Positions 1 through 64,000 of a stretch of DNA of 64,000 bases are shown in pieces. The DNA lies in assembly GCA_002105175.1 (NCBI GenBank), contig MCGE01000019.1, positions 744,001 through 808,000 on the forward strand, read 5' to 3'. The position numbers and the translations under genes were made by a program. Under the pieces are notes generated by a model. It saw only the letters and a program-made list of their open reading frames with translations, was not told the DNA's origin and ran no database searches. Origin of the DNA: Absidia repens (Eukaryota > Mucoromycota > Mucoromycetes > Mucorales > Cunninghamellaceae). Every line of letters starts with the position of its first letter. The stretch's first letter is position 1.

Positions 1-215
1 CTATCAATAAGAGCCAATATTCCGTATCAAAGAGAGAAACGCCAACAAAATATAAAGCAAGTCAAAAAAGTTGGTTTTTTTTATTCCAGAATGTCAAAAT
101 GAAGAGACTAAATACTAGAGTGCCTATACTAATGTGAAAGAGAGTGAATGGGGAAGTTACTTGTGTTGCCGATACAAGTAATGTAAAAATAAAATAGAAA
201 CAAATATATAATAGT

Positions 216-361
216 AATGGGAACTGAAACAGTCAAATAAAATAAGTAACAAAAGAAGGGAACTGAGTCAATGTAAGAGATAAAAATAAGGTAGAAGTAA
301 TGGGAGCTGAGACAATGTAAGAAATGATAATAAGATAAAAGTAATGGGAACTGAGACAATG
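216..361. repeat. degenerate minisatellite, about 47-bp unit
   Basis: The phrase 'gtaatgggaactgagacaatgt' recurs in degenerate form about three times, with AT-rich spacers of similar length between copies. No coding potential was recognised here. The rest of 1-1100 is AT-rich sequence in which I see no supported gene. Confidence 0.5.
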
Positions 362-1119
362 TCAACAATGAATGAATGGGGAAAAGTGAGAGGGAAAAAG
401 GGAAAAGAAAAGAAAAAATAAAAATGCAAATGCGCGATCAAAATAAAGGGATTCAAAACCCGTCGCCTGTCAGTGGAGAGCCAATCACCGCCGAATATAT
501 ACGGGCCGAAATACCCACTTGACCGCAAAATACATATCGCCTTCCAACTTGTCAATCATGTTACGCTGATATCACGATAACCGATCAATTTGAGTCACCA
601 AAAAGAATAAAGCATTGAGAAAAAGATGATTTTTTATTACAGTACATACAGTATTAAAAAAATAAGGACCGTAAGAAAAGTCAGCTATAGTAACTTTAAT
701 TTCGTTTTTTTGTCCCACCGACTCTTTTTTTTTCAAACAAAGCCCTGGACAACCACCGTTGGATCCCAAGCCGCTGTCCATCCTTTTTTTTCTCAATCGC
801 TGCCCATCCAACACAGAGTAACTGCCACCCAGTGGCTACATAATTAATATTATTCTCAACTTTGTTCTTCAATATCCCCCACCACAATAAAATATACTGT
901 AATAGCTGTTTTTTTCACACAAACACATCCCTTGTATATATATATAGACGCACTTTTTTTTCTATGCATATGTAATACACATTCAATAAAGCTCATAATG
1001 TAAACGTACAACAGAGATACTAAATATAATAAAAAGAACATATTTATTCAGTCGTAGATATAAACAATGACAAACCTTTACTAAACTAATGAGTGCTAAT
1101 CTACTGTCGTTCCTAAATC

Positions 1120-2107
1120 CTTCATCTAAAATGAAAGCGTTTCCCCATGATGTTTGTTTTGCGTTTTTTAAAACGCCCCTAATTCAAGTTCTAACCACTA
1201 ATCCTAGATCACCAGTTCCCCAATGAGTCTTGCCATCATATCATTCAGATTATCATGAAGGAAAAAAATAAAAAAGAAAGAAAAAGAGAAGGAAAAAAAA
1301 ATGGGGGGTCAAAAAAAATAGAAAGCAAAATGCGGAGCCTGAATCAACCAGCCTTTTTTTTAATGTCAAAAATCAGGGAAGGGGCAATCGCCATAATTAC
1401 CATAATGCATTATTCGTTTTATTTCCAGTGGAAAGGCAGTCGCAACCCCTACATAATCAATGTCTAATCTCTCTGACGCCTTTCCAGTAAGCTATTATTT
1501 CAGCACACAAAAAAAAACCATTGACGACGCGCTGAGCACGACCGTTGGGACCCAAGGGGCTGCCCACCATAGTGCGAATTGGCGGAGGCCCTAATCCCTT
1601 CCCATCAAAACCCACATTTTGATAAAAAAAAACTTTGACACCCAATAAATCGAAAGATTTCCAAAGCTCCACTTGGAACATCTCTGACCTTGTACTATCC
1701 GTCCATTTCCTCCACTCACATCACCGTATCCATGCCGCTGTTACAGTGTTGTTGGTTTTTTTGGCAGCACAACCCCCCCCCACACACACTGGTTCTGTTT
1801 TTCCACGCACATACAGTATGCCATGCCCATTCAGCGAAACAATGAAAAGCATGAAAGAGAGCAATGGTAAATAGACAAGACATGTTTAATTCTGATATAG
1901 ATGCAATATAAACTATGGCAACTAACGCCAAGTTGAGCTAATGACACTATTCTAAAATGAATGCTAATTTGGAGGACGGTCAAAGATCACGAATCCAAAA
2001 TGGAAGGGTTTCCCCATGATGTTTGCATTGCACTTTTCAAAGGGCCCCTGATTCAAGTTCTAACCACTAATCCAAGATCACTAAAAGCACCGTTGATGTT
2101 GATGTTC

Positions 2108-2138
<31 letters not shown>

Positions 2139-2450
2139 GAAAGAGGAAGAAAAAAAAAAAAAAGGCCAACAGAAAATTTAAATCCATGAGAGGCGGAGTG
2201 CAAATGGTTCAGTCACCCTATTTTTCGATCTTCCATTTTTCACCACACACAAAAAAAAAAAAGGATCTATTGACGACGCGCTGAGCACGACGGTCGGGCC
2301 CCAAGGGGCTGCCCACCATAGTGCGAAATGGCGGAGGCTTTAATCCTATCCCGTCGAAACCCACACTTTAGTAGAAAAAAAAAAAAAACTGTGACACCCA
2401 GTAAATCGAAAGGATTTCCAAAAGCTCCAGCGGAGCGCCAGAGCGTTTAT
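1120..2450 (+). repeat. two tandem copies of the ~0.8-kb 'S' repeat
   Basis: Two copies lie in the same orientation (cores near 1129 and 1998, about 870 bp apart). Each has a core resembling aaatgGAAGGGTTTCCCCATG, then about 110-130 bp later an A/G-rich tract, then a GC-rich block containing 'gacgcgctgagcacga' (1526 and 2275) and 'ggggctgcccaccatagtgcga'. The same core recurs near 45253, 47091, 47905, 51929, 52697, 53521, 61076 and 61893. Function is unknown; it could be a non-autonomous transposon or the relic of a tandem array. Confidence 0.6.
1812..1818. other. candidate Tc1/mariner excision footprint (TACAGTA)
   Basis: The flanks read gcaca[TACAGTA]tgcc. The duplicated sequence at about 45071-45083 reads gcaca[TA]tgcc. 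The two differ here by exactly five extra bases. Confidence 0.6.
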
Positions 2451-2679
2451 TCGCATTCAAACTTCACATCCTGAGAAATAAAAATAAAGACAGTCAAATG
2501 TCCAAAAGAAATATATAAGTAAAATAAAGTTGCTACAAGTGATAAAGAAGCGATGTACTACTAGTCAGGAGGGTCATAAACACACAAAAAGGAAAAAATA
2601 CCTGTCTTCTAACTAAAGAAGAGCTCTGATTGGCTGGAATAACGATTGGGCTCATATAGAAGTTCCTAATGCAACAATT

Positions 2680-3110
2680 TGTCGGCTTCGCAGGTGAAAC
2701 TGCCCTTGACAGCCGTGGTGTCCCATTGGTGGTTTCGGCGGGAACCAAGCGCCGTAAAAAGAGACACTCTTCGTTGGTTCCCAAGTGGCAACGACAACAC
2801 CAATGATAGAACTTACGTAGTTTCACTTCCCCTTTTTCCTAACTTATATAGTATAGTTTATATATTTCTTTAACAACCTTTATTCCTATTAGTCCACCAT
2901 TTTAAATAACGATAAAGTAGAAATAGTATAAATATCTATATATTTTTATTCTTCAATAAACAATAACTTATTTTCTACATTCTAAATCTACTTCCAACTA
3001 TCTCTAATACTTTAACTAAAACTAAACTAAGCTAAAGTATTCGACCTATTCCTCTTTTGGCAAGTAATCCCTGACCCAGACATTTATACAACCTCCAACC
3101 TGACCTGACA
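2680..3110. repeat. LTR, first of an abutting pair
   Basis: It runs TGTCGG...TGACA and contains TATA-like and AATAAA motifs. It is about 90% identical by eye to 3114-3535, and only the three bases AAT separate them. AATT precedes this LTR (2676-2679) and follows the second one (3536-3539), consistent with a shared 4-bp target duplication. No internal region remains. Confidence 0.75.
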
Positions 3111-3113
3111 AAT

Positions 3114-3535
3114 TGTCGGCTTCGCAGGTGAAACTGCCCTGGACAGCCGTGGCGTTCCATTGGTGGTTTCGGCTGGAACCAAACGCCGGATCAAGAGACA
3201 CTCTTCATTGGTTCCCAAATGGCAACGACAACACCAATGATAGGAATTTATGTAGTTTCACTTCCCCTTTGCTTAACCTATATAGTATAGTTTATATATT
3301 TCTTTAATAACCTTTAGTCCTATTTGTTCCCCAATTTAAATAACGATAGAGTAGAAATAGTATAAATATCTATATATTTTATTCTGCAATAAACAATAAC
3401 TTATTACTACATTCTAAATCTACTTCCAACTACCTCTAATACTTTACTAAACTAAACTAAGCTAAAGTATTCGACCTATTCCTCTTTTGGCAAGTAATCC
3501 CTGACCCAGACATTTATACAACCTCCAATCTGACA
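3114..3535. repeat. LTR, second of an abutting pair
   Basis: Head-to-tail partner of 2680-3110, with the same TG...CA ends and AATT immediately after it. Differences from the first copy are scattered substitutions and small indels, so the pair is not a recent perfect duplication. Confidence 0.75.
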
Positions 3536-4378
3536 AATTATTGATAGGATAAATTTTTGGGGACAAGGAAAAATGACTGAAAGAAAGGCACGGTTTTTAT
3601 TTATGAAAAATAGACTTAGTATTTATACAATTATATAAATGGATCCCGACAATAGGATTTAGATTAGATTTACAGTAGATTATTACGATTAGAAATTTAA
3701 AATACAATAAAATAAAAATAAAATAAAGTCATGTTGATTCACTATCCGCTTTTGACATTTGTGTGGGTGAAGGGGAAGGTGGGGAAAGGAGCCATATTAT
3801 TGGTCGGAGAATGGAGCCATATCATTGGTCGGAGAGGTCGCTTGCCTTCGTGTGACCTGGATTGTGCCAAAAACATATAATCCAGTTTTGATTCTCACAT
3901 TTGAGACGTATGGTATTTGAGCTTGTTATATGTTCTAATTGTCTTCTTCTTTCTTCTTGCTTCTTCTTTCTTCTTAACAATATATACAATCAACGATTCT
4001 GATCGTGTTCGTACTGTTTTGAATATATTGTAGTGTAAAGGGGAGGCAGACTTGCGTTGACAGAGTTATATATAAAAAAAATATATATCCAAGAATAAGC
4101 TTAAGTTTATTAGAATCGACCGTCCATCTGTCATAAATAATCGAGATTGGAGCGGCGATCTAGAAAATAAAATAAAATAAATCGATAAAGATCAACTAAA
4201 ATAAATAAATAAATAAAAGAATAAAAAGAATAAAAGGACAAAAACTAAGTGATGATAATAAATATAAACGTATATAATAAATATAAAGATAAACTAAGAA
4301 AATAAAAAGAGACAAGGTCCGTTTGGGAAAATGGAGGGATTGGTTCATATACCACTACGCAACGTATCACATTATAAG
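3536..4378. other. AT-rich intergenic DNA
   Basis: No gene is supported. A possible short LTR remnant (TGATAGG...CCCGACA, about 3542-3653) and a pyrimidine-rich tract (about 3940-3975, tcttctt repeats) are visible. The last 100 bp form the upstream flank of the tRNA gene. Confidence 0.4.
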
Positions 4379-4461
4379 GGCAAGATGGCCGAGTTGGTCT
4401 AAGGCGTCACGTTAAGGCCGTGATCTCTTCGGAGGCGTGGGTTCAAATCCCACTCTTGTCA
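4379..4461 (+). tRNA. tRNA-Leu (anticodon AAG)
   Basis: This is an intronless class-II tRNA of 83 nt. The acceptor arms GGCAAGA and TCTTGTC pair with one G-T wobble, and the discriminator is A. The D-arm contains GGCCGAG...GGTCTAAGG (A box). The anticodon stem TCACG/CGTGA encloses the loop TTAAGGC, giving anticodon AAG, which reads CUU leucine codons. A long variable arm, TCTCTTCGGAGGC, is typical of Leu/Ser tRNAs. The T-arm is GTGGG-TTCAAAT-CCCAC (B box). TTTTT follows directly as a Pol III terminator. The retrotransposon stack begins within about 70 bp downstream. Confidence 0.97.
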
Positions 4462-4567
4462 TTTTTACCTTTTATCACTGTTTTTGTTATTTTGCCGACC
4501 TGTGTTGTGGCTGTTTTTGTCGTTTGTGTTGTTACGGGTATTTTTGAGTTAATATATAAAAGTGAAG

Positions 4568-5296
4568 TGTTACGGCTATTTTGGGTATGTAGCTTGTAAC
4601 AGAGTAGTGTTTTTGTAGGTTTTTATATTTTTTTGGGTTGAATAGGATGTCTTGAGGTATCCTTTAGTATAGCTTTTGCTTGTTTATAGCTTGAAAATAA
4701 ATTTGTTCCTTGGGCGGAATTTGAAATATCTTGTTCCTGATTCGGACAAAAATAGAATTGAGAGTAGTGAGCACCAGAACTTTTGTAGGTAAAGTCCAAC
4801 TGTAGAGAAAGTTTATAAAAAATAAACTTGAAAGAGTAAAATAAAATAAAAATAAAAAGTATTGACCTTCGTTGGTTCAATAAAAATAAGTGTATAACAC
4901 ACAGTAAAAATAAAAAAAAAGAGGACTTGTAGTCAAAAATAAAAAAGGTTTCTATAATCCAATAGAAACAGTAGATAATTTGGTGGTATAATAACCTTTG
5001 TACTAAGTTTTATTTGTTAATTGAGAAAACTGATAAAAAACTGAAGAGAAAAAAAAGAAAAGGATAATAATAAAAAGTTGCGATATATATACTAAATAAA
5101 AGTTGATAAATATAAGGGTTCTGTTTTTGGGGTTTTTTGTCTATGTATGAATTTTGCATTGTTTTTGTTTACGTTGATGGCGGTATTTCATTTTTTATAT
5201 TTGTGGGGGACTATACATCTGAGAGGCCCCAGCTGATCAGCTGGTTTATATTAAAAATGTCCGCAGCAATGATGCTGGCGGTGTCATTGCTGATGC

Positions 5297-5343
<47 letters not shown>

Positions 5344-5358
5344 TCGTTATCGTCGACA
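4568..5358 (-). repeat. 3' LTR of element A (carries the end of ORF3)
   Basis: Read on minus it starts TGTCGACGATAACG, then (AAC)n encoding poly-Asn, then the conserved C-terminal peptide of ORF3 (stop at 5211). A TATA-rich stretch (about 5083-5092) follows, and the LTR ends CCGTAACA. The ORF3 end lies upstream of the TATA-like box, so coding sequence and U3 promoter region overlap. Confidence 0.95.
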
Positions 5359-5720
5359 TACTCCTCCTGGGGAGAAGCTGGTCCCACAGCGTTGATTTTA
5401 GTCCAGGGATCCACCAATTCCAACTTCCTGGTTATAGCGGCGAGGTTGCGTTGATCACCTTTCTCCTTCAAAATAAAGGCCAACATTTCCCGTCGTCGGG
5501 TTATATACAGATGTTCATCTAGTGATGTTGTTGGACGCGTTTCGCCCAGGTGGACAAGATCAAGAAGTGTAGGGATAAGTTCAGTGTCGACAATATTTCT
5601 CTTGCGATAAAAGTGTTGCCTTTCTAGATAGCTTTCTTCTGCGTATTGGGTATACATTCGCCCAGCTTGTTCTTCGAAAAACTTCTTGCTTTCAGCAAAT
5701 AGCGTCCAGGTTGTATTCAT
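5211..5720 (-). CDS. ORF3 of element A: novel accessory protein ending inside the LTR
   Basis: A 169-aa protein of unknown function, encoded downstream of integrase. Residues 1-80 contain a block shared with the B, G and I copies (ERQH near 33-36, then a basic NIVDT stretch, LIPTLLDL and LG near 58). Around 88-107 lies a basic helix-like segment ending VDPW, also conserved. The polypurine tract encodes QEE (119-120 region), and the LTR starts at codon 121. LTR-encoded residues are an Asn homopolymer (about 125-141) and the terminal peptide IAADIFNINQLISWGLSDV. No signal peptide or membrane span is seen. The acidic/hydrophobic tail resembles activation or docking motifs, but that is only inference. 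Start is the first ATG after the A-rich spacer and matches the start in B and G. Confidence 0.85.
5359..5368 (-). other. polypurine tract of element A
   Basis: Minus strand AGGAGGAGTA directly abuts the TGTCGACG start of the 3' LTR. The tract is inside ORF3 and encodes part of it. The equivalent tract in B is AGGGGAGGGGCA (13054-13065), also inside ORF3. Confidence 0.75.
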
Positions 5721-5866
5721 TGTTTAATTTGAAGTTTTGTAAAAAAAGAAATATTTGTAAGGTAATGAAAAATATATTTTGTTCTCCTTTTTTTTTTTTT
5801 AAAAAATTTCGTTTCTTTTATAGTTTTTTTTTTTTTTGAGCACCAAAATTATGTGTGTATAATTTG
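5721..5866 (-). other. A-rich spacer between integrase and ORF3 (element A)
   Basis: On the sense (minus) strand this 146-nt gap contains TTTTGGTGCTCA (echoing the primer-binding site) followed by long A runs, and then the ORF3 ATG. Comparable A-rich gaps occur at the same junction in B, G and I. Confidence 0.7.
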
Positions 5867-7198
5867 TTACAATAAGGTGGAGTACAACTCAGCGGCTATT
5901 CTTCGATCATCATTTTTCCAGAATACATCAGGCAAGGAGTATAGCTTTAATCGGTTTCCATGTATTCTTTTTAATCGGTTGGCATCGTCATGGTATGACT
6001 TGATCATGTAAGTGCCTTTACCTAGTGTTTGATGAATGATATATGTACCTTCCCAGTTATCAGAGATTTTTCCTGTCCAAGAGTTTGGCTTGATACCAAC
6101 GAAGAGGGTCACCAGGTCACCGAGCTTGAATGGTGGTTTCCATTGTCGAAATTCATTGTTTATTTTCTTGTCGATGGCTTTTTTCTGGGTGACCTGTGAT
6201 CGTTTAATAAAATCTTGTGCATCTTTTCTGATTTGGTTTAATGTGTGTATCTCTCGTCGTGTACGTTGATCTAGTTGGTATTGATATTTGTATGATGATG
6301 GATCAAATTCAAGATGAGATTGATCGTAGGGTGTCTTTGGGTAATATCCGTAGGTGAGAAAAAATGGTGAGTATTGAGTTGTATTTTGTTTGATGGTTCG
6401 ATAAGCAAATAGAGCAGCTGGTAAATATTGATCCCAAGTTGTTTTGTCTTCAGCTGTATTTTTCTTGATTATTTCACCCATTGTTCCATTTAGTCGTTCA
6501 ATAAGTCCATTTGCTTGTGAATTGCCAACCGAAATAGTATGGTGATGTATGTTATAATGGAAGCATACTTGTTTGACTAAATCATTTATAAATGGTCTTC
6601 CATTATCCGTAATAATGATGTGAGGGCAACCATGCCGGGTAATGATTTCTTCGTAGATGAAACTAGCAATTTCTGCAGAAGTTTGGTATCTGACAGCCCG
6701 TGCTTCGATCCATTTTGTCAAATATTCGATCCCCGCTATGATATATCGGGCACCAGTTTTGGAGGTAGGGACATGTTTCACATCAATGGCCCATTTTTCA
6801 AATGGCTTGGATCCTACTGGTACGGGATGTAATAGTTCTTTTAATTTCTTTGGTCCGCTTGTTTGGCATCGGGGACAGTTCTTGATATGATTTTGGACGT
6901 CTTTGGACATTGTATCCCAGTAGTATTTTTGAGAGATCTTGAATAGTGTATTTCTGTAGCCCATATGACCTCCCATCGGGTGTGCGTGGTGCATCAGCAA
7001 CGCATCTTGAGCTTGAGATTGATTTAGGACTTTTCGTTTTGTTTGTTGTTCAATGTTAAAATAAAATAATATTTCGTTCTCGACTATGTATTTAGATGAG
7101 TGTCGAGTTAGATATCGCTTTTCGCGATCAGTAGCGTCTTCTGGGTATTGTAATTTCTTTAGGTAATATTTGATTTGATTGATCTTTCTTTCGTCCAT
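5867..7198 (-). CDS. integrase (separate ORF), element A
   Basis: A 443-aa Ty3/Gypsy integrase, which inserts retroelement cDNA into the genome. An N-terminal H2C2 zinc domain (HxHPMGGHMG...CPRC, about residues 71-111) precedes the rve catalytic core: D in WAIDVKHV (about 138), D in IITDNGRPF (about 198) and E in GNSQANGLIERL (about 234). The C-terminal GDLVTLFVGIKPNSW segment resembles the usual beta-barrel region. There is no chromodomain. Unusually for Gypsy elements it starts from its own ATG, 147 nt after the RNase H stop, instead of continuing the pol frame. Codons are intact and no stops or frameshifts are seen. Confidence 0.95.
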   Translation of the reverse strand: MDERKINQIKYYLKKLQYPEDATDREKRYLTRHSSKYIVENEILFYFNIEQQTKRKVLNQSQAQDALLMHHAHPMGGHMGYRNTLFKISQKYYWDTMSKDVQNHIKNCPRCQTSGPKKLKELLHPVPVGSKPFEKWAIDVKHVPTSKTGARYIIAGIEYLTKWIEARAVRYQTSAEIASFIYEEIITRHGCPHIIITDNGRPFINDLVKQVCFHYNIHHHTISVGNSQANGLIERLNGTMGEIIKKNTAEDKTTWDQYLPAALFAYRTIKQNTTQYSPFFLTYGYYPKTPYDQSHLEFDPSSYKYQYQLDQRTRREIHTLNQIRKDAQDFIKRSQVTQKKAIDKKINNEFRQWKPPFKLGDLVTLFVGIKPNSWTGKISDNWEGTYIIHQTLGKGTYMIKSYHDDANRLKRIHGNRLKLYSLPDVFWKNDDRRIAAELYSTLL

Positions 7199-7345
7199 GT
7201 TGATAATTTCTTTTGTTGTGGTAGTTGAGCTTTTTACGACGTCGCACTGGTTGGTCGCATTTGAATTTATCCTTTTTCGGTTTTTTTTTTTTTTTTTTTT
7301 TTATTTTTTTGTGTTAGCCTGATGTTAAATTTTATTGATGGTGGA
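7199..7345 (-). other. A-rich spacer between RNase H and integrase (element A)
   Basis: On the sense strand it holds a run of about 23 A (plus-strand T run around 7280-7303). It follows the stop after ...SRLGY and precedes the integrase ATG. B and F have spacers at the same place with poly(A) and repeated TGGTGC motifs. Confidence 0.7.
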
Positions 7346-10288
7346 TCAGTATCCCAGACGTGATAGGAAATCAGCGGCTTCCTGTTTTCGTCCATTTCGA
7401 TACTTAATTTCAAAGTCATATTCAGCCAAGTATTGGATCCATCTTGCTACAATGCCAGATACTTTGGGTGATTGTACCAACCATCGTAAAGGTGAGTGGT
7501 CTGATATGACAGTGAATTTTTTGCCAAGTAAATAAGGTCTGAATAGTTGTAGGCTCCATACTAGGGCGAGGCATTCCAATTTAGTAGCACCGTAGTTTTG
7601 TTCACTGTTTTTTAATCCGCGACTTGCATAAATCACTGGGTGTTCTTTACCATCATCGTCTAGTTGCGATAAGATAGTACCAATTCCTTTTTGAGAGGCG
7701 TCGCACACAATAATAAAGGGTTTCGAAAAATCAGCACGTCGAAGTATGGGTGCTTGTGTTAATTTTTGTTTCAAAAGGTTAAAGGCATCTGTTGCTTTTT
7801 GGTTCCAAGTAATATTTTTTGTCGTCTTGGTTTGTTCATGTAAAGGTCTTGCAATGGCAGCGAAGTTTTTTATGAATCTCCGATAGTAAGAGGCCAATCC
7901 AATAAAGCCCCTGATTTGTTTAAGGGTTTTTGGTGGAGGGAATTCCTGAATTTTTTTTATTTTTTCTTCATCCGTCTTTATTCCATTTTTTGTTATCACG
8001 TAGCCCAAAAATTTCAATTCGTCTTTGAAGAATACGCACTTGTCGATGTTGAATAATAATCCTCCTTGTCGTGCACATATGAATACTTGTCGTAGATCCT
8101 GTATGTGTTGTATATAGGTTTTGGAGTGGATATTTAGGTCGTCAATGTAAGCAACAAGGCACTTGTTTAGTAACGGACCAAAGCATAGGTCTATTAGGCG
8201 TTGAAAGGTAGCAGGACTATTTACTAACCCCATAGGCAGCATTTCGTATTGATAGGTTCCAAACTTTGTCACGAATCCAGTCAATTCTTTGGTTTCTTGT
8301 TTCAATGGTACTTGGTGGAAACCGGAACGTAGATCCAGCGCTGTGAATATTCTTGAACTGCCTAGTTCATCAATCAAGTCGTCAATTTTTGGCAAAGGGT
8401 AAGCGTCAACTTTGGTTAAAGCGTTTAGTTTGCGGTAGTCAACAACCATTCGGTAATCACCATTCTTCTTCTTGACTAATATTATAGGTGCGGTGTACGG
8501 TGTGCTTGCTGGTTTGATGATTCCCAGGTCACATAGTCGGTCCAGCTCTTGCTTTAAGTACTCTTGCTCCACGGGTGCCATTCGGTATGGTCTATGTCGG
8601 ATAGGTGGTGCATTTTCTTTCAGGATAATTTCGTGTTCCAGTAGTGTGGTCTTGCCCATTCTGTCATTGTGCCAGTCAAACACATCTTGGAATTCTGTAA
8701 GTAGATGTATAAAGGACTTGCGTATATCAGGCGGTACATCTCCTAACTGTAGTTTTTCTTCCTTTGTAGGGTCCAATTCTTGTGGTGGTTGTATAGTGTC
8801 ATCGTCTTTTATATCCATCTGTGCTAATTCATATCCTGTGGATTGTTCGTCGTCGTCTTCTATTTCGAATTTTGTCATTCGATGCGCAATAATAGTGTTT
8901 GGTGGGTAACTTTTGTCATTGTCCGTTATGTTGATATCTATGAACTGATCGTCTTGCAAATATTTTTCGTAGGTAACATCTGGTTGCATGTGGATAATAG
9001 TTGGTAGAGCATTATCATTGGGTGTACTCAAGTCAACGGTGCACATGGTGTATGGTGGAAGGGTGAATCCTTTTTCTTTGGTACTGATGGTTACTTCTGT
9101 GTCCGATACATGGTCTATTCGGAAAGCGTAATCTTGGTCTTCAGCGGGTGTAATTTGACACAATTCTTGGTCTTCATTGTCTTTGTCATCATGTTCCCAT
9201 TCTTCTTCTTCTGTTTCTTCATCGGTGATTTCATCTTCATCACTTGTATCTTGATCGTCCATTATTGGTATTGGTTTGACAGGGATTGGTTGACTTGGTG
9301 GTGGATTCTCTTCTTTATAGATAACGTGTGATGCTTTCAAGGTAACCGGTTTTGATGAAGCTTTGATGTATGTGATAGGAATAATCATCTTCTTGTGTTT
9401 ATAGGTTACGGTTAGTGTTCCCATTTTGATGTTGATAATGGCTTGCGCATGATTCAACCAATCGATTCCTAGGATTAGGTGAGATGGACATTGTGGCAGT
9501 ACTTCCATGTTAGTGGGTATACTAATGCCTTCAGTTATTTTGATAGGGACATCAAGGACTATTCCAAGGGTAGGTTGTCTGGTTCCATTACCAAGGGTGA
9601 ATACATTGGTAGATGGGGTATCGATTTCCATTCCCAGCATCTTCATCATGGTTCTTGACATACATGATTTGGCGGCACCACAATCTATCAGGGCTTTGAT
9701 TTTTCTGTCACCAATATATACTTCAGCATATGCGGCAGTTGTCACCACTTCGCCTTCTTCCATGGCGTTCAATGTTATGGGCGGCTTTCTTCTTTTGGGT
9801 CGACAGACATCACGTAGCTGTTTCTTTAGATAAGGTGATGCTTCGAGTAGATCTCCAACTTCAATATCGGCTTTACGGGTAAGGACATCTTCAGCGATAC
9901 TATATTTAATAGCGGGATGTGTAGGTACTGATCTTTGTTTCTTTTCAACCGTTTCTTGTATAGGAATGTTTTGTTGCAGTGGTTGTGCAGATGAGGATGG
10001 TGTGTCTTCCAATCCATTGGTTCTTCTTTTCTTTGTTGATTTTAAATCATGTAGAACATCAGGTGGTCTGTCTTTTCTGGTAGCAACGTAGAAATCTATG
10101 TCTTCTTCTTCTTCTTCTTCTAATAAAAGGTTAGTATTTTTATATTTATATTTATACTTATTTTGGATATCCATGGTGGTTAGGTTATGGGTTTGTTGTT
10201 GAGTATTGTTTTTGTTATCTTTATGTGTGGATTTGTTAGGCGGGTTTTCCAACTGACCATCAACTACAGTTGCCCGTGCTAGTTTTTT
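7346..10288 (-). CDS. pol: protease-reverse transcriptase-RNase H (pol), element A
   Basis: A frame of about 970 residues, lacking integrase. After an acidic N-terminal linker comes a retropepsin-like protease (ALIDCGAAKS, DCGA instead of the usual DSGA/DTGA; a second motif, LILGIDWL, follows). RT has YRMVVDYRKLN, the PLPKIDDLID and LDLRSGFHQV blocks and the YIDD active site (AYIDDLNIHS). RNase H has VCDASQKGIG, LECLALV and SDHSPLRW, and ends ADFLSRLGY-stop. There is no ATG at its beginning: the frame is open back through the gag 3' end, and entry is best explained by a -1 shift at 10282-10288. The stop after SRLGY is conserved in B and F, so separate integrase translation is a family trait. 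Confidence 0.93.
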   Translation of the reverse strand, partial: KKLARATVVDGQLENPPNKSTHKDNKNNTQQQTHNLTTMDIQNKYKYKYKNTNLLLEEEEEEDIDFYVATRKDRPPDVLHDLKSTKKRRTNGLEDTPSSSAQPLQQNIPIQETVEKKQRSVPTHPAIKYSIAEDVLTRKADIEVGDLLEASPYLKKQLRDVCRPKRRKPPITLNAMEEGEVVTTAAYAEVYIGDRKIKALIDCGAAKSCMSRTMMKMLGMEIDTPSTNVFTLGNGTRQPTLGIVLDVPIKITEGISIPTNMEVLPQCPSHLILGIDWLNHAQAIINIKMGTLTVTYKHKKMIIPITYIKASSKPVTLKASHVIYKEENPPPSQPIPVKPIPIMDDQDTSDEDEITDEETEEEEWEHDDKDNEDQELCQITPAEDQDYAFRIDHVSDTEVTISTKEKGFTLPPYTMCTVDLSTPNDNALPTIIHMQPDVTYEKYLQDDQFIDINITDNDKSYPPNTIIAHRMTKFEIEDDDEQSTGYELAQMDIKDDDTIQPPQELDPTKEEKLQLGDVPPDIRKSFIHLLTEFQDVFDWHNDRMGKTTLLEHEIILKENAPPIRHRPYRMAPVEQEYLKQELDRLCDLGIIKPASTPYTAPIILVKKKNGDYRMVVDYRKLNALTKVDAYPLPKIDDLIDELGSSRIFTALDLRSGFHQVPLKQETKELTGFVTKFGTYQYEMLPMGLVNSPATFQRLIDLCFGPLLNKCLVAYIDDLNIHSKTYIQHIQDLRQVFICARQGGLLFNIDKCVFFKDELKFLGYVITKNGIKTDEEKIKKIQEFPPPKTLKQIRGFIGLASYYRRFIKNFAAIARPLHEQTKTTKNITWNQKATDAFNLLKQKLTQAPILRRADFSKPFIIVCDASQKGIGTILSQLDDDGKEHPVIYASRGLKNSEQNYGATKLECLALVWSLQLFRPYLLGKKFTVISDHSPLRWLVQSPKVSGIVARWIQYLAEYDFEIKYRNGRKQEAADFLSRLGY

Positions 10289-11346
10289 GACTGTTGATTT
10301 TGTTGAGAGGGTTGTTGTGTTTGATTTTGTTGGTATTGTGGATTGTATTGATACTGTTGAGTGTTGTATGGGCGTCGGTTATTGTAATTGGGACGGCGAT
10401 TTTGATTCATGGGTGGTGATGGATGATAACCATTGTAGTCACCGTAGTTAGAATCAAAGACTGGGTCTTGATTTTGGTTATTGTAGTTGCGTTGACCATT
10501 ATTATGATGATACGAGTTTTGATTATAATGGGGCGCATTGTATTGTCGGGGTTGATGACGTGGATTATTGTATCGAGGGTTGGATGGTTGGTTGTATGTT
10601 CCATTTTGATTTTTTGAGAAGTTATTGAATTCTTCTTTGATAATACTTCTGATGGATTTTTGTATATCTTTCATATCCATTGGGTTTGATGAAGTGATAG
10701 CGTTCAAACTGGGTGAGTTTGTAGCGGTTTGATAAGGGGACATTTGAATAGTATCTGCTGGATGAGCAATACGCCGTGGGTGGAAGGGATTGTCAGCCAT
10801 TGTAACCTGTTGAGGGTTATGTGCAGTCCAATAACCTTCGGCGGCTTTGAGCCATGCTTCAATGTCTCTACAGCCAATTGATATGCAATGTTGTTGTATG
10901 ATAGGATGTACTCCTGCTCGGAATCGGCTTTGAATCATTGATTCGGAATCAATTTCGGCAAGTTCAGCAGCTTCAAACAGTCTTGCGTAGAATGTTCGTG
11001 GATGTTCGTCAATACCTTGTACCATGTTGTTGAAGGCATACTCATATGTTTGTATGAGTTCAGGGGTGATATATTGATCCATTAATTTTTTCATGACTTC
11101 GGAGTATGAAAGTGGGTCTTTTGTTTTTTTTAGCAATTTGTTTACAAAAGTCCTAGCAGCGTGGTACAATTGTGTCTTGAGTATAATCAGCTTGCGATCT
11201 TCATCATTGATGTTTGAGAGTGCAAAGTAGTTATCCAATGTTTGTTTAAAATTTCTGAAGTCTTCTCCTTCGAATCCAGAAAAGGGCATTAGCTTCATTT
11301 TTGGTTGGTAGATAGGTCCATTTGCCAACACAGTTTGTTCGTTCAT
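10279..11346 (-). CDS. gag: Gag, element A (no zinc knuckle, prion-like tail)
   Basis: A 355-aa structural protein that should form the virus-like particle. Residues 1-170 show the helical capsid pattern of Ty3/Gypsy Gag (FSGFEGEDFRNFKQTLDNYF, FYARLFEAAELA). From about residue 245 to the end the protein is dominated by N, Q, Y, R and P, with no CCHC zinc knuckle; basic R/N/Y-rich repeats may replace it for RNA binding (inference). It starts from an ATG about 140 nt inside the primer-binding site and ends TAG overlapping the frameshift site. Relatives in B are broken. Confidence 0.9.
   Translation of the reverse strand: MNEQTVLANGPIYQPKMKLMPFSGFEGEDFRNFKQTLDNYFALSNINDEDRKLIILKTQLYHAARTFVNKLLKKTKDPLSYSEVMKKLMDQYITPELIQTYEYAFNNMVQGIDEHPRTFYARLFEAAELAEIDSESMIQSRFRAGVHPIIQQHCISIGCRDIEAWLKAAEGYWTAHNPQQVTMADNPFHPRRIAHPADTIQMSPYQTATNSPSLNAITSSNPMDMKDIQKSIRSIIKEEFNNFSKNQNGTYNQPSNPRYNNPRHQPRQYNAPHYNQNSYHHNNGQRNYNNQNQDPVFDSNYGDYNGYHPSPPMNQNRRPNYNNRRPYNTQQYQYNPQYQQNQTQQPSQQNQQSKN
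10282..10288 (-). other. -1 ribosomal frameshift heptamer A AAA AAC
   Basis: In the gag frame the minus strand reads TCA AAA AAC TAG: a canonical X XXY YYZ heptamer immediately before the gag stop. Slipping back one base opens the pol frame (AAA AAA CTA GCA). Just downstream CAACTG and CAGTTG can pair, a possible stimulatory stem. Element B keeps the same heptamer (18101-18107). Confidence 0.8.
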
Positions 11347-11483
11347 CTTGTTTTCAATTTCTTGTTTGTATGCTTCTAAAGCTTGGTAGGTAAGTCTGAG
11401 ATTTGGTTTAGAAAAATAAGAGCGTTGTTTTGGAATTGTTTATAAGATTTTTGGTGTGATTTGCTTGAAAGTTTAATAGATAA

Positions 11484-11501
11484 CCCCTGTAGTGAGCACC
11501 A
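11484..11501 (-). other. primer-binding site, element A
   Basis: Five bases inside the 5' LTR the minus strand reads TGGTGCTCACTACAGGGG, complementary to a tRNA 3' end (...GAGCACCA). The same 18 bases occur in element B. The primer tRNA is not identified; it is not the tRNA-Leu in this window. Confidence 0.8.
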
Positions 11502-11507
11502 AAAATA

Positions 11508-12235
11508 TGTTACGGCTATTTTGGGTATGTAGCTTGTAACAGAGTAGTGTTTTTGTAGGTTTTTATATTTTTTGGGTTGAATAGGATGTCTTGAGGTATC
11601 CTTTAGTATAGCTTTTGCTTGTTTATAGCTTGAAAATAAATTTGTTCCTTGGGCGGAATTTGAAATATCTTGTTCCTGATTCGGACAAAAATAGAATTGA
11701 GAGTAGTGAGCACCAGAACTTTTGTAGGTAAAGTCCAACTGTAGAGAAAGTTTATAAAAAATAAACTTGAAAGAGTAAAATAAAATAAAAATAAAAAGTA
11801 TTGACCTTCGTTGGTTCAATAAAAATAAGTGTATAACACACAGTAAAAATAAAAAAAAAAGAGGACTTGTAGTCAAAAATAAAAAAGGTTTCTATAATCC
11901 AATAGAAACAGTAGATAATTTGGTGGTATAATAACCTTTGTACTAAGTTTTATTTGTTAATTGAGAAAACTGATAAAAAACTGAAGAGAAAAAAAAGAAA
12001 AGGATAATAATAAAAAGTTGCGATATATATACTAAATAAAAGTTGATAATATAAGGGTTCTGTTTTTGGGGTTTTTTGTCTATGTATGAATTTTGCATTG
12101 TTTTTGTTTACGTTGATGGCGGTATTTCATTTTTTATATTTGTGGGGGACTATACATCTGAGAGGCCCCAGCTGATCAGCTGGTTTATATTAAAAATGTC
12201 CGCAGCAATGATGCTGGCGGTGTCATTGCTGATGC

Positions 12236-12282
<47 letters not shown>

Positions 12283-12297
12283 TCGTTATCGTCGACA
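11508..12297 (-). repeat. 5' LTR of element A
   Basis: Near-identical to 4568-5358, including the same (GTT)n length, and followed by the GAAG duplication. Confidence 0.95.
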
Positions 12298-12301
12298 GAA
12301 G

Positions 12302-13053
12302 TACCAAATATGTACGGTTTGTTAAGCTTGAATACTCAGTAACGGTGTGAAGTTAACTTTTTAGTTAAGTTCCAGTTATATTTTACACCAAATAGATAGT
12401 GTATAAGTGTTTGCTTGTTCTTGCTTGAACGGATTTGCAGTGAGGACCAAAATTTATTTTTCCCCTGAATCGGAATTTGAAATGTCCTTTTTTGTTTACT
12501 TGACTTGTAGTCTTGAAAAATAGAGAGTACCAAATATCCAAATAAATTATTTGATCTAAGTAGAAAGTACCAGATATGTTATTGGTAATAAGTAGTGAGC
12601 ACCAGAACCTTTGTAGATAAAGTCCAACTTGAAATAAAAGAAGTTTTGAAAGAAAACTTGATAAAATAAAATAAAATAGAAGTATTGACCTTAGCTGGTT
12701 CAATAAAAATAAAAAAGAGTATAGCTGACTCTGAAAGTAAAATAAATAAAGATTTCTATAGCAAAATAGAAATGACTTGATAACTTGGTGTTTTTATAAA
12801 AAAAACCTTTAGACTTAAACTTTTATTTGACTAATGAGTAAAGTAAGATAAAAAAACTAAAGAAAAATAATTTTATACCAAAAAGTTCGCCTTTTTATAC
12901 TAATTTGAAAAGCGGAGTATGATGATAGTTGATGAAAGCGGAGTATATGAAGTTGACGAAGGTGACAAGCTGTGGCGTATTCATTCACGAGTGGCCCAGT
13001 TCATTAGTTCTCTGAGACCAAATAGGTTAGCTAAGTCCAGCTCGTCGTTGACA
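12302..13053 (-). repeat. 3' LTR of element B, main part
   Basis: Continues 4530-4567 after element A. On minus it begins TGTCAACGACGAGC and encodes the ORF3 C-terminus. A TATA-like box (TATAAAAAG, minus, 12891-12899) lies about 155 nt in, so the ORF3 stop (12981) is upstream of the promoter. Confidence 0.93.
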
Positions 13054-13415
13054 TGCCCCTCCCCTATAAGAGCGGCACCGGCGATTTGCTCCCATTCGTC
13101 AGAGCTTGCCAATTTTTTCAGCACCGTGTTGATGTGTCTGCGGCTTGTTGTTGGTTCATGTAAAGTTTCAGTCACCAGACGTTGCTTTTGTTGGCGGTAT
13201 GCGATGAGCCCCAAGGTATTAGTGGGTCGGTCCAACTTGAGGTGTATATACTCCAAAAGAATTGGCACCAAGTTATTTTTCAATGTGGCGGCTCTTGCCC
13301 AGTGATGCTGGCGTTCCGAATATGCGTGGCTTTCATAGCAGGCAAAATGTTGCACCGTCATGGCTTCGAGATATGTAAGCTGTTCTTGTTCAGAGAGGAT
13401 CCAGGTGGAGTTCAT
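12981..13415 (-). CDS. ORF3 of element B, intact
   Basis: A 144-aa protein of unknown function, homologous to ORF3 of A over its whole length but strongly diverged. Shared landmarks are W5, ERQHH (about 34-38), LVPILLEYIHL (about 49-59), a basic INTVLKKL helix-like segment and DEW (about 104-106). The LTR begins at HV/N, and the tail DLANLFGLRELMNWATRE is LTR-encoded. It is the one accessory frame kept fully open in an element whose gag and protease are decayed. No known domain recognised. Confidence 0.82.
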   Translation of the reverse strand: MNSTWILSEQEQLTYLEAMTVQHFACYESHAYSERQHHWARAATLKNNLVPILLEYIHLKLDRPTNTLGLIAYRQQKQRLVTETLHEPTTSRRHINTVLKKLASSDEWEQIAGAALIGEGHVNDELDLANLFGLRELMNWATRE

Positions 13416-13486
13416 GTTTATAGTGATGTATTGATTGAAAAAGTATACGGATAGTTTCGCTTTTTCCTTGGTCTTGATATATATAT

Positions 13487-13530
<44 letters not shown>

Positions 13531-13531
13531 A
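13416..13531 (-). other. poly(A) spacer between integrase and ORF3 (element B)
   Basis: Contains about 38 consecutive A on the sense strand (plus T run about 13491-13528), directly between the integrase stop and the ORF3 leader. Confidence 0.75.
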
Positions 13532-14920
13532 CTAGTACAAATGAGATGCCCAGGCCTTCATCATTTGATCATTGTAGAATACATCGGGTACGTGATACAA
13601 TTTCAGCCTATTTCCATGCATGATTTTTGTTTTTGGATTATCTGTGTTATATTCCTTTATAGTGTACGTCCCTTTTTTATGTATTTGATGTATAATATAT
13701 AGTCCTTCCCAGTTGTCAGATATTTTTCCTGCCCATGAATTTGGCTTGATACCTGTATATAACATTACTAGATCGCCCATCTTAAAGGGTGGCTTCCATT
13801 GTCGTTTAATATTCATCACTTTCTTATCTACTGCTTTCTTTTGACTTGCTTGTGATTTCTTTATCATTTCCGCGGCGTCTTCCCGGATCCTTTCCAGTGT
13901 TTGTATTTCTATTGTAGAACGTTTTACCCATTCCCGTTGGAAGGCTCTTGTGTTTATGTTTTGGGGTTTTTCCATCATGTTATCATAAGGCGTTCTGGCT
14001 TCAAACCCGTATGTTAAGAAAAATGGAGAATACCCAGTTGATTCTTGTTTTATGGTTCTGTACGCAAACAAAGCTGAAGGCAAATATTCGTCCCAAACAA
14101 GCTTTTCTGTTTTATTTATTTTTTTGATGATCGATCCCAAGGTTGAATTTAGTCGTTCGATTAAGCCATTTGCTTGAGAATTCCCAACGGTGATCGTTTT
14201 ATGATGTATATTATATTGAAAACAAACTGAATGGATTAATTTACTCACCATAGGTTTTCCATTATCCGTGATCAGAATATGCATTGTGCCAAATCGAGAT
14301 ATTATATCGTAAATGAATAAAGCGACTTCTGCTGATGATTGATATTTTAAGGCTTTGGCCTCAACCCATTTTGTGAGGTAGTCTATAGCTGCGATAATAT
14401 ACCTGTATCCATTTTTTGATGTTGGTACATGTTTCACGTCAATTGCCCATTGATGGAATGGCTTTTATTTGACAGGTATTGGGTTTAGTAATTCGTTGAG
14501 TACCTTAGGTCCAGTTGTTTGGCATCTTTGACATTTTTTGACGTATGCTTGTACTTCCTTTGCCATACTAGGCCAATAATATTTGTTTGTTATTTTGAAA
14601 AGGGTGTTTTGATAGCCCATATGTCCTCCAAGTGGATGCTGGTGGTACATGTACAATGCTTCTTCTGCTTGGCTTTTATTCAGTACCTGACGTATTGTTT
14701 GTTGTTGTAGGTTGTAGAAATATAATTTGCCTTCTTGTATAATGTACTTGTTTGTATTGCGAAGTAGAAAATTCTTTTCTTTCTTGGTTGTGTTCAGTGG
14801 CATTTTTGCCGTCGTAATGTATTCCTTTATCTTATCTATTAATTGTACTTCCATGTTTGTTATTTGTTTGTTGATTGTTACTGTTGCTGTGACTTTCGGC
14901 GATTCAATTTCAATTTCATT

Positions 14921-14923
<3 letters not shown>
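13532..14923 (-). pseudogene. integrase of element B, one nonsense codon
   Basis: One continuous frame of 463 codons interrupted only by TAA at about 14465-14467, where G has serine (VKSKPFHQW context). H2C2 (HQHPLGGHMG...CQRC), catalytic D (IDYLTKW region preceded by AIDVKHV), ITDNGKP and SQANGLIERL are all present. The ATG follows a poly(A) run of about 38-40 bases almost immediately. Homologous to the A integrase throughout; no chromodomain. Confidence 0.88.
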
Positions 14924-14965
<42 letters not shown>

Positions 14966-15094
14966 GAATCATTAGAGATGAATGAGCACCAACTATATTA
15001 TTTTTTTCTTTTGCACCAATTATATGTATATAGCACCAGATATATGAGAGTTTTTAAGTGCCCAGTATGTGTTCACCAAATATAATTTGTCTTC
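14924..15094 (-). other. RNase H-integrase spacer of element B
   Basis: Holds a poly(A) tract (sense) and four degenerate TTGGTGC/TGGTGC motifs (plus-strand gagcaccaa, gcaccaatt, gcaccagat, tcaccaaat), resembling repeats of the primer-binding site start. Confidence 0.7.
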
Positions 15095-18000
15095 TTAGTA
15101 GCCGAGCCTGCTCATAAAATCAACAGCTTGGTGTAGTTTACCAGATTTGTACCTTAGTTCAAAATCGTAGTCGGTTAGGTATTGTACCCATCTTGCCACT
15201 ATGCCAGAAATTTTCGGTGATTCAATTATCCATTTCAGAGGTTGATGGTCTGTGATCACAATAAACTTTTGCCCTAATAAATAAGGTCTAAATTGTTGTA
15301 CGGCAAATACTAAAGCCAAACATTCCAACTTGCTTGCGCCATAGTTTTTTTCAGCTGCCCGTAATCCTCTACTTGAAAATATAATAGGGTGTTCCTTGCC
15401 ATCTTCATCCTTTTGACATAATATGGCACCTAGTCCCAGTTTGCTGCCATCACAGTGTACTATAAATTCTTTTTCAAAATTAGGCCTCTTCAATATTGGC
15501 GTAGTTGTGAGCATTGTTTTTAAAGTTTCAAATGCTTTTGTTTCTTCTATTCCCCAGCTTGTACGATCGTTCTTGGTTTGATTGTGTAAGGGTCGTGCTA
15601 TTTTGGCAAAGTCCTTGATAAAACGGCGGTAGTATGACGCTAAGCCAATAAATCCCCTCACTTGTTTGATTGTAGTGGGTACCGGATAATTTTTCACTTT
15701 CTTGATTTTTTCTTCATCGGTCTTGATTCCGTCACTGGTTATGATGTATCCCAGGAATTTTAATTCACTTCTAAAGAAGGTACATTTTTCCACATTAAAT
15801 AAAAGTCCACCTTTCCGAGTGAATCTGAATAGTTGTTCCAGATCGAGTAGGTGTTGGTCCGTATTTTTTGAATGGACATTTAAATCGTCAATAAAGGCGA
15901 CTAGACATTTATGCAAAAGTTGCTGATAGCATAAATCTATTAATCTTTGGAAGCATGCTGGTGATCCTTTTAATCCCATCGGTAGTGTGATATATTCATA
16001 AACTCCAAATTTTGTTGTAAAACCAGTTAAAGGTTTGCTTTTTTCATTCAAAGGTACTTGATGAAATCCTGATCGTAGATCCAAAGCTGAAAAAATACGT
16101 GAATCACCCAATTCATCTATTAAATCATCGATCCGCGGAAGTGGATATGGATCGTCCCTAGTTTGTTGATTTAATTTTCTATAGTCCACTACCATTCGAT
16201 ATTCACCATTTTTTTTCTTGACCAATATTATAGGAGATGTATAAGGTGTATTTGAAGGCTTGATGATTCCCATTTTACATAGTTTATCCAATTCTGCCTT
16301 AAGATGCTTTGATTCCTCAGGGCTTATTCTGTAGGGCCTGTGTCTTATAGGGGTGACTTCCTTTTCGAGGACAATTTCATGCTCAGTCAGATTGGTTAAT
16401 CCCATCTTGTCATTATTCCAATCGAATATATCTTGATAGTGGTGAATTAATTTATAGAATTTTCTTTTCTGTTCTGAGGTTACTTCTCCCATTGTAGTTT
16501 TTGTATAATGTTTGGATCCAATATAATTTCCTTGCCATCATCCTGGTTAAAAATAGATTCATATGTTTCAGCTGAATTCCAGGTTTTTAATTCATAGGCA
16601 CTGTATTCCATTATTTCTTCATTTTGATCATTTAGTAATTGAGTATGGAATTCCCCAAGTACTTGTTCCGGTGGTATTCGCATTTCCTCTTCGGTTTGGA
16701 TTAATAAAGCTTAGTGAATTTTCTTTGTTGCGAATATTTATCATGCTGGCCAAAGGTTGGTAAACAAAAGAGGCTCATGATTGCGGGATTTAAATTTATG
16801 CAGCAGGCTGCATAAGGTGGAATATTCAAACCGGCATTCTGTGTGGATACTGTTAGTGTATTTTCTATATTATTTTCACTTACTCGTATATTTTGTTCAA
16901 GGCTATCCATGATATATAATTCTTCTTCTTCTTCTTCTGATTCTGATTTTTCATCATGTTCCCATCCTTCTGATTCGGTTTCTTCATCTGTTGAATTTTC
17001 TTCTGAATCTTCAGATCATCTGTGACCATCCAATATCTTTTTCATCTGCTTGATAATGTACATGATTCACTTTTATGGGCACAAACTTTTTATCGGTTGA
17101 TTTGACATAAGTAATAGGTATCTTTTGTCGCTGCCGTTTATATGTGAGCTTTAGATATCCTGTTTTAAAATCGATAATAGCTTGCACATGGCTAACCAGT
17201 TATTTCCCAAAATAAAATGCGCTGGACACCTTGGTATACTTCCATGTTTGATGGAATAATAATTTCATTCCCCACATTAATTGGTACGTCTTGTATCATC
17301 CCAAGGTAGGCTGTTTATTTCCATTTCCAAGTGTGAATACACTATTTGAAGATGTATCGATTTCCAAATCCAAAGCCTTCATCATACTTCTTGACATACA
17401 TGATCTGGAGGCACCACAATCGACTAGACCTTTTATTTTTTTATCACCTATTTGGAATTCAGCATAGACTGCGGTTGTGACTACATCGGTTTCTTCCATT
17501 GTATTCATGTGACATCTTTGTCTGTATCTCAGTGGGAATTCTTTTGTGTCTTTGATCCCTACAAGCTTTTACAATTTTGTTCTTAGTGGTGTAGCTATTT
17601 TTAATAATTCACCCAGTCAATATTTGCTTTTTGTTGAAACACATCTTGCACAATATCATATTTAATGTTGGGTGTGGTGTATTTTCGCCGATTTACTTTT
17701 TTTGTGGATTTTTCAATTTCAGGGGTAACTGTTGATTTTGGTGTAACAATTTCCTGAATATCAATATCCTCATTTATAGGTCGATTATTTTCAAGGTCTT
17801 GACCTATTTGTTCCTTATGATGTTTTATGGCTTGATTTCCCTTTTTATTTTTTGGTGTTGGTTTTGTGATAACCTTTCTGTTGGAAGCAGTTTTAACTTC
17901 AGGTGGTTTTTCTTCCCGATGTGATGCTGCCACATAAAAATCTTGATAATAGTCATCCTCATTATCTTCGGTTAATAATATGTTGAAGTCCTGATTGGAA

Positions 18001-18107
18001 CTTTGTTGTGGATTAGATTTATACAATTCATTTGAATTTTTGTTGATGGTTTTTTGATGTTGGTGAGCCAATTGACCATCATTCACAATTGGCTGTTGAA
18101 GTTTTTT
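15095..18107 (-). pseudogene. pol: protease-RT-RNase H of element B, N-terminal part frameshifted
   Basis: The RT-RNase H portion (15095-16492) is open: YRMVVDYRKLNQ, LDLRSGFHQVPL, FIDD active site (AFIDDLNVHS), CDGSKLGLG, ITDHQPLKW and a terminal SRLGY stop. Upstream, protease (GLVDCGASRS at 17296-17508) and acidic linker (17601-18086) are split by several single-base indels around 16490, 16690-17030, 17180-17300 and 17510-17600. The frame enters after the conserved frameshift heptamer at 18101-18107. Confidence 0.88.
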
Positions 18108-19147
18108 GACAAGTTTTGTTTATGCAAATTGGAGGGTTGCTGAGTTTGATTCTCATTTTGGCGTTGGTAACCATTATTCGTGGCCTATATTCTTGTTGCC
18201 TATTATTTCCATATTGCTGAGCACCAAATGTGTGGCTTTGATATCTATTATAATTATTTCTGAATCTGTTTTGTTGATATCCTTGTCCTTGACTCATTTC
18301 CTGTCTTATCGTTTGACGGATTAGTTCTTGAATGTCATCAGGTTCAGTTATTCTTGGGGTTTGCTGTCTTTTTTAATTTTTTATCTTCAATAAAAATATT
18401 GTCGGACTTCTGGCTCATTTTATCAGCCACTAAGGTTGCAAGCTTTTCCAAGAAACCATTTTGATTTAAATCGTCTTCGTCCACTGAAGTATCCATAACA
18501 TTTAAGCTAGTGGGTTGTATCATAGGCATGCTATTAGCAAAATTAAAAGATTTAGCCTTCTTGATGGTACTTTTTGTTCCATTTGAGGTTTGATTTATAT
18601 TTTCTGATCGATAGGCCTTCCACCAATCTTCTGAATGCTTTTTCCATTCTTCTAAGGTAGTGGCTCCAAAGGCTAAACAGTGTGCTCTAATAGGAGGAAG
18701 CAGTCCTGTTCTGAATCGATTCAATAACACAGTTTGATCAGTACTTTCTGCCAATTTAGCAGCTGATCTTAATCTTGTATATATGACTGGGGTCTTTCAT
18801 CATTTTCTTGTGCCATATCATTGTATGCAAAGTTATATTGCTGGATTAATTCAGTTGTGACATATTGCTTTTAAGGCATCAATGGCACTATGATATGTTA
18901 GAGGTCCCTTGAGAGTATCATGCCAGTCTTCCATGAAAGCTTCAGCTTCTCCATATAAAAGAGAATTGAGGATAATAATTTTTCGATCATCCGCGGTAAT
19001 GTTAGTCAGGGCAAAGTAGTTGTCCAATAATTTTTTAAATTGACGGAAGTCTTCTCCTTCCTTTGCAGAGAAAGTAATAACACGGGGCTTAAGTCCCTTG
19101 AGATGTTGCTCATGTGTGCTAGCCAACACAGTATGTTCTTGATCCAT
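18108..19147 (-). pseudogene. gag: gag of element B, broken in at least three frames
   Basis: Fragments 18851-19147 (N-terminus; EGEDFRQFKKLLDNYFALTNI), 18344-18754 (capsid C-terminal part) and 18110-18297 (Q/N/Y/R-rich tail) align in order with the A gag but lie in different frames. No zinc knuckle is seen here either. Confidence 0.85.
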
Positions 19148-19216
19148 GTTTGATATGATCTTAATGTTTCTTGTAGTTGTTTATAAAAATTGACTTGATT
19201 TTTTTTTTTTTTGTAA

Positions 19217-19234
19217 CCCCTGTAGTGAGCACCA
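19217..19234 (-). other. primer-binding site, element B
   Basis: Minus TGGTGCTCACTACAGGGG, four bases inside the 5' LTR; identical to that of element A. Confidence 0.8.
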
Positions 19235-19238
19235 AATA

Positions 19239-20028
19239 TGTTACGGGTATTTTTGAGTTAATATATAAAAGTGAAGTACCAAATATGTACGGTTTGTTAA
19301 GCTTGAATACTCAGTAACGGTGTGAAGTTAACTTTTTAGTTAAGTTCCAGTTATATTTTACACCAAATAGATAGTGTATAAGTGTTTGCTTGTTCTTGCT
19401 TGAACGGATTTGCAGTGAGGACCAAAATTTATTTTTCCCCTGAATCGGAATTTGAAATGTCCTTTTTTGTTTACTTGACTTGTAGTCTTGAAAAATAGAG
19501 AGTACCAAATATCCAAATAAATTATTTGATCTAAGTAGAAAGTACCAGATATGTTATTGGTAATAAGTAGTGAGCACCAGAACCTTTGTAGATAAAGTCC
19601 AACTTGAAATAAAAGAAGTTTTGAAAGAAAACTTGATAAAATAAAATAAAATAGAAGTATTGACCTTAGCTGGTTCAATAAAAATAAAAAAGAGTATAGC
19701 TGACTCTGAAAGTAAAATAAATAAAGATTTCTATAGCAAAATAGAAATGACTTGATAACTTGGTGTTTTTATAAAAAAAACCTTTAGACTTAAACTTTTA
19801 TTTGACTAATGAGTAAAGTAAGATAAAAAAACTAAAGAAAAATAATTTTATACCAAAAAGTTCGCCTTTTTATACTAATTTGAAAAGCGGAGTATGATGA
19901 TAGTTGATGAAAGCGGAGTATATGAAGTTGACGAAGGTGACAAGCTGTGGCGTATTCATTCACGAGTGGCCCAGTTCATTAGTTCTCTGAGACCAAATAG
20001 GTTAGCTAAGTCCAGCTCGTCGTTGACA
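19239..20028 (-). repeat. 5' LTR of element B
   Basis: 790 bp, identical by eye to the left LTR pieces, and followed by GTGT. Confidence 0.95.
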
Positions 20029-20092
20029 GTGTGTCGTTTGTGGTGTTACGGGTATTTTTGGGTTAATAAAATAAAGTGATGTACCAAATATG

Positions 20093-21755
20093 TGTTACGG
20101 CCAATTTGGGTATGTAGCTTGTAACAGAGTAGTGTTGTGGCTGTTTTTAAGTTTTGTTATAAGTGAATACCAAATATGTTATGGTAGACTTGATGTTTTT
20201 GATGTTATTTGTATAGTTTGGTATAGATAGAATAGTATCTTGCACCAAATGTGTCTTGTAATAAATTAATTTTTCTTCCTAGTGAAAGTCAAGAGCGATT
20301 TATTTTTCTCTGGACGGAATTTGAAATTTGATTTGCAGTGGTCCCTGAATTGACTTTTGTTTATAGAGAGAGCACTAGATATGTACCACACCAAATGTGT
20401 ATTTGAATATGAGTAGTGAGTCCCAGATATGAGTTTGGATAGTAAGTAGTGAGCACCAGAACTTTTATAGATAAAGTCCAACTTGAAATAAAAGAAGTTT
20501 TATAAGGAAACTTGATAAAATAAATAAAGTAAAAGTATTGACCTTGACTGGTTCAATAAAAATAAAAAGTGAGAGTATAACTGACTCTAAATAAAATAAA
20601 TAAAGATTTCTATAGCAAAATAGAAATAACTTGATAACTTGATAATTTGGTGGTTAAAAAAAAACCTTTGTACTGACTTTTATTTGATAATTGAGTAAAA
20701 GAATAAACTGAAAAAACTAAAGAGAAAGAGAAGTAAAAAAATAAAAGGTGGGATATTTATACTAAAATTGAGATGTTAATGGGGGATAAGTTGATATATG
20801 GGTTATTGTCTATAAGTTTTAAATTGTTTTTCGGTCGTTTTCTGTATTTTCTATTTTTTTTTTTTGTATATAGGTGTTTTATTAGGCGTCAGAGAGACCC
20901 CAGTTAATCAATTGATTAACGTTGAATATATCCGCCGCAATAGCGCTAGCGGTGTCGCTGATAGTGGTGTTGTTGGCGATGGCGTCGTTGGTGGTGGCGT
21001 CGTTGGTAATAGTGTCGTTGGCGGCGGAGTTGTTGGCGGCAATGTTGTTAGTGGCGGTGTCATTGGTTTCCACCACAGTAGTGTTTTTGTAGGTTTTTAT
21101 ATTTTTCTGGGTTGATTAGGATGTCTTGAGTTATCCTTTAATATAGCTTTTGCTTGTTTAGAGCTTGAAAATAAATTTGTTCCTTGGGCGGAATTTGAAA
21201 TAACTTGTTCCTGATTTGAACAAAAATAGAATATAGAGTAGTGAGCACCAGAACTTTTGTAGATAAAGTCCAACTGTAGAGAAAGTTTATAAAAAATAAA
21301 CTTGGAAAAGTAAAATAAAATAAAAAGAAAAGTATTGACCTTTGTTGGTTCAATAAAAATAAGTGTATAACACACAGTAAAAATAAAAAGAGGACTTGTA
21401 GTCAAAAATAAAAGAGGTTTCTATGATCCAATAGAAACAACAGATAAATTGGTGGTTAAAAGAACCTTTGTACTAAGTTTTATTTGATATAATGAGAAAA
21501 CTGAAAAAAAACTAAAGAAAAAATAATTTCTTCGAAAATGTCTGGCTATTTATACTAAAATAAAAGTGGCGGAGTATGCGAGTCGTCGACGAGATTTAGT
21601 GTGGCGGAGAATGTATTTGGTAGACGAGATCGGAGAAGAAAAAGGTCGTCGACGAGATAAGAAGGGCATAATTTCTGCAGGTCTATTCACCAATGGCCCA
21701 AGCCATCAAGTCGCCTAAACCAAATAAGTCGGCCAAATCGAACCCTGGGTTCACA
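20093..21755 (-). repeat. solo LTR (A-type), split by a nested E-type LTR
   Basis: Pieces 20093-20132 and 21078-21755. TATG precedes it (20089-20092). After it comes TA-CAGTA-TG, i.e. the TATG duplication with a five-base scar. The terminal minus-strand peptide is DLADLFGLGDLMAWAIGE-stop. Confidence 0.85.
20133..21077 (-). repeat. solo LTR (E-type) with long coding tail
   Basis: 945 bp, TGTTGTGG...CCACCACA, with GTAG at 20129-20132 and 21078-21081. The minus frame 20882-21076 is open from the LTR start: a Thr/Asn/Ala/Asp low-complexity linker followed by IAADIFNVNQLINWGLSDA-stop. Confidence 0.88.
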
Positions 21756-21762
21756 TACAGTA
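21756..21762. other. candidate Tc1/mariner excision footprint inside a target duplication
   Basis: The LTR ends ...TTCACA and is followed by TACAGTATG. Deleting CAGTA restores TATG, the exact target duplication found at 20089-20092. Confidence 0.7.
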
Positions 21763-22506
21763 TGTATGGTTTGTTTGTTTAATATGGGCCGTAACGGTAT
21801 GAAGTTAACCTTTTAGTTAAGTTCAAGTTGTATTTTACACCAAATAGATAGTGTATAAATATTTTCTTGTTCTTGCTTGAACGGATTTGCAGCGAGGGCC
21901 AAAATTTATTTTTCCCCTGAATCGGAATTTGAAATGTCCTTTTTTGTTTACTTGACTTGTAGTCTTGAAAAATAGAGAGTACCAAATATCCAAATAAATT
22001 ATTTGATATAAGTAGAAAGTACCAGATATGTTATTGGTAGTAAGTAGTGAGCACCAGAACCTTTGTAGATAAAGTCCAACTTGAAATAAAAGAAGTTTTA
22101 TAAAGAAAACTTGATAAAATAAAATAAAGTAGAAGTATTGACCTTAGCTGGTTCAATAAAAATAAAAAAGAGTATAGCTGACTCTGAAAATAAAATAAAT
22201 AAAGATTTCTATAGCAAAATAGAAATGACTTGATAGCTTGATGGTTATAAAAAAACCTTTTGTACTGAACTTTTTATTTTAATTGAGAAAAAGAATAAAC
22301 TGAAAAAACTGAGGAAAAAATAATTTATAACAAAAAGTTGGCCCTTTTATACTAATTTGAAAAGCGGAGTATGATGATAGTTGATGAAAGCGGAGTATAT
22401 GAAGTTGACGAAGATGACAAGCTGTGGCGTATTTATTCACTAGTGGCCCAGTTCATCAGTTCTCTGAGACCAAATAGGTTAGCTAAGTCCAGCTCGTCGT
22501 TGACAC

Positions 22507-23341
22507 TGTTAGGGGTATTTTTGAGTTATAGAATAAAGTGATGGACCAAATATGTATGGTTTGTTTAGTTAATATGGGCCGTAACGGTATGAAGTTAACC
22601 TTTTAGTTAAGTTCAAGTTGTATTTTACACCAAATGGATAGTGTATAAGTGTTTTCTTGTTCTTGCTTGAACGGATTTGCAGCGAGGACCAAAATTTATT
22701 TTTCCCCTGAATCGGAATTTGAAATGTCCTTTTTTGTTTACTTGACTTGTAGTCTTGAAAAATAGAGAGTACCAAATATCAAAATAAATTATTTGATATA
22801 AGTAGAAAGTACCAGATATGTTATTGGTAATAAGTAGTGAGCACCAGAACTTTTGTAGATAAAGTCCAACTTGAAATAAAAGAAGTTTTATAGAGAAAAC
22901 TTGATACAATAAAATAAAGTAGAAGTATTGACCTTAGCTGGTTCAATAAAAATAAAAAAGTATAGCTGACTCTGAAAATAAAGTAAATAAAGATTTCTAT
23001 AGCAAAATAGAAATGACTTGATAACTTGATTGTTTTTATAAAAAAACCTTTAGACTTAAACTTTTATTTGACTAATGAGTAAAGTAAGATAAAAAAAAAA
23101 CTAAGGAAAAAATAATTTATAACAAAAAGTCGAGCTATTTATACTAAAATAAAAGGAGCGGAGTTTGTGAGTTGTTGACATGTTTTTAGTGTGGCGGAAT
23201 AAGGTGACAGGTAAGGGAGGCGGAGAAGAAGGTGTCGACAACAAGATGACAGCTTGACTGCGGCGTTTTCATTCATTGGTAGCCCAGTTCATCAGATCAC
23301 CAAGACCAAACAGGTTGACCAAGTTTAGGTCGGGGTTGACA
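22507..23341 (-). repeat. solo LTR (B-type)
   Basis: TGTTAGGGG...GGTTGACA, one base after the preceding B-type LTR. The minus-strand tail is DLNLVNLFGLGDLMNWATNE-stop. No target duplication was found. Confidence 0.8.
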
Positions 23342-23505
23342 TATCTGAAAGATATCCTTTTTATTATTTTGTTAAATTGATCAAATATATATACTATGAA
23401 TTAAAACTAAGATGATCTAAATTAGTACCTGTCAAATATTTTCACAAATACAAACTACGACAGTTTGACAGGTCGACATGTGGATCACTTGGTTCTTGTT
23501 TTTAT
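23342..23505. other. short unique segment between LTRs
   Basis: AT-rich; includes an imperfect inverted repeat around cgacagtttgacaggtcg (about 23458-23475). No gene is seen. Confidence 0.3.
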
Positions 23506-23519
23506 TGTTACGGGTGTAG

Positions 23520-24343
23520 TGTTACGGCCAATTTGGGTATGTAGCTTGTAACAGAGTAGTGTTTTTGTAGGTTTTTATATTTTTCTGGGTTGAATAGGAT
23601 GTCTTGAGTTATCCTTTAATATAGCTTTTGCTTGTTTAGAGCTTGAAAATAAATTTGTTCCTTGGACGGAATTTGAAATATCTTGTTCCTGATTCGGACA
23701 AAAATAGAATATAGAGTAGTGAGCACCAGAACTTTTGTAGAGAAAGTTTATAAAAAATAAACTTGAAAAAGTAAAATAAAATAAAAAAGAAAAGTATTGA
23801 CCTTTGTTGGTTCAATAAAAATAAGTGTATAACACACAGTAAAAATAAAATAAAAAGAGGACTTGTAGTCAAAAATAAAAGAGGTTTCTATGATCCAATA
23901 GAAACAGTAGATAATTTGGTAGTGTAATAACCTTTGTACTAAGTTTTATTTGATATTTGAGAAAACTGAAAAAAACTAAAGAAAAAATAATTTCTTCAAA
24001 AATGTCTGGCTATTTATACTAAAAAATAATTAAGGTTGGCCAGAAGCAAAAAGTGTCAAAAGCAAAAAAAGTCAAGAGCAAAAAATGTCAAGAGCAAAAA
24101 AAGTCAGAAGCACAAAAAGTCAGAAGCACAAAAAGTCAGAAGCACAAAAGTAAACAAATAAGTGTCGGAGGTAAAACATGATTTTATTGACAGCGGGCCC
24201 AATCAAAGAGTTCTTTTGTTCCAAGCAGCTGTGCGAACACATCCTCGCCAAAGCTGGAGTCAGGTAGGGATTGGAATTGGTCTTGGCCTTGAAGCTGTTC
24301 TTCGACATGCAATTGGTCTTGGACTTGAAGCTGTTCTTCGACA
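23520..24343 (-). repeat. solo LTR (A-type) with repeat-expanded coding tail
   Basis: TGTTACGGCC...TCTTCGACA, GTAG on both sides (23516-23519, 24344-24347). The minus strand from the LTR start encodes a Gln/Glu-rich linker with a duplicated VEEQLQ-QDQ unit, then VFAQLLGTKELFDWARCQ-stop. Confidence 0.85.
24046..24160. repeat. minisatellite, ~16-17-bp unit
   Basis: About seven copies of an agaagcaMaaaaagtc-like unit lie within the solo LTR, between its promoter region and the coding tail. Confidence 0.75.
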
Positions 24344-24852
24344 GTAGTGGCTGTTTTGAAGTTTTGTTATAAGTGAATACCAAATATGTTATGGTAGACT
24401 TGATGTTTTTGATGTTATTTGTATAGTTTGGTATAGATAGAATAGAATCTTGCACCAAATGTGTCTTGTAATAAAATAATTTTTCTTCCTAGTGAGGGTC
24501 AAGAGCGATTTATTTTTTCTGGACGGAATTTGAAATTTGGTTTCCTGTGGTCCCTGAATTGACTTTTGTTTATAGAGAGAGCACTAGATATGTGTCACAC
24601 CAAATATGTATTTGATAACGAGAAGTGAGTTCCAGATATGAGTTTGGATAATAAGTAGTGAGCACCAGAACTTTTGTAGATAAAGTCCAACTTGAAATAA
24701 AAGAAGTTTTTAAAAGAAAACTTGATAAAATAAAATAAAGTAAAAGTATTGACCTTAGCTGGTTCAATAAAAATAAAAAGTGAGAGTATAATTGACTCTA
24801 AATAAAATAAATAAAGATTTCTATAGCAAAATAGAAATAACTTGATTACTTG

Positions 24853-25149
24853 TGTAATATTTGATAAAATAGAAGACGTTATAAAGAAATAAGTGATATA
24901 ACAGATATGGTTTTTATTGAATAAAATGAGGAAGGGTTTTTATAATAAAATGAGAAAAAGAAGGCTGTGCTAGTTGTGGCTGTGGATATAGTCGAAGAAT
25001 GGTAATATGAGGCTATGAGAAGTTGGTTATCTGTAGATATAAGTATATATGCCTAAGTAGTGGATACTCGAGGCTGTGTCTTATACCTGTATAGGAATGA
25101 CAAGTGTGATAGTGTGGGAAATGATTAGTGACAGATGACAAATACGACA
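24853..25149 (-). repeat. 3' LTR of element C
   Basis: Identical by eye to 30246-30542. On minus it starts TGTCGTATTTGTC, has TATAAAAACC as a TATA-like box, and ends AATATTACA. Confidence 0.95.
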
Positions 25150-25216
25150 TCATCCCCTTCCAGTTTGAATAAACGTTTTTTTGAAAAGGATGTATTTGTG
25201 AAGTCGTGTGTGAAAA

Positions 25217-25260
<44 letters not shown>

Positions 25261-25316
25261 GCCGATCTTCTCAGTCTCCTGATTTTCAAGCCGTCGGCAT
25301 TGTTTTTGATTTTTAC

Positions 25317-28300
25317 CTAGCGGGCTCTTTTATGTCCTCTACTGGTATTTTTATCTTTTTCAATGTCCGTCCGCTTTCTTTTCAGTGCTGGGGTCGGTCG
25401 ATTTATATTTTTGTTTCTTTCTTTGTTATTTTTTTCCTTTTGATCGGTGTCTTGTCGTCTTTTCCAATATATGTCAATTTCATCTTGTGCATTCATGTCT
25501 TGTGCCTTTATCCATTGATCATCTTCGGATGTATATCCTTTCCAACGAACTTTGTATTGACGTTGTCCAGGTGTTCCTTTGTGGTCTAGGATGGCTTCGA
25601 TTTCATACTCGTCATCATTATGTTCATCGTGCGAAACGGATTTCAACTCTGATGGGACGTAGTTGCGTGAAGCTAGTGCACCTGTCATGTCTTTTAGGAC
25701 GTAAGTACCGTTTGTTGTTTTTTGCATGACTTCAAATGGACCGTCGTATAATGGAGCTGATTTATTTTTTCTTGTAGGGATTTTTGCGACTACGAAGCTA
25801 CCAACGGGAAAGTCAACAATACGGTGTGTTTTATCGAATGCTTCCTTTTGTGAATCTATTACTAGTTGTGTACGCTCTTTGATTGCCGGAAATACAACAT
25901 CTGCCATATATTCGAGTCGTTTTACCAATTCTTCATAGCTCATGGGTTTTAGAGTGGCAATGTTGGTTTGTGGATCACCGGTAAGCGTGGGTTTATTCAT
26001 ATGTCGTGCGAACATCAAAGAGAATGGGGGTGTTTGAAGACGTTTTGAAATCTTGTTATTCATTACCAATTGTGCATTAGGTACGTACCAGTCCCAGTCT
26101 TGTCTAGTTCCTTGGCTTTCTTTGTTTATTATTGTTTTGGCTACTTGGACGTAACGTTCAGCAAGACCATTTCCTCTTGGATGATATGGTGTGGAAAACC
26201 TACGATCGATTCCCATAGTCTTGTGTAATGCTGTGTCGAGCTTGTTTTTGAACTCGGTGCCGTTGTCCGATTGTATGATTCTTGGATAGCCGAAATCGCC
26301 AAATACTTTGATCAACGTATGAATAAGTGTGTCTGCCTTTTTGTCAGGTAATGCGCGTAGAATTGTGAATCGTGTGCAAACGTCAACCATTACTAATAAC
26401 CATGTATTTCCTTGTGTAGAAACTTTGAATGGTCCAGCTAGATCGATAGCCCAATGGTCGGTTGGTAGATATGCATGTACTGGTCTCAAGGGATTGTAGC
26501 CTCTTTTTCCTATATTGTATTTTTGGCAAGGTGGGCATTTTTGGACAATGTCAAGTGCTTGTTTGTACATGTTGGTCCAGTGTAATCCTTCATGATGTGC
26601 AGATTTTACGATTGCTTCTGCTCCGAAGTGTCCGTATTCATGTAGTCTTTGTAGAATGGCACTGTGCTCTGTGGTCGGAGGTGTGATGAAATTCATATCC
26701 ATGGATTGGATTGCGCGAAGGTGAATGTCTTCTTCTGTGGTTTTGTTTTCTATGGATGGATCCAGTTGTGCTTTGTGTTTATTGGCTTGAATGTGTGGTG
26801 TCTGATTACCCCCTGGGATTTCTTTGTGCGGTGTGGCAAGACGTGACAAGAAATCAGGAAAAATATTCAAGGCTCCTGGTTTGTGTATGACGGTGAACGA
26901 ATAGTCCAGGATGGTATCCAACCAGTTAATCATCATGGGTGATGCGATCTTTTGTGTATGAATGTAAGTGAGGGCGCGATGGTCAGTGTACAATGTGAAT
27001 GGATTACCCCAAAGATACTTATGAAACTTTTTTAGGGCAAAGACAATTGCAAGCAGTTCCCTTTTGTTGGTGCTATAGTTACGCTCAGAAGTGGACAATG
27101 ATCTGGCCATGTATCCTATGAAACGTTCTTTCCCATGGATGATTTGGTACAAGGCGGCACCGATGCCGTAGTTAGAGGCATCTGTGGCTACGTAAAAGGG
27201 TTGATTCAAGTCTGGAAAATGAAGTAAGGTATCCCTTTTTAGTTGTGTTTTGATCAGTTCGAAATGCTTTTGATGTACTGATGTCCAATCTTTATCTGTG
27301 ATTTGATTATAGTTGCGTAATGCATCAAGTGGACTGGTGAGCGTGGCAACGCCAGCAAGATGGTTACGGAAATAGTTTACGATACCGAGGAATTGTTGCA
27401 TTGCTTTGCCGGAGGTAGGTCTGTTCCATTCAAGAACATTGCAGACCTTTCGTGGATCAAGATCATAGCCGTCTTTGGAAACGCAGAAACCAAGTAGGAA
27501 TACAGCTGTTTGGGCCCAATGGCATTTTTTGGGATTCAAGATCAGATTTACTTCGGTCAGCTTTGTGATAGCGATGGCAACATGCTTGGTGTGTGATTCC
27601 ATGTTGTCTGAGAACACTACAACGTCGTCAATGAAGGTGTGTACAAAAGGTAAGCCTTGGAAAACTTCATTCATAACTCGTTGGAATTTAGCTGAAAGGG
27701 TTTTCAGTCCAAATGGTGCTCCTTGGAACATGTACTGACGTCCTTTATTTGTGAACGTAGTTTTATGTTGGTCTTCTGGATGTATTTGGAAACGGTGGAA
27801 TGCGCTTTTCAAGTCCAGTGTGGTGAAGACAGCGGCTCCATGCATGGATTCAAAGATGTCTTTTATCAAAGGTAAGGGATATACATCGTCCTTCAAGTGT
27901 TTATTGATGTGACGTGGATCGAGGCAAGGTCGCCGACCAGTAACAAAACCTTTTTCATCTTTTTTAGGTGCTAGTGTTAGCGGACTGTTCCATGTAGTAT
28001 CAATTGGAGCATCAACGATCGTGCCATCAGCAAGCCATTGTTTTACAGCTTCGTCGACGAGTGGCTGTAACGTGACGGGGATTGGGTACTGACGATGATT
28101 AGTGCGATCGGTTGGCATGTCAGGTGTATCTAGTCTGACCATTGATGTAGGTAAGGTACAGAAAGATGTGATTGGTATTTTTTGATTTTCATCAGCTAAC
28201 GGTAATATTTTGTTTAGGAAGTCTTTTCGCTCCGTGGCAGTACCAGCGGGTGAATCATTCGGTGTTGGTGGATTGTCAATGTTATGATTTTCTTTTGGTG

Positions 28301-29309
28301 ATCTCAAATGACTATTTGGCCAACTGACGGGAAGGTTGACGACTTCGATATTAAAAGTAGACATCAAATCATCAGCAATCAAACAATCAAAGTCTTTCGA
28401 CAAATCAGTGACTTGGAAGGAATGCGATATAGTGACATTATTGAAAGTGATCAACATTGGAATAGTTTTACCGTAGCTTTTTGTAGTCTTATTGCCTGGT
28501 AGATATATAGTAGTAGTATAGTTTGAATCAATTTTTATTTTATTTATATCAATAAACTTTTTATCTATAACTGAAACATTGGCTCCGGAATCACAAAGGG
28601 CAAACGCTTGCTTATTCTGTAGAAGAAGTGGAAAAACGTATTTTTTAGTTGAGGGCAAGTTTGTGATCATGTTGTGGCAATAGACTTTTTTATTTTTATT
28701 TTTATTTTTATTTTTACCTTCGATGTTATCGAGCTGAGCTTCGATAGCCAGTGCATTCAAAGAGGCAGTGTAGTTGTCCATCTCCGTGTCGGCAGGGTGG
28801 CTGATATCTAGGGCATTGAGACGAGCATTGCGTGCCGCAAAGTATTCACGACCTTCTTGACACTTGTGGCCAATGGTGTAAGGGACCTTCTTGCAATACC
28901 TGCAAAGTGGAGCGGAGGAAGAGGCAGCAAAGGCAGAGGAAGAAGCGACAGAGGCAGAGGAAGATGCGGTTGGAGCAGATGAAGAGATGGCAGAGGCAGA
29001 TCTAGGGGCATGATCGATGGCACGGCCTTTTCCCTTCTTGTTGCGGTTGAGGCGTTGGAGTTCCCTACAATCCTTGGTGGCATGAGAGGCGTTATCACCA
29101 TGGTGAGAGCAGAAGAGTCCAGTACGCACGGATTTGTCACGTTGGTGGCGTTGGCGGCGACGAGGGCGATGAGAGGAGTCGGAATCAGAATCAGAGTCAA
29201 CATGGTTGAACGAACGTTTTTGAACGTGTAGCTGTGTTGCAATCTTGATGACTTCTTCGGCGGATTGAGGAAGACCATGGGCTTGAGCTTTATTGTAGTG
29301 AGCGGCCAT
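25317..29309 (-). CDS. pol: Pol polyprotein of element C (rest of Gag, PR, RT, RNase H, IN, chromodomain)
   Basis: A 1330-residue open frame. Order: end of capsid, Ser-rich linker, two Cys/His clusters (CSHHG...C and CRYC...GHKC, about 70-150), protease (ALCDSGANVSV, about 238-248), RT (LDLKSAFHRF; active site FIDD), RNase H (ATDASNYGIGAAL, YTDHRALTYI), integrase zinc domain (HEYGHFGAE...CPPCQ), catalytic core (HWAIDLAGPF, IQSDNGTEF, HPRGNGLAERY) and a C-terminal chromodomain (EYEIEAILDH...YKVRWKGY...DQWI). Chromodomains bind modified histone H3 and steer integration to heterochromatin in related elements. The frame's first ATG is artificial: the true N-terminus is the gag frame upstream. Confidence 0.95.
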   Translation of the reverse strand: MAAHYNKAQAHGLPQSAEEVIKIATQLHVQKRSFNHVDSDSDSDSSHRPRRRQRHQRDKSVRTGLFCSHHGDNASHATKDCRELQRLNRNKKGKGRAIDHAPRSASAISSSAPTASSSASVASSSAFAASSSAPLCRYCKKVPYTIGHKCQEGREYFAARNARLNALDISHPADTEMDNYTASLNALAIEAQLDNIEGKNKNKNKNKKVYCHNMITNLPSTKKYVFPLLLQNKQAFALCDSGANVSVIDKKFIDINKIKIDSNYTTTIYLPGNKTTKSYGKTIPMLITFNNVTISHSFQVTDLSKDFDCLIADDLMSTFNIEVVNLPVSWPNSHLRSPKENHNIDNPPTPNDSPAGTATERKDFLNKILPLADENQKIPITSFCTLPTSMVRLDTPDMPTDRTNHRQYPIPVTLQPLVDEAVKQWLADGTIVDAPIDTTWNSPLTLAPKKDEKGFVTGRRPCLDPRHINKHLKDDVYPLPLIKDIFESMHGAAVFTTLDLKSAFHRFQIHPEDQHKTTFTNKGRQYMFQGAPFGLKTLSAKFQRVMNEVFQGLPFVHTFIDDVVVFSDNMESHTKHVAIAITKLTEVNLILNPKKCHWAQTAVFLLGFCVSKDGYDLDPRKVCNVLEWNRPTSGKAMQQFLGIVNYFRNHLAGVATLTSPLDALRNYNQITDKDWTSVHQKHFELIKTQLKRDTLLHFPDLNQPFYVATDASNYGIGAALYQIIHGKERFIGYMARSLSTSERNYSTNKRELLAIVFALKKFHKYLWGNPFTLYTDHRALTYIHTQKIASPMMINWLDTILDYSFTVIHKPGALNIFPDFLSRLATPHKEIPGGNQTPHIQANKHKAQLDPSIENKTTEEDIHLRAIQSMDMNFITPPTTEHSAILQRLHEYGHFGAEAIVKSAHHEGLHWTNMYKQALDIVQKCPPCQKYNIGKRGYNPLRPVHAYLPTDHWAIDLAGPFKVSTQGNTWLLVMVDVCTRFTILRALPDKKADTLIHTLIKVFGDFGYPRIIQSDNGTEFKNKLDTALHKTMGIDRRFSTPYHPRGNGLAERYVQVAKTIINKESQGTRQDWDWYVPNAQLVMNNKISKRLQTPPFSLMFARHMNKPTLTGDPQTNIATLKPMSYEELVKRLEYMADVVFPAIKERTQLVIDSQKEAFDKTHRIVDFPVGSFVVAKIPTRKNKSAPLYDGPFEVMQKTTNGTYVLKDMTGALASRNYVPSELKSVSHDEHNDDEYEIEAILDHKGTPGQRQYKVRWKGYTSEDDQWIKAQDMNAQDEIDIYWKRRQDTDQKEKNNKERNKNINRPTPALKRKRTDIEKDKNTSRGHKRAR

Positions 29310-30184
29310 GACTTGTCCCTAAGTCTTTCATTGAGTGCCTTGAAGCAGATAACAGCTAAGACAGGACCATCATTCCAATTCGCTTGTTGGGAAAGTGTTT
29401 GCAAACGAAGACCAAACTTGGACAATGATTCGGAGTGCTTCATACGTAGCGCAGCAAGGGCGAGGATGGCAGCAGAGGCATCATTCTTGAAAGAGAATTT
29501 TTCCACCAATTTTTTCTTGGCAGCAGACCAGGGCATCGAGACGTTCTTCATATTGTTAGCGTACCAAACGTCGACGTCTTCACCACGCATAGCATAATCA
29601 AGGTAGCGGGACCAATGTAAATCAAGATCGACTTCACCAAGATTCATCACTTTTTCGAAAGCTCTGATAAACTTATCGACCGATGTAAAAGAGGGGAGCT
29701 CACCATTTATCATAGTTTGCCCTTCCACTTGGAATACCGGGATTTCATTTATAAACCTGAAGTGGGGTGCAGAGGAGACAGCAGGAGGAGCAGCAGAGGG
29801 AGCATGGGCTAGAGTACGGTTGATAAGGGCAATCTTGGATTCCAATTCATCCAAAGCCTTTCTTTCATTGACCAAAGAGGGATCATCAGAGTTGGCGGCG
29901 GCATGTAAGACATAGGCCATTGTTTTTTCTTGAGCTTCTTTGACATAGGTGTCATGTAATTCCTTCAACGTGGGCTTAGGTGCATGCTTGGAGGCAGAAA
30001 GACCAGGTGTACCAGCAGTAGGGGTAGGAATGACATCAGGAGAAACAGTAGTGGCAGAGGTGGCATCAACTTCCATGGCTACAGCAGATGAAGGAGTGGC
30101 ATCAATTACAGTGGCGGTAGGATCAACATTGATGGCATCAGCGGAGCTTGAAGGTTGAGCAGTGGAACGGGTAGTAGCAGGCAT
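29310..30184 (-). CDS. gag: Gag N-terminal and capsid region of element C
   Basis: Begins at ATG 30184 with an Ala/Thr/Ser/Pro-rich N-terminus, then a helical segment (ELHDTYVKEAQEKTMAYV) and the capsid domain (FTSVDKFIRAFEKVMNLG, EKFSFKNDASAAILALAAL). After LNERLRDKS the capsid continues in the -1 frame as MAAHYNKAQAHG. A TAG four codons before that ATG limits the shift to a roughly 12-base window near 29307-29320. Because it falls in the middle of capsid it is more likely an inactivating indel or sequence error than programmed frameshifting. Confidence 0.88.
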
Positions 30185-30245
30185 GTTGAGTTTAAAATAG
30201 ATTTTTGTAAAAAGATGAAAATAAAATAATATTCACTTAAAAAAA

Positions 30246-30542
30246 TGTAATATTTGATAAAATAGAAGACGTTATAAAGAAATAAGTGATATAACAGATA
30301 TGGTTTTTATTGAATAAAATGAGGAAGGGTTTTTATAATAAAATGAGAAAAAGAAGGCTGTGCTAGTTGTGGCTGTGGATATAGTCGAAGAATGGTAATA
30401 TGAGGCTATGAGAAGTTGGTTATCTGTAGATATAAGTATATATGCCTAAGTAGTGGATACTCGAGGCTGTGTCTTATACCTGTATAGGAATGACAAGTGT
30501 GATAGTGTGGGAAATGATTAGTGACAGATGACAAATACGACA
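30246..30542 (-). repeat. 5' LTR of element C
   Basis: Followed by ACTTG. The expected tRNA-type TGG primer site is not obvious next to it; the adjacent minus sequence is T-rich then AAGTGAATA. Confidence 0.95.
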
Positions 30543-31712
30543 ACTTGATAATTTGGTGGTTATAAAAAAAACCTTTGTACTAACTTTTATTTGATAATTG
30601 AGTAAAGTATATAAAAACTAAAGAGAAAGAGAAGGATAATAATAAAGAGTGGGGTATTTATACTATTTTTTGTTGGTTTCGTGTGGCAATGACTTTTATA
30701 TATTTTTTTTTGTTGGTTTTGTATTTTATTGTTTTCGTTGCGGGCGGAGATGACGTTCTGTTGATGAAGGTTCATTCATCACTGAGCCCCCACGCAAGCA
30801 CACGATTGATATCAAAGATATCGGCTGCAATGATGTCGGCAGTGTCGACAGGGTAGTTGGTGGCGCTGGTTTCCATAACACGGGTATTTTTGAGTTTATA
30901 TAAAAGTGATGTACCAAATATGTACGGTTTTCTTGAGTTTATATGGGCCGTAACGGTATGAAATTAACCTTTTTGTTAAGTTCAAGTTGTATTTTACACC
31001 AAATAGATAGTGTATAAGAGTTTCCTTGTTCTTGCTTGAACGGATTTGCAGCGAGGACCAAAATTTATTTTTCCCCTGAATCGGAATTTGAAATGTCCTT
31101 TTTTGTTTACTTGACTTGTAGTCTTGAAAAATATAGAGTACCAATTATCCAAATAAATTATTTGATGTAAGTAGAAAGTACCAGATATGTTATTGGTAGT
31201 AAGCAGTGAGCACCAGAACCTTTGTAGATAAAGTCCAACTTGAAATAAAAGAAGTTTTAAAAGAAAACTTGATAAAATAAAATAAAGTAGAAGTATTGAC
31301 CTTAGCTTGGTTCAATAAAAATAAAAAAGAGTATAGCTGACTCTGAAAATAAAATAAATAAAGATTTCTATAGCAAAATAGAAATAACTTGATAACTTGA
31401 TGGTTATAAAAAAACCTTTTGTACTGACTTTTATTTGACTATTGAGAAAAGTATAAAACTGAAAAACTAAAGAGAAAATAATTTGTACCAAAAAGTTGGC
31501 CTTTTTATACTAATTTTTAAGGAGCGGAGTGGGTGGTTCGTCTATGAGTTTTGGGTGGCGGAGAAGGAATGTTGGTTGATGGAGGCGGAGAAATTTGTAT
31601 CGACGAAAGAATAAAAATACTGCGGCGGTCTTTAATCTGTGGTAGCCCATGCCATCAATTGGCCTAAACCAAACAAGTTTGCCAGGTCTAAGCCAGCCTC
31701 AACATTATGTAT

Positions 31713-32945
31713 TGTTGTGGCTGTTTTTAAGTTTTGTTATAAGTGAAATCCAAATATGTTATGGTAAACTTGATGTTTTTGATGTTATTTGTATAGTTTG
31801 GTATCGATAGAATAGTATCTTGCACCAAATGTGTCTTGTATTAAAATAATTTTTCTTCCTAGTGAGAGTCAAGAGCGATTTATTTTTCTCTGGACGGAAT
31901 TTGAAATTTGGTTTCCTGTGGTCCCTGAATTGACTTTTGTTTATAGAGAGAGCACTAGATATGTGTCACACCAAATATGTATTTGATAACGAGAAGTGAG
32001 CTCCAGATATGAGTTTGGATAATAAGTAGTGAGCACCAGAACTTTTGTAGGTAAAGTCCAACTTGAAATAAAAGAAGTTTTTTTTTTTTTTAAAAGAAAA
32101 CTTGATAAAATAAAATAAAGTAAAAGTATTGACCTTGATTGGTTCAATAAAAATAAAAAGTGAGAGTATAACTGACTCTGAAATAAAATAAATAAAGATT
32201 TCTATAGCAAAATAGAAATAACTTGATAACTTGATAATTTGGTGGTTATAAAAAAAACCTTTGTACTGACTATTATTTGTTAAATGAGAAAAGTATATAA
32301 GTGAAATGATTGATATAAATAAAAAGACAAGAGTAAAATAAGTGATACAATTGATATGATTTTTATTTAATTGATAAAATGTCAAGTCTTTTTATAATAA
32401 AATGAAGATATTTGTGGCTGTGGATGGGAGCATGATAACGGTGTATTTGAGACTACGGATAGTTGAGGCTGTGTGCTATCTGATGTGTTGAATGACAAGT
32501 GTGAGAATAAGTGGGGAATTCAGGGGTAAAAAATAGAGTGAAGAGATAAGTCGGATATACAAATGATGATGGCATAGATGCTTTTGATGTAAATATTGCT
32601 AAGCAGGAACCAGGAATACGACAATAAGAAAAACTAAAGAGAAAGAAAAGGATAATAATAAAAAGTGGGGTATTTATACTAATTTTTGTTGGTTTCTTTT
32701 GTTGCTGATGCGTTTTATATTTTTTTTGTTGGTTTTGTTGCTAATGCCTTTTATGTTTTTTTTGTTCTTTTTGTTGCGAGAGTTGATATCGCTTCTTTGT
32801 TGTGGGATCATTCATCACTTAGACCCCATCCAAGCACTTGGTTGATATTAAAAATATCGGCGGCAATGGTATCGGCGGTGGTAACCGGAAAGTGGCGACA
32901 TTGGCGGCATTGGTGGCAGTGGTGGCAGTGGTGGTTTCCATAACA
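31713..32945 (-). repeat. 3' LTR (E-type) of truncated element F, with a nested solo LTR
   Basis: Own pieces are 31713-32301 and 32624-32945. It ends CCATAACA next to a G-rich polypurine tract (minus GAGGGGGGGCA). Minus-strand LTR codons encode IAADIFNINQVLGWGLSDE-stop (stop at 32808-32810). Confidence 0.85.
32302..32623 (-). repeat. solo LTR (element C relative)
   Basis: 322 bp, TGAAATG...AATACGACA, flanked by ATAAG (32297-32301 and 32624-32628). It resembles the C LTR in its end and TATA region. Confidence 0.88.
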
Positions 32946-33053
32946 TGCCCCCCCTCGGGCCAAGTTGATCCTCCAGCGAGATTCTTGGTCCAGGGGTCGA
33001 CCATTTCCAGCTTCTTAAGGATAGCACACACTTGTCGTCGGCCGGCCTTTTGA
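32808..33053 (-). pseudogene. ORF3 remnant fused to integrase by deletion, element F
   Basis: The conserved VCAILKKLEMVDPWTKN segment, the PPT-encoded PEGGH and the LTR tail are recognisable. Upstream, the frame joins integrase codons (KALKYQ) at about 33053, so the integrase C-terminus and ORF3 N-terminus were removed by one internal deletion. A frame change in the His/Cys-coding repeat separates the two halves. Confidence 0.75.
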
Positions 33054-33546
33054 TATTTTAATGCTTTTGCTTCCACCCATTTGGTGAGATAGTCGATTGC
33101 TGCGACAATGTATCTATATCCATTTTTAGATGTCGGTACATGTTTCACATCAATTGCCCATTGATGAAAAGGTTTAGATTTGACCGGGATAGGGTTTAGA
33201 AATTCATTCAGGGGCTTTGGACCAGTGGTTTGGCAACGTTGACATTTTTTAACATAACTTTGTACGTCCTTTGCCATTGCTGGCCAATAATACTTGTTAG
33301 TTATCTTGAATAATGTATTGTGATATCCCATATGTCCTCCTAATGGATGTTGGTGATTCATATGCATTACTTCAGTAGCTTCTTCTTGAGTCAAAACTTG
33401 CCGTTGTAGAAAAATAACTTTTCTTCTTGTAAAATATATTTACTTGCGTGATGTGCCAAATAGTTCTTGTCTTTCTTTGTAGCGCTTTGTGGTACCTTTA
33501 ATGTGGTTAAGTATTCTTTTAGTAATGTGATTCTGTTTTCTTCCAT
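33054..33546 (-). pseudogene. integrase remnant, element F
   Basis: Starts at ATG 33546 after an A-rich spacer. The zinc domain (NHQHPLGGHMG...CQRC) and first catalytic Asp (WAIDVKHV) are present. A frameshift lies near 33400-33420 and the core is cut off at the deletion point. Confidence 0.82.
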
Positions 33547-33735
33547 GATTGTTGTATTCTGCTTTGTTGTTTAATTTGTGTGTCGGATTTTGAATGTGCC
33601 CCCCTTTTTTTTTCAGCACCAAATATATTTTTGAAAATTTTTTTTTTTTTTTTTTTTTTCAGCACCAAATATATGTATATATATTTTTCTTTAGCACTAA
33701 TTATATGTTATTGGATATATGTTTATGTGATCTTA
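33547..33735 (-). other. RNase H-integrase spacer, element F
   Basis: On the sense strand it has poly(A) tracts of about 9 and 22 and at least two TTTGGTGCTGA motifs, paralleling element B. Confidence 0.7.
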
Positions 33736-34190
33736 GTAGCCAAGTCTACTCATAAAATCAACAGCTTGATGTAATTTGCCAGACTTGTATTTTAATATAA
33801 AGTTGAAATCGGTTAGGTATTGTACCCATCTTGCCACTATGCCAGTGATTTTCGGAGATTCAATGATCCATTTCAGGGGTTGATGATCTGTTATTACAGT
33901 AAATTTGTGTCCCAATAAATAAGGTCGTAATTGTTGTACAGCGAATACCAATGCGAGGCACTCCAGTTTGCTTGCTCCATAATTCTTTTCTGCCGGTCGT
34001 AGTCCTCTACTAGTAAAAATAATAGGGTGTTCCTTGCCATCGTCGTCATGTTGACACAATATAGCGCCTATTCCTAATTTACTTCCATCGCAGTGTACGA
34101 AAAATTCTTTTTCAAAGTTCGGTCTTTTCAAGATAGGGGCGGTAGTAAGCATTTCTTTTAATTTTTCAAAAGCTTCGGTTTCTTCTTTCT
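33736..34190 (-). pseudogene. RNase H remnant, element F
   Basis: HCDGSKLGIGAILCQ, LECLALVFAVQQ, ITDHQPLKW and the terminal SRLGY stop are intact. Upstream RT is missing: the frame ends abruptly at a junction with plus-strand chromovirus sequence. Confidence 0.85.
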
Positions 34191-34194
34191 GCTT

Positions 34195-34893
34195 TTGTTT
34201 GATTATGTATAACAATGTAAAACACTCTACCACTCAATTTTCGCCGTTCGAAGTCATACTTGGATACAGTCCCACACTCTCTATACATTTGAATCCCGCC
34301 AACGTCAACCAAACCACTGCTGATCAACGAGCTCATCAAATTCAATCCACACATGAGGAAGTAAAATTCAACATTGCAATGGCGAATGAAGATCATGAAA
34401 ACTATTACAACAAAAAAGTCATAGTACCTCCAAAATTTGTACCTGGTGATCAAGTCTGGCTATCCTCTAAAAATATCCAAAGCAAGCGGACTTCCAAGAA
34501 ATTTGACCACCGTAGACTTGGCCCCTTCAAGATATTGGAATCAGTTGGTACCCGTTCTTATCGTCTGGACCTTCCCCCAACTATGAAAATACACCCTGTC
34601 TTCCATGTGAATCTCTTGGAAAAATATATTGCTGATGAAATCCCCGGCAGAAATCCAGTTCCCCAACCACCTATGATTGTTGACGACCATGAAGAATATG
34701 AAGTAGACTTCATAGTGGATTCCCGCCTGTATCGCCGCCAACTACAATACTTGGTCCATTGGAAGGGCTATACAACCATGGATCGCACTTGGGAACCCCT
34801 TAGCCATCTTAGTCATTGTTCGGATCGTATTCAAGAATTCCATCGTACTCATCCCGATCGTCCTGCCTCGGCTCGCGGAGCTCGCCTCTGTAG
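34195..34893 (+). pseudogene. chromovirus integrase C-terminus with chromodomain (fragment)
   Basis: The only plus-strand Gypsy coding sequence in the stack. It encodes the end of an integrase (STTQFSPFEVILGYSP, GDQVWLSSKNI, GPFKILE, HPVFHVNLL) and a chromodomain (EYEVDFIVDSR...YLVHWKGY...TWEPLSHL). Its N-terminal two thirds are absent and no LTR of its own is adjacent; it is sandwiched between the F RNase H and a truncated LTR. It is distinct from element C, so it comes from a second chromovirus family. Confidence 0.88.
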
Positions 34894-35397
34894 TAAGTAG
34901 TGAGCACCAGAACTTTTGTAGATAAAGTCCAACTTGAAATAAAAGAAGCTTTAAAAAGAAAACTTGATAAAATAAAATAAAGTAGAAGTATTGACCTTAG
35001 CTGGTTCAATAAAAAATAAAAAAAGAGTATAGCTGACTCTGAAAATAAAATAAATAAAGATTTCTATAGCAAAATAGAAATGACTTGATAACTTGATGTT
35101 TTTATAAAAAAACTTTAGAGTAAACTTTTATTTGACTATTGAGAAAAGTAAAAACTGAAAAACTAAAGAGAAAATAATTTGTAACAAAAAGTTGGCCCTT
35201 TTATACTAATTTTTAAGGAGCGGAGTGGGTGGTTCGTCTATGAGTTTGAGGTGGCGGAGTAAGATGTTGGTTGAGGAAGGCGGAGAATTTGGTATCGACG
35301 AAAGAATAAAAATACTGCGGCGGCTTATTCTGTGGTGGCCCATGCCATCAATTCTTGTAAGCCAAACAAATTGGCCAAGTCCAGTTCGGTCTCAACA
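34894..35397 (-). repeat. truncated LTR (B-type)
   Basis: Begins mid-LTR at the TAGTAAGTAGTGAGCACC motif and ends GTCTCAACA. The minus-strand tail is ELDLANLFGLQELMAWATTE-stop. Confidence 0.8.
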
Positions 35398-35435
35398 CGG
35401 GTATTTTTGAGTTAATATAAAAGTAATGCACCAAA

Positions 35436-35442
35436 TACAGTA
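35436..35442. other. candidate Tc1/mariner excision footprint (TACAGTA)
   Basis: ccaaa[TACAGTA]tgtac compared with ccaaa[TA]tgtac in other B-type LTRs (for example about 19268-19277). Confidence 0.6.
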
Positions 35443-35447
35443 TGTAC

Positions 35448-36362
35448 TGTTACGGCTATTTTTGAGTTAATAAAATAAAAGTGTGTACCAAATATATGTG
35501 GTTTGTTAAGTTTATATGAACCGCAACGAGGAGAAGTTAACCTTTTTTGTTGAGTTTCAGTTATATTTTACACCAAATGGGTAGTGTATAAGTGTTTGCT
35601 AGTTGTTGCTTGAATGGATTTGCAGTAGTTTGGTAGTGAGGATCAAAAAATGTTTTCCCCTGAATCGGAATTTGAAATGTACTTTTTTGTTTACTTGACT
35701 TGTAGTCTTGAAAAATAGAGAGCACCAAATATTTTATTTGATATAAGTAAAAAGTACCAGATATGTTATTGGTAGTAAGTAGTGAGCACCAGAACTTTTA
35801 TAGATAAAGTCCAACTTGAAAGAAGTTTATAAGAAATAAACTTGGAAAAAAATAAATAAAAAATATTGACCAGTAGGGTTCAATATGGTAAATCAATAGT
35901 GTATATACGAAGATATATAGCACTGTCAAACAAAATAAAAGTACTAAGACTTGAGATTGGTTTTAAAAAAAACCTTTTATTGAGAGAATTTAAAAATAAA
36001 AATTAACTGAAGAAAAAGAATACAAATAGGAATTTCTTCCTATTTATACCTTTTCTTTAAACAACTGGGAATGAATTCCCAGTTAAAAACAATAAGAAAA
36101 AACTAATAAAACGACAAAAAAAAGAACGAAAAAGAAGTTAAAAAAATGGATAAAGAAAGAAGCTAAATAAAAGCTAAAAAAAGATGAAAAAAGAATAAAA
36201 AAAAGGTCGCCAAAAAGCAACGAAAAGGGATCAAGAAACAAAAAAAAAAAAGGGTGACCGAAAAAAAGTCACTTGCATTTAAACTAAATATTTCAGTTTT
36301 GTGCCCAGTTGAGCAGTCCATCGAGATTGAATAATATTTCCAAATTGAAGTCATCACTGACA
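35448..36362 (-). repeat. solo LTR (D-type)
   Basis: TGTTACGGC...TCACTGACA, 915 bp. It lies about 50 bp into a B-type LTR fragment (35398-35447). The minus-strand tail is DDFNLEILFNLDGLLNWAQN-stop. No clean duplication (GTAC before, GTAG after). Confidence 0.8.
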
Positions 36363-37183
36363 GTAGACTTGATGTTTTTGATGTTATTTGTATAGTTTAG
36401 TATAGATAGAATAGTATCTTGCACCAAATGTGTCTTGTAATAAATTAATTTTTCTTCCTAGTGGAATGGCTTTTCTTAGTGAGAGTCAAGAGCGATTTAT
36501 TTTTCTCTGGACGGAATTTGAAATTTGGTTTTCTGTGGTCCCTGAATTGACTTTTGTTTATAGAGAGAGCACCAGATATGTATCACACCAAATATGATTT
36601 TTGATAATGAGTAGTGAATTCTATATATGAATTTGGATAGTAAGTAGTGAGCACCAGAACTTTTATAGATAAGTCCAACTTGAAATAAAAGAAGTTTTAT
36701 AAAGAAAACTTGATAAAATAAAATAAAGTAAAAGTATTGACCTTAGCTGGTTCAATAAAAATAAAAAGTGAGAGTATAACTGACTCTGAAATAAAATAAA
36801 GTGGATTTCTATAGCAAAATAGAAATGGAATAACTTGATAATTTGGTGGTTAAAAAAAAAACCTTTTGTACTGAACTTTTATTTGTTAAATGAGAAAAGT
36901 GTGAAAAAAAAACTAAAGAGAAAGAAAAGTGAAATAATAAAAAGTGGGGTATTTATACTAAAAATTTGATATCTATAGAGATGTTGAGATGGTTTGTTTT
37001 TGTGTTTTTATTCTATGAGGGAGTTTCTATTTTTTTTTGAGTTATGTAAATGTATTTTCTATATTTTTTTTTTTTGTATTTCCATTGAGCTAATTTCTAT
37101 TCATAGCCCAGTCCATCAGTTGGTTGAAACCAAAGATGTCCGCAGCAATTTGTCCAGCAGTGTCCTCAATGGCGGACCCAACA
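36363..37183 (-). repeat. 3' LTR (E-type, 5'-truncated) of element G
   Basis: Starts inside the E-type LTR (GTAGACTTGATG) and ends GGACCCAACA beside the G purine tract. It carries the end of the G ORF3. Confidence 0.8.
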
Positions 37184-37545
37184 CGCGCCTCCCCAGAGGA
37201 AACTGTTCCCACAGTGTTCGGCTTCGTCCAGGGGTCTACCGCTTCCAATTTCTTCAGGATAGCCGTGAGGCTACGCTTATCACCTTTTTTTGTCAGGAGT
37301 GCGAATACCATCTCCTTACGCTTCGTGGCATATAGTTCTTGTTCCAATACGCTAAAGGGTTGAGCTTACCCTAATTGCACCAAGTTCAAAAGACTAGGGA
37401 TTAGTAGGGTATCAACAATGTTTTGCTTCTTATAATAGTGTTGTCTTTCCAAGAAAGTTTCATCGGCATAACTAGTGTACGCTTGGTTGGCTTGTTTTTG
37501 ATAATAGTTGTAGTTTTCAGTGAAAAGAGTCCAGTTAGCGTCCAT
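37090..37545 (-). pseudogene. ORF3 of element G, one in-frame stop
   Basis: A single frame of 151 codons from ATG 37545, interrupted by one TAA after NLVQLG. It is close to the A copy: WTLF at 5-8, FLERQHYYKKQNIVDT (about 32-47), LIPSLLNLV, a GDKR...LKKLEAVDPWTK segment, the PPT region SSGEAR, and the LTR-encoded IAADIFGFNQLMDWAMNRN. The A/G similarity gives the best independent support that ORF3 is a real protein. Confidence 0.85.
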
Positions 37546-37644
37546 GATAATAATGAGTTTTTAAGAATAAGATTCAATAAGTAAAGATATAAATTATTTT
37601 TTTTCTTGTTTTTTCCTTGTCCCTTTTTATAACACTTTTTTTTT
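37546..37644 (-). other. A-rich spacer between integrase and ORF3 (element G)
   Basis: The sense strand contains several A runs (for example about 37595-37602 and 37628-37637), in the same position as in A, B and I. Confidence 0.6.
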
Positions 37645-38676
37645 TCAGTAAAGGTGTGTACTCCAAGATTTCATTAATTGATCATTATAGAATACATCAG
37701 GGATGTGGTATAGTTTTAACCGGTTTCCATGCATGACTTTTAATTGAGGATTGTCGGTTTTGTGTTCCTTTATGGTGTATACGCCTTTCTTGTGTACTTG
37801 ATGAATAATATACAAACCTTCCCAGTTGTCTGATATCTTTCCAGTCCATGAGTTAGGTTTAATGCCTGTAAATAATGTAACTATGTCACCCAAATTAAAT
37901 GGTGGTTTCCATTGTCGTTGTACGACCATTACTTTCTTGTCAACAGCTTTCTTTTGGTTTTCTTGTGATTTCTTAATCATTTCTGCAGCGTCTTCTCGTA
38001 TCTTTTCCAAAATAAGCATTTCTTTTTTTGAACGCGAGATTCATTGATTTTGAAATGAAGCTGAATTTATTTTTAACGGTTTGTCGATCATGTTGTCGTA
38101 AGGTGTTCGTGGTTCTATGCCATATGTAAGGTAAAACGGAGAGTATCCTGTTGATGACTGTTTTATCGTTCGGTATGCAAACAACGCAGCTGGTAAATAT
38201 TCATCCCATACTGGTTTTTCTTTTGTTGTAATTTTCTTCAAAATCGATCCAAGTGTCGAATTTAGTCGTTCTATTAGTCCATTTGCTTGTGAATTTCCAA
38301 CTGTAATGGTTTTATGGTGTATGTTGTAATGAAAACAAACTGATTTGATCAGTTTACTCACCATAGGTTTCCATTATCGGTGATTAAAATGTGCATTGTA
38401 CCAAAATCGGGTTATCATGTCGTAAATAAATAATGCAATTTCCGCTGTCGTTTGATATTTTAATGCTTTTGCTTCCACCCATTTGGTGAGATAGTCGATT
38501 GCTGCGACAATGTATCTATATCCATTTTTAGATGTCGGTACATGTTTCACATCAATTGCCCATTGATGAAAAGGTTTAGATTTGACCGGAATAGGGTTTA
38601 AAAATTCATTCAGGGGCTTTGGACCAGTAGTTTGGCAACGTTGACATTTTTTAACATACTTTTGCACGTCCTTTGC
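37645..38676 (-). pseudogene. integrase of element G, frameshifted and 5'-truncated
   Basis: Open segments 37645-38019, 38041-38364 and 38374-38667 cover the zinc-domain end (CQRC), catalytic core (WAIDVKHV, SQANGLIERL) and C-terminal GDIVTLFTGIKPNSW region. There are two frame breaks (about 38030 and 38370), and the N-terminus is cut at 38676 by a solo LTR. Confidence 0.87.
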
Positions 38677-39136
38677 TGTAAAATGGCGTATATAAAGAAA
38701 AAAATAAAAAAAAATAAAAAAGTAGAAAATAAAAAGTGGGACAGGTAGAATTAAGTGAGATTCTTGTATATGGTTTTTATTAATAAAAATGTCACTCTTT
38801 ATACTCTATATCTTATGTTTCATTGGAAATATGTAGATATTACATGTGTTTATTGTTATTATTATTTTTTATCATGATCATCATCTTTATTATAATCGTA
38901 TGATGTTCTGATATTAGGTGTATGATGATATGATTGATGTTATTGCAAGGGTATTTTATTTTCTTTTATTCTATTTTATGGGACCTAATGATTTTATGAA
39001 GTGAATCATTATTTTCTTTTCTTCTATCACAATGTTGCGTGATTATTTATTTTTATCATGCAGTGTTCCTAATCGGAATTTCAATTTCTTCAGGAACAGG
39101 TTTTATTTTTATGCCATCATTTTTCATGATGCGACA
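38677..39136 (-). repeat. solo LTR (H family)
   Basis: TGTAAAATGGCG...GATGCGACA, 460 bp, about 95% like 43153-43612. Left flank is G integrase and right flank is the middle of an A-type LTR, with no target duplication: a likely recombination joint. Confidence 0.85.
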
Positions 39137-39578
39137 CACAGTAAAAATAAAAAAAGGACTTGTAGTCACAAGAAATAAAAGAAAGTTTCTATGTAGACGA
39201 TAGAAACAAAATAAAAATAAGACAGTGATTTGGTGGTTAAAAACCTTTGTACTGAATTTTATAAAAAAGATTGAGTAAATATATATAAGATAAGAACTAA
39301 AGAAAAAATAAAATTGTTGCGGGGGAAGTGGAGGTATTTATACTAATCAAAAAAGGGTGGTCGAAAGCAAGAGGTGGTTAAAGTATAGAGGTCGTTCGAG
39401 TTCACCATTGTAAAAATCGACAGAGTGTTTCGGGATCGAACTTTAATTCGAGAGTGCCCAGTCAATGAGCTCACGTGGGTTGAAAGCACTTGCAAACACG
39501 TCTTCGATTTCATCATTACTTGCGTCAACTTGCATCGGATCTCCAATACTTGCATCAACCTGGAGTGGATCTTCAACA
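39137..39578 (-). repeat. truncated LTR (A-type) with coding tail
   Basis: The minus strand from the LTR start encodes a duplicated QVDAS linker, then VFASAFNPRELIDWALSN-stop. Confidence 0.8.
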
Positions 39579-40295
39579 CCAGTTATATTTTACACCAAAT
39601 AGATAGTGATAAGTGTTTGCTTGACCTTGCTTGAACGGATTTGCAGCGAGACTCAAAAAATAGTTTTCCCCTGAATCGGAATTTGAAATGAACTTTTTTG
39701 TTTACTTGACTTGTAGTCTTGAAAATAGAGAGTACCAAATATGCAAATATATTATTTGAAATAAATAAAAAGTACCAGATATGTTATTGGTAATAAGTAG
39801 TGAGCACCAGAACTTTTGTAGATAAAGTCCAACTTGAAATAAAAGAAGTTTTAAAAAGAAAACTTGATAAAATAAAATAAAATAGAAGTATTGACCTTAG
39901 CTGGTTCAATAAAAATAAAAAAGAGTATAGCTGACTCTGAAAATAAAATAAATAAAGATTTCTATAGCAAAATAGAAATGACTTGATAACTTGATGTTTT
40001 TATAAAAAAACCTTTAGGCTAAACTTTTATTTGACTAGTGAGTAAAGTAAGATAAAAAACTAAAGAAAAATAATTTGTAACAAAAAGTTGGCCCTTTTAT
40101 ACTGTTTTGAAATGAGCGGAGTGAGGTACTTGTCGATGGATTTTTAGGGTGGCGGAGTAAAATTGTGATATAGGAGGGCGGAGAAGTTGGTATCGACGAA
40201 GGAAGTGAGGCTGCGGCAGTTCTTATTCATTTGTAGCCCACGCCATCAATTCCCGCAAGCCCAAACAAATTGGACAAATCCAAGGCGGCGTCAAC
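39579..40295 (-). repeat. truncated LTR (B-type)
   Basis: Begins at CCAGTTATATTTTACACC and ends GGCGTCAACA. The terminal motif (DLSNLFGL...RELMAWATNE) is split by a one-base insertion. Confidence 0.78.
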
Positions 40296-40311
40296 AGTTG
40301 ATTTAATCTTT

Positions 40312-41662
40312 TGTTACGGCTGTTACGGCCAATTTGGGTAAGAAGCTTGTAACAGAGTAGTGTTTTTGTAGGTTTTTATATTTTTCTGGGTTAAATAGGA
40401 TGTCTTGAGTTATCCTTTAGTATAGCTTTTGCTTGTTTAGAGCTTGAAAATAAATTTGTTCCTTAGGCGGAATTTGAAATATCTTGTTCCTGATTCGGAC
40501 AAAAATAGAATTGAGAGTAGTGAGCACCAGAACTTTTGTAGATAAAGTCCAACTGTAGAGAAAGTTTATAAAAAATAAACTTGGAAAAGTAAAATAAAAT
40601 AAAAAAAGAAAAGTATTGACCTTTGTTGGTTCAAAAAAATAAGTGTATAACACACAGTAAAATAAAATAAAAAAAAAAAATAAGGAGGTTTCTATGATCC
40701 AATAGAAACGGTAGATAATTTGGTGGTATAATAACCTTTGTACTGAGTTTTATTTAATATATTGGGAAAACTTGAAAAAACTAAAGAAAAAATAAAAAGG
40801 ATAATAAAAAAAGGTGGGATATTTATACTAAAAAAATAAAAGAAAATAAAGTTGGACTGAGGCGAGGCGAAACAAGAAAAGAGGTAAAAAGTGATCTGAG
40901 ATCCAAGATCTGGACCAGGGCAAGCTTTACTCGCTCAAAGCCCAGTCACGGAGCTCTTGCGAGCTGAAGACATTGTTGAACCCGTCCTCGGACTCGCCAT
41001 CGCTGGAAGCAGTCTCGGACTGTTCCTCGACACGGCCAATTTTGGTTGTTAGGTCGTAACTGAAAATTGTTTTTGTAGGTTTTTATTTTTTATAGAGTGA
41101 GCACCAGAACTTTTTAGGATTAAGTTCAACCGATTGTAGCTTCAAAGGCTTAAAGATAATATAGGACTATACTTGAAAGTCCAAGTGAGGATGTATTATT
41201 TTCAAAGATGAAAATAATAAGGTCAATAGAATAAGTAGTGACTTAGATCAAGTAAAAAAAAAATAAAGTGAAGCGAGATTCAGACTCAGCTGTCAAAAAT
41301 ATATAATAAAAATATTCCAAAGTGTGGAATAATAGATAGCCAACAAGTTGGGAGGTTTAAAAAAAACCTTTGTAATGAATTTATTAAAAAGTAAAGATAT
41401 TAAAAAGTGATTAAAAATATAATAATAATAATAATTTTTTTTTCTTTTTCAATGTGTTTTCTAAGGTATTTATACTAAAATTTATTTTATGCGAAACATC
41501 TGGTACTGAACGTCTTGTTTAGAACATCTTGTACTGAATGTCTTGTTTGAAACATCTGGTACTGAACGTCGGGTTATGAACGTCGGGTTATGAACGTCGG
41601 GTACTGATCTTCACCATTTGTTTCATCCCAAACAGTTCTCAAGGTTCAGGTCAACCGTGACA
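40312..41662 (-). repeat. solo LTR (A-type) with nested A-type LTR
   Basis: Own pieces are 40312-40320 and 41033-41662. CTTT lies on both sides (40308-40311, 41663-41666). The tail is degenerate (VDLNLEN then a frame break). Confidence 0.8.
40321..41032 (-). repeat. solo LTR (A-type)
   Basis: TGTTACGGCC...TCCTCGACA, CGGC at 40317-40320 and 41033-41036. The minus-strand tail is GFNNVFSSQELRDWALSE-stop. Confidence 0.85.
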
Positions 41663-42374
41663 CTTTTTATTAAAGCTTTAGTAATATTTCACACCAAATG
41701 TCTTGTGTATATGAGTATTCTTGTTATTATTTGAACGATGTTGTAGGGAGAGTCTCAAAAAATATCTTTCCCCTGATTCGGAATTTAAAATTGATTTGTT
41801 TTCTTGACTGTAGTCTTGAAAAATAAATAGAGAGTACCAACTATGTTATTGGTAATAAGTAGTGAGCACCAGAACTTTTATAGATAAAGTCCAACTTGAA
41901 AGAAGTTTATAAGAAATAAACTTGGAAAAAAAATAAAAAATATTGACCAGTAGGGTTCAATATGGTAATTCAATAGTATATATACGAAGATATATAGCAC
42001 TGCCAAACAAAATAAAAGTACTAAGACTCGAGGTTGGTTTTAAAAAAAACCTTTTATTGAGAGAATACAAATAGGAATTACATCCTATTTATACCTTTTC
42101 TTTAAACAACTGGGAATGAATTCCTAGTTAAAAAACAATAAAAATAAGAACTAAAAAAAAAACGTCGAAAAGAAGCTAAAAAATGAATAAAAAAGACGTT
42201 AAAAAGAAGTAAAAAAAAAAGAGAAAAAAAACTAATAAAAGTTGCCAACGGAGAAAAAGAAGGGGTCAAAAAATAAATAACCCAGCAGAGTCACAAAACA
42301 ATCCCTAATTTTGGGCCCAGTTGAGCAGTTCATCGAGATTAAATAATTTTTCTAAATTGAAGTCATCACTGACA
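41663..42374 (-). repeat. LTR (D-type) of a lost element
   Basis: Ends TCACTGACA at the ORF3 fragment below; its first ~100 bp lie to the left of nested LTRs or are lost. Confidence 0.75.
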
Positions 42375-42600
42375 TGTGCCGGCCCCGCTTCAATCTGGCC
42401 CAGATTGAGCCAATGGTCCTTAGCCTTGATTTTCTTCCATACATTTGTTATATTCCTTTTGTCACCAATGGCCTTTAGCTGTCTTCTTACATATCCTCCA
42501 GATTTCGATAGGTATACCCTGCGTTCTTCCCAGGTAGTCGGTTTATTCGAACGTTGATGTATAAGATCCAACAAAGTTGGGGTTAATGTGGAGTATATGT
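42305..42600 (-). pseudogene. ORF3 C-terminal fragment (D-type element)
   Basis: Encodes LTPTLLDLIHQRSNKPTT, a GDKRNITNVWKKIKAKDHW segment, and the LTR-encoded DDFNLEKLFNLDELLNWAQN-stop. The N-terminal half is missing at about 42600. It is the most acidic/hydrophobic version of the tail. Confidence 0.75.
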
Positions 42601-43044
42601 TCTCACCCGATTTTTTTTCTCAAAAATAATATTTCGGGTCACACATAATTTGTAATACATACCATTCATCAATATAATAAAATAAAAGCTTTTTTATTGA
42701 TATGTACATTTTAATTATTTTTAAAATTCTGTATATGTACTACTTCTAACATTATCGTCATTATATTGCATATTTTTTTTAGGGCTATATACTGTATATT
42801 TTTCAATTTTATTACAGTCACATAAGAAGCTCAATGTTTATTTCATTATCTATTTCAACATCCGTTTAAAAAGCCATTTCAAAAAAAAGCGTGTTGGGCC
42901 ATGTCAACATGTAATGTTGTACACAGTGGCACCTTTAATAGTATATATCTATATATAGAATATATGGATAAATGTTTATACATATATTTACCTATTATAT
43001 TTATAATCCAGAACTTATTTTTGAGGTGAGAACATATACTCCAC
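42588..43044. mobile_element. inverted-repeat element (MITE-like)
   Basis: GTGGAGTATATGTTCTCACC at 42588-42607 is repeated exactly in reverse complement at 43025-43044, and CTCAAAAATA is also inverted just inside. The interior is non-coding and AT-rich. No convincing target duplication was found, so the superfamily is unassigned. Confidence 0.75.
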
Positions 43045-43152
43045 CTGATCCCATTATTTTGTATAAATAGTTTCTAGTACTTTATTTTTATTTTCATTAT
43101 CACCGTCAATATCAAAATAAAGATAACCAAGAATACTTATTTTTTTATCATA

Positions 43153-43612
43153 TGTAAAATGGTGTATATATAAAAAAAAATAAAAAAATAAAGAGTAGAA
43201 AATAAAAAAATAAGACGGGTAGAATTAAGTGAGATTCTTGTATATGGTTTTATTAATAAAAAATGTCACTCTTTATATACTATATCTTATGTTTCATTAG
43301 AAATAGATATTACATGGGTTTATTGTTATTATTATTTTTTATCATGATCATTATTTTTATTATGATCGTATGATGTTCTGATATTAGGTGTATGATGATA
43401 TGATTGATGTTATTGCAAGGGTATTTTATTTTCTTTTATTCTATTTTATGGGACCTAATGATTTCATGAAGTGAATCATTATTTTCTTTTCTTCTATCAC
43501 AATGTTGCGTGATTATTTATTTTTATCATGCAGTGTTCCTAATCGGAATTTCAATTTCTTCAGGAACAGGTTTTATTTTTATTTTTATGCCATCATTTTT
43601 CATGATGCGACA
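43153..43612 (-). repeat. solo LTR (H family)
   Basis: TGTAAAATGGTG...GATGCGACA with a perfect 5-bp duplication TCATA (43148-43152, 43613-43617). Confidence 0.9.
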
Positions 43613-43650
43613 TCATATACAATTACCTTATTTCACAAGGATTGGAAAAA

Positions 43651-43788
43651 ATGCCGCAGTTCCGCTATAGAGATTCAGACACCGATACGGATGTGGATGT
43701 TCGCGGACGAACATCAAGCTTGAGAGGAGGTGTTGTTTTACCAGCCCTTGGGAAGCGCTCAGTGTCAAGATGGAAAAGGATGATATGA
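43651..43788 (+). CDS. short hypothetical ORF
   Basis: 45 codons beginning MPQFRYRDSDTDTDVDVRG, ending at TGA. It is GC-richer than its surroundings and follows an A-rich leader. It is too short to assign; it could be a first exon of the ORF at 44237 or chance. No domain recognised. Confidence 0.2.
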   Translation: MPQFRYRDSDTDTDVDVRGRTSSLRGGVVLPALGKRSVSRWKRMI

Positions 43789-44236
43789 AGATAGGTCACA
43801 TATACTATTTTGGTAATTTTTAATTAAGAAATGGAATAAACTAATTAATATCATTATCTACAATATACTGTATGTATAGTAAGACTAGGCGTGACTAGTT
43901 ATTAAACTACTAAAGTATACAATTAGACAAATGTATTATGCACTAGGCTTAATGCCAAAAGACACAGCGGAGATCAATTTTCATTTCAGGGCGAGACAAC
44001 CAAAATAACGTCTGATGAGGACACAAGCAATTATATAGCGAGATATATAAAAAAGGGACACTAGAAAATATAAGTACAGTAGATCTTTGATAACAGTGTT
44101 TGATTTGAATGTCTTTTTATAATAAACCGGTGGAATGTTCCGACTGGGGAAGATACTAGTAAAAAAGATGAATAGGAAGTAAAAACGCCAATAATGATGT
44201 TCATTCCTTTTCTTTTGAAAAAATAACTTTATCACT

Positions 44237-44593
44237 ATGAATACATCACTGCCAACCACCAATGAAATGATCCTTAAATATCTTGACAGCATCAAGATCA
44301 TGCTGGAGAGGAACAATGACAACATTGCGCGCCTGACAGAAACGGTGGACCAGATTAAGGAAAGCCAAATCATCAGTGCGACTGCGCTTCGACTCCCCCC
44401 AAATGATCAAAAAACCCGACGGGATGGCTCACGACGGAACGGATTGGAAGCGGAAGCTGATTACATCTCACTGTATCAGTATGCGCTTTCAATCACCGAA
44501 AGTCAACGCCTGCCCGACGGTTTGTTCAAAAACCAAGACGAACGTCGCAACTGGAAGAACATGGATAAAAAGGGGAAGGACACGCTCAGATAA
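44237..44593 (+). CDS. hypothetical protein, possible coiled coil
   Basis: 118 codons. Residues 8-45 are heptad-like (MILKYLDSIKIMLERNNDN...), followed by a basic/charged C-terminus (RRNWKNMDKKGKD). Codon use is less AT-biased than in the surrounding repeats. The +1 frame stays open for about 15 more codons past its stop (DNVRKWKEGMIFKVRV), so it may be a frameshifted gene. Family unknown. Confidence 0.35.
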   Translation: MNTSLPTTNEMILKYLDSIKIMLERNNDNIARLTETVDQIKESQIISATALRLPPNDQKTRRDGSRRNGLEAEADYISLYQYALSITESQRLPDGLFKNQDERRNWKNMDKKGKDTLR

Positions 44594-44850
44594 TGTACGA
44601 AAATGGAAAGAAGGGATGATCTTCAAGGTCAGGGTATGATTTTAAAATCATGCGTGTAACATAATTTGAATAGTTGCACGTCGATCAGTACCACTCTCGT
44701 CCGGATAAACCTATTATCCGTCTACGTCTACTCAAGTGGCATATAAAATAAGCTGGAGTGCCTTCTTAACAGTGGTCGAAATAATCTTGAGAGAAAATAA
44801 TGTTAATTTCCGTGAGTTTACAAAAAAGGAAATGATCTGGAGGTACATTT

Positions 44851-45021
44851 TTAATGTGTTGTAGTAGAAGACAGTCAAAAAGTAAGTGAGACAAAAGTTA
44901 TATTTTTATTTCAGTAAAATGATGGAAGACTTTTATAATAAAATCGGGGAAACGGTTATCGGAATAATAAATTTTTATTACTAAGGTGTTATGGGCTTAG
45001 ATAGAGATAAGGGAATAAATA
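44851..45021 (-). repeat. truncated solo LTR (P family)
   Basis: Reverse-complement match to the promoter/end part of 51349-51669 (ATGATGGAAGACTTTTATAATAAAAT). Confidence 0.6.
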
Positions 45022-45039
45022 ATTTTTTCTACGCATAAA

Positions 45040-45480
45040 CCCCCCTACACACACACCGGTTTTTTTTTCCACGCACATATGCCGTGCCCATTCAGCGAGA
45101 CAATGAAAGGCATAAAAGAGAATAATTGTAAATAGACAAGACATGTTTAATTCTGATATAGATGCAATATAAACTATGACCACTAACGCTAAGCTGAGCT
45201 AAGGACACTATTCTAAAATGAATGCTAATTTGATGACGGTCGAAGATCACGAATCCAAAATGGAAGGGTTTCCCCATGATGTTTGCATTGCGCTTTTCAA
45301 AAGGCCCCTGATTCAAGTTCTAACCACTAATCCAAGATCACTAAATCTGCAGTTGAAGTTGATGTTCCAAAAAAAAAAAAGAAAAGAAAGAAAGAGGAAG
45401 AAAAAAAAATTAGGCCAACAGAAAATTTAAATCCATGAGAGGCGGAGTGCGAATGGCTCGGTCACCTTTTTTTTTGTATA
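45040..45480 (+). repeat. S repeat copy, with flank matching 1770-2250
   Basis: Near-duplicate of 1770-2250, including 'gacaagacatgtttaattc', the GGGTTTCCCCATG core and an A/G-rich tract; it lacks the TACAGTA scar. Confidence 0.7.
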
Positions 45481-45730
45481 GTGTCGTTTTATTAAATAGA
45501 ATAAAAGACCTGGGGTCACGTCACATTGAGAGGTGTCCAGTTATATAGAAGAGAATTTGGGAGAGCGATCTACTGGTGGAAGAGAGATGGAAAAGGCTAT
45601 ATACAGTATATGGGAGAGGAATTCGGGAGGGGGTAAACTAGACTGGGAGTGGGAAGGGCAAAATAAACTATAGGAAAAGAGAGATGACAAAAGCCAAAAG
45701 ACATGGGACCTACAGTACGTAGTTTTAATA

Positions 45731-46031
45731 CAATAAGACAAAAGTAAAAATGAGTGATACAATTGATATGGTTTTTATTTAATTGATAAAATGTCAAGAC
45801 TTTTTATAAGAAAATGAAGATTTTTGTGGCTGTGGATGGGAGTTTGATAACGGTATATTTGAGACTCCGGTTAATTGAGGCTTGTAATCTGATGTGTTGA
45901 GTGACAAGTGTGAGAATAAGTGGGGGATTCAGGGATAAAAAATAGAATGAAGTGATAAAACGGATATACAAATGATGATGGTATATATACTTTGATATAA
46001 ATATTGCTAATCAGGAGCTAGGAATACGACA
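45731..46031 (-). repeat. solo LTR (relative of element C)
   Basis: About 90% similar to 32302-32623, ending GGAATACGACA. The left border is uncertain. It is followed by a P-family LTR piece in plus orientation (46032-46133). Confidence 0.7.
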
Positions 46032-46334
46032 AAACCGCTTCCCCGATTTCATTGTAAAAGCCTTCCATCATTTTACTGAAATAAAAACATAACTTTGTCT
46101 CACTTAGTTTTGACTTCTCTACTACAAACATTACACCCACCGTTCAAACACACATTTACCTGGACATCAAAATTCAGTTGGAACCACCCCCTACCCACAT
46201 TCGCCTCCTCACCACCTTACCTTTGTTTCTTCCAATATCCCCCTTACTCACCCGAAAAGTGCCCGCCAAGTGCCCGCCACGCAGTTAAAAATTCAATAAA
46301 TCTGGGATATTTCGACCTCGGAGCCTTCCAAAGG

Positions 46335-46341
46335 TACAGTA
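46335..46341. other. candidate Tc1/mariner excision footprint (TACAGTA)
   Basis: ccttccaaagg[TACAGTA]gtaat compared with ccttccaaaag[TA]gtaat at 48525-48541. Confidence 0.55.
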
Positions 46342-46500
46342 GTAATATCGCTATAGGATTTCCAAACCAAAAAAGAATAATATGTAGAATAGCCTACCGC
46401 AATAGAATAGTATGTAAAATAGCCTATCACAGTAGAATAGCTTTGTCATCCCATTGTTCATTTCAAAATAAAAAAGTTTTTATTGAATCATGATAGTCAG

Positions 46501-46798
46501 TGAAATACACGCAAAAGATACAAATAAGTGATACAATTGGTTACTCTTTTTATTTAATATTCAAACATGTCATATTTATATCTTTTTCTATAGCTAAGTG
46601 AGTCATAGTGAATTGGTTACAAATTGGGATAATCTGAAGTGATGTTGGGGAAGTAATTTAGCGGGTGATGAAGTATGAATAAAATAAGGTATAGGATAGT
46701 ACCTGTCAAAATGTCAAAGTGAAAGAAATGCGGAGCGGGGTATAAATAAATAAAGATGTGGAAGATGGGAAATAGGTTTGGGTATCACAAATACAACA
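46501..46798 (-). repeat. solo LTR (N family)
   Basis: TGAAATAC...AATACAACA, 298 bp, with GTCAG on both sides (46496-46500, 46799-46803). A second copy is at 60419-60707. Confidence 0.88.
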
Positions 46799-46919
46799 GT
46801 CAGTGCTATACTAAAAGGAAAAAAGATGTACTGTAAATAACGGCCGCTCATACAGTAGTAGTTGAGAGAAGTACTAGTCTAGTTGAATGGTGTAGAAGAA
46901 GGAACGATGTCAAATAAAA

Positions 46920-48720
46920 AAAAAGGGATCTCTAAAGGGGATCTCCAACTTCTAATGAAGTTTTAAACACACAGCTTTTAAAGCAAAAGACAAGTTTCAT
47001 TGAAGCAAAGTCAAGTTTTATTGAAGCAGACATGTTTTATTGAAGAAAAGAGACATACTGAGCTAATCACTACAACCCCCAAAATCCTAGAATCAAAATG
47101 AAAGGGTTTCCCCATGCATCTTGTAATCGCTTTTCTGAAACCCTTCTAAACTAGTCCTAACAGGAAGCCAAGGCCACCAGGTCCACAACGAGCCCAAAAC
47201 CGTGACGAAAAAATGATTTTTCGTTAAAAAAAAAAGGAAAGAAAGAGAAAGAGAGAGAGAAAATGGGGGATGCCGCTTGAAAAATAATTCAGGCGGAGCG
47301 GGGTTTGATTTTCAATCCTGTCACAAAAATATCTGGAGGCCCGTCAACAAACAAAAACGAAATCGGGAAAGCCTACAGCCATAATAACAAGCCCCTATGC
47401 TTTAGTATTGTTTACAACATTATAGCCAGTAGAAGCATTTACCGTACAAAATTGGTATGGAAAATAGATCATTACAGTATAGGGATAGACTACCAAAGTA
47501 GAATAGTATGTAGAACAGACTACCACAGTATAATAGTATGTACATTAGTATGCAGATTAGTCTACCACAGTAGAATAGCTTTGTCATCCATTGTTCATTG
47601 CAAAAATAAAAACAAAAACTTTTATTGAATCAGCATAGTCAAGATTATACTAAAGAAAAGAAAATCTAAGAGCTAGTCTACAAGAAAAACGGATCTCCAA
47701 AGGGCATCTACAAACTTCTAATGACCTTTTGAACACACATCATTGAAGCAAACATAGGGATCTGCAAACTTCTAATGAAGCTTAAACGCACATTTTTTTC
47801 AAACAAAGACAAGGTTTATTGAAGCAGAGATATGTTTTAATGAAGAAAAGAGACATCTACATGTACTAAGCTAATCAAGACATTTCCTCAAGATTCTAGA
47901 AGCAAAATGAAAGGGTTTCCCCATGCTTCTTGCAATCCCTTTTCTAAAACCCTTCTAAACGAGTCCTAACAGAAAGCCGAGGCCACCAGGTCCACAATGA
48001 ACCAAAAACAGTGAACAAATGTTGGCTCATTCCCGTTGTTGTCTATTTTTTTTTTGGATGTGCGCTCCCTTTTTTTTCTCGATCAACAATCCAGGGTGCC
48101 GGCGACGGCGGTTGAATTCAAACCCATCTGGCTTTACAGCCTGCAAAATCAAGTTAAGGTGCAATATTTTCTTCTTCGCTTTATATAAAACGAACTACGA
48201 AGCCGTTCAACTTCAAATTTTCCATGCATCTTTAGAAATATTGTACAATCATTTTTTGTCACCAAACCAACCATCCATCTCTCATACAATTAATTGTACA
48301 ATGTTCTAAAGTTTACGCCTATAAGCTCACAGCTAAAGTCTACAGCCAAAATAGCCGCCTCTACATCATAGCCCACCATTCAACCACACACATACTTGGA
48401 CAACCACGTTTGCTTGGATCCGCTTTCTAATTCACATGCTCCTTCTACCATACCATTTTTCCCTTTAATATCCCCAGACACACACGGAACAGGCCCTCCA
48501 TGCCACTAAAAAAGCGCCAGTGAGCCTTCCAAAAGTAGTAATACCTGCTATAGGCTTTCCAAACCAATAAAAAAATAATAAAAAACCCCCATCAAACACA
48601 GACAGTGTACCCCAATAGAATAGTTTGCCGAATAGTATGAAAAATAGCCTATCACATTAGAATAGGTTTGCCATCCCATTGTTCATTGCAAAATAAAAAA
48701 AACTTTTATTGAATCATGAT
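46920..48720 (+). repeat. two S repeat units plus related 'M' sequence
   Basis: Cores lie near 47091 and 47905 (about 814 bp apart). Units begin with GGGATCTCCAAAG...TTCTAATGACG, include 'ttttattgaagcaaag' tandem motifs, the GGGTTTCCCCATG core and AG tract, and finish AACTTTTATTGAATCATGATAGT. 48110-48490 is the M segment also found at 58362-58565 and 59368-59460. Confidence 0.65.
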
Positions 48721-48723
48721 AGT

Positions 48724-48983
48724 TGTCGTATTTGTCATCCTCTATATTTACATTATAAATCAACCTATCAAATGTCAGACTCAGATCAGGCACTAACTGT
48801 CAGTAAACCAATAATCATTCAATCATCTAATCACAGCCCAATGATTTATTCCCTCATCTCTATCTTATCCAGTAATACATTAGTAGTAGGAATTTATTAT
48901 AAAAGCCTTCCATCATTTTACTAAAATAAAAATATAACTTTGTCTCACTTATTTTGACTATTTTCTCTACTACAAACATTACA
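48724..48983 (+). repeat. solo LTR (P family)
   Basis: TGTCGTATTTGTCATCC...AACATTACA. TATAAAAGCC and AATAAAAATA motifs indicate plus orientation. No clean duplication is seen. Confidence 0.75.
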
Positions 48984-49002
48984 CTAGGTCGAATTTTTAA
49001 AC

Positions 49003-49236
49003 TTGGTTTATTTCCCATACAATCCAAACCCAGAAATGTACGAAGAAAAATCGGTTACTATCAACAACATCCTTTCAAAAGTATGGAGCCATTCGGATTT
49101 GTTTGTTGATAAGAGCCGCACATCGTTTAACAAACGGTGCTCAACGAGAAATATGAAGTTCTTTGCACAGCAATCAAAAAGGTCTTCGTATCTGAATATT
49201 GCAAATCATCTGATCCCATTGTCGGTCAAAATCTAA
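49003..49236 (+). CDS. unidentified ORF fragment
   Basis: 77 codons without a proper ATG at the start (internal Met at 49036). The sequence (MYEEKSVTINNILSKVWSHSD) is not low-complexity and may be an exon of a decayed host gene interrupted by the adjacent LTR. No family recognised. Confidence 0.2.
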   Translation: MVYFPYNPNPEMYEEKSVTINNILSKVWSHSDLFVDKSRTSFNKRCSTRNMKFFAQQSKRSSYLNIANHLIPLSVKI

Positions 49237-49409
49237 ATAAGTCAAGCAATGTCATAAATGAGCTGGCAAGCGTGGTTGGGGATATGCATGAGGGAGGCTA
49301 ATGGAGACGTGGAGAATGGTCAACGCAAATCTCAAAGAGCAATTGTAAAAATGGATCTAGTAAATTGGATATATAGTACAATACAGTACTGTACAGTTAG
49401 GGCTCTTAA

Positions 49410-49745
49410 CAATACCTAAATGAGGAGTATTGGTATTGAACAATACCATGTTAGCGGGATTAGCAATACCAAAACCTTAGCGGGACGGTACCACTTATAA
49501 GTATTGGTATTGATCAATACCTCTTAGCGGGATTAGCAATACCAATACCTTAGCGGGACGGTACCACTTATGAGTATTGGTATTGATCGATACCTCTTAG
49601 CGGGATTAGCAATACCAATACCTTAGCGGGACGGTACCACTTCTAAGTATTGGTATTGATCAATACCTCTTAGCGGGATTAGCAATACCAAAACTTTAGC
49701 GGGATGGTACCACTAATAACTATTAGTATTGAGCAATACATGTTG
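49410..49745. repeat. 72-bp palindromic tandem repeats, block 1
   Basis: About five units. Each contains the palindrome GGTATTGATCAATACC plus CTTAGCGGGATTAGC and TTAGCGGGACGGTACC. Confidence 0.85.
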
Positions 49746-49931
49746 CTGTGACAAACAATAAAAAAAAAGCGACGTTGTTGATATGTTGTATAAATAATAA
49801 TGTCTAATTTATTTCGAGTAAAAAAAAATAAAACAATCTAAAATCTAAAGAGGGGGTTGTTTCAAGTGAGCTACGCGTAGGAGGAATAATAAAGCTATGT
49901 AAACGAATGTTCATCATCAGTAGGACTCTTA

Positions 49932-50300
49932 ACAATTCCTAAATGAGGAGTATAGGTATTGAAAAATACCATGTTAGCGTGATTAGCAATATTAATTCCT
50001 TACCGGGACGGTACTATCAGTAGGTATTGGTATTGATCAATACCTCTTATCGGGATTAGCAATACCAAAACCTTAGCGAGACGATACCACTAATAGGTAT
50101 TGGTATTGATCAATACCTCTTAGCGGGATTAGCAATACCAAAACCTTAGCGGGACGGTACCACCAATAAAAGTTGGTATTGATCAATACCTCTTAGCGGG
50201 ATTAGCAATACCAAAACCTTAGCGAGACAATACCGCCAGTAGGTATTGGTATTGATCGGTACCAGGTATTGAGGACTTTTTCTCAATACCATAATCGGGA
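49932..50300. repeat. 72-bp palindromic tandem repeats, block 2
   Basis: About five units of the same repeat, separated from block 1 by a 175-bp AT-rich spacer. Confidence 0.85.
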
Positions 50301-50379
50301 CGGGACCAAATTAAGAGCCCTATGTACAGTACAGTACAAATGATAAGAGCGACTACTGGGATATCTTTGTTAGTTATAG

Positions 50380-50738
50380 TGTTTGTGTATAATAGAAAAA
50401 TAAAGACGTAAGAAATAAGTGTGATTCTTGGTTATCTTTCTTTTAATATTGATGTTAATAATAAAAATAAAAATAAAATGATAGAGGCTATTTATATAAA
50501 ATAAAATAAGATAACGTTTAAGACCGGGTAATCTACGATATTGGTTTTCTTATAAGGATTATAAATCATATCATTGTGATTACAAATAAAAATAATCATG
50601 ATAAGTGTATGCTCATATCTCTTGTAGAGATCATTGGCTTGGTTTTGAAATGGATAAATGATCAATTGATACCTGAATTTATTTAAATGCTGCTCTGCTT
50701 ATTATTTCTGGCAGAACATTTTTATTCATGATCCGACA
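50380..50738 (-). repeat. solo LTR (J family) inside a K-type fragment
   Basis: Reverse-complement relative of 58807-59254. It ends CATGATCCGACA, and K-type sequence (ctgattcacatcaatgttacac) continues at 50739-50800. Confidence 0.7.
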
Positions 50739-50933
50739 CTGATTCACATCAATGTTACACTTTATTTTATTTTATTACTACATTCATATGCAAAATACAA
50801 TAGTTTTTTAGTCCATACGGTTATCTTTTTTTTGTTTTGAAATAAATTTATTTAATTGAGGGCCCGTGTACGGGCTTCAATTATTTGATTTGCAAAATAG
50901 TTTCAATTATATAGTTTGGGGGGACATCCTATT

Positions 50934-51345
50934 CTAAGCATTATCTTCTAATGAATCCGATCTAGAGGCTATCATTGCTTCCCGACTGGCAACACAGGCG
51001 TCACTTGGAAAGTGTTCACCTTTCATCCACTTGAGGGAACGTAGCGCACGGATGGCTTGCGTGGTGTTCCAGTTTCTAGCGTTAATATTACATAACGCCA
51101 CAGTGTGAGTAAAATGTCTTTCAAGGTGATCAGAATACAGCTCGATACAGTTCATGTGAAGGTCAGCGCTAGCCAACGGTCAATTGATTTTATGAATGCT
51201 CAAAAGGATCATTTCAAGGGAGACAGTCAGCGATCATATGATACGCATTTTCTATTTCTGTGTCGTATATGCGGCAGCAACCTGGATTTTCTTGCGTTCG
51301 TATGTGTTGGAGACTTCCTAGTTTGGTAGCTTGTTGATGAGGAGG
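50934..51345 (-). pseudogene. possible LINE reverse-transcriptase C-terminus
   Basis: Minus-strand frames contain NPGCC...ENAYHMIADC, resembling the CX2-3C...HX4C motif that closes many LINE ORF2 proteins. A tail with RNWNTTQAIRALRSLKWMKG (50934-51176) follows after a frame break and stops. The RT catalytic core is not present, so identification is tentative. Confidence 0.35.
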
Positions 51346-51348
51346 TGC

Positions 51349-51669
51349 TGTCGTATTTGTCATCCTCTATATTTACATTATAAATCAACCTATCAAATAT
51401 AGCAAATGTCAGACTCAGATCAGATACTAACTGTCATATTCAATCCCGATCTGTCAGTACACCAATAATCATTCAATCATCTAATCACAGTCCAATGATT
51501 TAATCCCTCGTCTCTATCTCATCCAATAATACCTTAGTAGTAGAAATTTATTATTCCAACAACCGCTTCCCCAATTTTATTATAAAAGCCTTCCATCATT
51601 TTACTGAAATAAAAATATAACGTTGTCTCACATACTTTGACTTTGCTCTGTACTACCCAACGTTGCACC
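51349..51669 (+). repeat. solo LTR (P family)
   Basis: TGTCGTATTTGTCATCC...CAACGTTGCA, with TATAAAAGCC as TATA-like box. About 85-90% similar to 48724-48983, with extra internal segments. Confidence 0.78.
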
Positions 51670-52216
51670 CCTGAAAAAAAGTCTGGTTTGTTTGAGCCAA
51701 AACCAGAATCAGTTGGTATCAGATAAACCAGAAGGTATGAAGAAGGGATAATGTATAAAAACGGGATCTCTAAGAGGGATCTACAAACTTTTAATGACGT
51801 TTAAACACACATCATTGAACTAGAAACAAGTTTTATTGAAGTGAAGACAAGCTTTATTGAGGCAGGAGATATGTTTTATTTAAAAAAAAGAGACAAACTA
51901 AGCTAATCACGACAATCCTAGAATCAAAATGAAAGGGTTTCCCCATGCATATTGTAATCGTTTTTGGAAACCCTTCTAAACTAGTCCTAACAGAAAGCCA
52001 AGGTTACCAGGCCCACAACGAGCTAAAAAGGGTGAAGAAAAATGATTTTTTCTTTAAAAAAAAAGTGAAAGAGAGAGAAAATGGGAGATACCGCTTGAAA
52101 ATATAATTCAGGCGGAGCGGGCTTTGATTTTGGATCCCATCACAAAAAAATCTGGAGGTCGTCAACAAAAAAAAAGAACAAAATCTGGAAAGCCTACAGC
52201 TATAATAACCCGCCTC

Positions 52217-52223
52217 TACTGTA
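52217..52223. other. candidate Tc1/mariner excision footprint (TACTGTA)
   Basis: cctc[TACTGTA]cgct compared with cctc[TA]cgct at 58535-58544. Confidence 0.5.
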
Positions 52224-53482
52224 CGCTTCAGTATAGCTTAAAACTGTAGAATAGCCTGTAGAATAATTTACCGTAATAGAATGGTTTGTAGAATAGACTA
52301 CCACATTATAATAGTATGTAGAATAAACTACCATAGTATAATAGTCTACCACAATAGAATAGCTTTGTCACCCATTGTTCATTGCAAAATAAAAAACTTT
52401 TATTGAATCATGATAGTCAAGACAAGAGTTGAGTGAGGTGCTCATCTAGAAGAATGGAGTGAAGAAAAGGGATCTTCAAAAGGATCTGCAAACTTCTAAT
52501 GACGTTAAAACATACATCACTGACGCAAAGATAGGGATCTCTAAAAGGGATCTCCAAACTGTTAAAGACGTTTAAACACACATCATTGAAACAAATACAC
52601 ATTTTTCAAGCAAAATCAAGTTTTATTGAAGTAGACATGTTTTATTGAAGAAAAGAGACATACTAAGCTAATCAAGTCATTCCCCAAGATCCTAGAATCA
52701 AAATGAAAGGGTTTCCCCATGCATCTTGTAATCCCTTTTCTAAAACCCTTCTAAACTAGTCCTAACAGAAAGCCAAGGCCACCAGGTCCACAACGAGCCC
52801 AAAACCGTGACGAGAAAATGATTTTTCGTTAAAAAAAAGGAAAGAAAGAGAAAGAGAGAGAGAAAATGGGGGATGCCGCTTGAAAAATAATTCAGGCGGA
52901 GCGGGGTTTGATTTTCAATCCTGTCACAAAAATATCTGGAGGCTCGTCAACAAACAAAAACAAAATCGGGAAAGCCTACAGCCATAATAACAAGCCCCTA
53001 TGCTTCAGTATTGTTTACAACATTATAGCCAGTAGAAGCATTTACCGTACAAAATTGGCTTGAAAAATAGACTACCACAATATAAGAATAGACTACCCAG
53101 GTAGAATAGTATGTAGAACAGACTACTACAGTATAATAGTATGTACATTAGTATGCAGATTAGTCTACCACAGTAGAATAGCTTTGTCATCCATTGTTCA
53201 TTGCAAAATAAAAACAAAAACTTTTATTGAATCATCATAGTCAAGATTATACTAAAGGAAAGAAAATCTAAGAGCTAGTCTACAAGAAAAACGGATCTCC
53301 AAAGGGGATCTACAAACTTCTAATGACCTTTTAAACACACATCATTGAAGCAAACATAGGGATCTGCAAACTTCTAATCACGATTCAAACACACATTATT
53401 AAGCAAAGAAAAGTTTTATTGAAGCAAAGACAAGTTTTATCAAAGCAAACATACCCTTATGTTTTATTGAAGAAAACAGACA

Positions 53483-53489
53483 TACAGTA
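53483..53489. other. candidate Tc1/mariner excision footprint (TACAGTA)
   Basis: agaca[TACAGTA]ctaagctaatc compared with agaca[TA]ctaagctaatc at 52656-52673. A third copy (about 47852-47877) has TACATGTA before ctaagctaatc. Confidence 0.65.
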
Positions 53490-53783
53490 CTAAGCTAATC
53501 AAGACATTTCCCAAGATACTAGAATCAAAATGAAAGGGTTTCCCCACGCATCTTGTAATCCCTTTTCTAAAATCTTTCTAAACGAATCCTAACAGAAAGC
53601 TGAGGCCACCAGGTCCACAATGAGCCAAAAACAGTGAAGAAATGTTGGCTCATTCCCGTTGTTGTCCATTTTTTTTTTTTTGGATGTGCGCTCCCATTTT
53701 TTTTTCTCGATCAACAATCCAGGCTGCCGGCGGCGGCGGTTGAATTCACACCCATCTGGCTTTACAGTCGAGAAAGTTAGTTT

Positions 53784-53887
53784 GGGTCAGGTTAGTTGAA
53801 AATGGGTCACCATTCTCAATATGGGTCAACTCCCGCGAAAGTGGGTCAAATTGGTGGAAGTGGGTCAGGGTGGGTGAAAATGGATCA
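53784..53887. repeat. GGGTCA hexamers phased every 19-20 bp
   Basis: GGGTCA at 53784, 53804, 53823, 53843 and 53862, with GGATCA at 53882. The intervening sequence is also partly repeated. It could be a short degenerate satellite or a binding-site cluster downstream of the gene at 54.6-56.3 kb. Confidence 0.6.
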
Positions 53888-54598
53888 ACCAACTTCAAGT
53901 TTGCTGCTAACGCCATTTCGGTCTTGACTATGATATAGCATCCTATTATATAAAAAAAAAAATATGACAAATAATCACGACAAATGCGCATAAAAATCAT
54001 TATTTTATTTCACAAAAAAGACAAACTACAAACTACAATCATAAAACTAAAAAAATTAAACTGAACTAAAACCCATAAAAAATAACAGCTACAATCCTTC
54101 TTCACAATTTAAACGTCTATTCCAAAATGTCAACGCTGTGATTTGGGATATCGAGGTTGCAAGACAAGAATAAAAAAAAATATTGATTTTATTTAGATAA
54201 AAATACTGATTAATACTACTACTATGAATATCTGGTAATAATAGAGAAGATGGGTTGGGGGGTAACGTGGATGAGGATCACTATATGGAGGAGAATTATA
54301 TCGTTGTTGTTGTTGATATGACTGATAAGCAATCGATGACATTTTGACGGGAATTGGCTTGATGAGAAATATTTGCTTGAGTGATGTGTATGTGACAAGA
54401 GGGTACGCGATAAAAAAAAAGGGTATTGTGTTGACATGAATGCAGAGAGGGTGACTAATCGGATTGAGCCGTTGTTGATAGGGACGGTGATGGTGATGAT
54501 CATGATGATGATGATGAGGATGACGATGACGACACTGATGATGATGATGGTGACTTGAGAGCTTTGCTTGAATGGTGTGTAATTGGCGACTCAGGATT

Positions 54599-55648
54599 TC
54601 AAAGCGGTCGTCTAAAATCATCAGTTGCAGTACTTTGGTTGTCGTGAGATTTCGAAGTGAATGTTGTCATTGATTTCTTTTTGCACTTCAATCCATCCAT
54701 ATACTTTTCCTGAGTGTCAACACAGATCCCACGTAAATAGGAGAGTCCAGTCATAAGTTTCTTGACATCAGCTGTGAACGTTGAAGCCACCTGTGGTATA
54801 CTGAAGATATACACCAAATCAAGTATGTAAAGACCATTTCCATGAAGTCGTAAAGATAAAAGTTCAGCTTCAAAACCTAGTAAATAGTAAAAGAAGATCA
54901 GTTGGACTTTTTCGTGATGCCTTTTTTTGTTACCTTGTACCACAATGAGTGGCATTACCAATGAAGTGCAATTGCCAGTAACGGAGAGGATGTTATTCAA
55001 TTGTACTTTCCCATTAAGTATCAGTTTCCTTTTGTCGTAAAAATACTTGGATTTGTTGACGGATCGCGCAAATTCAGAATTACCAACATCATAAGATGAG
55101 TCCACATTCATGCATAAGATTCGTAAATCCAACCTGCGGTTGCTTTTTTGAGGTTCGATAGATATTGTGTCCCCCCTAAAAAAGAATCAGAATACTTTGT
55201 AAGTACCCAAAAAAAAGCATCACAATATACATCCACCTTACCAGTGCAGTATCAATCCACTCCCATACATCGCCGCTTCGAAAATTGGCCCCCAAACCTT
55301 GATGATCAAAGATGCTTCAGATAGTTGGGTGACGACGTCAGGTAAAAATACTTCCGGCTGGCGAAAATGGCATTCGCATACGAGAGACAGCACCTTCAAA
55401 GAAGGATAATCAGATTCAATACAGGCACCAAGTTTTGAATATAAATGGCCAACGGCATGCTTCCAGTTTCTCTGTTTCTTCAATAAGCCACCAATATGTT
55501 CACAGATAATTTCCACAGCGGTATCCATAATGTCCCCAACTGGTAAAGATATGTTGCATTGGTGACGGAAAAGTTTACATTGATCATCATTGAATAGAGA
55601 GAGTTGACTTCCTTTGGTATCGTCAAAAAAATCAGCAATGTTGTTCAT
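54599..55648 (-). CDS. conserved-looking multi-exon protein of unknown function
   Basis: Three exons, 55242-55648, 54934-55175 and 54599-54876 (927 nt, 308 aa plus stop), with GT-AG introns at 55176-55241 (66 bp) and 54877-54933 (57 bp). Splicing gives ...LILHWGDTISIEP... and ...IVVQGFEAELL..., restoring smooth frames. Features: an all-alpha/beta globular composition, VKVWGPIFEAAMYG near 125, RLDLRIL after intron 1, and KLMTGLSYLRGI near the end. No catalytic motif recognised. My recollection is that zygomycete genomes contain similar uncharacterised proteins, but I cannot verify it here. The last exon could instead splice into an overlapping His-rich frame (54193-54621). The first ATG may be internal: at least two further exons lie upstream. 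Confidence 0.65.
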
Positions 55649-55654
55649 TCCGCA

Positions 55655-56078
55655 CTGTGGTGTTTATTAGGTGTTGGAAGTAAAAAGTGAAAATAAAAAA
55701 AAATAATGAATGTGGGTGCTCCCACATTTGACACATAAAATCTATTTTTATTTTTGTCCCTGAACGGGAATTCAATTTCACAACACTGACAGCTAGTATT
55801 TAGATTTTTTTTATTGGTACTGAAATTAGATTTTATAGAATCTAATTACTGGACTATGATTTTTTTTATTCTCAGTTTTTACTTTTTTTTTTTTTTTTTT
55901 TTAAAAGCAAAGGTTTTTTTACCCACTGGGTTTTTCCTGTTCTTCCTCATTATTTTTTAAAATAATAAAGTCACTTTATTTAGTCTCGTATTTCATCACA
56001 CGCACCTACAAGAAATAAAACTTAAAAAATGAGAAATAAAACAAATAATTATCGAGATTTCTATGTTCAACCACTTAC
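55655..56078. other. upstream intron or intergenic segment, repeat-invaded
   Basis: Lies between the exon at 56079-56212 and the ATG exon. Contains a palindrome TGGGAGCACCCA/TGGGTGCTCCCA-like pair near 55711, a T run (about 55879-55898) and LTR-like phrases (CCCTGAACGGGAATTCAATTTC). Splicing across it directly from 56079 to 55654 would create an early stop, so the gene is either decayed here or has an unseen exon. Confidence 0.4.
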
Positions 56079-56302
56079 GTAATAAAGTATTTTTCCCTTT
56101 CTTGTTCGTCCACATAAGCACCAGACTTCTTCATAGCCATTTTCTTTAAAAAGGTTGCAACGGAGTCATCCAAACCCGGCACAAACACATCATCCTTTTC
56201 ATGAATATCCACCTAAAAAAAACAACAAAGAGGATTAGCCTGATATCAATATAAATAAATACGAGTTGTTTTTACCTGAAGTTTTTTTGTTACACTTGCA
56301 GC
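56079..56302 (-). pseudogene. upstream exons of the 54.6-kb gene, cut by a solo LTR
   Basis: Exon 56079-56212 (VDIHEKDDVFVPGLDDSV...KKSGAYVDEQEREKYF) has acceptor TTTTTTAG and donor GTAAGTGG. The preceding exon end, 56276-56302 (AASVTKKLQ), joins it in frame across a 63-bp GT-AG intron. That exon is interrupted at 56302/56303 by an H-family LTR and no continuation was found on the far side, so the 5' part of the gene is lost or displaced. Confidence 0.6.
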
Positions 56303-56756
56303 TGTCGCATCATGAAAAATGATGGCATAAAAATAAAACCTGTTCCTGAAGAAATTGAAATTCCGATTAGGAACACTGCATGATAAAAATAAATAATCAC
56401 GCAACATTGTGATAGAAGAAAAGAAAATAATGATTCACTTCATGAAATTATTAGGTCCCATAAAATAGAATAAAAGAAAATAAAATACCCTTGCAATAAC
56501 ATCAATCATATCATCATACACCTAATATCAGAACATCATACGATCATAATAAAAATAATGATCATGATAAAAAATAATAATAACAATAAACCCATGTAAT
56601 ATCTATTTCTAATGAAACATAAGATATAGTATATAAAGAGTGACATTTTTATTAATAAAAACCATATACAAGAATCTCACTTAATTCTACCTGTCCCACT
56701 TTTTATTTTCTACTTTTTATTTTTTTTATTTTTTTCTTTATATACGTTATTTCACA
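56303..56756 (+). repeat. solo LTR (H family), opposite orientation
   Basis: TGTCGCATCATG...TTCACA, the reverse complement of 43153-43612. It interrupts an exon on its left and abuts a truncated A-type LTR on its right; no duplication. Confidence 0.82.
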
Positions 56757-57446
56757 CAGAGTAGTGTTTTTGTAGGTTTTTATATTTTTTTTTTGGGTTG
56801 AATAGGATGTCTTGAGTTATCCTTTAGTATAGCTTTTGCTTGTTTAGAGCTTGAAAATAAATTTGTTCCTTGGACGGAATTTGAAATATCTTGTTCCTGA
56901 TTCGGACAAAAATAGGATTGAGAGTAGTGAGCACCAGAACTTTTGTAGATAAAGTCCAACTGTAGAGAAAGTTTATAAAAAATAAACTTGGAAGAGTAAA
57001 ATAAAATAAAAATAAAAGTATTGACCTTTGTTGGTTCAATAAAAATAAAATGTATAACACACAAAAGAATAAAAAGAGGACTTGTAGTCACAAAAAAATA
57101 AAAGAAAGTTTCTATATAGACGATAGAAACAAAATAAAAATAAGACAGTGATTTGGTGGTTAAAAACCTTTGTACTGAATTTTATATAAAAAGGGTTGAG
57201 ATAATAATATAATAAAAATTAACTAAAGAAAAAGAAAATTGAAAAAAAATTGGGATATATATATAAAAATAAAATTTAAAAATGGACTAAAAAAAGACGT
57301 CGGGGTAAAATATACGCAGGTAAAAATATGACATTGGGGTAAAAAAATATGAAGGGATAAATGTAACAATCAACAAAAACTTAAGCTCCCATGGCCCAAT
57401 TTTGCAGACCAGCGATTCCCAATAGGTTTGCTCAGGTAACATTTAC
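56757..57446 (-). repeat. 3' LTR (A-type, truncated) of element I
   Basis: Begins CAGAGTAGTG (about 30 bp into a normal A-type LTR) and ends AACATTTACA. The minus tail reads DVNVT-stop-ANLLGIAGLQNWAMGA-stop, the motif with one nonsense codon. Confidence 0.82.
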
Positions 57447-58104
57447 ATCCTCGGGCCGAGGGTTGACTGTGCCTCCAGTCATTAACCATTCATCCTGCAC
57501 CTCCAAGTGCCGCCAGAGAGCACGCTTTATTGTTGTGGCGTTATAATCGTTATATAGGATTCGCACCATGCGAGTTAACAGTCTTCTACTGTATATTGCA
57601 GTCCCGTTTCTTGGGGTCCAATCTGTTGATGCGCCAACTTGATAATGGCTGGTGTGAGTTGAGTTGATATGATATTCGTGCGATTCCAATGTAGCGACCG
57701 TTCTTGGGTGTATAATTCCATATATTTGGCTGAGTGTGTTTCGACTTGGAGTCGCACGTATTGGGCGTCTCTTCTTCAGCGGTCATTGGCCAAGTGCGGT
57801 TAATATAGTTGGTAGTAGAGGTGACGTTCACATCGGGAGAATCATTGTTACTGTTATTGTCGACTTCATCTTGTTCGTTATCCTTGTTGACTTCATCTTG
57901 ATCGTTAAGATTAGCTTCTTCATTGTCGACTTCTTCTTGTTCGTTGTCCTTGTTGACTTCATATTGATCGTTAAGATTAGCTTCTTCATTTCCGAATTGG
58001 ATAGGCGCAAAAGTCCAATCGGGGTTCGTAAGCCAATCACTATCGGCGGGATCGAAAGTGGTATAGGGGTAGAATTGAAATGGGTGAATAACTTGGTTGT
58101 TCAT
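57370..58104 (-). pseudogene. ORF3 of element I with acidic N-terminal extension
   Basis: Starts at ATG 58104 (MNNQVIHPFQFYPYTTF). Two tandem copies of an EEANLNDQ-EVNKDNEQ unit follow, making a strongly acidic ~100-residue extension absent from A and B. Then comes the conserved block (RTWPMTAEEE, YTQERSLHWNRTNI, LTPAIIKLAH, IKRALWRHLEVQDEW) and the LTR-encoded tail. A frameshift near 57750, another near 57590 and a stop in the tail break it. Confidence 0.78.
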
Positions 58105-58223
58105 TTTGAGATGAGAATTTGTTTTTGAAATGAGAGGGGAAGTAAAGAATAATTATTTACTTGTTGTTTTCGGTCTTTTTATAAGATTTTTTTTTGAGCA
58201 CCAAAGTATGTGTTTATTGTTTA
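58105..58223 (-). other. integrase-ORF3 spacer, element I
   Basis: Sense-strand TTTGGTGCTCAAAAAAAAA, as in element A. Confidence 0.65.
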
Positions 58224-58360
58224 TTACAATAGTGTGGAATACATCTCCGCGGCTATTCGTTGATCATCGTTTTTCCAGAATACATCAGGCAAGGAGTATA
58301 GCTTTAATCGGTTTCCATGTATTCTTTTTAATTGGTTGGCATCATCATGGTATGACTTGA
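58224..58360 (-). pseudogene. integrase C-terminal fragment, element I
   Basis: Encodes the integrase end (IHGNRLKLYSLPDVFWKND, then YSTLL-stop), very close to element A. The rest is missing at a junction with M repeat at about 58361. Confidence 0.82.
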
Positions 58361-58565
58361 AACGAACTACTGCGCCGGTTGACTTCAAATTTTCCATGCA
58401 TCTTCAGAATAGTTATACAATCATTTTTTGTCACCAAATTAACCATCCATGGCTCATACAATTAATTATAGAATGCACTAAAGTTTACGCCTAGAAGCTC
58501 ACAGCTAAAGCCTACAGTCATAATATAATATCCACCTCTACGCTATCGTCCACCATCAACCACAC
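58361..58565 (+). repeat. M repeat (also at 48170-48400), interrupted by a K LTR
   Basis: Matches 48190-48400 ('ttcaaattttccatgcatctt', 'tttttgtcaccaaa') and resumes at 59368-59460 after the K/J insertions. Confidence 0.65.
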
Positions 58566-58775
58566 TGTTAAAAAATAGGTTTTTTGTAAGAAATAAAATA
58601 AAATAAAAATAAAAAGTACGATGAGAATGTTGTTAACCTTTATTTGATATAAATCAAGCATCTCTTTATAATGATGTGATTATGGTATGAAACAGTATAA
58701 CTACTACTACGGTTTGATATAATAAATGGGTTTCTTTTTCAAAGACATGAAAAAGTAAAATCCGATCATGACACC

Positions 58776-58782
58776 TACAGTA
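58776..58782. other. candidate Tc1/mariner excision footprint (TACAGTA)
   Basis: In the K LTR: caccTACAGTAtatatgatctgag compared with catccatatatgatctgag in the other K copy (about 59951-59969). Confidence 0.5.
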
Positions 58783-58806
58783 TATATGATCTGAGCCCTT
58801 GCATTG

Positions 58807-59254
58807 TGTCGTATCATGAATAAAAATGTTCTGCCTGAATAATCAGCAGAGCGGCATTTGAATAAATTCAGGTACCAATTAATCATTTATCCATTTCAAA
58901 ACCAAACCAATGATCTCTACACAAGATATGAACATACACTTACAGTATCATGATTCTTTTTATTTGTAATCATTATATTTGTAATCATTATGATATGATT
59001 TATAATCCTTATAAGAAAACCAATGAAAAAGTTTTCTTACTAGTTCCAATTGTATTAACACCAATCATGATAAAATAACCAACATCATAGATTACCCGGT
59101 CTCAAACATTATTTTATTTTTATTTTGTATAAATAGTCTCTAGTATTTTATTTTTATTTTAATTATCAACATCAATGTAAAATAAAGATAACAAAGAATC
59201 TCACTTATTTTCTTACGTCTTTATTTTTTATTATTACAAACCCTACATTCAACA
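58807..59254 (+). repeat. solo LTR (J family)
   Basis: TGTCGTATCATG...CATTCAACA, 448 bp, CATTG on both sides (58802-58806, 59255-59259). TATAAATAGTC is a TATA-like box. Contains a TACAGTA scar at 58941-58947. Confidence 0.88.
58941..58947. other. candidate Tc1/mariner excision footprint (TACAGTA)
   Basis: catacact[TACAGTA]tcatgatt compared with catacact[TA]tcatgatt in the reverse-oriented J copy at 50595-50612. Confidence 0.65.
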
Positions 59255-59462
59255 CATTGTAGCGCTGAATTTCAATCTATTTTTATTTCACTTGCATTGT
59301 GCCTGATTCACATCAATGTCACACTTTATTTTATTTTACTGCTACATTCATATGCCAAAATACAACACACACACATAGTTGGACACCCAAATTCGCTTAA
59401 AACCGCTCTCTAGTCACATGCTCCTTCTAATCATACCATTTTTCCCTCCATTATCCCCGTTG

Positions 59463-59543
59463 TCGTATCATGAATAAAAATGTTCTGCCTGAATAATAAG
59501 CAGAGCGGCATTTGAATAAATTCAGGTACCAGTTAATCATTTA
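59463..59543 (+). repeat. J-family LTR fragment
   Basis: First ~81 bp of the J LTR, cut by the C-type LTR. Confidence 0.7.
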
Positions 59544-59599
59544 TGTCGTATTTTTCATCTGTCACTAATCATTTCCCACACTATCACACTTGTCATTCC

Positions 59600-59606
59600 T
59601 ACAGTA
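59600..59606. other. candidate Tc1/mariner excision footprint (TACAGTA)
   Basis: cattcc[TACAGTA]tacagg compared with cattcc[TA]tacagg in the element C LTRs (complement of 25086-25099). Confidence 0.65.
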
Positions 59607-59656
59607 TACAGGTATAAGACACAGCCTCGAGTATCCACTACTTAGGCATATGTACT

Positions 59657-59663
59657 TACAGTA
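59657..59663. other. candidate Tc1/mariner excision footprint (TACAGTA)
   Basis: tact[TACAGTA]tatctacag compared with tact[TA]tatctacag in the element C LTRs (complement of about 25032-25046). Confidence 0.65.
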
Positions 59664-59739
59664 TATCTACAGATAACCAACTTCCCATAGCCTCAAATTA
59701 CCATTCTTCGACCACATTCACAACCACAACTAGCACAGC

Positions 59740-60087
59740 TATTGTATATAGGGTTTTTGTAAAAATAAAATAATAAAAATAATATAATAAAAAAAAATTA
59801 AGATGAGAATGCTGTTACTCTCATTTAATAAATCATTCATCCTTTTATAAGGATATGATTATGTTGTAAAACAATACAATTATTTCTACGGTTTAATATA
59901 ATGAATGGGTTCCTTTTTCAAAGACATGAAAAAGTGAAATCAGATGATGACATCCATATATGATCTGAGCCCTTGCATTGTAGCACTGGATTTGAATCTA
60001 TTTTTATTTCACTTGCATTGTGCCTGATTCACATCAATCTCACACTTTATTTTATTTTATTGCTACATTTATATGCAAAATACAACA
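59740..60087 (-). repeat. solo LTR (K family)
   Basis: Ends ATACAACA, ACAGC on both sides (59735-59739, 60088-60092). Its first bases (TATTGTA) deviate from the TG of the other copy. Confidence 0.78.
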
Positions 60088-60181
60088 ACAGCCTTCCTTT
60101 TCCACATTTTATTATAAAAACCATATCTGTTATATCACTTATTTTTTTATAACGTCTTCTTATTTTATCAAAAATACTACA

Positions 60182-60418
60182 CCCATTCATAACCGGTCTT
60201 CATCCATGCGTGCCATTAGAGCTTTGTACTTGGTATCCGAGATGGTGTAGGTTGGCGCAAAAGTTTGAGTCAACTCATTGTATGGTAGTAGGTCCTGGGC
60301 AATGGCTGTTGAGTCGATTTTTGGGTCTTTGACTATTCGTTACTGGATTGAACACCAAATGAAGGGGAATGTATCGCGTGATTCTCGGAGTCCACGTTTT
60401 AAGCGGGATGAAATAAAC
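60182..60418. other. unassigned segment, GC-richer
   Basis: Lacks LTR or S-repeat similarity and has mixed open frames on both strands (about 40-60 codons). Possibly a fragment of a host or transposon gene; no family recognised. Confidence 0.3.
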
Positions 60419-60707
60419 ACAAAAGATACAGTAAGTGATACAATTGGTTACTCTTTTTATTTAATATTCAAACATGTCATATTTATATCTTTTTCTATAG
60501 CTAAGTGAGTCATAGTGAAATGATTACAAATTGGGATAATTTGGAGTGATGCTGGGGAAGTAATTTAGCGGGTAATGATGTATGAATAAAAAAAGGTACT
60601 GTATAGGGTAGTATCTGTCAAAATGTCAAGGTGAAGAAATGCGGAGAGGTATAAATAAATAAAGATGTGGAAGATGGGAAATAGGTTTGGGTATCACAAA
60701 TACAACA
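60419..60707 (-). repeat. solo LTR (N family)
   Basis: TGAAATAAAC...AATACAACA, homologous to 46501-46798. Contains TACTGTA at 60597-60603 where the other copy has TA. No target duplication seen. Confidence 0.82.
60597..60603. other. candidate Tc1/mariner excision footprint (TACTGTA)
   Basis: aagg[TACTGTA]tagg compared with aagg[TA]tagg at 46687-46695: the CTG orientation of the scar. Confidence 0.65.
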
Positions 60708-61064
60708 TGGAGACAAAATGTAAAGTGGGTCTGTAAAACTATAACATTTTATTCCAATATAATAGCTATCCTACATGCTAATAAAACTATCACAACTATA
60801 TTTAATCTACCATGCATATGCTATTTCTACAGGATGCCATATATGCCATATGAATCCAAAGCTGCAAGTTGTTTGAAGCATACAGTAGGTACTGTATATA
60901 GAATATCATATCACCAAGCAAAAAATAAAAAAAATAAAAAAAAAAATAAAGCTACCCTTTACGAAGCCATAATCGCTTTTTTCATCAACGTAGATTCCAC
61001 CAGCGAGTCAATCAATCCATAGAGCCACCGCCATGTCACCATTTCATACCAGAAACATGGTAAG

Positions 61065-62030
61065 TAAATCCGACATCCAAAATGAAAAGGTTTCTCCATG
61101 TCTTTTACCATGCCTTTTTTCAAAACCCTTCTAAATCTAACAAAAATCCCACTCCATGATCATCAGACCCTGGAAGACATCTATGGGGGGAAGAAAAAAA
61201 AAAGAGAAAAATCAGAAAGGGACGACCTTGTTAAAAATCCAATTGAAATCCCGCCTTTTAGGCTGGGCATTTTTTGGCAGTATAGATAAAAAAAAAAATC
61301 GGAATTGCTCAGAGAAGCCGTCAAAGTCAGCAACTTTCTAAGAACAATCCCACAGTTACAACCAACTGTTTACAATTCGCGAATTAGTGTAGTATAGTGT
61401 AGTTTTGCGTATTATTATCTGTTGTATTCAATAAAAAACAAAAACATTTGAATTTGAACATGACTTTTACAAAATGACGGTATGAAACACATCAAGAGGA
61501 GGGACAAAGAACTGGTAGTCATTCTATACACAGCACTGTACTGTACAGCCTCAAAATAAAGAAGTTGACATAGTTCTCAACATGTGTTTGAATCAGTGGT
61601 TAAAAATAAAAGATATATTTTATTAAAGTAGTAAAGAAGCAACTATAAAACTGGGATATGGTCAACACTAATCTAAATGGGCGAATGTAAATAGGGAATC
61701 TACTATTCAAGACAACTACTATAGTCAAATGAGAGAGGCTAATGTTGCTAATGATAAAAAGGCTAGATATAATTTTTATTGATAAACTATAACAAACTTA
61801 TGTCAAGCTGAACTAATCGCGATTTCATGACACTTATCTGTAGGTCATCTTTAACATGCTGTGCTAATCTAACGGCTGTTCCAAAACCTAGATCCAAAAT
61901 GAAAGGGTGTTCCCATGTAATTTTGCCATGTATTTTCAAAATGCCTCTGACGCAAGTTCTAACCGCTATCCCCTCATTGTTGCTTCCTTAAAAAAAAAAA
62001 AGAAAAAAAAAGATTTTGTGGACCCCCCCC
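61065..62030 (+). repeat. two S repeat copies
   Basis: Cores near 61076 and 61893 (about 817 bp apart), each followed after about 100-115 bp by an A/G-rich tract (61194-61215; 61990-62012). Confidence 0.6.
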
Positions 62031-63206
62031 CCTCTTACAGGATTTATTTGGTTTCACTGATTAAAATTCTTTCCAGATCTGGGCCATGTGATTTTGTCCG
62101 TCCATATTTTTCCTTTTGTCTTTCTCTTCCTCTCTAGTAACACCGATGACATCAATCGCTTTTGAAAAAAAATAAATTTCTATTTCCTCCACCACCATTA
62201 CTTACAACGTGTCTGGAAAGCATGGAATCGACTTCAAAATACAAACGACCATCATGAACACTGTAGGATGAAGAAGCAGGTCCTAGTCAGGAGCCACCAC
62301 CCGACCTACATAGCAGTTATGGGGCCAGGAGGTGAGGTTGCGTTATCCTTTCGTCCAGTGAAAAACAAGGTAAAAACAAACTATCAAAAATACCATCCTT
62401 TTTTTTAAAAAAAAAAAGAAAAAAAAAAAAAAAGATAGCAAACACAACTGATTCTATTTACGTATGTATATCTCAGGTGGTGGGTTGTTGTCAGTTGTCA
62501 TCATTCATCCTTCGCCACCCACCCCCCAAGGTATAATACCAGCAACCCATTACAAAAAACCCAGTATCCCATTCAACAACAGCACAAACCTGCCTCGTGT
62601 AGTATAATATCCAGGTAAGACACATCCAAAAAAAAAAGACTTTATATTTTTTTTAACTGGATTGTTTTTATTGTAGGGTGGAGCTAAAGTGAAATCGAGG
62701 ATAAATTTGTCAAGGATGGCAGATCGCTAAGGAGATCGATTTTTTTTTTTTTACCTTCTAGAATCTAGATTATTCGCAAGGGGAATTCATGAGGTGACGA
62801 CTTCAGTTTAATACCTCATTCTTTGCTTAGTGAAATTGAATTCTGGCCTATCAACAACAGGGGGAAACTACACGACAGCCTCTGGTGTCATCTTGTTCTG
62901 GTTCAAGTCTCATAATCAGATGCTCCTCTTTGTAGTTTAATTTTAGTTTAGTTTATTGTATTGTATTGTATGTATGCCTTTAGTTTATTCCTTCCCGCCT
63001 CTCCGTTATATATAAATATTATAATTGAAATAAAAAAAGAACGTGTGGGAATGGATGATAGCCTCATGAATTGTTTTCGTCTTCTATTAACATATATACG
63101 TTGGTGATGATGATGGTGCTATACGCAAATACCATCTATTTTCAATTACAATCATGAGTGTGTCCCTCTATCTCTCTCATCACTTGTCAAAATATATACA
63201 TGTATA

Positions 63207-63239
<33 letters not shown>

Positions 63240-63256
63240 TGGATGTCTGTTTTTCT
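62031..63256. other. intergenic DNA upstream of the right-hand gene's 3' end
   Basis: No supported gene. Contains A-rich tracts (62401-62435, 63210-63238), a C-rich stretch near 62516-62528 and AT-rich sequence. It is mostly the 3' flank of the NmrA-like gene. Confidence 0.4.
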
Positions 63257-64000
63257 TTATTTAGGAGTAAATTGATCTTTCACTGATTCTAGCCATTCCT
63301 CCAGGGTTTCTGGGTCACGGCCGAGCAAGATGGGCAATCCAGAAGTAACATAACCTTGTCCACCATGGGTATCGGAAGCCAAGCCATAAGCGATGAGGTG
63401 AGGTAAATGGAGACTGTCGACCATGTAACGGTAATAATCCACGATGGGGATTTGTTGAAATGTGATCGACCGCTGTAGCACACGCGACAAAATCTGCGCA
63501 CGTTCATTGGCACTGAGCATGGCACTGGTCAATTCATACACGGCAAACTCGTGTTTTTCCACCGGATCCGCCAGCACCGCGGTGGCTGCGGCAGCGACAT
63601 CACGGACAGAAATCAATGGCATCCGTTCGTCCGGATCGATGGCGGCTTGGATGGTATGGTTGTGTTGAATCGTAGGTAAATCGAGCCACAAGTGGTTGGT
63701 GAAAAAGCCACTGGGCCGTAAAGTGACCACATAGCGCTGTTGCTTATACGAACGTGCCAGTTGGAGCACCGCTTCTTCACATGACCGTTGCATATCGCCC
63801 ACCGTATTCGTCCGCCACCCTGTACTAACGTATTGCGATGAAATGTCGACCATTTGCTTGATGCCTGAATCAAAAGCGATCGTCGCTAGCCGAACTTTGA
63901 CATCGACAAAATCCTTCATCCCCGCTACAAGTAAAAAAAGTCGTGTGTGACCCTGGATCGATTGCTTGAACGTGTCGAAATCGTCATCTTCGCCAAAGGA
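63257..64000 (-). CDS. NmrA-like NAD(P)-binding family protein (C-terminal part; N-terminus beyond window)
   Basis: A 247-codon uninterrupted frame continuing to the window edge. Visible order: GHTRLFLLVAGMKDFVDVKVRLATIAFDSGIKQMVDISS, matching the Rossmann segment of NmrA/atypical short-chain dehydrogenases (strand, then K/A helix, then G-[IV]-K-x-hVxhSS), followed by E/A helix (CEEAVLQLARS), TLRPSGFF and the RDVAAAATAVL loop near the substrate pocket, and EEWLESVKDQF at the C-terminus. The glycine-rich nucleotide-binding motif lies outside the window. Such proteins act as redox sensors (NmrA) or NAD(P)H-dependent reductases; which applies is unclear. GC content is clearly higher than in the repeats, as expected of a host gene. 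No intron is needed in the visible part. An internal ATG at 63919 should not be taken as the start. Confidence 0.9.
   Translation of the reverse strand, partial: SFGEDDDFDTFKQSIQGHTRLFLLVAGMKDFVDVKVRLATIAFDSGIKQMVDISSQYVSTGWRTNTVGDMQRSCEEAVLQLARSYKQQRYVVTLRPSGFFTNHLWLDLPTIQHNHTIQAAIDPDERMPLISVRDVAAAATAVLADPVEKHEFAVYELTSAMLSANERAQILSRVLQRSITFQQIPIVDYYRYMVDSLHLPHLIAYGLASDTHGGQGYVTSGLPILLGRDPETLEEWLESVKDQFTPK

Follow-up and report, generated by a model that had tools for sequence, protein, structure and literature searches.

The Fourth Open Reading Frame of Element A

Retrotransposons are usually regarded as gag-pol machines driven by host transcription factors. An open frame downstream of integrase that passes through the purine-rich tract and stops inside the long terminal repeat (LTR) raises the question of whether some of these elements carry a further gene, and what that gene would do for them. 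Such a frame (ORF4) was found in element A, located in a 64,000-nt stretch of the Absidia repens genome (contig MCGE01000019.1, positions 744,001 to 808,000), referred to here as the window (Table 1). A sequence-only reading of this DNA had claimed that the frame at 5211-5720 crosses the purine tract and ends in the LTR before the TATA box, and this was confirmed in full. ORF4 of element A was open on the minus strand from an ATG at 5720, 146 nt beyond the integrase stop, to a TAG at 5211, encoding 169 aa plus the stop. Its first 362 nt preceded the 3' LTR, which was entered at 5358; the other 148 nt were LTR sequence, and the frame terminated 5' of the LTR TATA box.

Table 1. Positions in the window of element A, of further ORF4 copies and of features discussed in the text.
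Feature	Position	Strand	Remark
tRNA-Leu (AAG)	4379..4461	+	3' end toward 3' LTR of A; gap to LTR end 107 nt
3' LTR of element A	4568..5358	-	TGTCGACG...CCGTAACA; initial 148 nt ORF4-coding
ORF4 of element A	5211..5720	-	codons 1-121 before the LTR, tail codons 122-169 within U3
Purine-rich tract	5359..5371	-	CCCAGGAGGAGTA; adjoins 3' LTR; read in frame by ORF4 (direct reading)
TATA box, predicted internal promoter of A	5817..5822	-	TATAAA; 102 nt 5' of ORF4 ATG
Poly-A tract, 14 A	5824..5837	-	3' of integrase stop; module joint
Integrase ORF (separate), 443 aa	5867..7198	-	H2C2 and rve domains; no chromodomain match
Second poly-A tract, 22 A	7281..7302	-	pol/integrase gap; no TATAWA within next 30 nt
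pol (protease, RT, RNase H)	7346..10252	-	domain matches
gag, 355 aa	10279..11346	-	Retrotrans_gag match under its cut-off
A AAA AAC	10282..10288	-	immediately 5' of gag stop TAG; apparent -1 frameshift site into pol (direct reading)
5' LTR of element A	11508..12297	-	LTR comparison
12-nt repeat, two copies, U3 of B	12909..12946	-	5' of its TATA; possible binding sites
ORF4 of element B, 144 aa	12981..13415	-	intact; LTR begins at 13053; ends 73 nt inside LTR
TATA box of B	13482..13487	-	behind 40-nt poly-A tract; predicted internal promoter
A-type ORF4 remnant	32808..33053	-	stop at codon 13; just the C-terminal tail ORF4-like and in frame
G-type ORF4	37090..37545	-	single in-frame stop, codon 60
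C-type ORF4 remnant	42308..42619	-	open there
Broken long-type ORF4 copy	57435..58104	-	start region and D-W region in different frames

Domain matches and LTR comparison placed element A among Ty3/Gypsy elements, with protease, RT and RNase H followed by integrase between two LTRs. The chromodomain expected of a chromovirus was absent from its integrase in a domain search, and was present in the 1330-aa pol of the window (25317-29309). That pol belongs to a chromovirus at 24853-30542, which lies between 297-nt repeats reported to be 100% identical and contained no ORF4 match. The gag frame of A closes with A AAA AAC TAG, and pol continues from this point in the -1 frame (10279-10291), an apparent -1 ribosomal frameshift. 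Integrase has an ORF of its own, preceded by a poly-A tract that lacks TATAWA (7199-7345). Directly after the 5' LTRs stands TTGGTGCTCACTAC, a likely primer-binding site, related copies of which occur beside some poly-A tracts. Only three one-base length changes separated the two LTRs of A over the 780 nt compared, and CTTC stood on both flanks; the insertion therefore looks young. It is nested in the 3' LTR of element B, 38 nt short of that LTR's end.

The start of the LTR fell within ORF4 wherever it could be placed by matches to other copies. The distance from there to the ORF4 stop was 145 nt in A, about 71 nt in B, 67 nt in the C type (59 nt in C27) and about 80 nt in the long types L039 and L035; among the loci compared, no step at the LTR start was seen against other copies for G, L046, L054 and the long L032. 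The purine stretch at the border, CCCAGGAGGAGTA followed by TGTC in A and AGGGGAGGGGCA followed by TGTC in B, was read in frame in both elements. Phase was constant across the border, with the TGTN start of the LTR read as xxT GTN and valine occupying the residue-122 column in 20 of 22 aligned proteins, and the purine-rich stretch is thus coding as well.

Six copies in the window had been named as encoding related proteins. The frames of A and B were intact, while those of G (37090-37545) and F (32808-33053) were broken by stops at codons 60 and 13, respectively. Coordinates given for a D-type remnant (42305-42600) proved to be out of frame and are replaced by those in Table 1. For copy I (57370-58104), the frame proposed did hold the start region, but the D-W region lay in another frame (57435-57782), and the locus looks like a broken long-type copy. 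The conserved blocks noticed earlier held up in the wider alignment, in which P50, Y72, D104, W106 and G113 were invariant in all 22 proteins.

Conservation and Selection of ORF4

A genome search returned 105 ORF4 matches at E <= 0.01, LTR-only pieces included, which was more than chance. Among the 95 of 204 candidates covered by integrase scoring, ORF4 lay within 1.5 kb downstream of 39 of the 42 clade integrases (at least 49% identical to that of A and reaching its C-terminal part) and of none of the 22 distant integrases that reached residue 401 or beyond, shorter matches being left out. The ORF4 profile at E <= 0.1 likewise found nothing in six loci behind distant integrases. A host tandem gene family, suggested by clusters of genome matches, was rejected, as the clusters on C11, C14, C45, C46 and C51 carry integrase pieces beside ORF4. 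Of the 73 core hits listed, 34 lacked an integrase hit within 1.5 kb, and part of these was inspected.

The sequence-only reading had taken dN/dS near 1 across copies as a sign against a gene; instead, the copies indicated purifying selection. Codon analyses were made by NG86, with dS often saturated and the pairs within a group not independent, and gave dN/dS of 0.05-0.13 in 13 of 15 C-type pairs (those with finite dS), 0.10-0.26 in 16 of 21 B-type pairs and 0.29-0.32 in three of six long-type pairs; dS was infinite in five of six A/G pairs, 5/21 B-type, 2/15 C-type and 2/6 long-type pairs. Apart from the low-divergence pair L035/L055, which had a dN/dS of 1.21 at a dS of 0.056 and was read as dead copies, the other C-, B- and long-type values were infinite or undefined. 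Frame dependence was clear across all 15 C-type pairs, where pN/pS in the core was 0.22 in frame vs. 1.02 (+1) and 1.87 (+2), and in the U3 part 0.17 in frame vs. 0.62 (+1) and 1.33 (+2). The U3 part of the B type (ten pairs from five copies) gave 0.29 in frame vs. 0.81 and 1.34, and four disjoint pairs gave 0.24 in frame vs. 0.71 and 1.25 out of frame. Differences by codon position inside U3 numbered 60/27/84 (C) and 68/31/112 (B). ORF4 is under purifying, frame-specific selection, within the LTR as well, and the earlier proposal of an extra 3' gene in a fungal Ty3/Gypsy lineage that reaches into U3 was supported as a conserved feature. Within the copies of A, a run of Asn codons varied by whole codons, from 9 to 15 in L001, L002, L005 and L006; copy L007 was out of frame beyond this run.

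Predicted Structure and Relatives of the ORF4 Protein

The AlphaFold model of ORF4 from element B (10 sequences) contained helices at residues 9-29, 35-60, 67-85, 92-105 and 107-114, with block pLDDT of 76-93 over residues 11-110. Values fell below 50 at residues 116-131, a disordered linker encoded by the purine tract and the beginning of the LTR. Further on, inside U3, a short helix at 134-142 reached about 50. The tail encoded by U3 was hydrophobic and acidic, with a net charge of -2 to -9 in 20 of 20 rows, made up of 19 of the 22 aligned proteins (L014, L054 and L023 left out) and type X. By direct reading, F-x7-W occurred in 18 of 18 tails. A strict filter for activation-domain-like composition was passed by 11 of 18 tails, those of A, B, C28, l35, l32, 52 and X failing; the same filter passed 0-4.3% of gag, pol and integrase windows, 174 of 1876 ORF4-core windows and one of four database relatives. 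Judging from the model and this composition, ORF4 may consist of a helical core and an activation-domain-like or docking tail. The long-type protein contains LIDLTSEESD (L039:3190-3756), and ELIDLTTEQVE occurs in Rhizopus microsporus P0013; both resemble a SUMO-interacting motif.

With ORF4 of A alone as query, a protein database search found no match. The 22-row profile, searched against 5.8 billion proteins, retrieved five, four from A. repens and one from Chlamydoabsidia padenii. The earlier reading had made its case depend on a homologous frame in other genomes, and relatives were found there: a clear homologue in another genus, the C. padenii protein (hhalign 99.7%), and weaker ones in two more species. 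In Absidia glauca, a gene model had an ORF4-like stretch at its start (90%), and 722-aa proteins of R. microsporus were integrases with an ORF4-like domain at their end (two single sequences scored 69% and 78%, and a profile built from seven scored 91%). A Halteromyces model was weaker (44%), and two further long Rhizopus-type integrase proteins scored 0.6% (P0028) and 2.1% (P0045); all 15 shuffled controls, including six of the two R. microsporus sequences, stayed at or below 0.8%. An AF2 model of the R. microsporus fusion had block pLDDT of 28-48 from residue 571 on, too poor for comparison.

A Pfam search gave no family match for ORF4, and no foamy-virus, Nef, Sag or DNA-binding family; Foldseek of the ORF4 model against the PDB and viral models returned nothing at E <= 0.001. 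No relative of the integrase was found in the viral contigs searched, nor any match to ORF4 of B in the phage records. A PDB sequence profile hit 11 designed alphaRep-type chains, which were taken as an artifact, as 10 of the 11 had no single passing stretch.

Accessory proteins have a precedent in Cer1 of Caenorhabditis elegans, a Ty3/Gypsy-type element. Its nuclear accessory protein CERV is needed for RNA export and, like ORF4, has no obvious homology elsewhere (PMC10309623). A corresponding role of ORF4 in exporting or packaging genomic RNA would fit the C type, in which the final 90 residues before the LTR are basic (+8 to +9). However, several ORF4 cores are neutral or acidic, no RNA-binding family was matched, and CERV is spliced, shares exons with gag and is not a 3' gene (PMC10309623). 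We consider this role highly improbable.

Predicted Internal Promoter and Repeats in U3

The region between integrase and ORF4 was compared over 23 junctions, of which seven had no poly-A tract. At the other 16 the tract measured 10-41 nt, and in 14 of these 16 it was followed within 1-9 nt by TATAWA, vs. 2.5 expected from mononucleotide shuffles; two had the tract without a TATA. The count is not fully independent because several junctions are related. TATAWA lay 69-113 nt ahead of the ORF4 ATG. Among the pol/integrase gaps, eight were tried and six poly-A tracts found, none of them followed by TATAWA, with only 0.3 expected by chance. The motif ahead of ORF4 is thus a predicted internal promoter; if active, it would yield a subgenomic ORF4 mRNA. 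Splicing of ORF4 to a 5' leader, suggested by a chimera at C11:736168, was set aside after inspection, as no conserved acceptor was noticed in the leaders. That chimera (C11:735468-736590, L031/L032) joins the U3-R of a long-type LTR to a C-type ORF4 after CAGTACAAAG and may be a true chimera or retrocopied RNA. Two mini-structures in L035 (684-1106 and 2947-3426) have the first ca. 95-122 nt of the LTR joined to the ORF4 leader, followed by ORF4 and LTR.

Seven types were scanned for motifs in U3 beyond the ORF4 stop, and five of them had type-specific repeats or a palindrome. L039 carries 18 bp x 4.9, L041 and L045 carry 14 bp x 3, B and G carry 12 bp x 2, and the C type has a 10-bp palindrome. 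Types A and X had no repeat of at least 10 nt in the stretch scanned, and in a wider scan (13 segments of 300 nt each, 40 shuffles) B24 and B35 had nothing beyond chance. An inverted repeat of A, B41, l32 and X (GTTTCTAT...ATAGAAAC) was not counted because it lies past the first TATA candidates. The repeats and palindrome are suggestive as candidate binding sites.

Exchange of ORF4 between Elements

Comparison of whole elements suggested that ORF4 is swapped among elements whose other parts are about 92-100% identical, in some pairs along with the U3 sequence next to it. The C-type loci L047, L048 and L038 were 95-100% identical over pol and integrase (100-nt bins) and 97-100% over the LTR past the ORF4 stop, yet identity across ORF4 was just 67-83%, apart from 95% for L047/L048 in the final bin. 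One break coincided with the poly-A tract, and the other fell close to the LTR start or to the ORF4 stop. Ahead of the poly-A tract, element A and L045 averaged 92% identity, with 77% in the final 205 nt; they had no nucleotide match over ORF4 and the upstream U3, and matched at 92% again from 158 nt past the ORF4 end, 36 nt beyond the TATA start. The X-type elements L058 and L060 carry a different ORF4 type behind an integrase 93-94% identical to that of A as protein (78% by nucleotide over the last stretch), and a match of 89-90% resumed 113 nt past the ORF4 end, at a point 9 nt short of the TATA. Against L039, which has another ORF4 type, A showed 95% in pol, 77% in integrase and 87% in the later LTR. 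In L037 (C51:50000-58000), pol is joined straight to ORF4 and integrase is missing. As the breaks in mosaic elements fall at poly-A tracts, these tracts behave as module joints. ORF4 is not always exchanged with U3, since the three C-type loci keep the LTR past the stop nearly unchanged, and joint exchange is partly forced by linkage because ORF4 and U3 overlap.

Such mosaics could also arise if poly-A tracts and LTRs were template-switch hot spots and ORF4 merely lay between them, making the exchange functionally meaningless. Poly-A tracts bound integrase too, L037 fuses pol directly to ORF4, and A and L039 diverge separately in pol, integrase and ORF4, all of which would be expected of hot spots. 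This account leaves the conserved gene, its TATA and its tail unexplained, and we regard it as quite unlikely as the full explanation; taken as an account of the swap alone, it is compatible with a regulatory role of ORF4.

The exchange could instead be the signature of an arms race in which ORF4 counters host silencing, either the RNAi of Mucorales or chromatin silencing. C-type ORF4 alleles approach synonymous saturation while their flanking modules are nearly identical, a pattern that would be expected under selection for new nucleotide sequence or for changed contacts with the host, and the LIDLTSEESD of long-type proteins resembles a SUMO-interacting motif. An anti-silencing role is very unlikely in our view, as the ORF4 protein is under strong purifying selection, no family match pointed to a silencing suppressor, and the U3 overlap and joint exchange with U3 would be left unexplained.

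ORF4 as a Possible Self-Transactivator

The sequence-only reading had compared ORF4 with retroviral nef and sag, had limited the likeness to position and had left the function open. Retroviral nef and the sag of MMTV are 3' ORFs that read into U3. This limit was borne out, as neither family was among the Pfam matches. A closer working analogue is Tas (Bel1) of foamy viruses, a 3' regulatory gene with an internal promoter whose product has DNA-binding and activation domains (PMC3798896). ORF4 is likewise a 3' gene with a predicted internal promoter and a protein in two predicted parts, but it has no family match and belongs to fungal Ty3/Gypsy elements without env, and its promoter and activation function are predictions. 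By this analogy, ORF4 may be a self-transactivator that is expressed from its own internal TATA promoter, binds the upstream U3 and switches on the LTR promoter. The helical core would bind DNA, possibly the repeats of the five U3 types, and the U3-encoded tail would serve as the activation domain. This is the best supported of the readings because of the predicted promoter, the acidic U3 tail, the joint exchange with upstream U3 and the type-specific repeats. We nevertheless hold it tentatively, at somewhat less than an even chance, because no DNA-binding domain was recognized, A and X have no repeats, C-type ORF4 is swapped without the rest of U3, and ORF4 is fused to integrase in R. microsporus.

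Exchange could take place during reverse transcription. First-strand transfer in or near R combined with a template switch at the poly-A tract would give the pattern of A and L045, and by this route regulator and target promoter would move as one module. It is possible, though rather doubtful, that internal promoter, U3-tailed transactivator and U3 response elements form a self-contained cartridge that is swapped whole during reverse transcription in mucoralean Ty3/Gypsy elements. If so, one replication backbone could be re-wired to a new regulator-promoter pair in a single step. A conserved gene that overlaps the LTR and has a predicted promoter of its own would mean that self-regulation in the style of complex retroviruses has arisen in fungal Ty3/Gypsy elements too. 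The natural ORF4/U3 mosaics provide swap partners on related backbones in one genome, making the idea directly testable.

Additional ORFs (aORFs) behind pol are known in other elements and, like ORF4, occur in most copies; the sense ones are described as env-like, whereas ORF4 is a predicted helical bundle with an LTR-encoded end. The source describing them also names the fungal element Boty in its figure list. No LTR-entering fourth gene was described for fungal Ty3/Gypsy elements in the accessible literature, most subscription papers being outside its scope, so that absence is unproven. The poly-A/TATA motif, the cassette exchange, the acidic tail, the type-specific U3 repeats and palindromes and the association with tRNA genes described below are new beyond the sequence-only reading.

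Insertion beside tRNA Genes

In a raw count, a tRNA gene lay 48-241 nt beyond the 3' LTR end in 15 of 19 copies; 27 copies were tried, eight of which were dropped for having no LTR end in reach. The tRNA genes represented ten amino-acid types and were always on the opposite strand with the 3' end toward the element. The placement was common to ORF4 types A, B, B41, C and G; the L039 long type was flanked by another LTR, and X was not in reach. Eight of the 19 copies had an older LTR end, 20-76 nt on, between element and tRNA gene, so that successive insertions seem to pile up beside one tRNA gene. The elements with ORF4 provide a fungal example of insertion close behind tRNA genes. Among dictyostelids, the LTR retrotransposon Skipper-2 likewise lies downstream of tRNA genes, at 7-136 bp; Skipper elements differ in bearing chromodomains, and the accessible part of that source mentions no ORF4-like gene (PMC5006619).

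This placement bears on the main rival to the self-transactivator, in which ORF4 would be a detached partner of integrase that helps in nuclear delivery or aims integration 3' of tRNA genes, acting in trans where chromoviruses have a C-terminal chromodomain. ORF4 follows integrase in nearly all clade members (39/42), an ORF4-like domain ends the 722-aa integrase ORF of R. microsporus, the integrase of A has no chromodomain while the 1330-aa pol of the window has one, and the elements sit downstream of tRNA genes (15/19). However, all ORF4 types with a tRNA gene in reach share the placement, so the type does not set the target, and L037/L024 retains an open ORF4 despite its missing integrase. 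TATAWA accompanies the ORF4 poly-A tract and is missing behind all six integrase tracts, where few would be expected anyway; the long Rhizopus-type integrases P0028 and P0045 have no ORF4 match; and the R. microsporus domain model offers no usable comparison. Such an integrase partner is, in our assessment, unlikely, and the self-transactivator remains the reading we favor.

The sequence CTGGTGCTCACTAC recurred at 21 places across the LTR array (4764-56937). All 21 window matches of the LTR motif were on one strand, which would be explained by insertions stacking beside tRNA genes in a fixed orientation. The window also contained long inverted repeats at 38834-39136 / 56303-56605 (98% complementary) and 43153-43582 / 56327-56756 (94%), and an ORF at 63257-63919 with an NmrA-like match.
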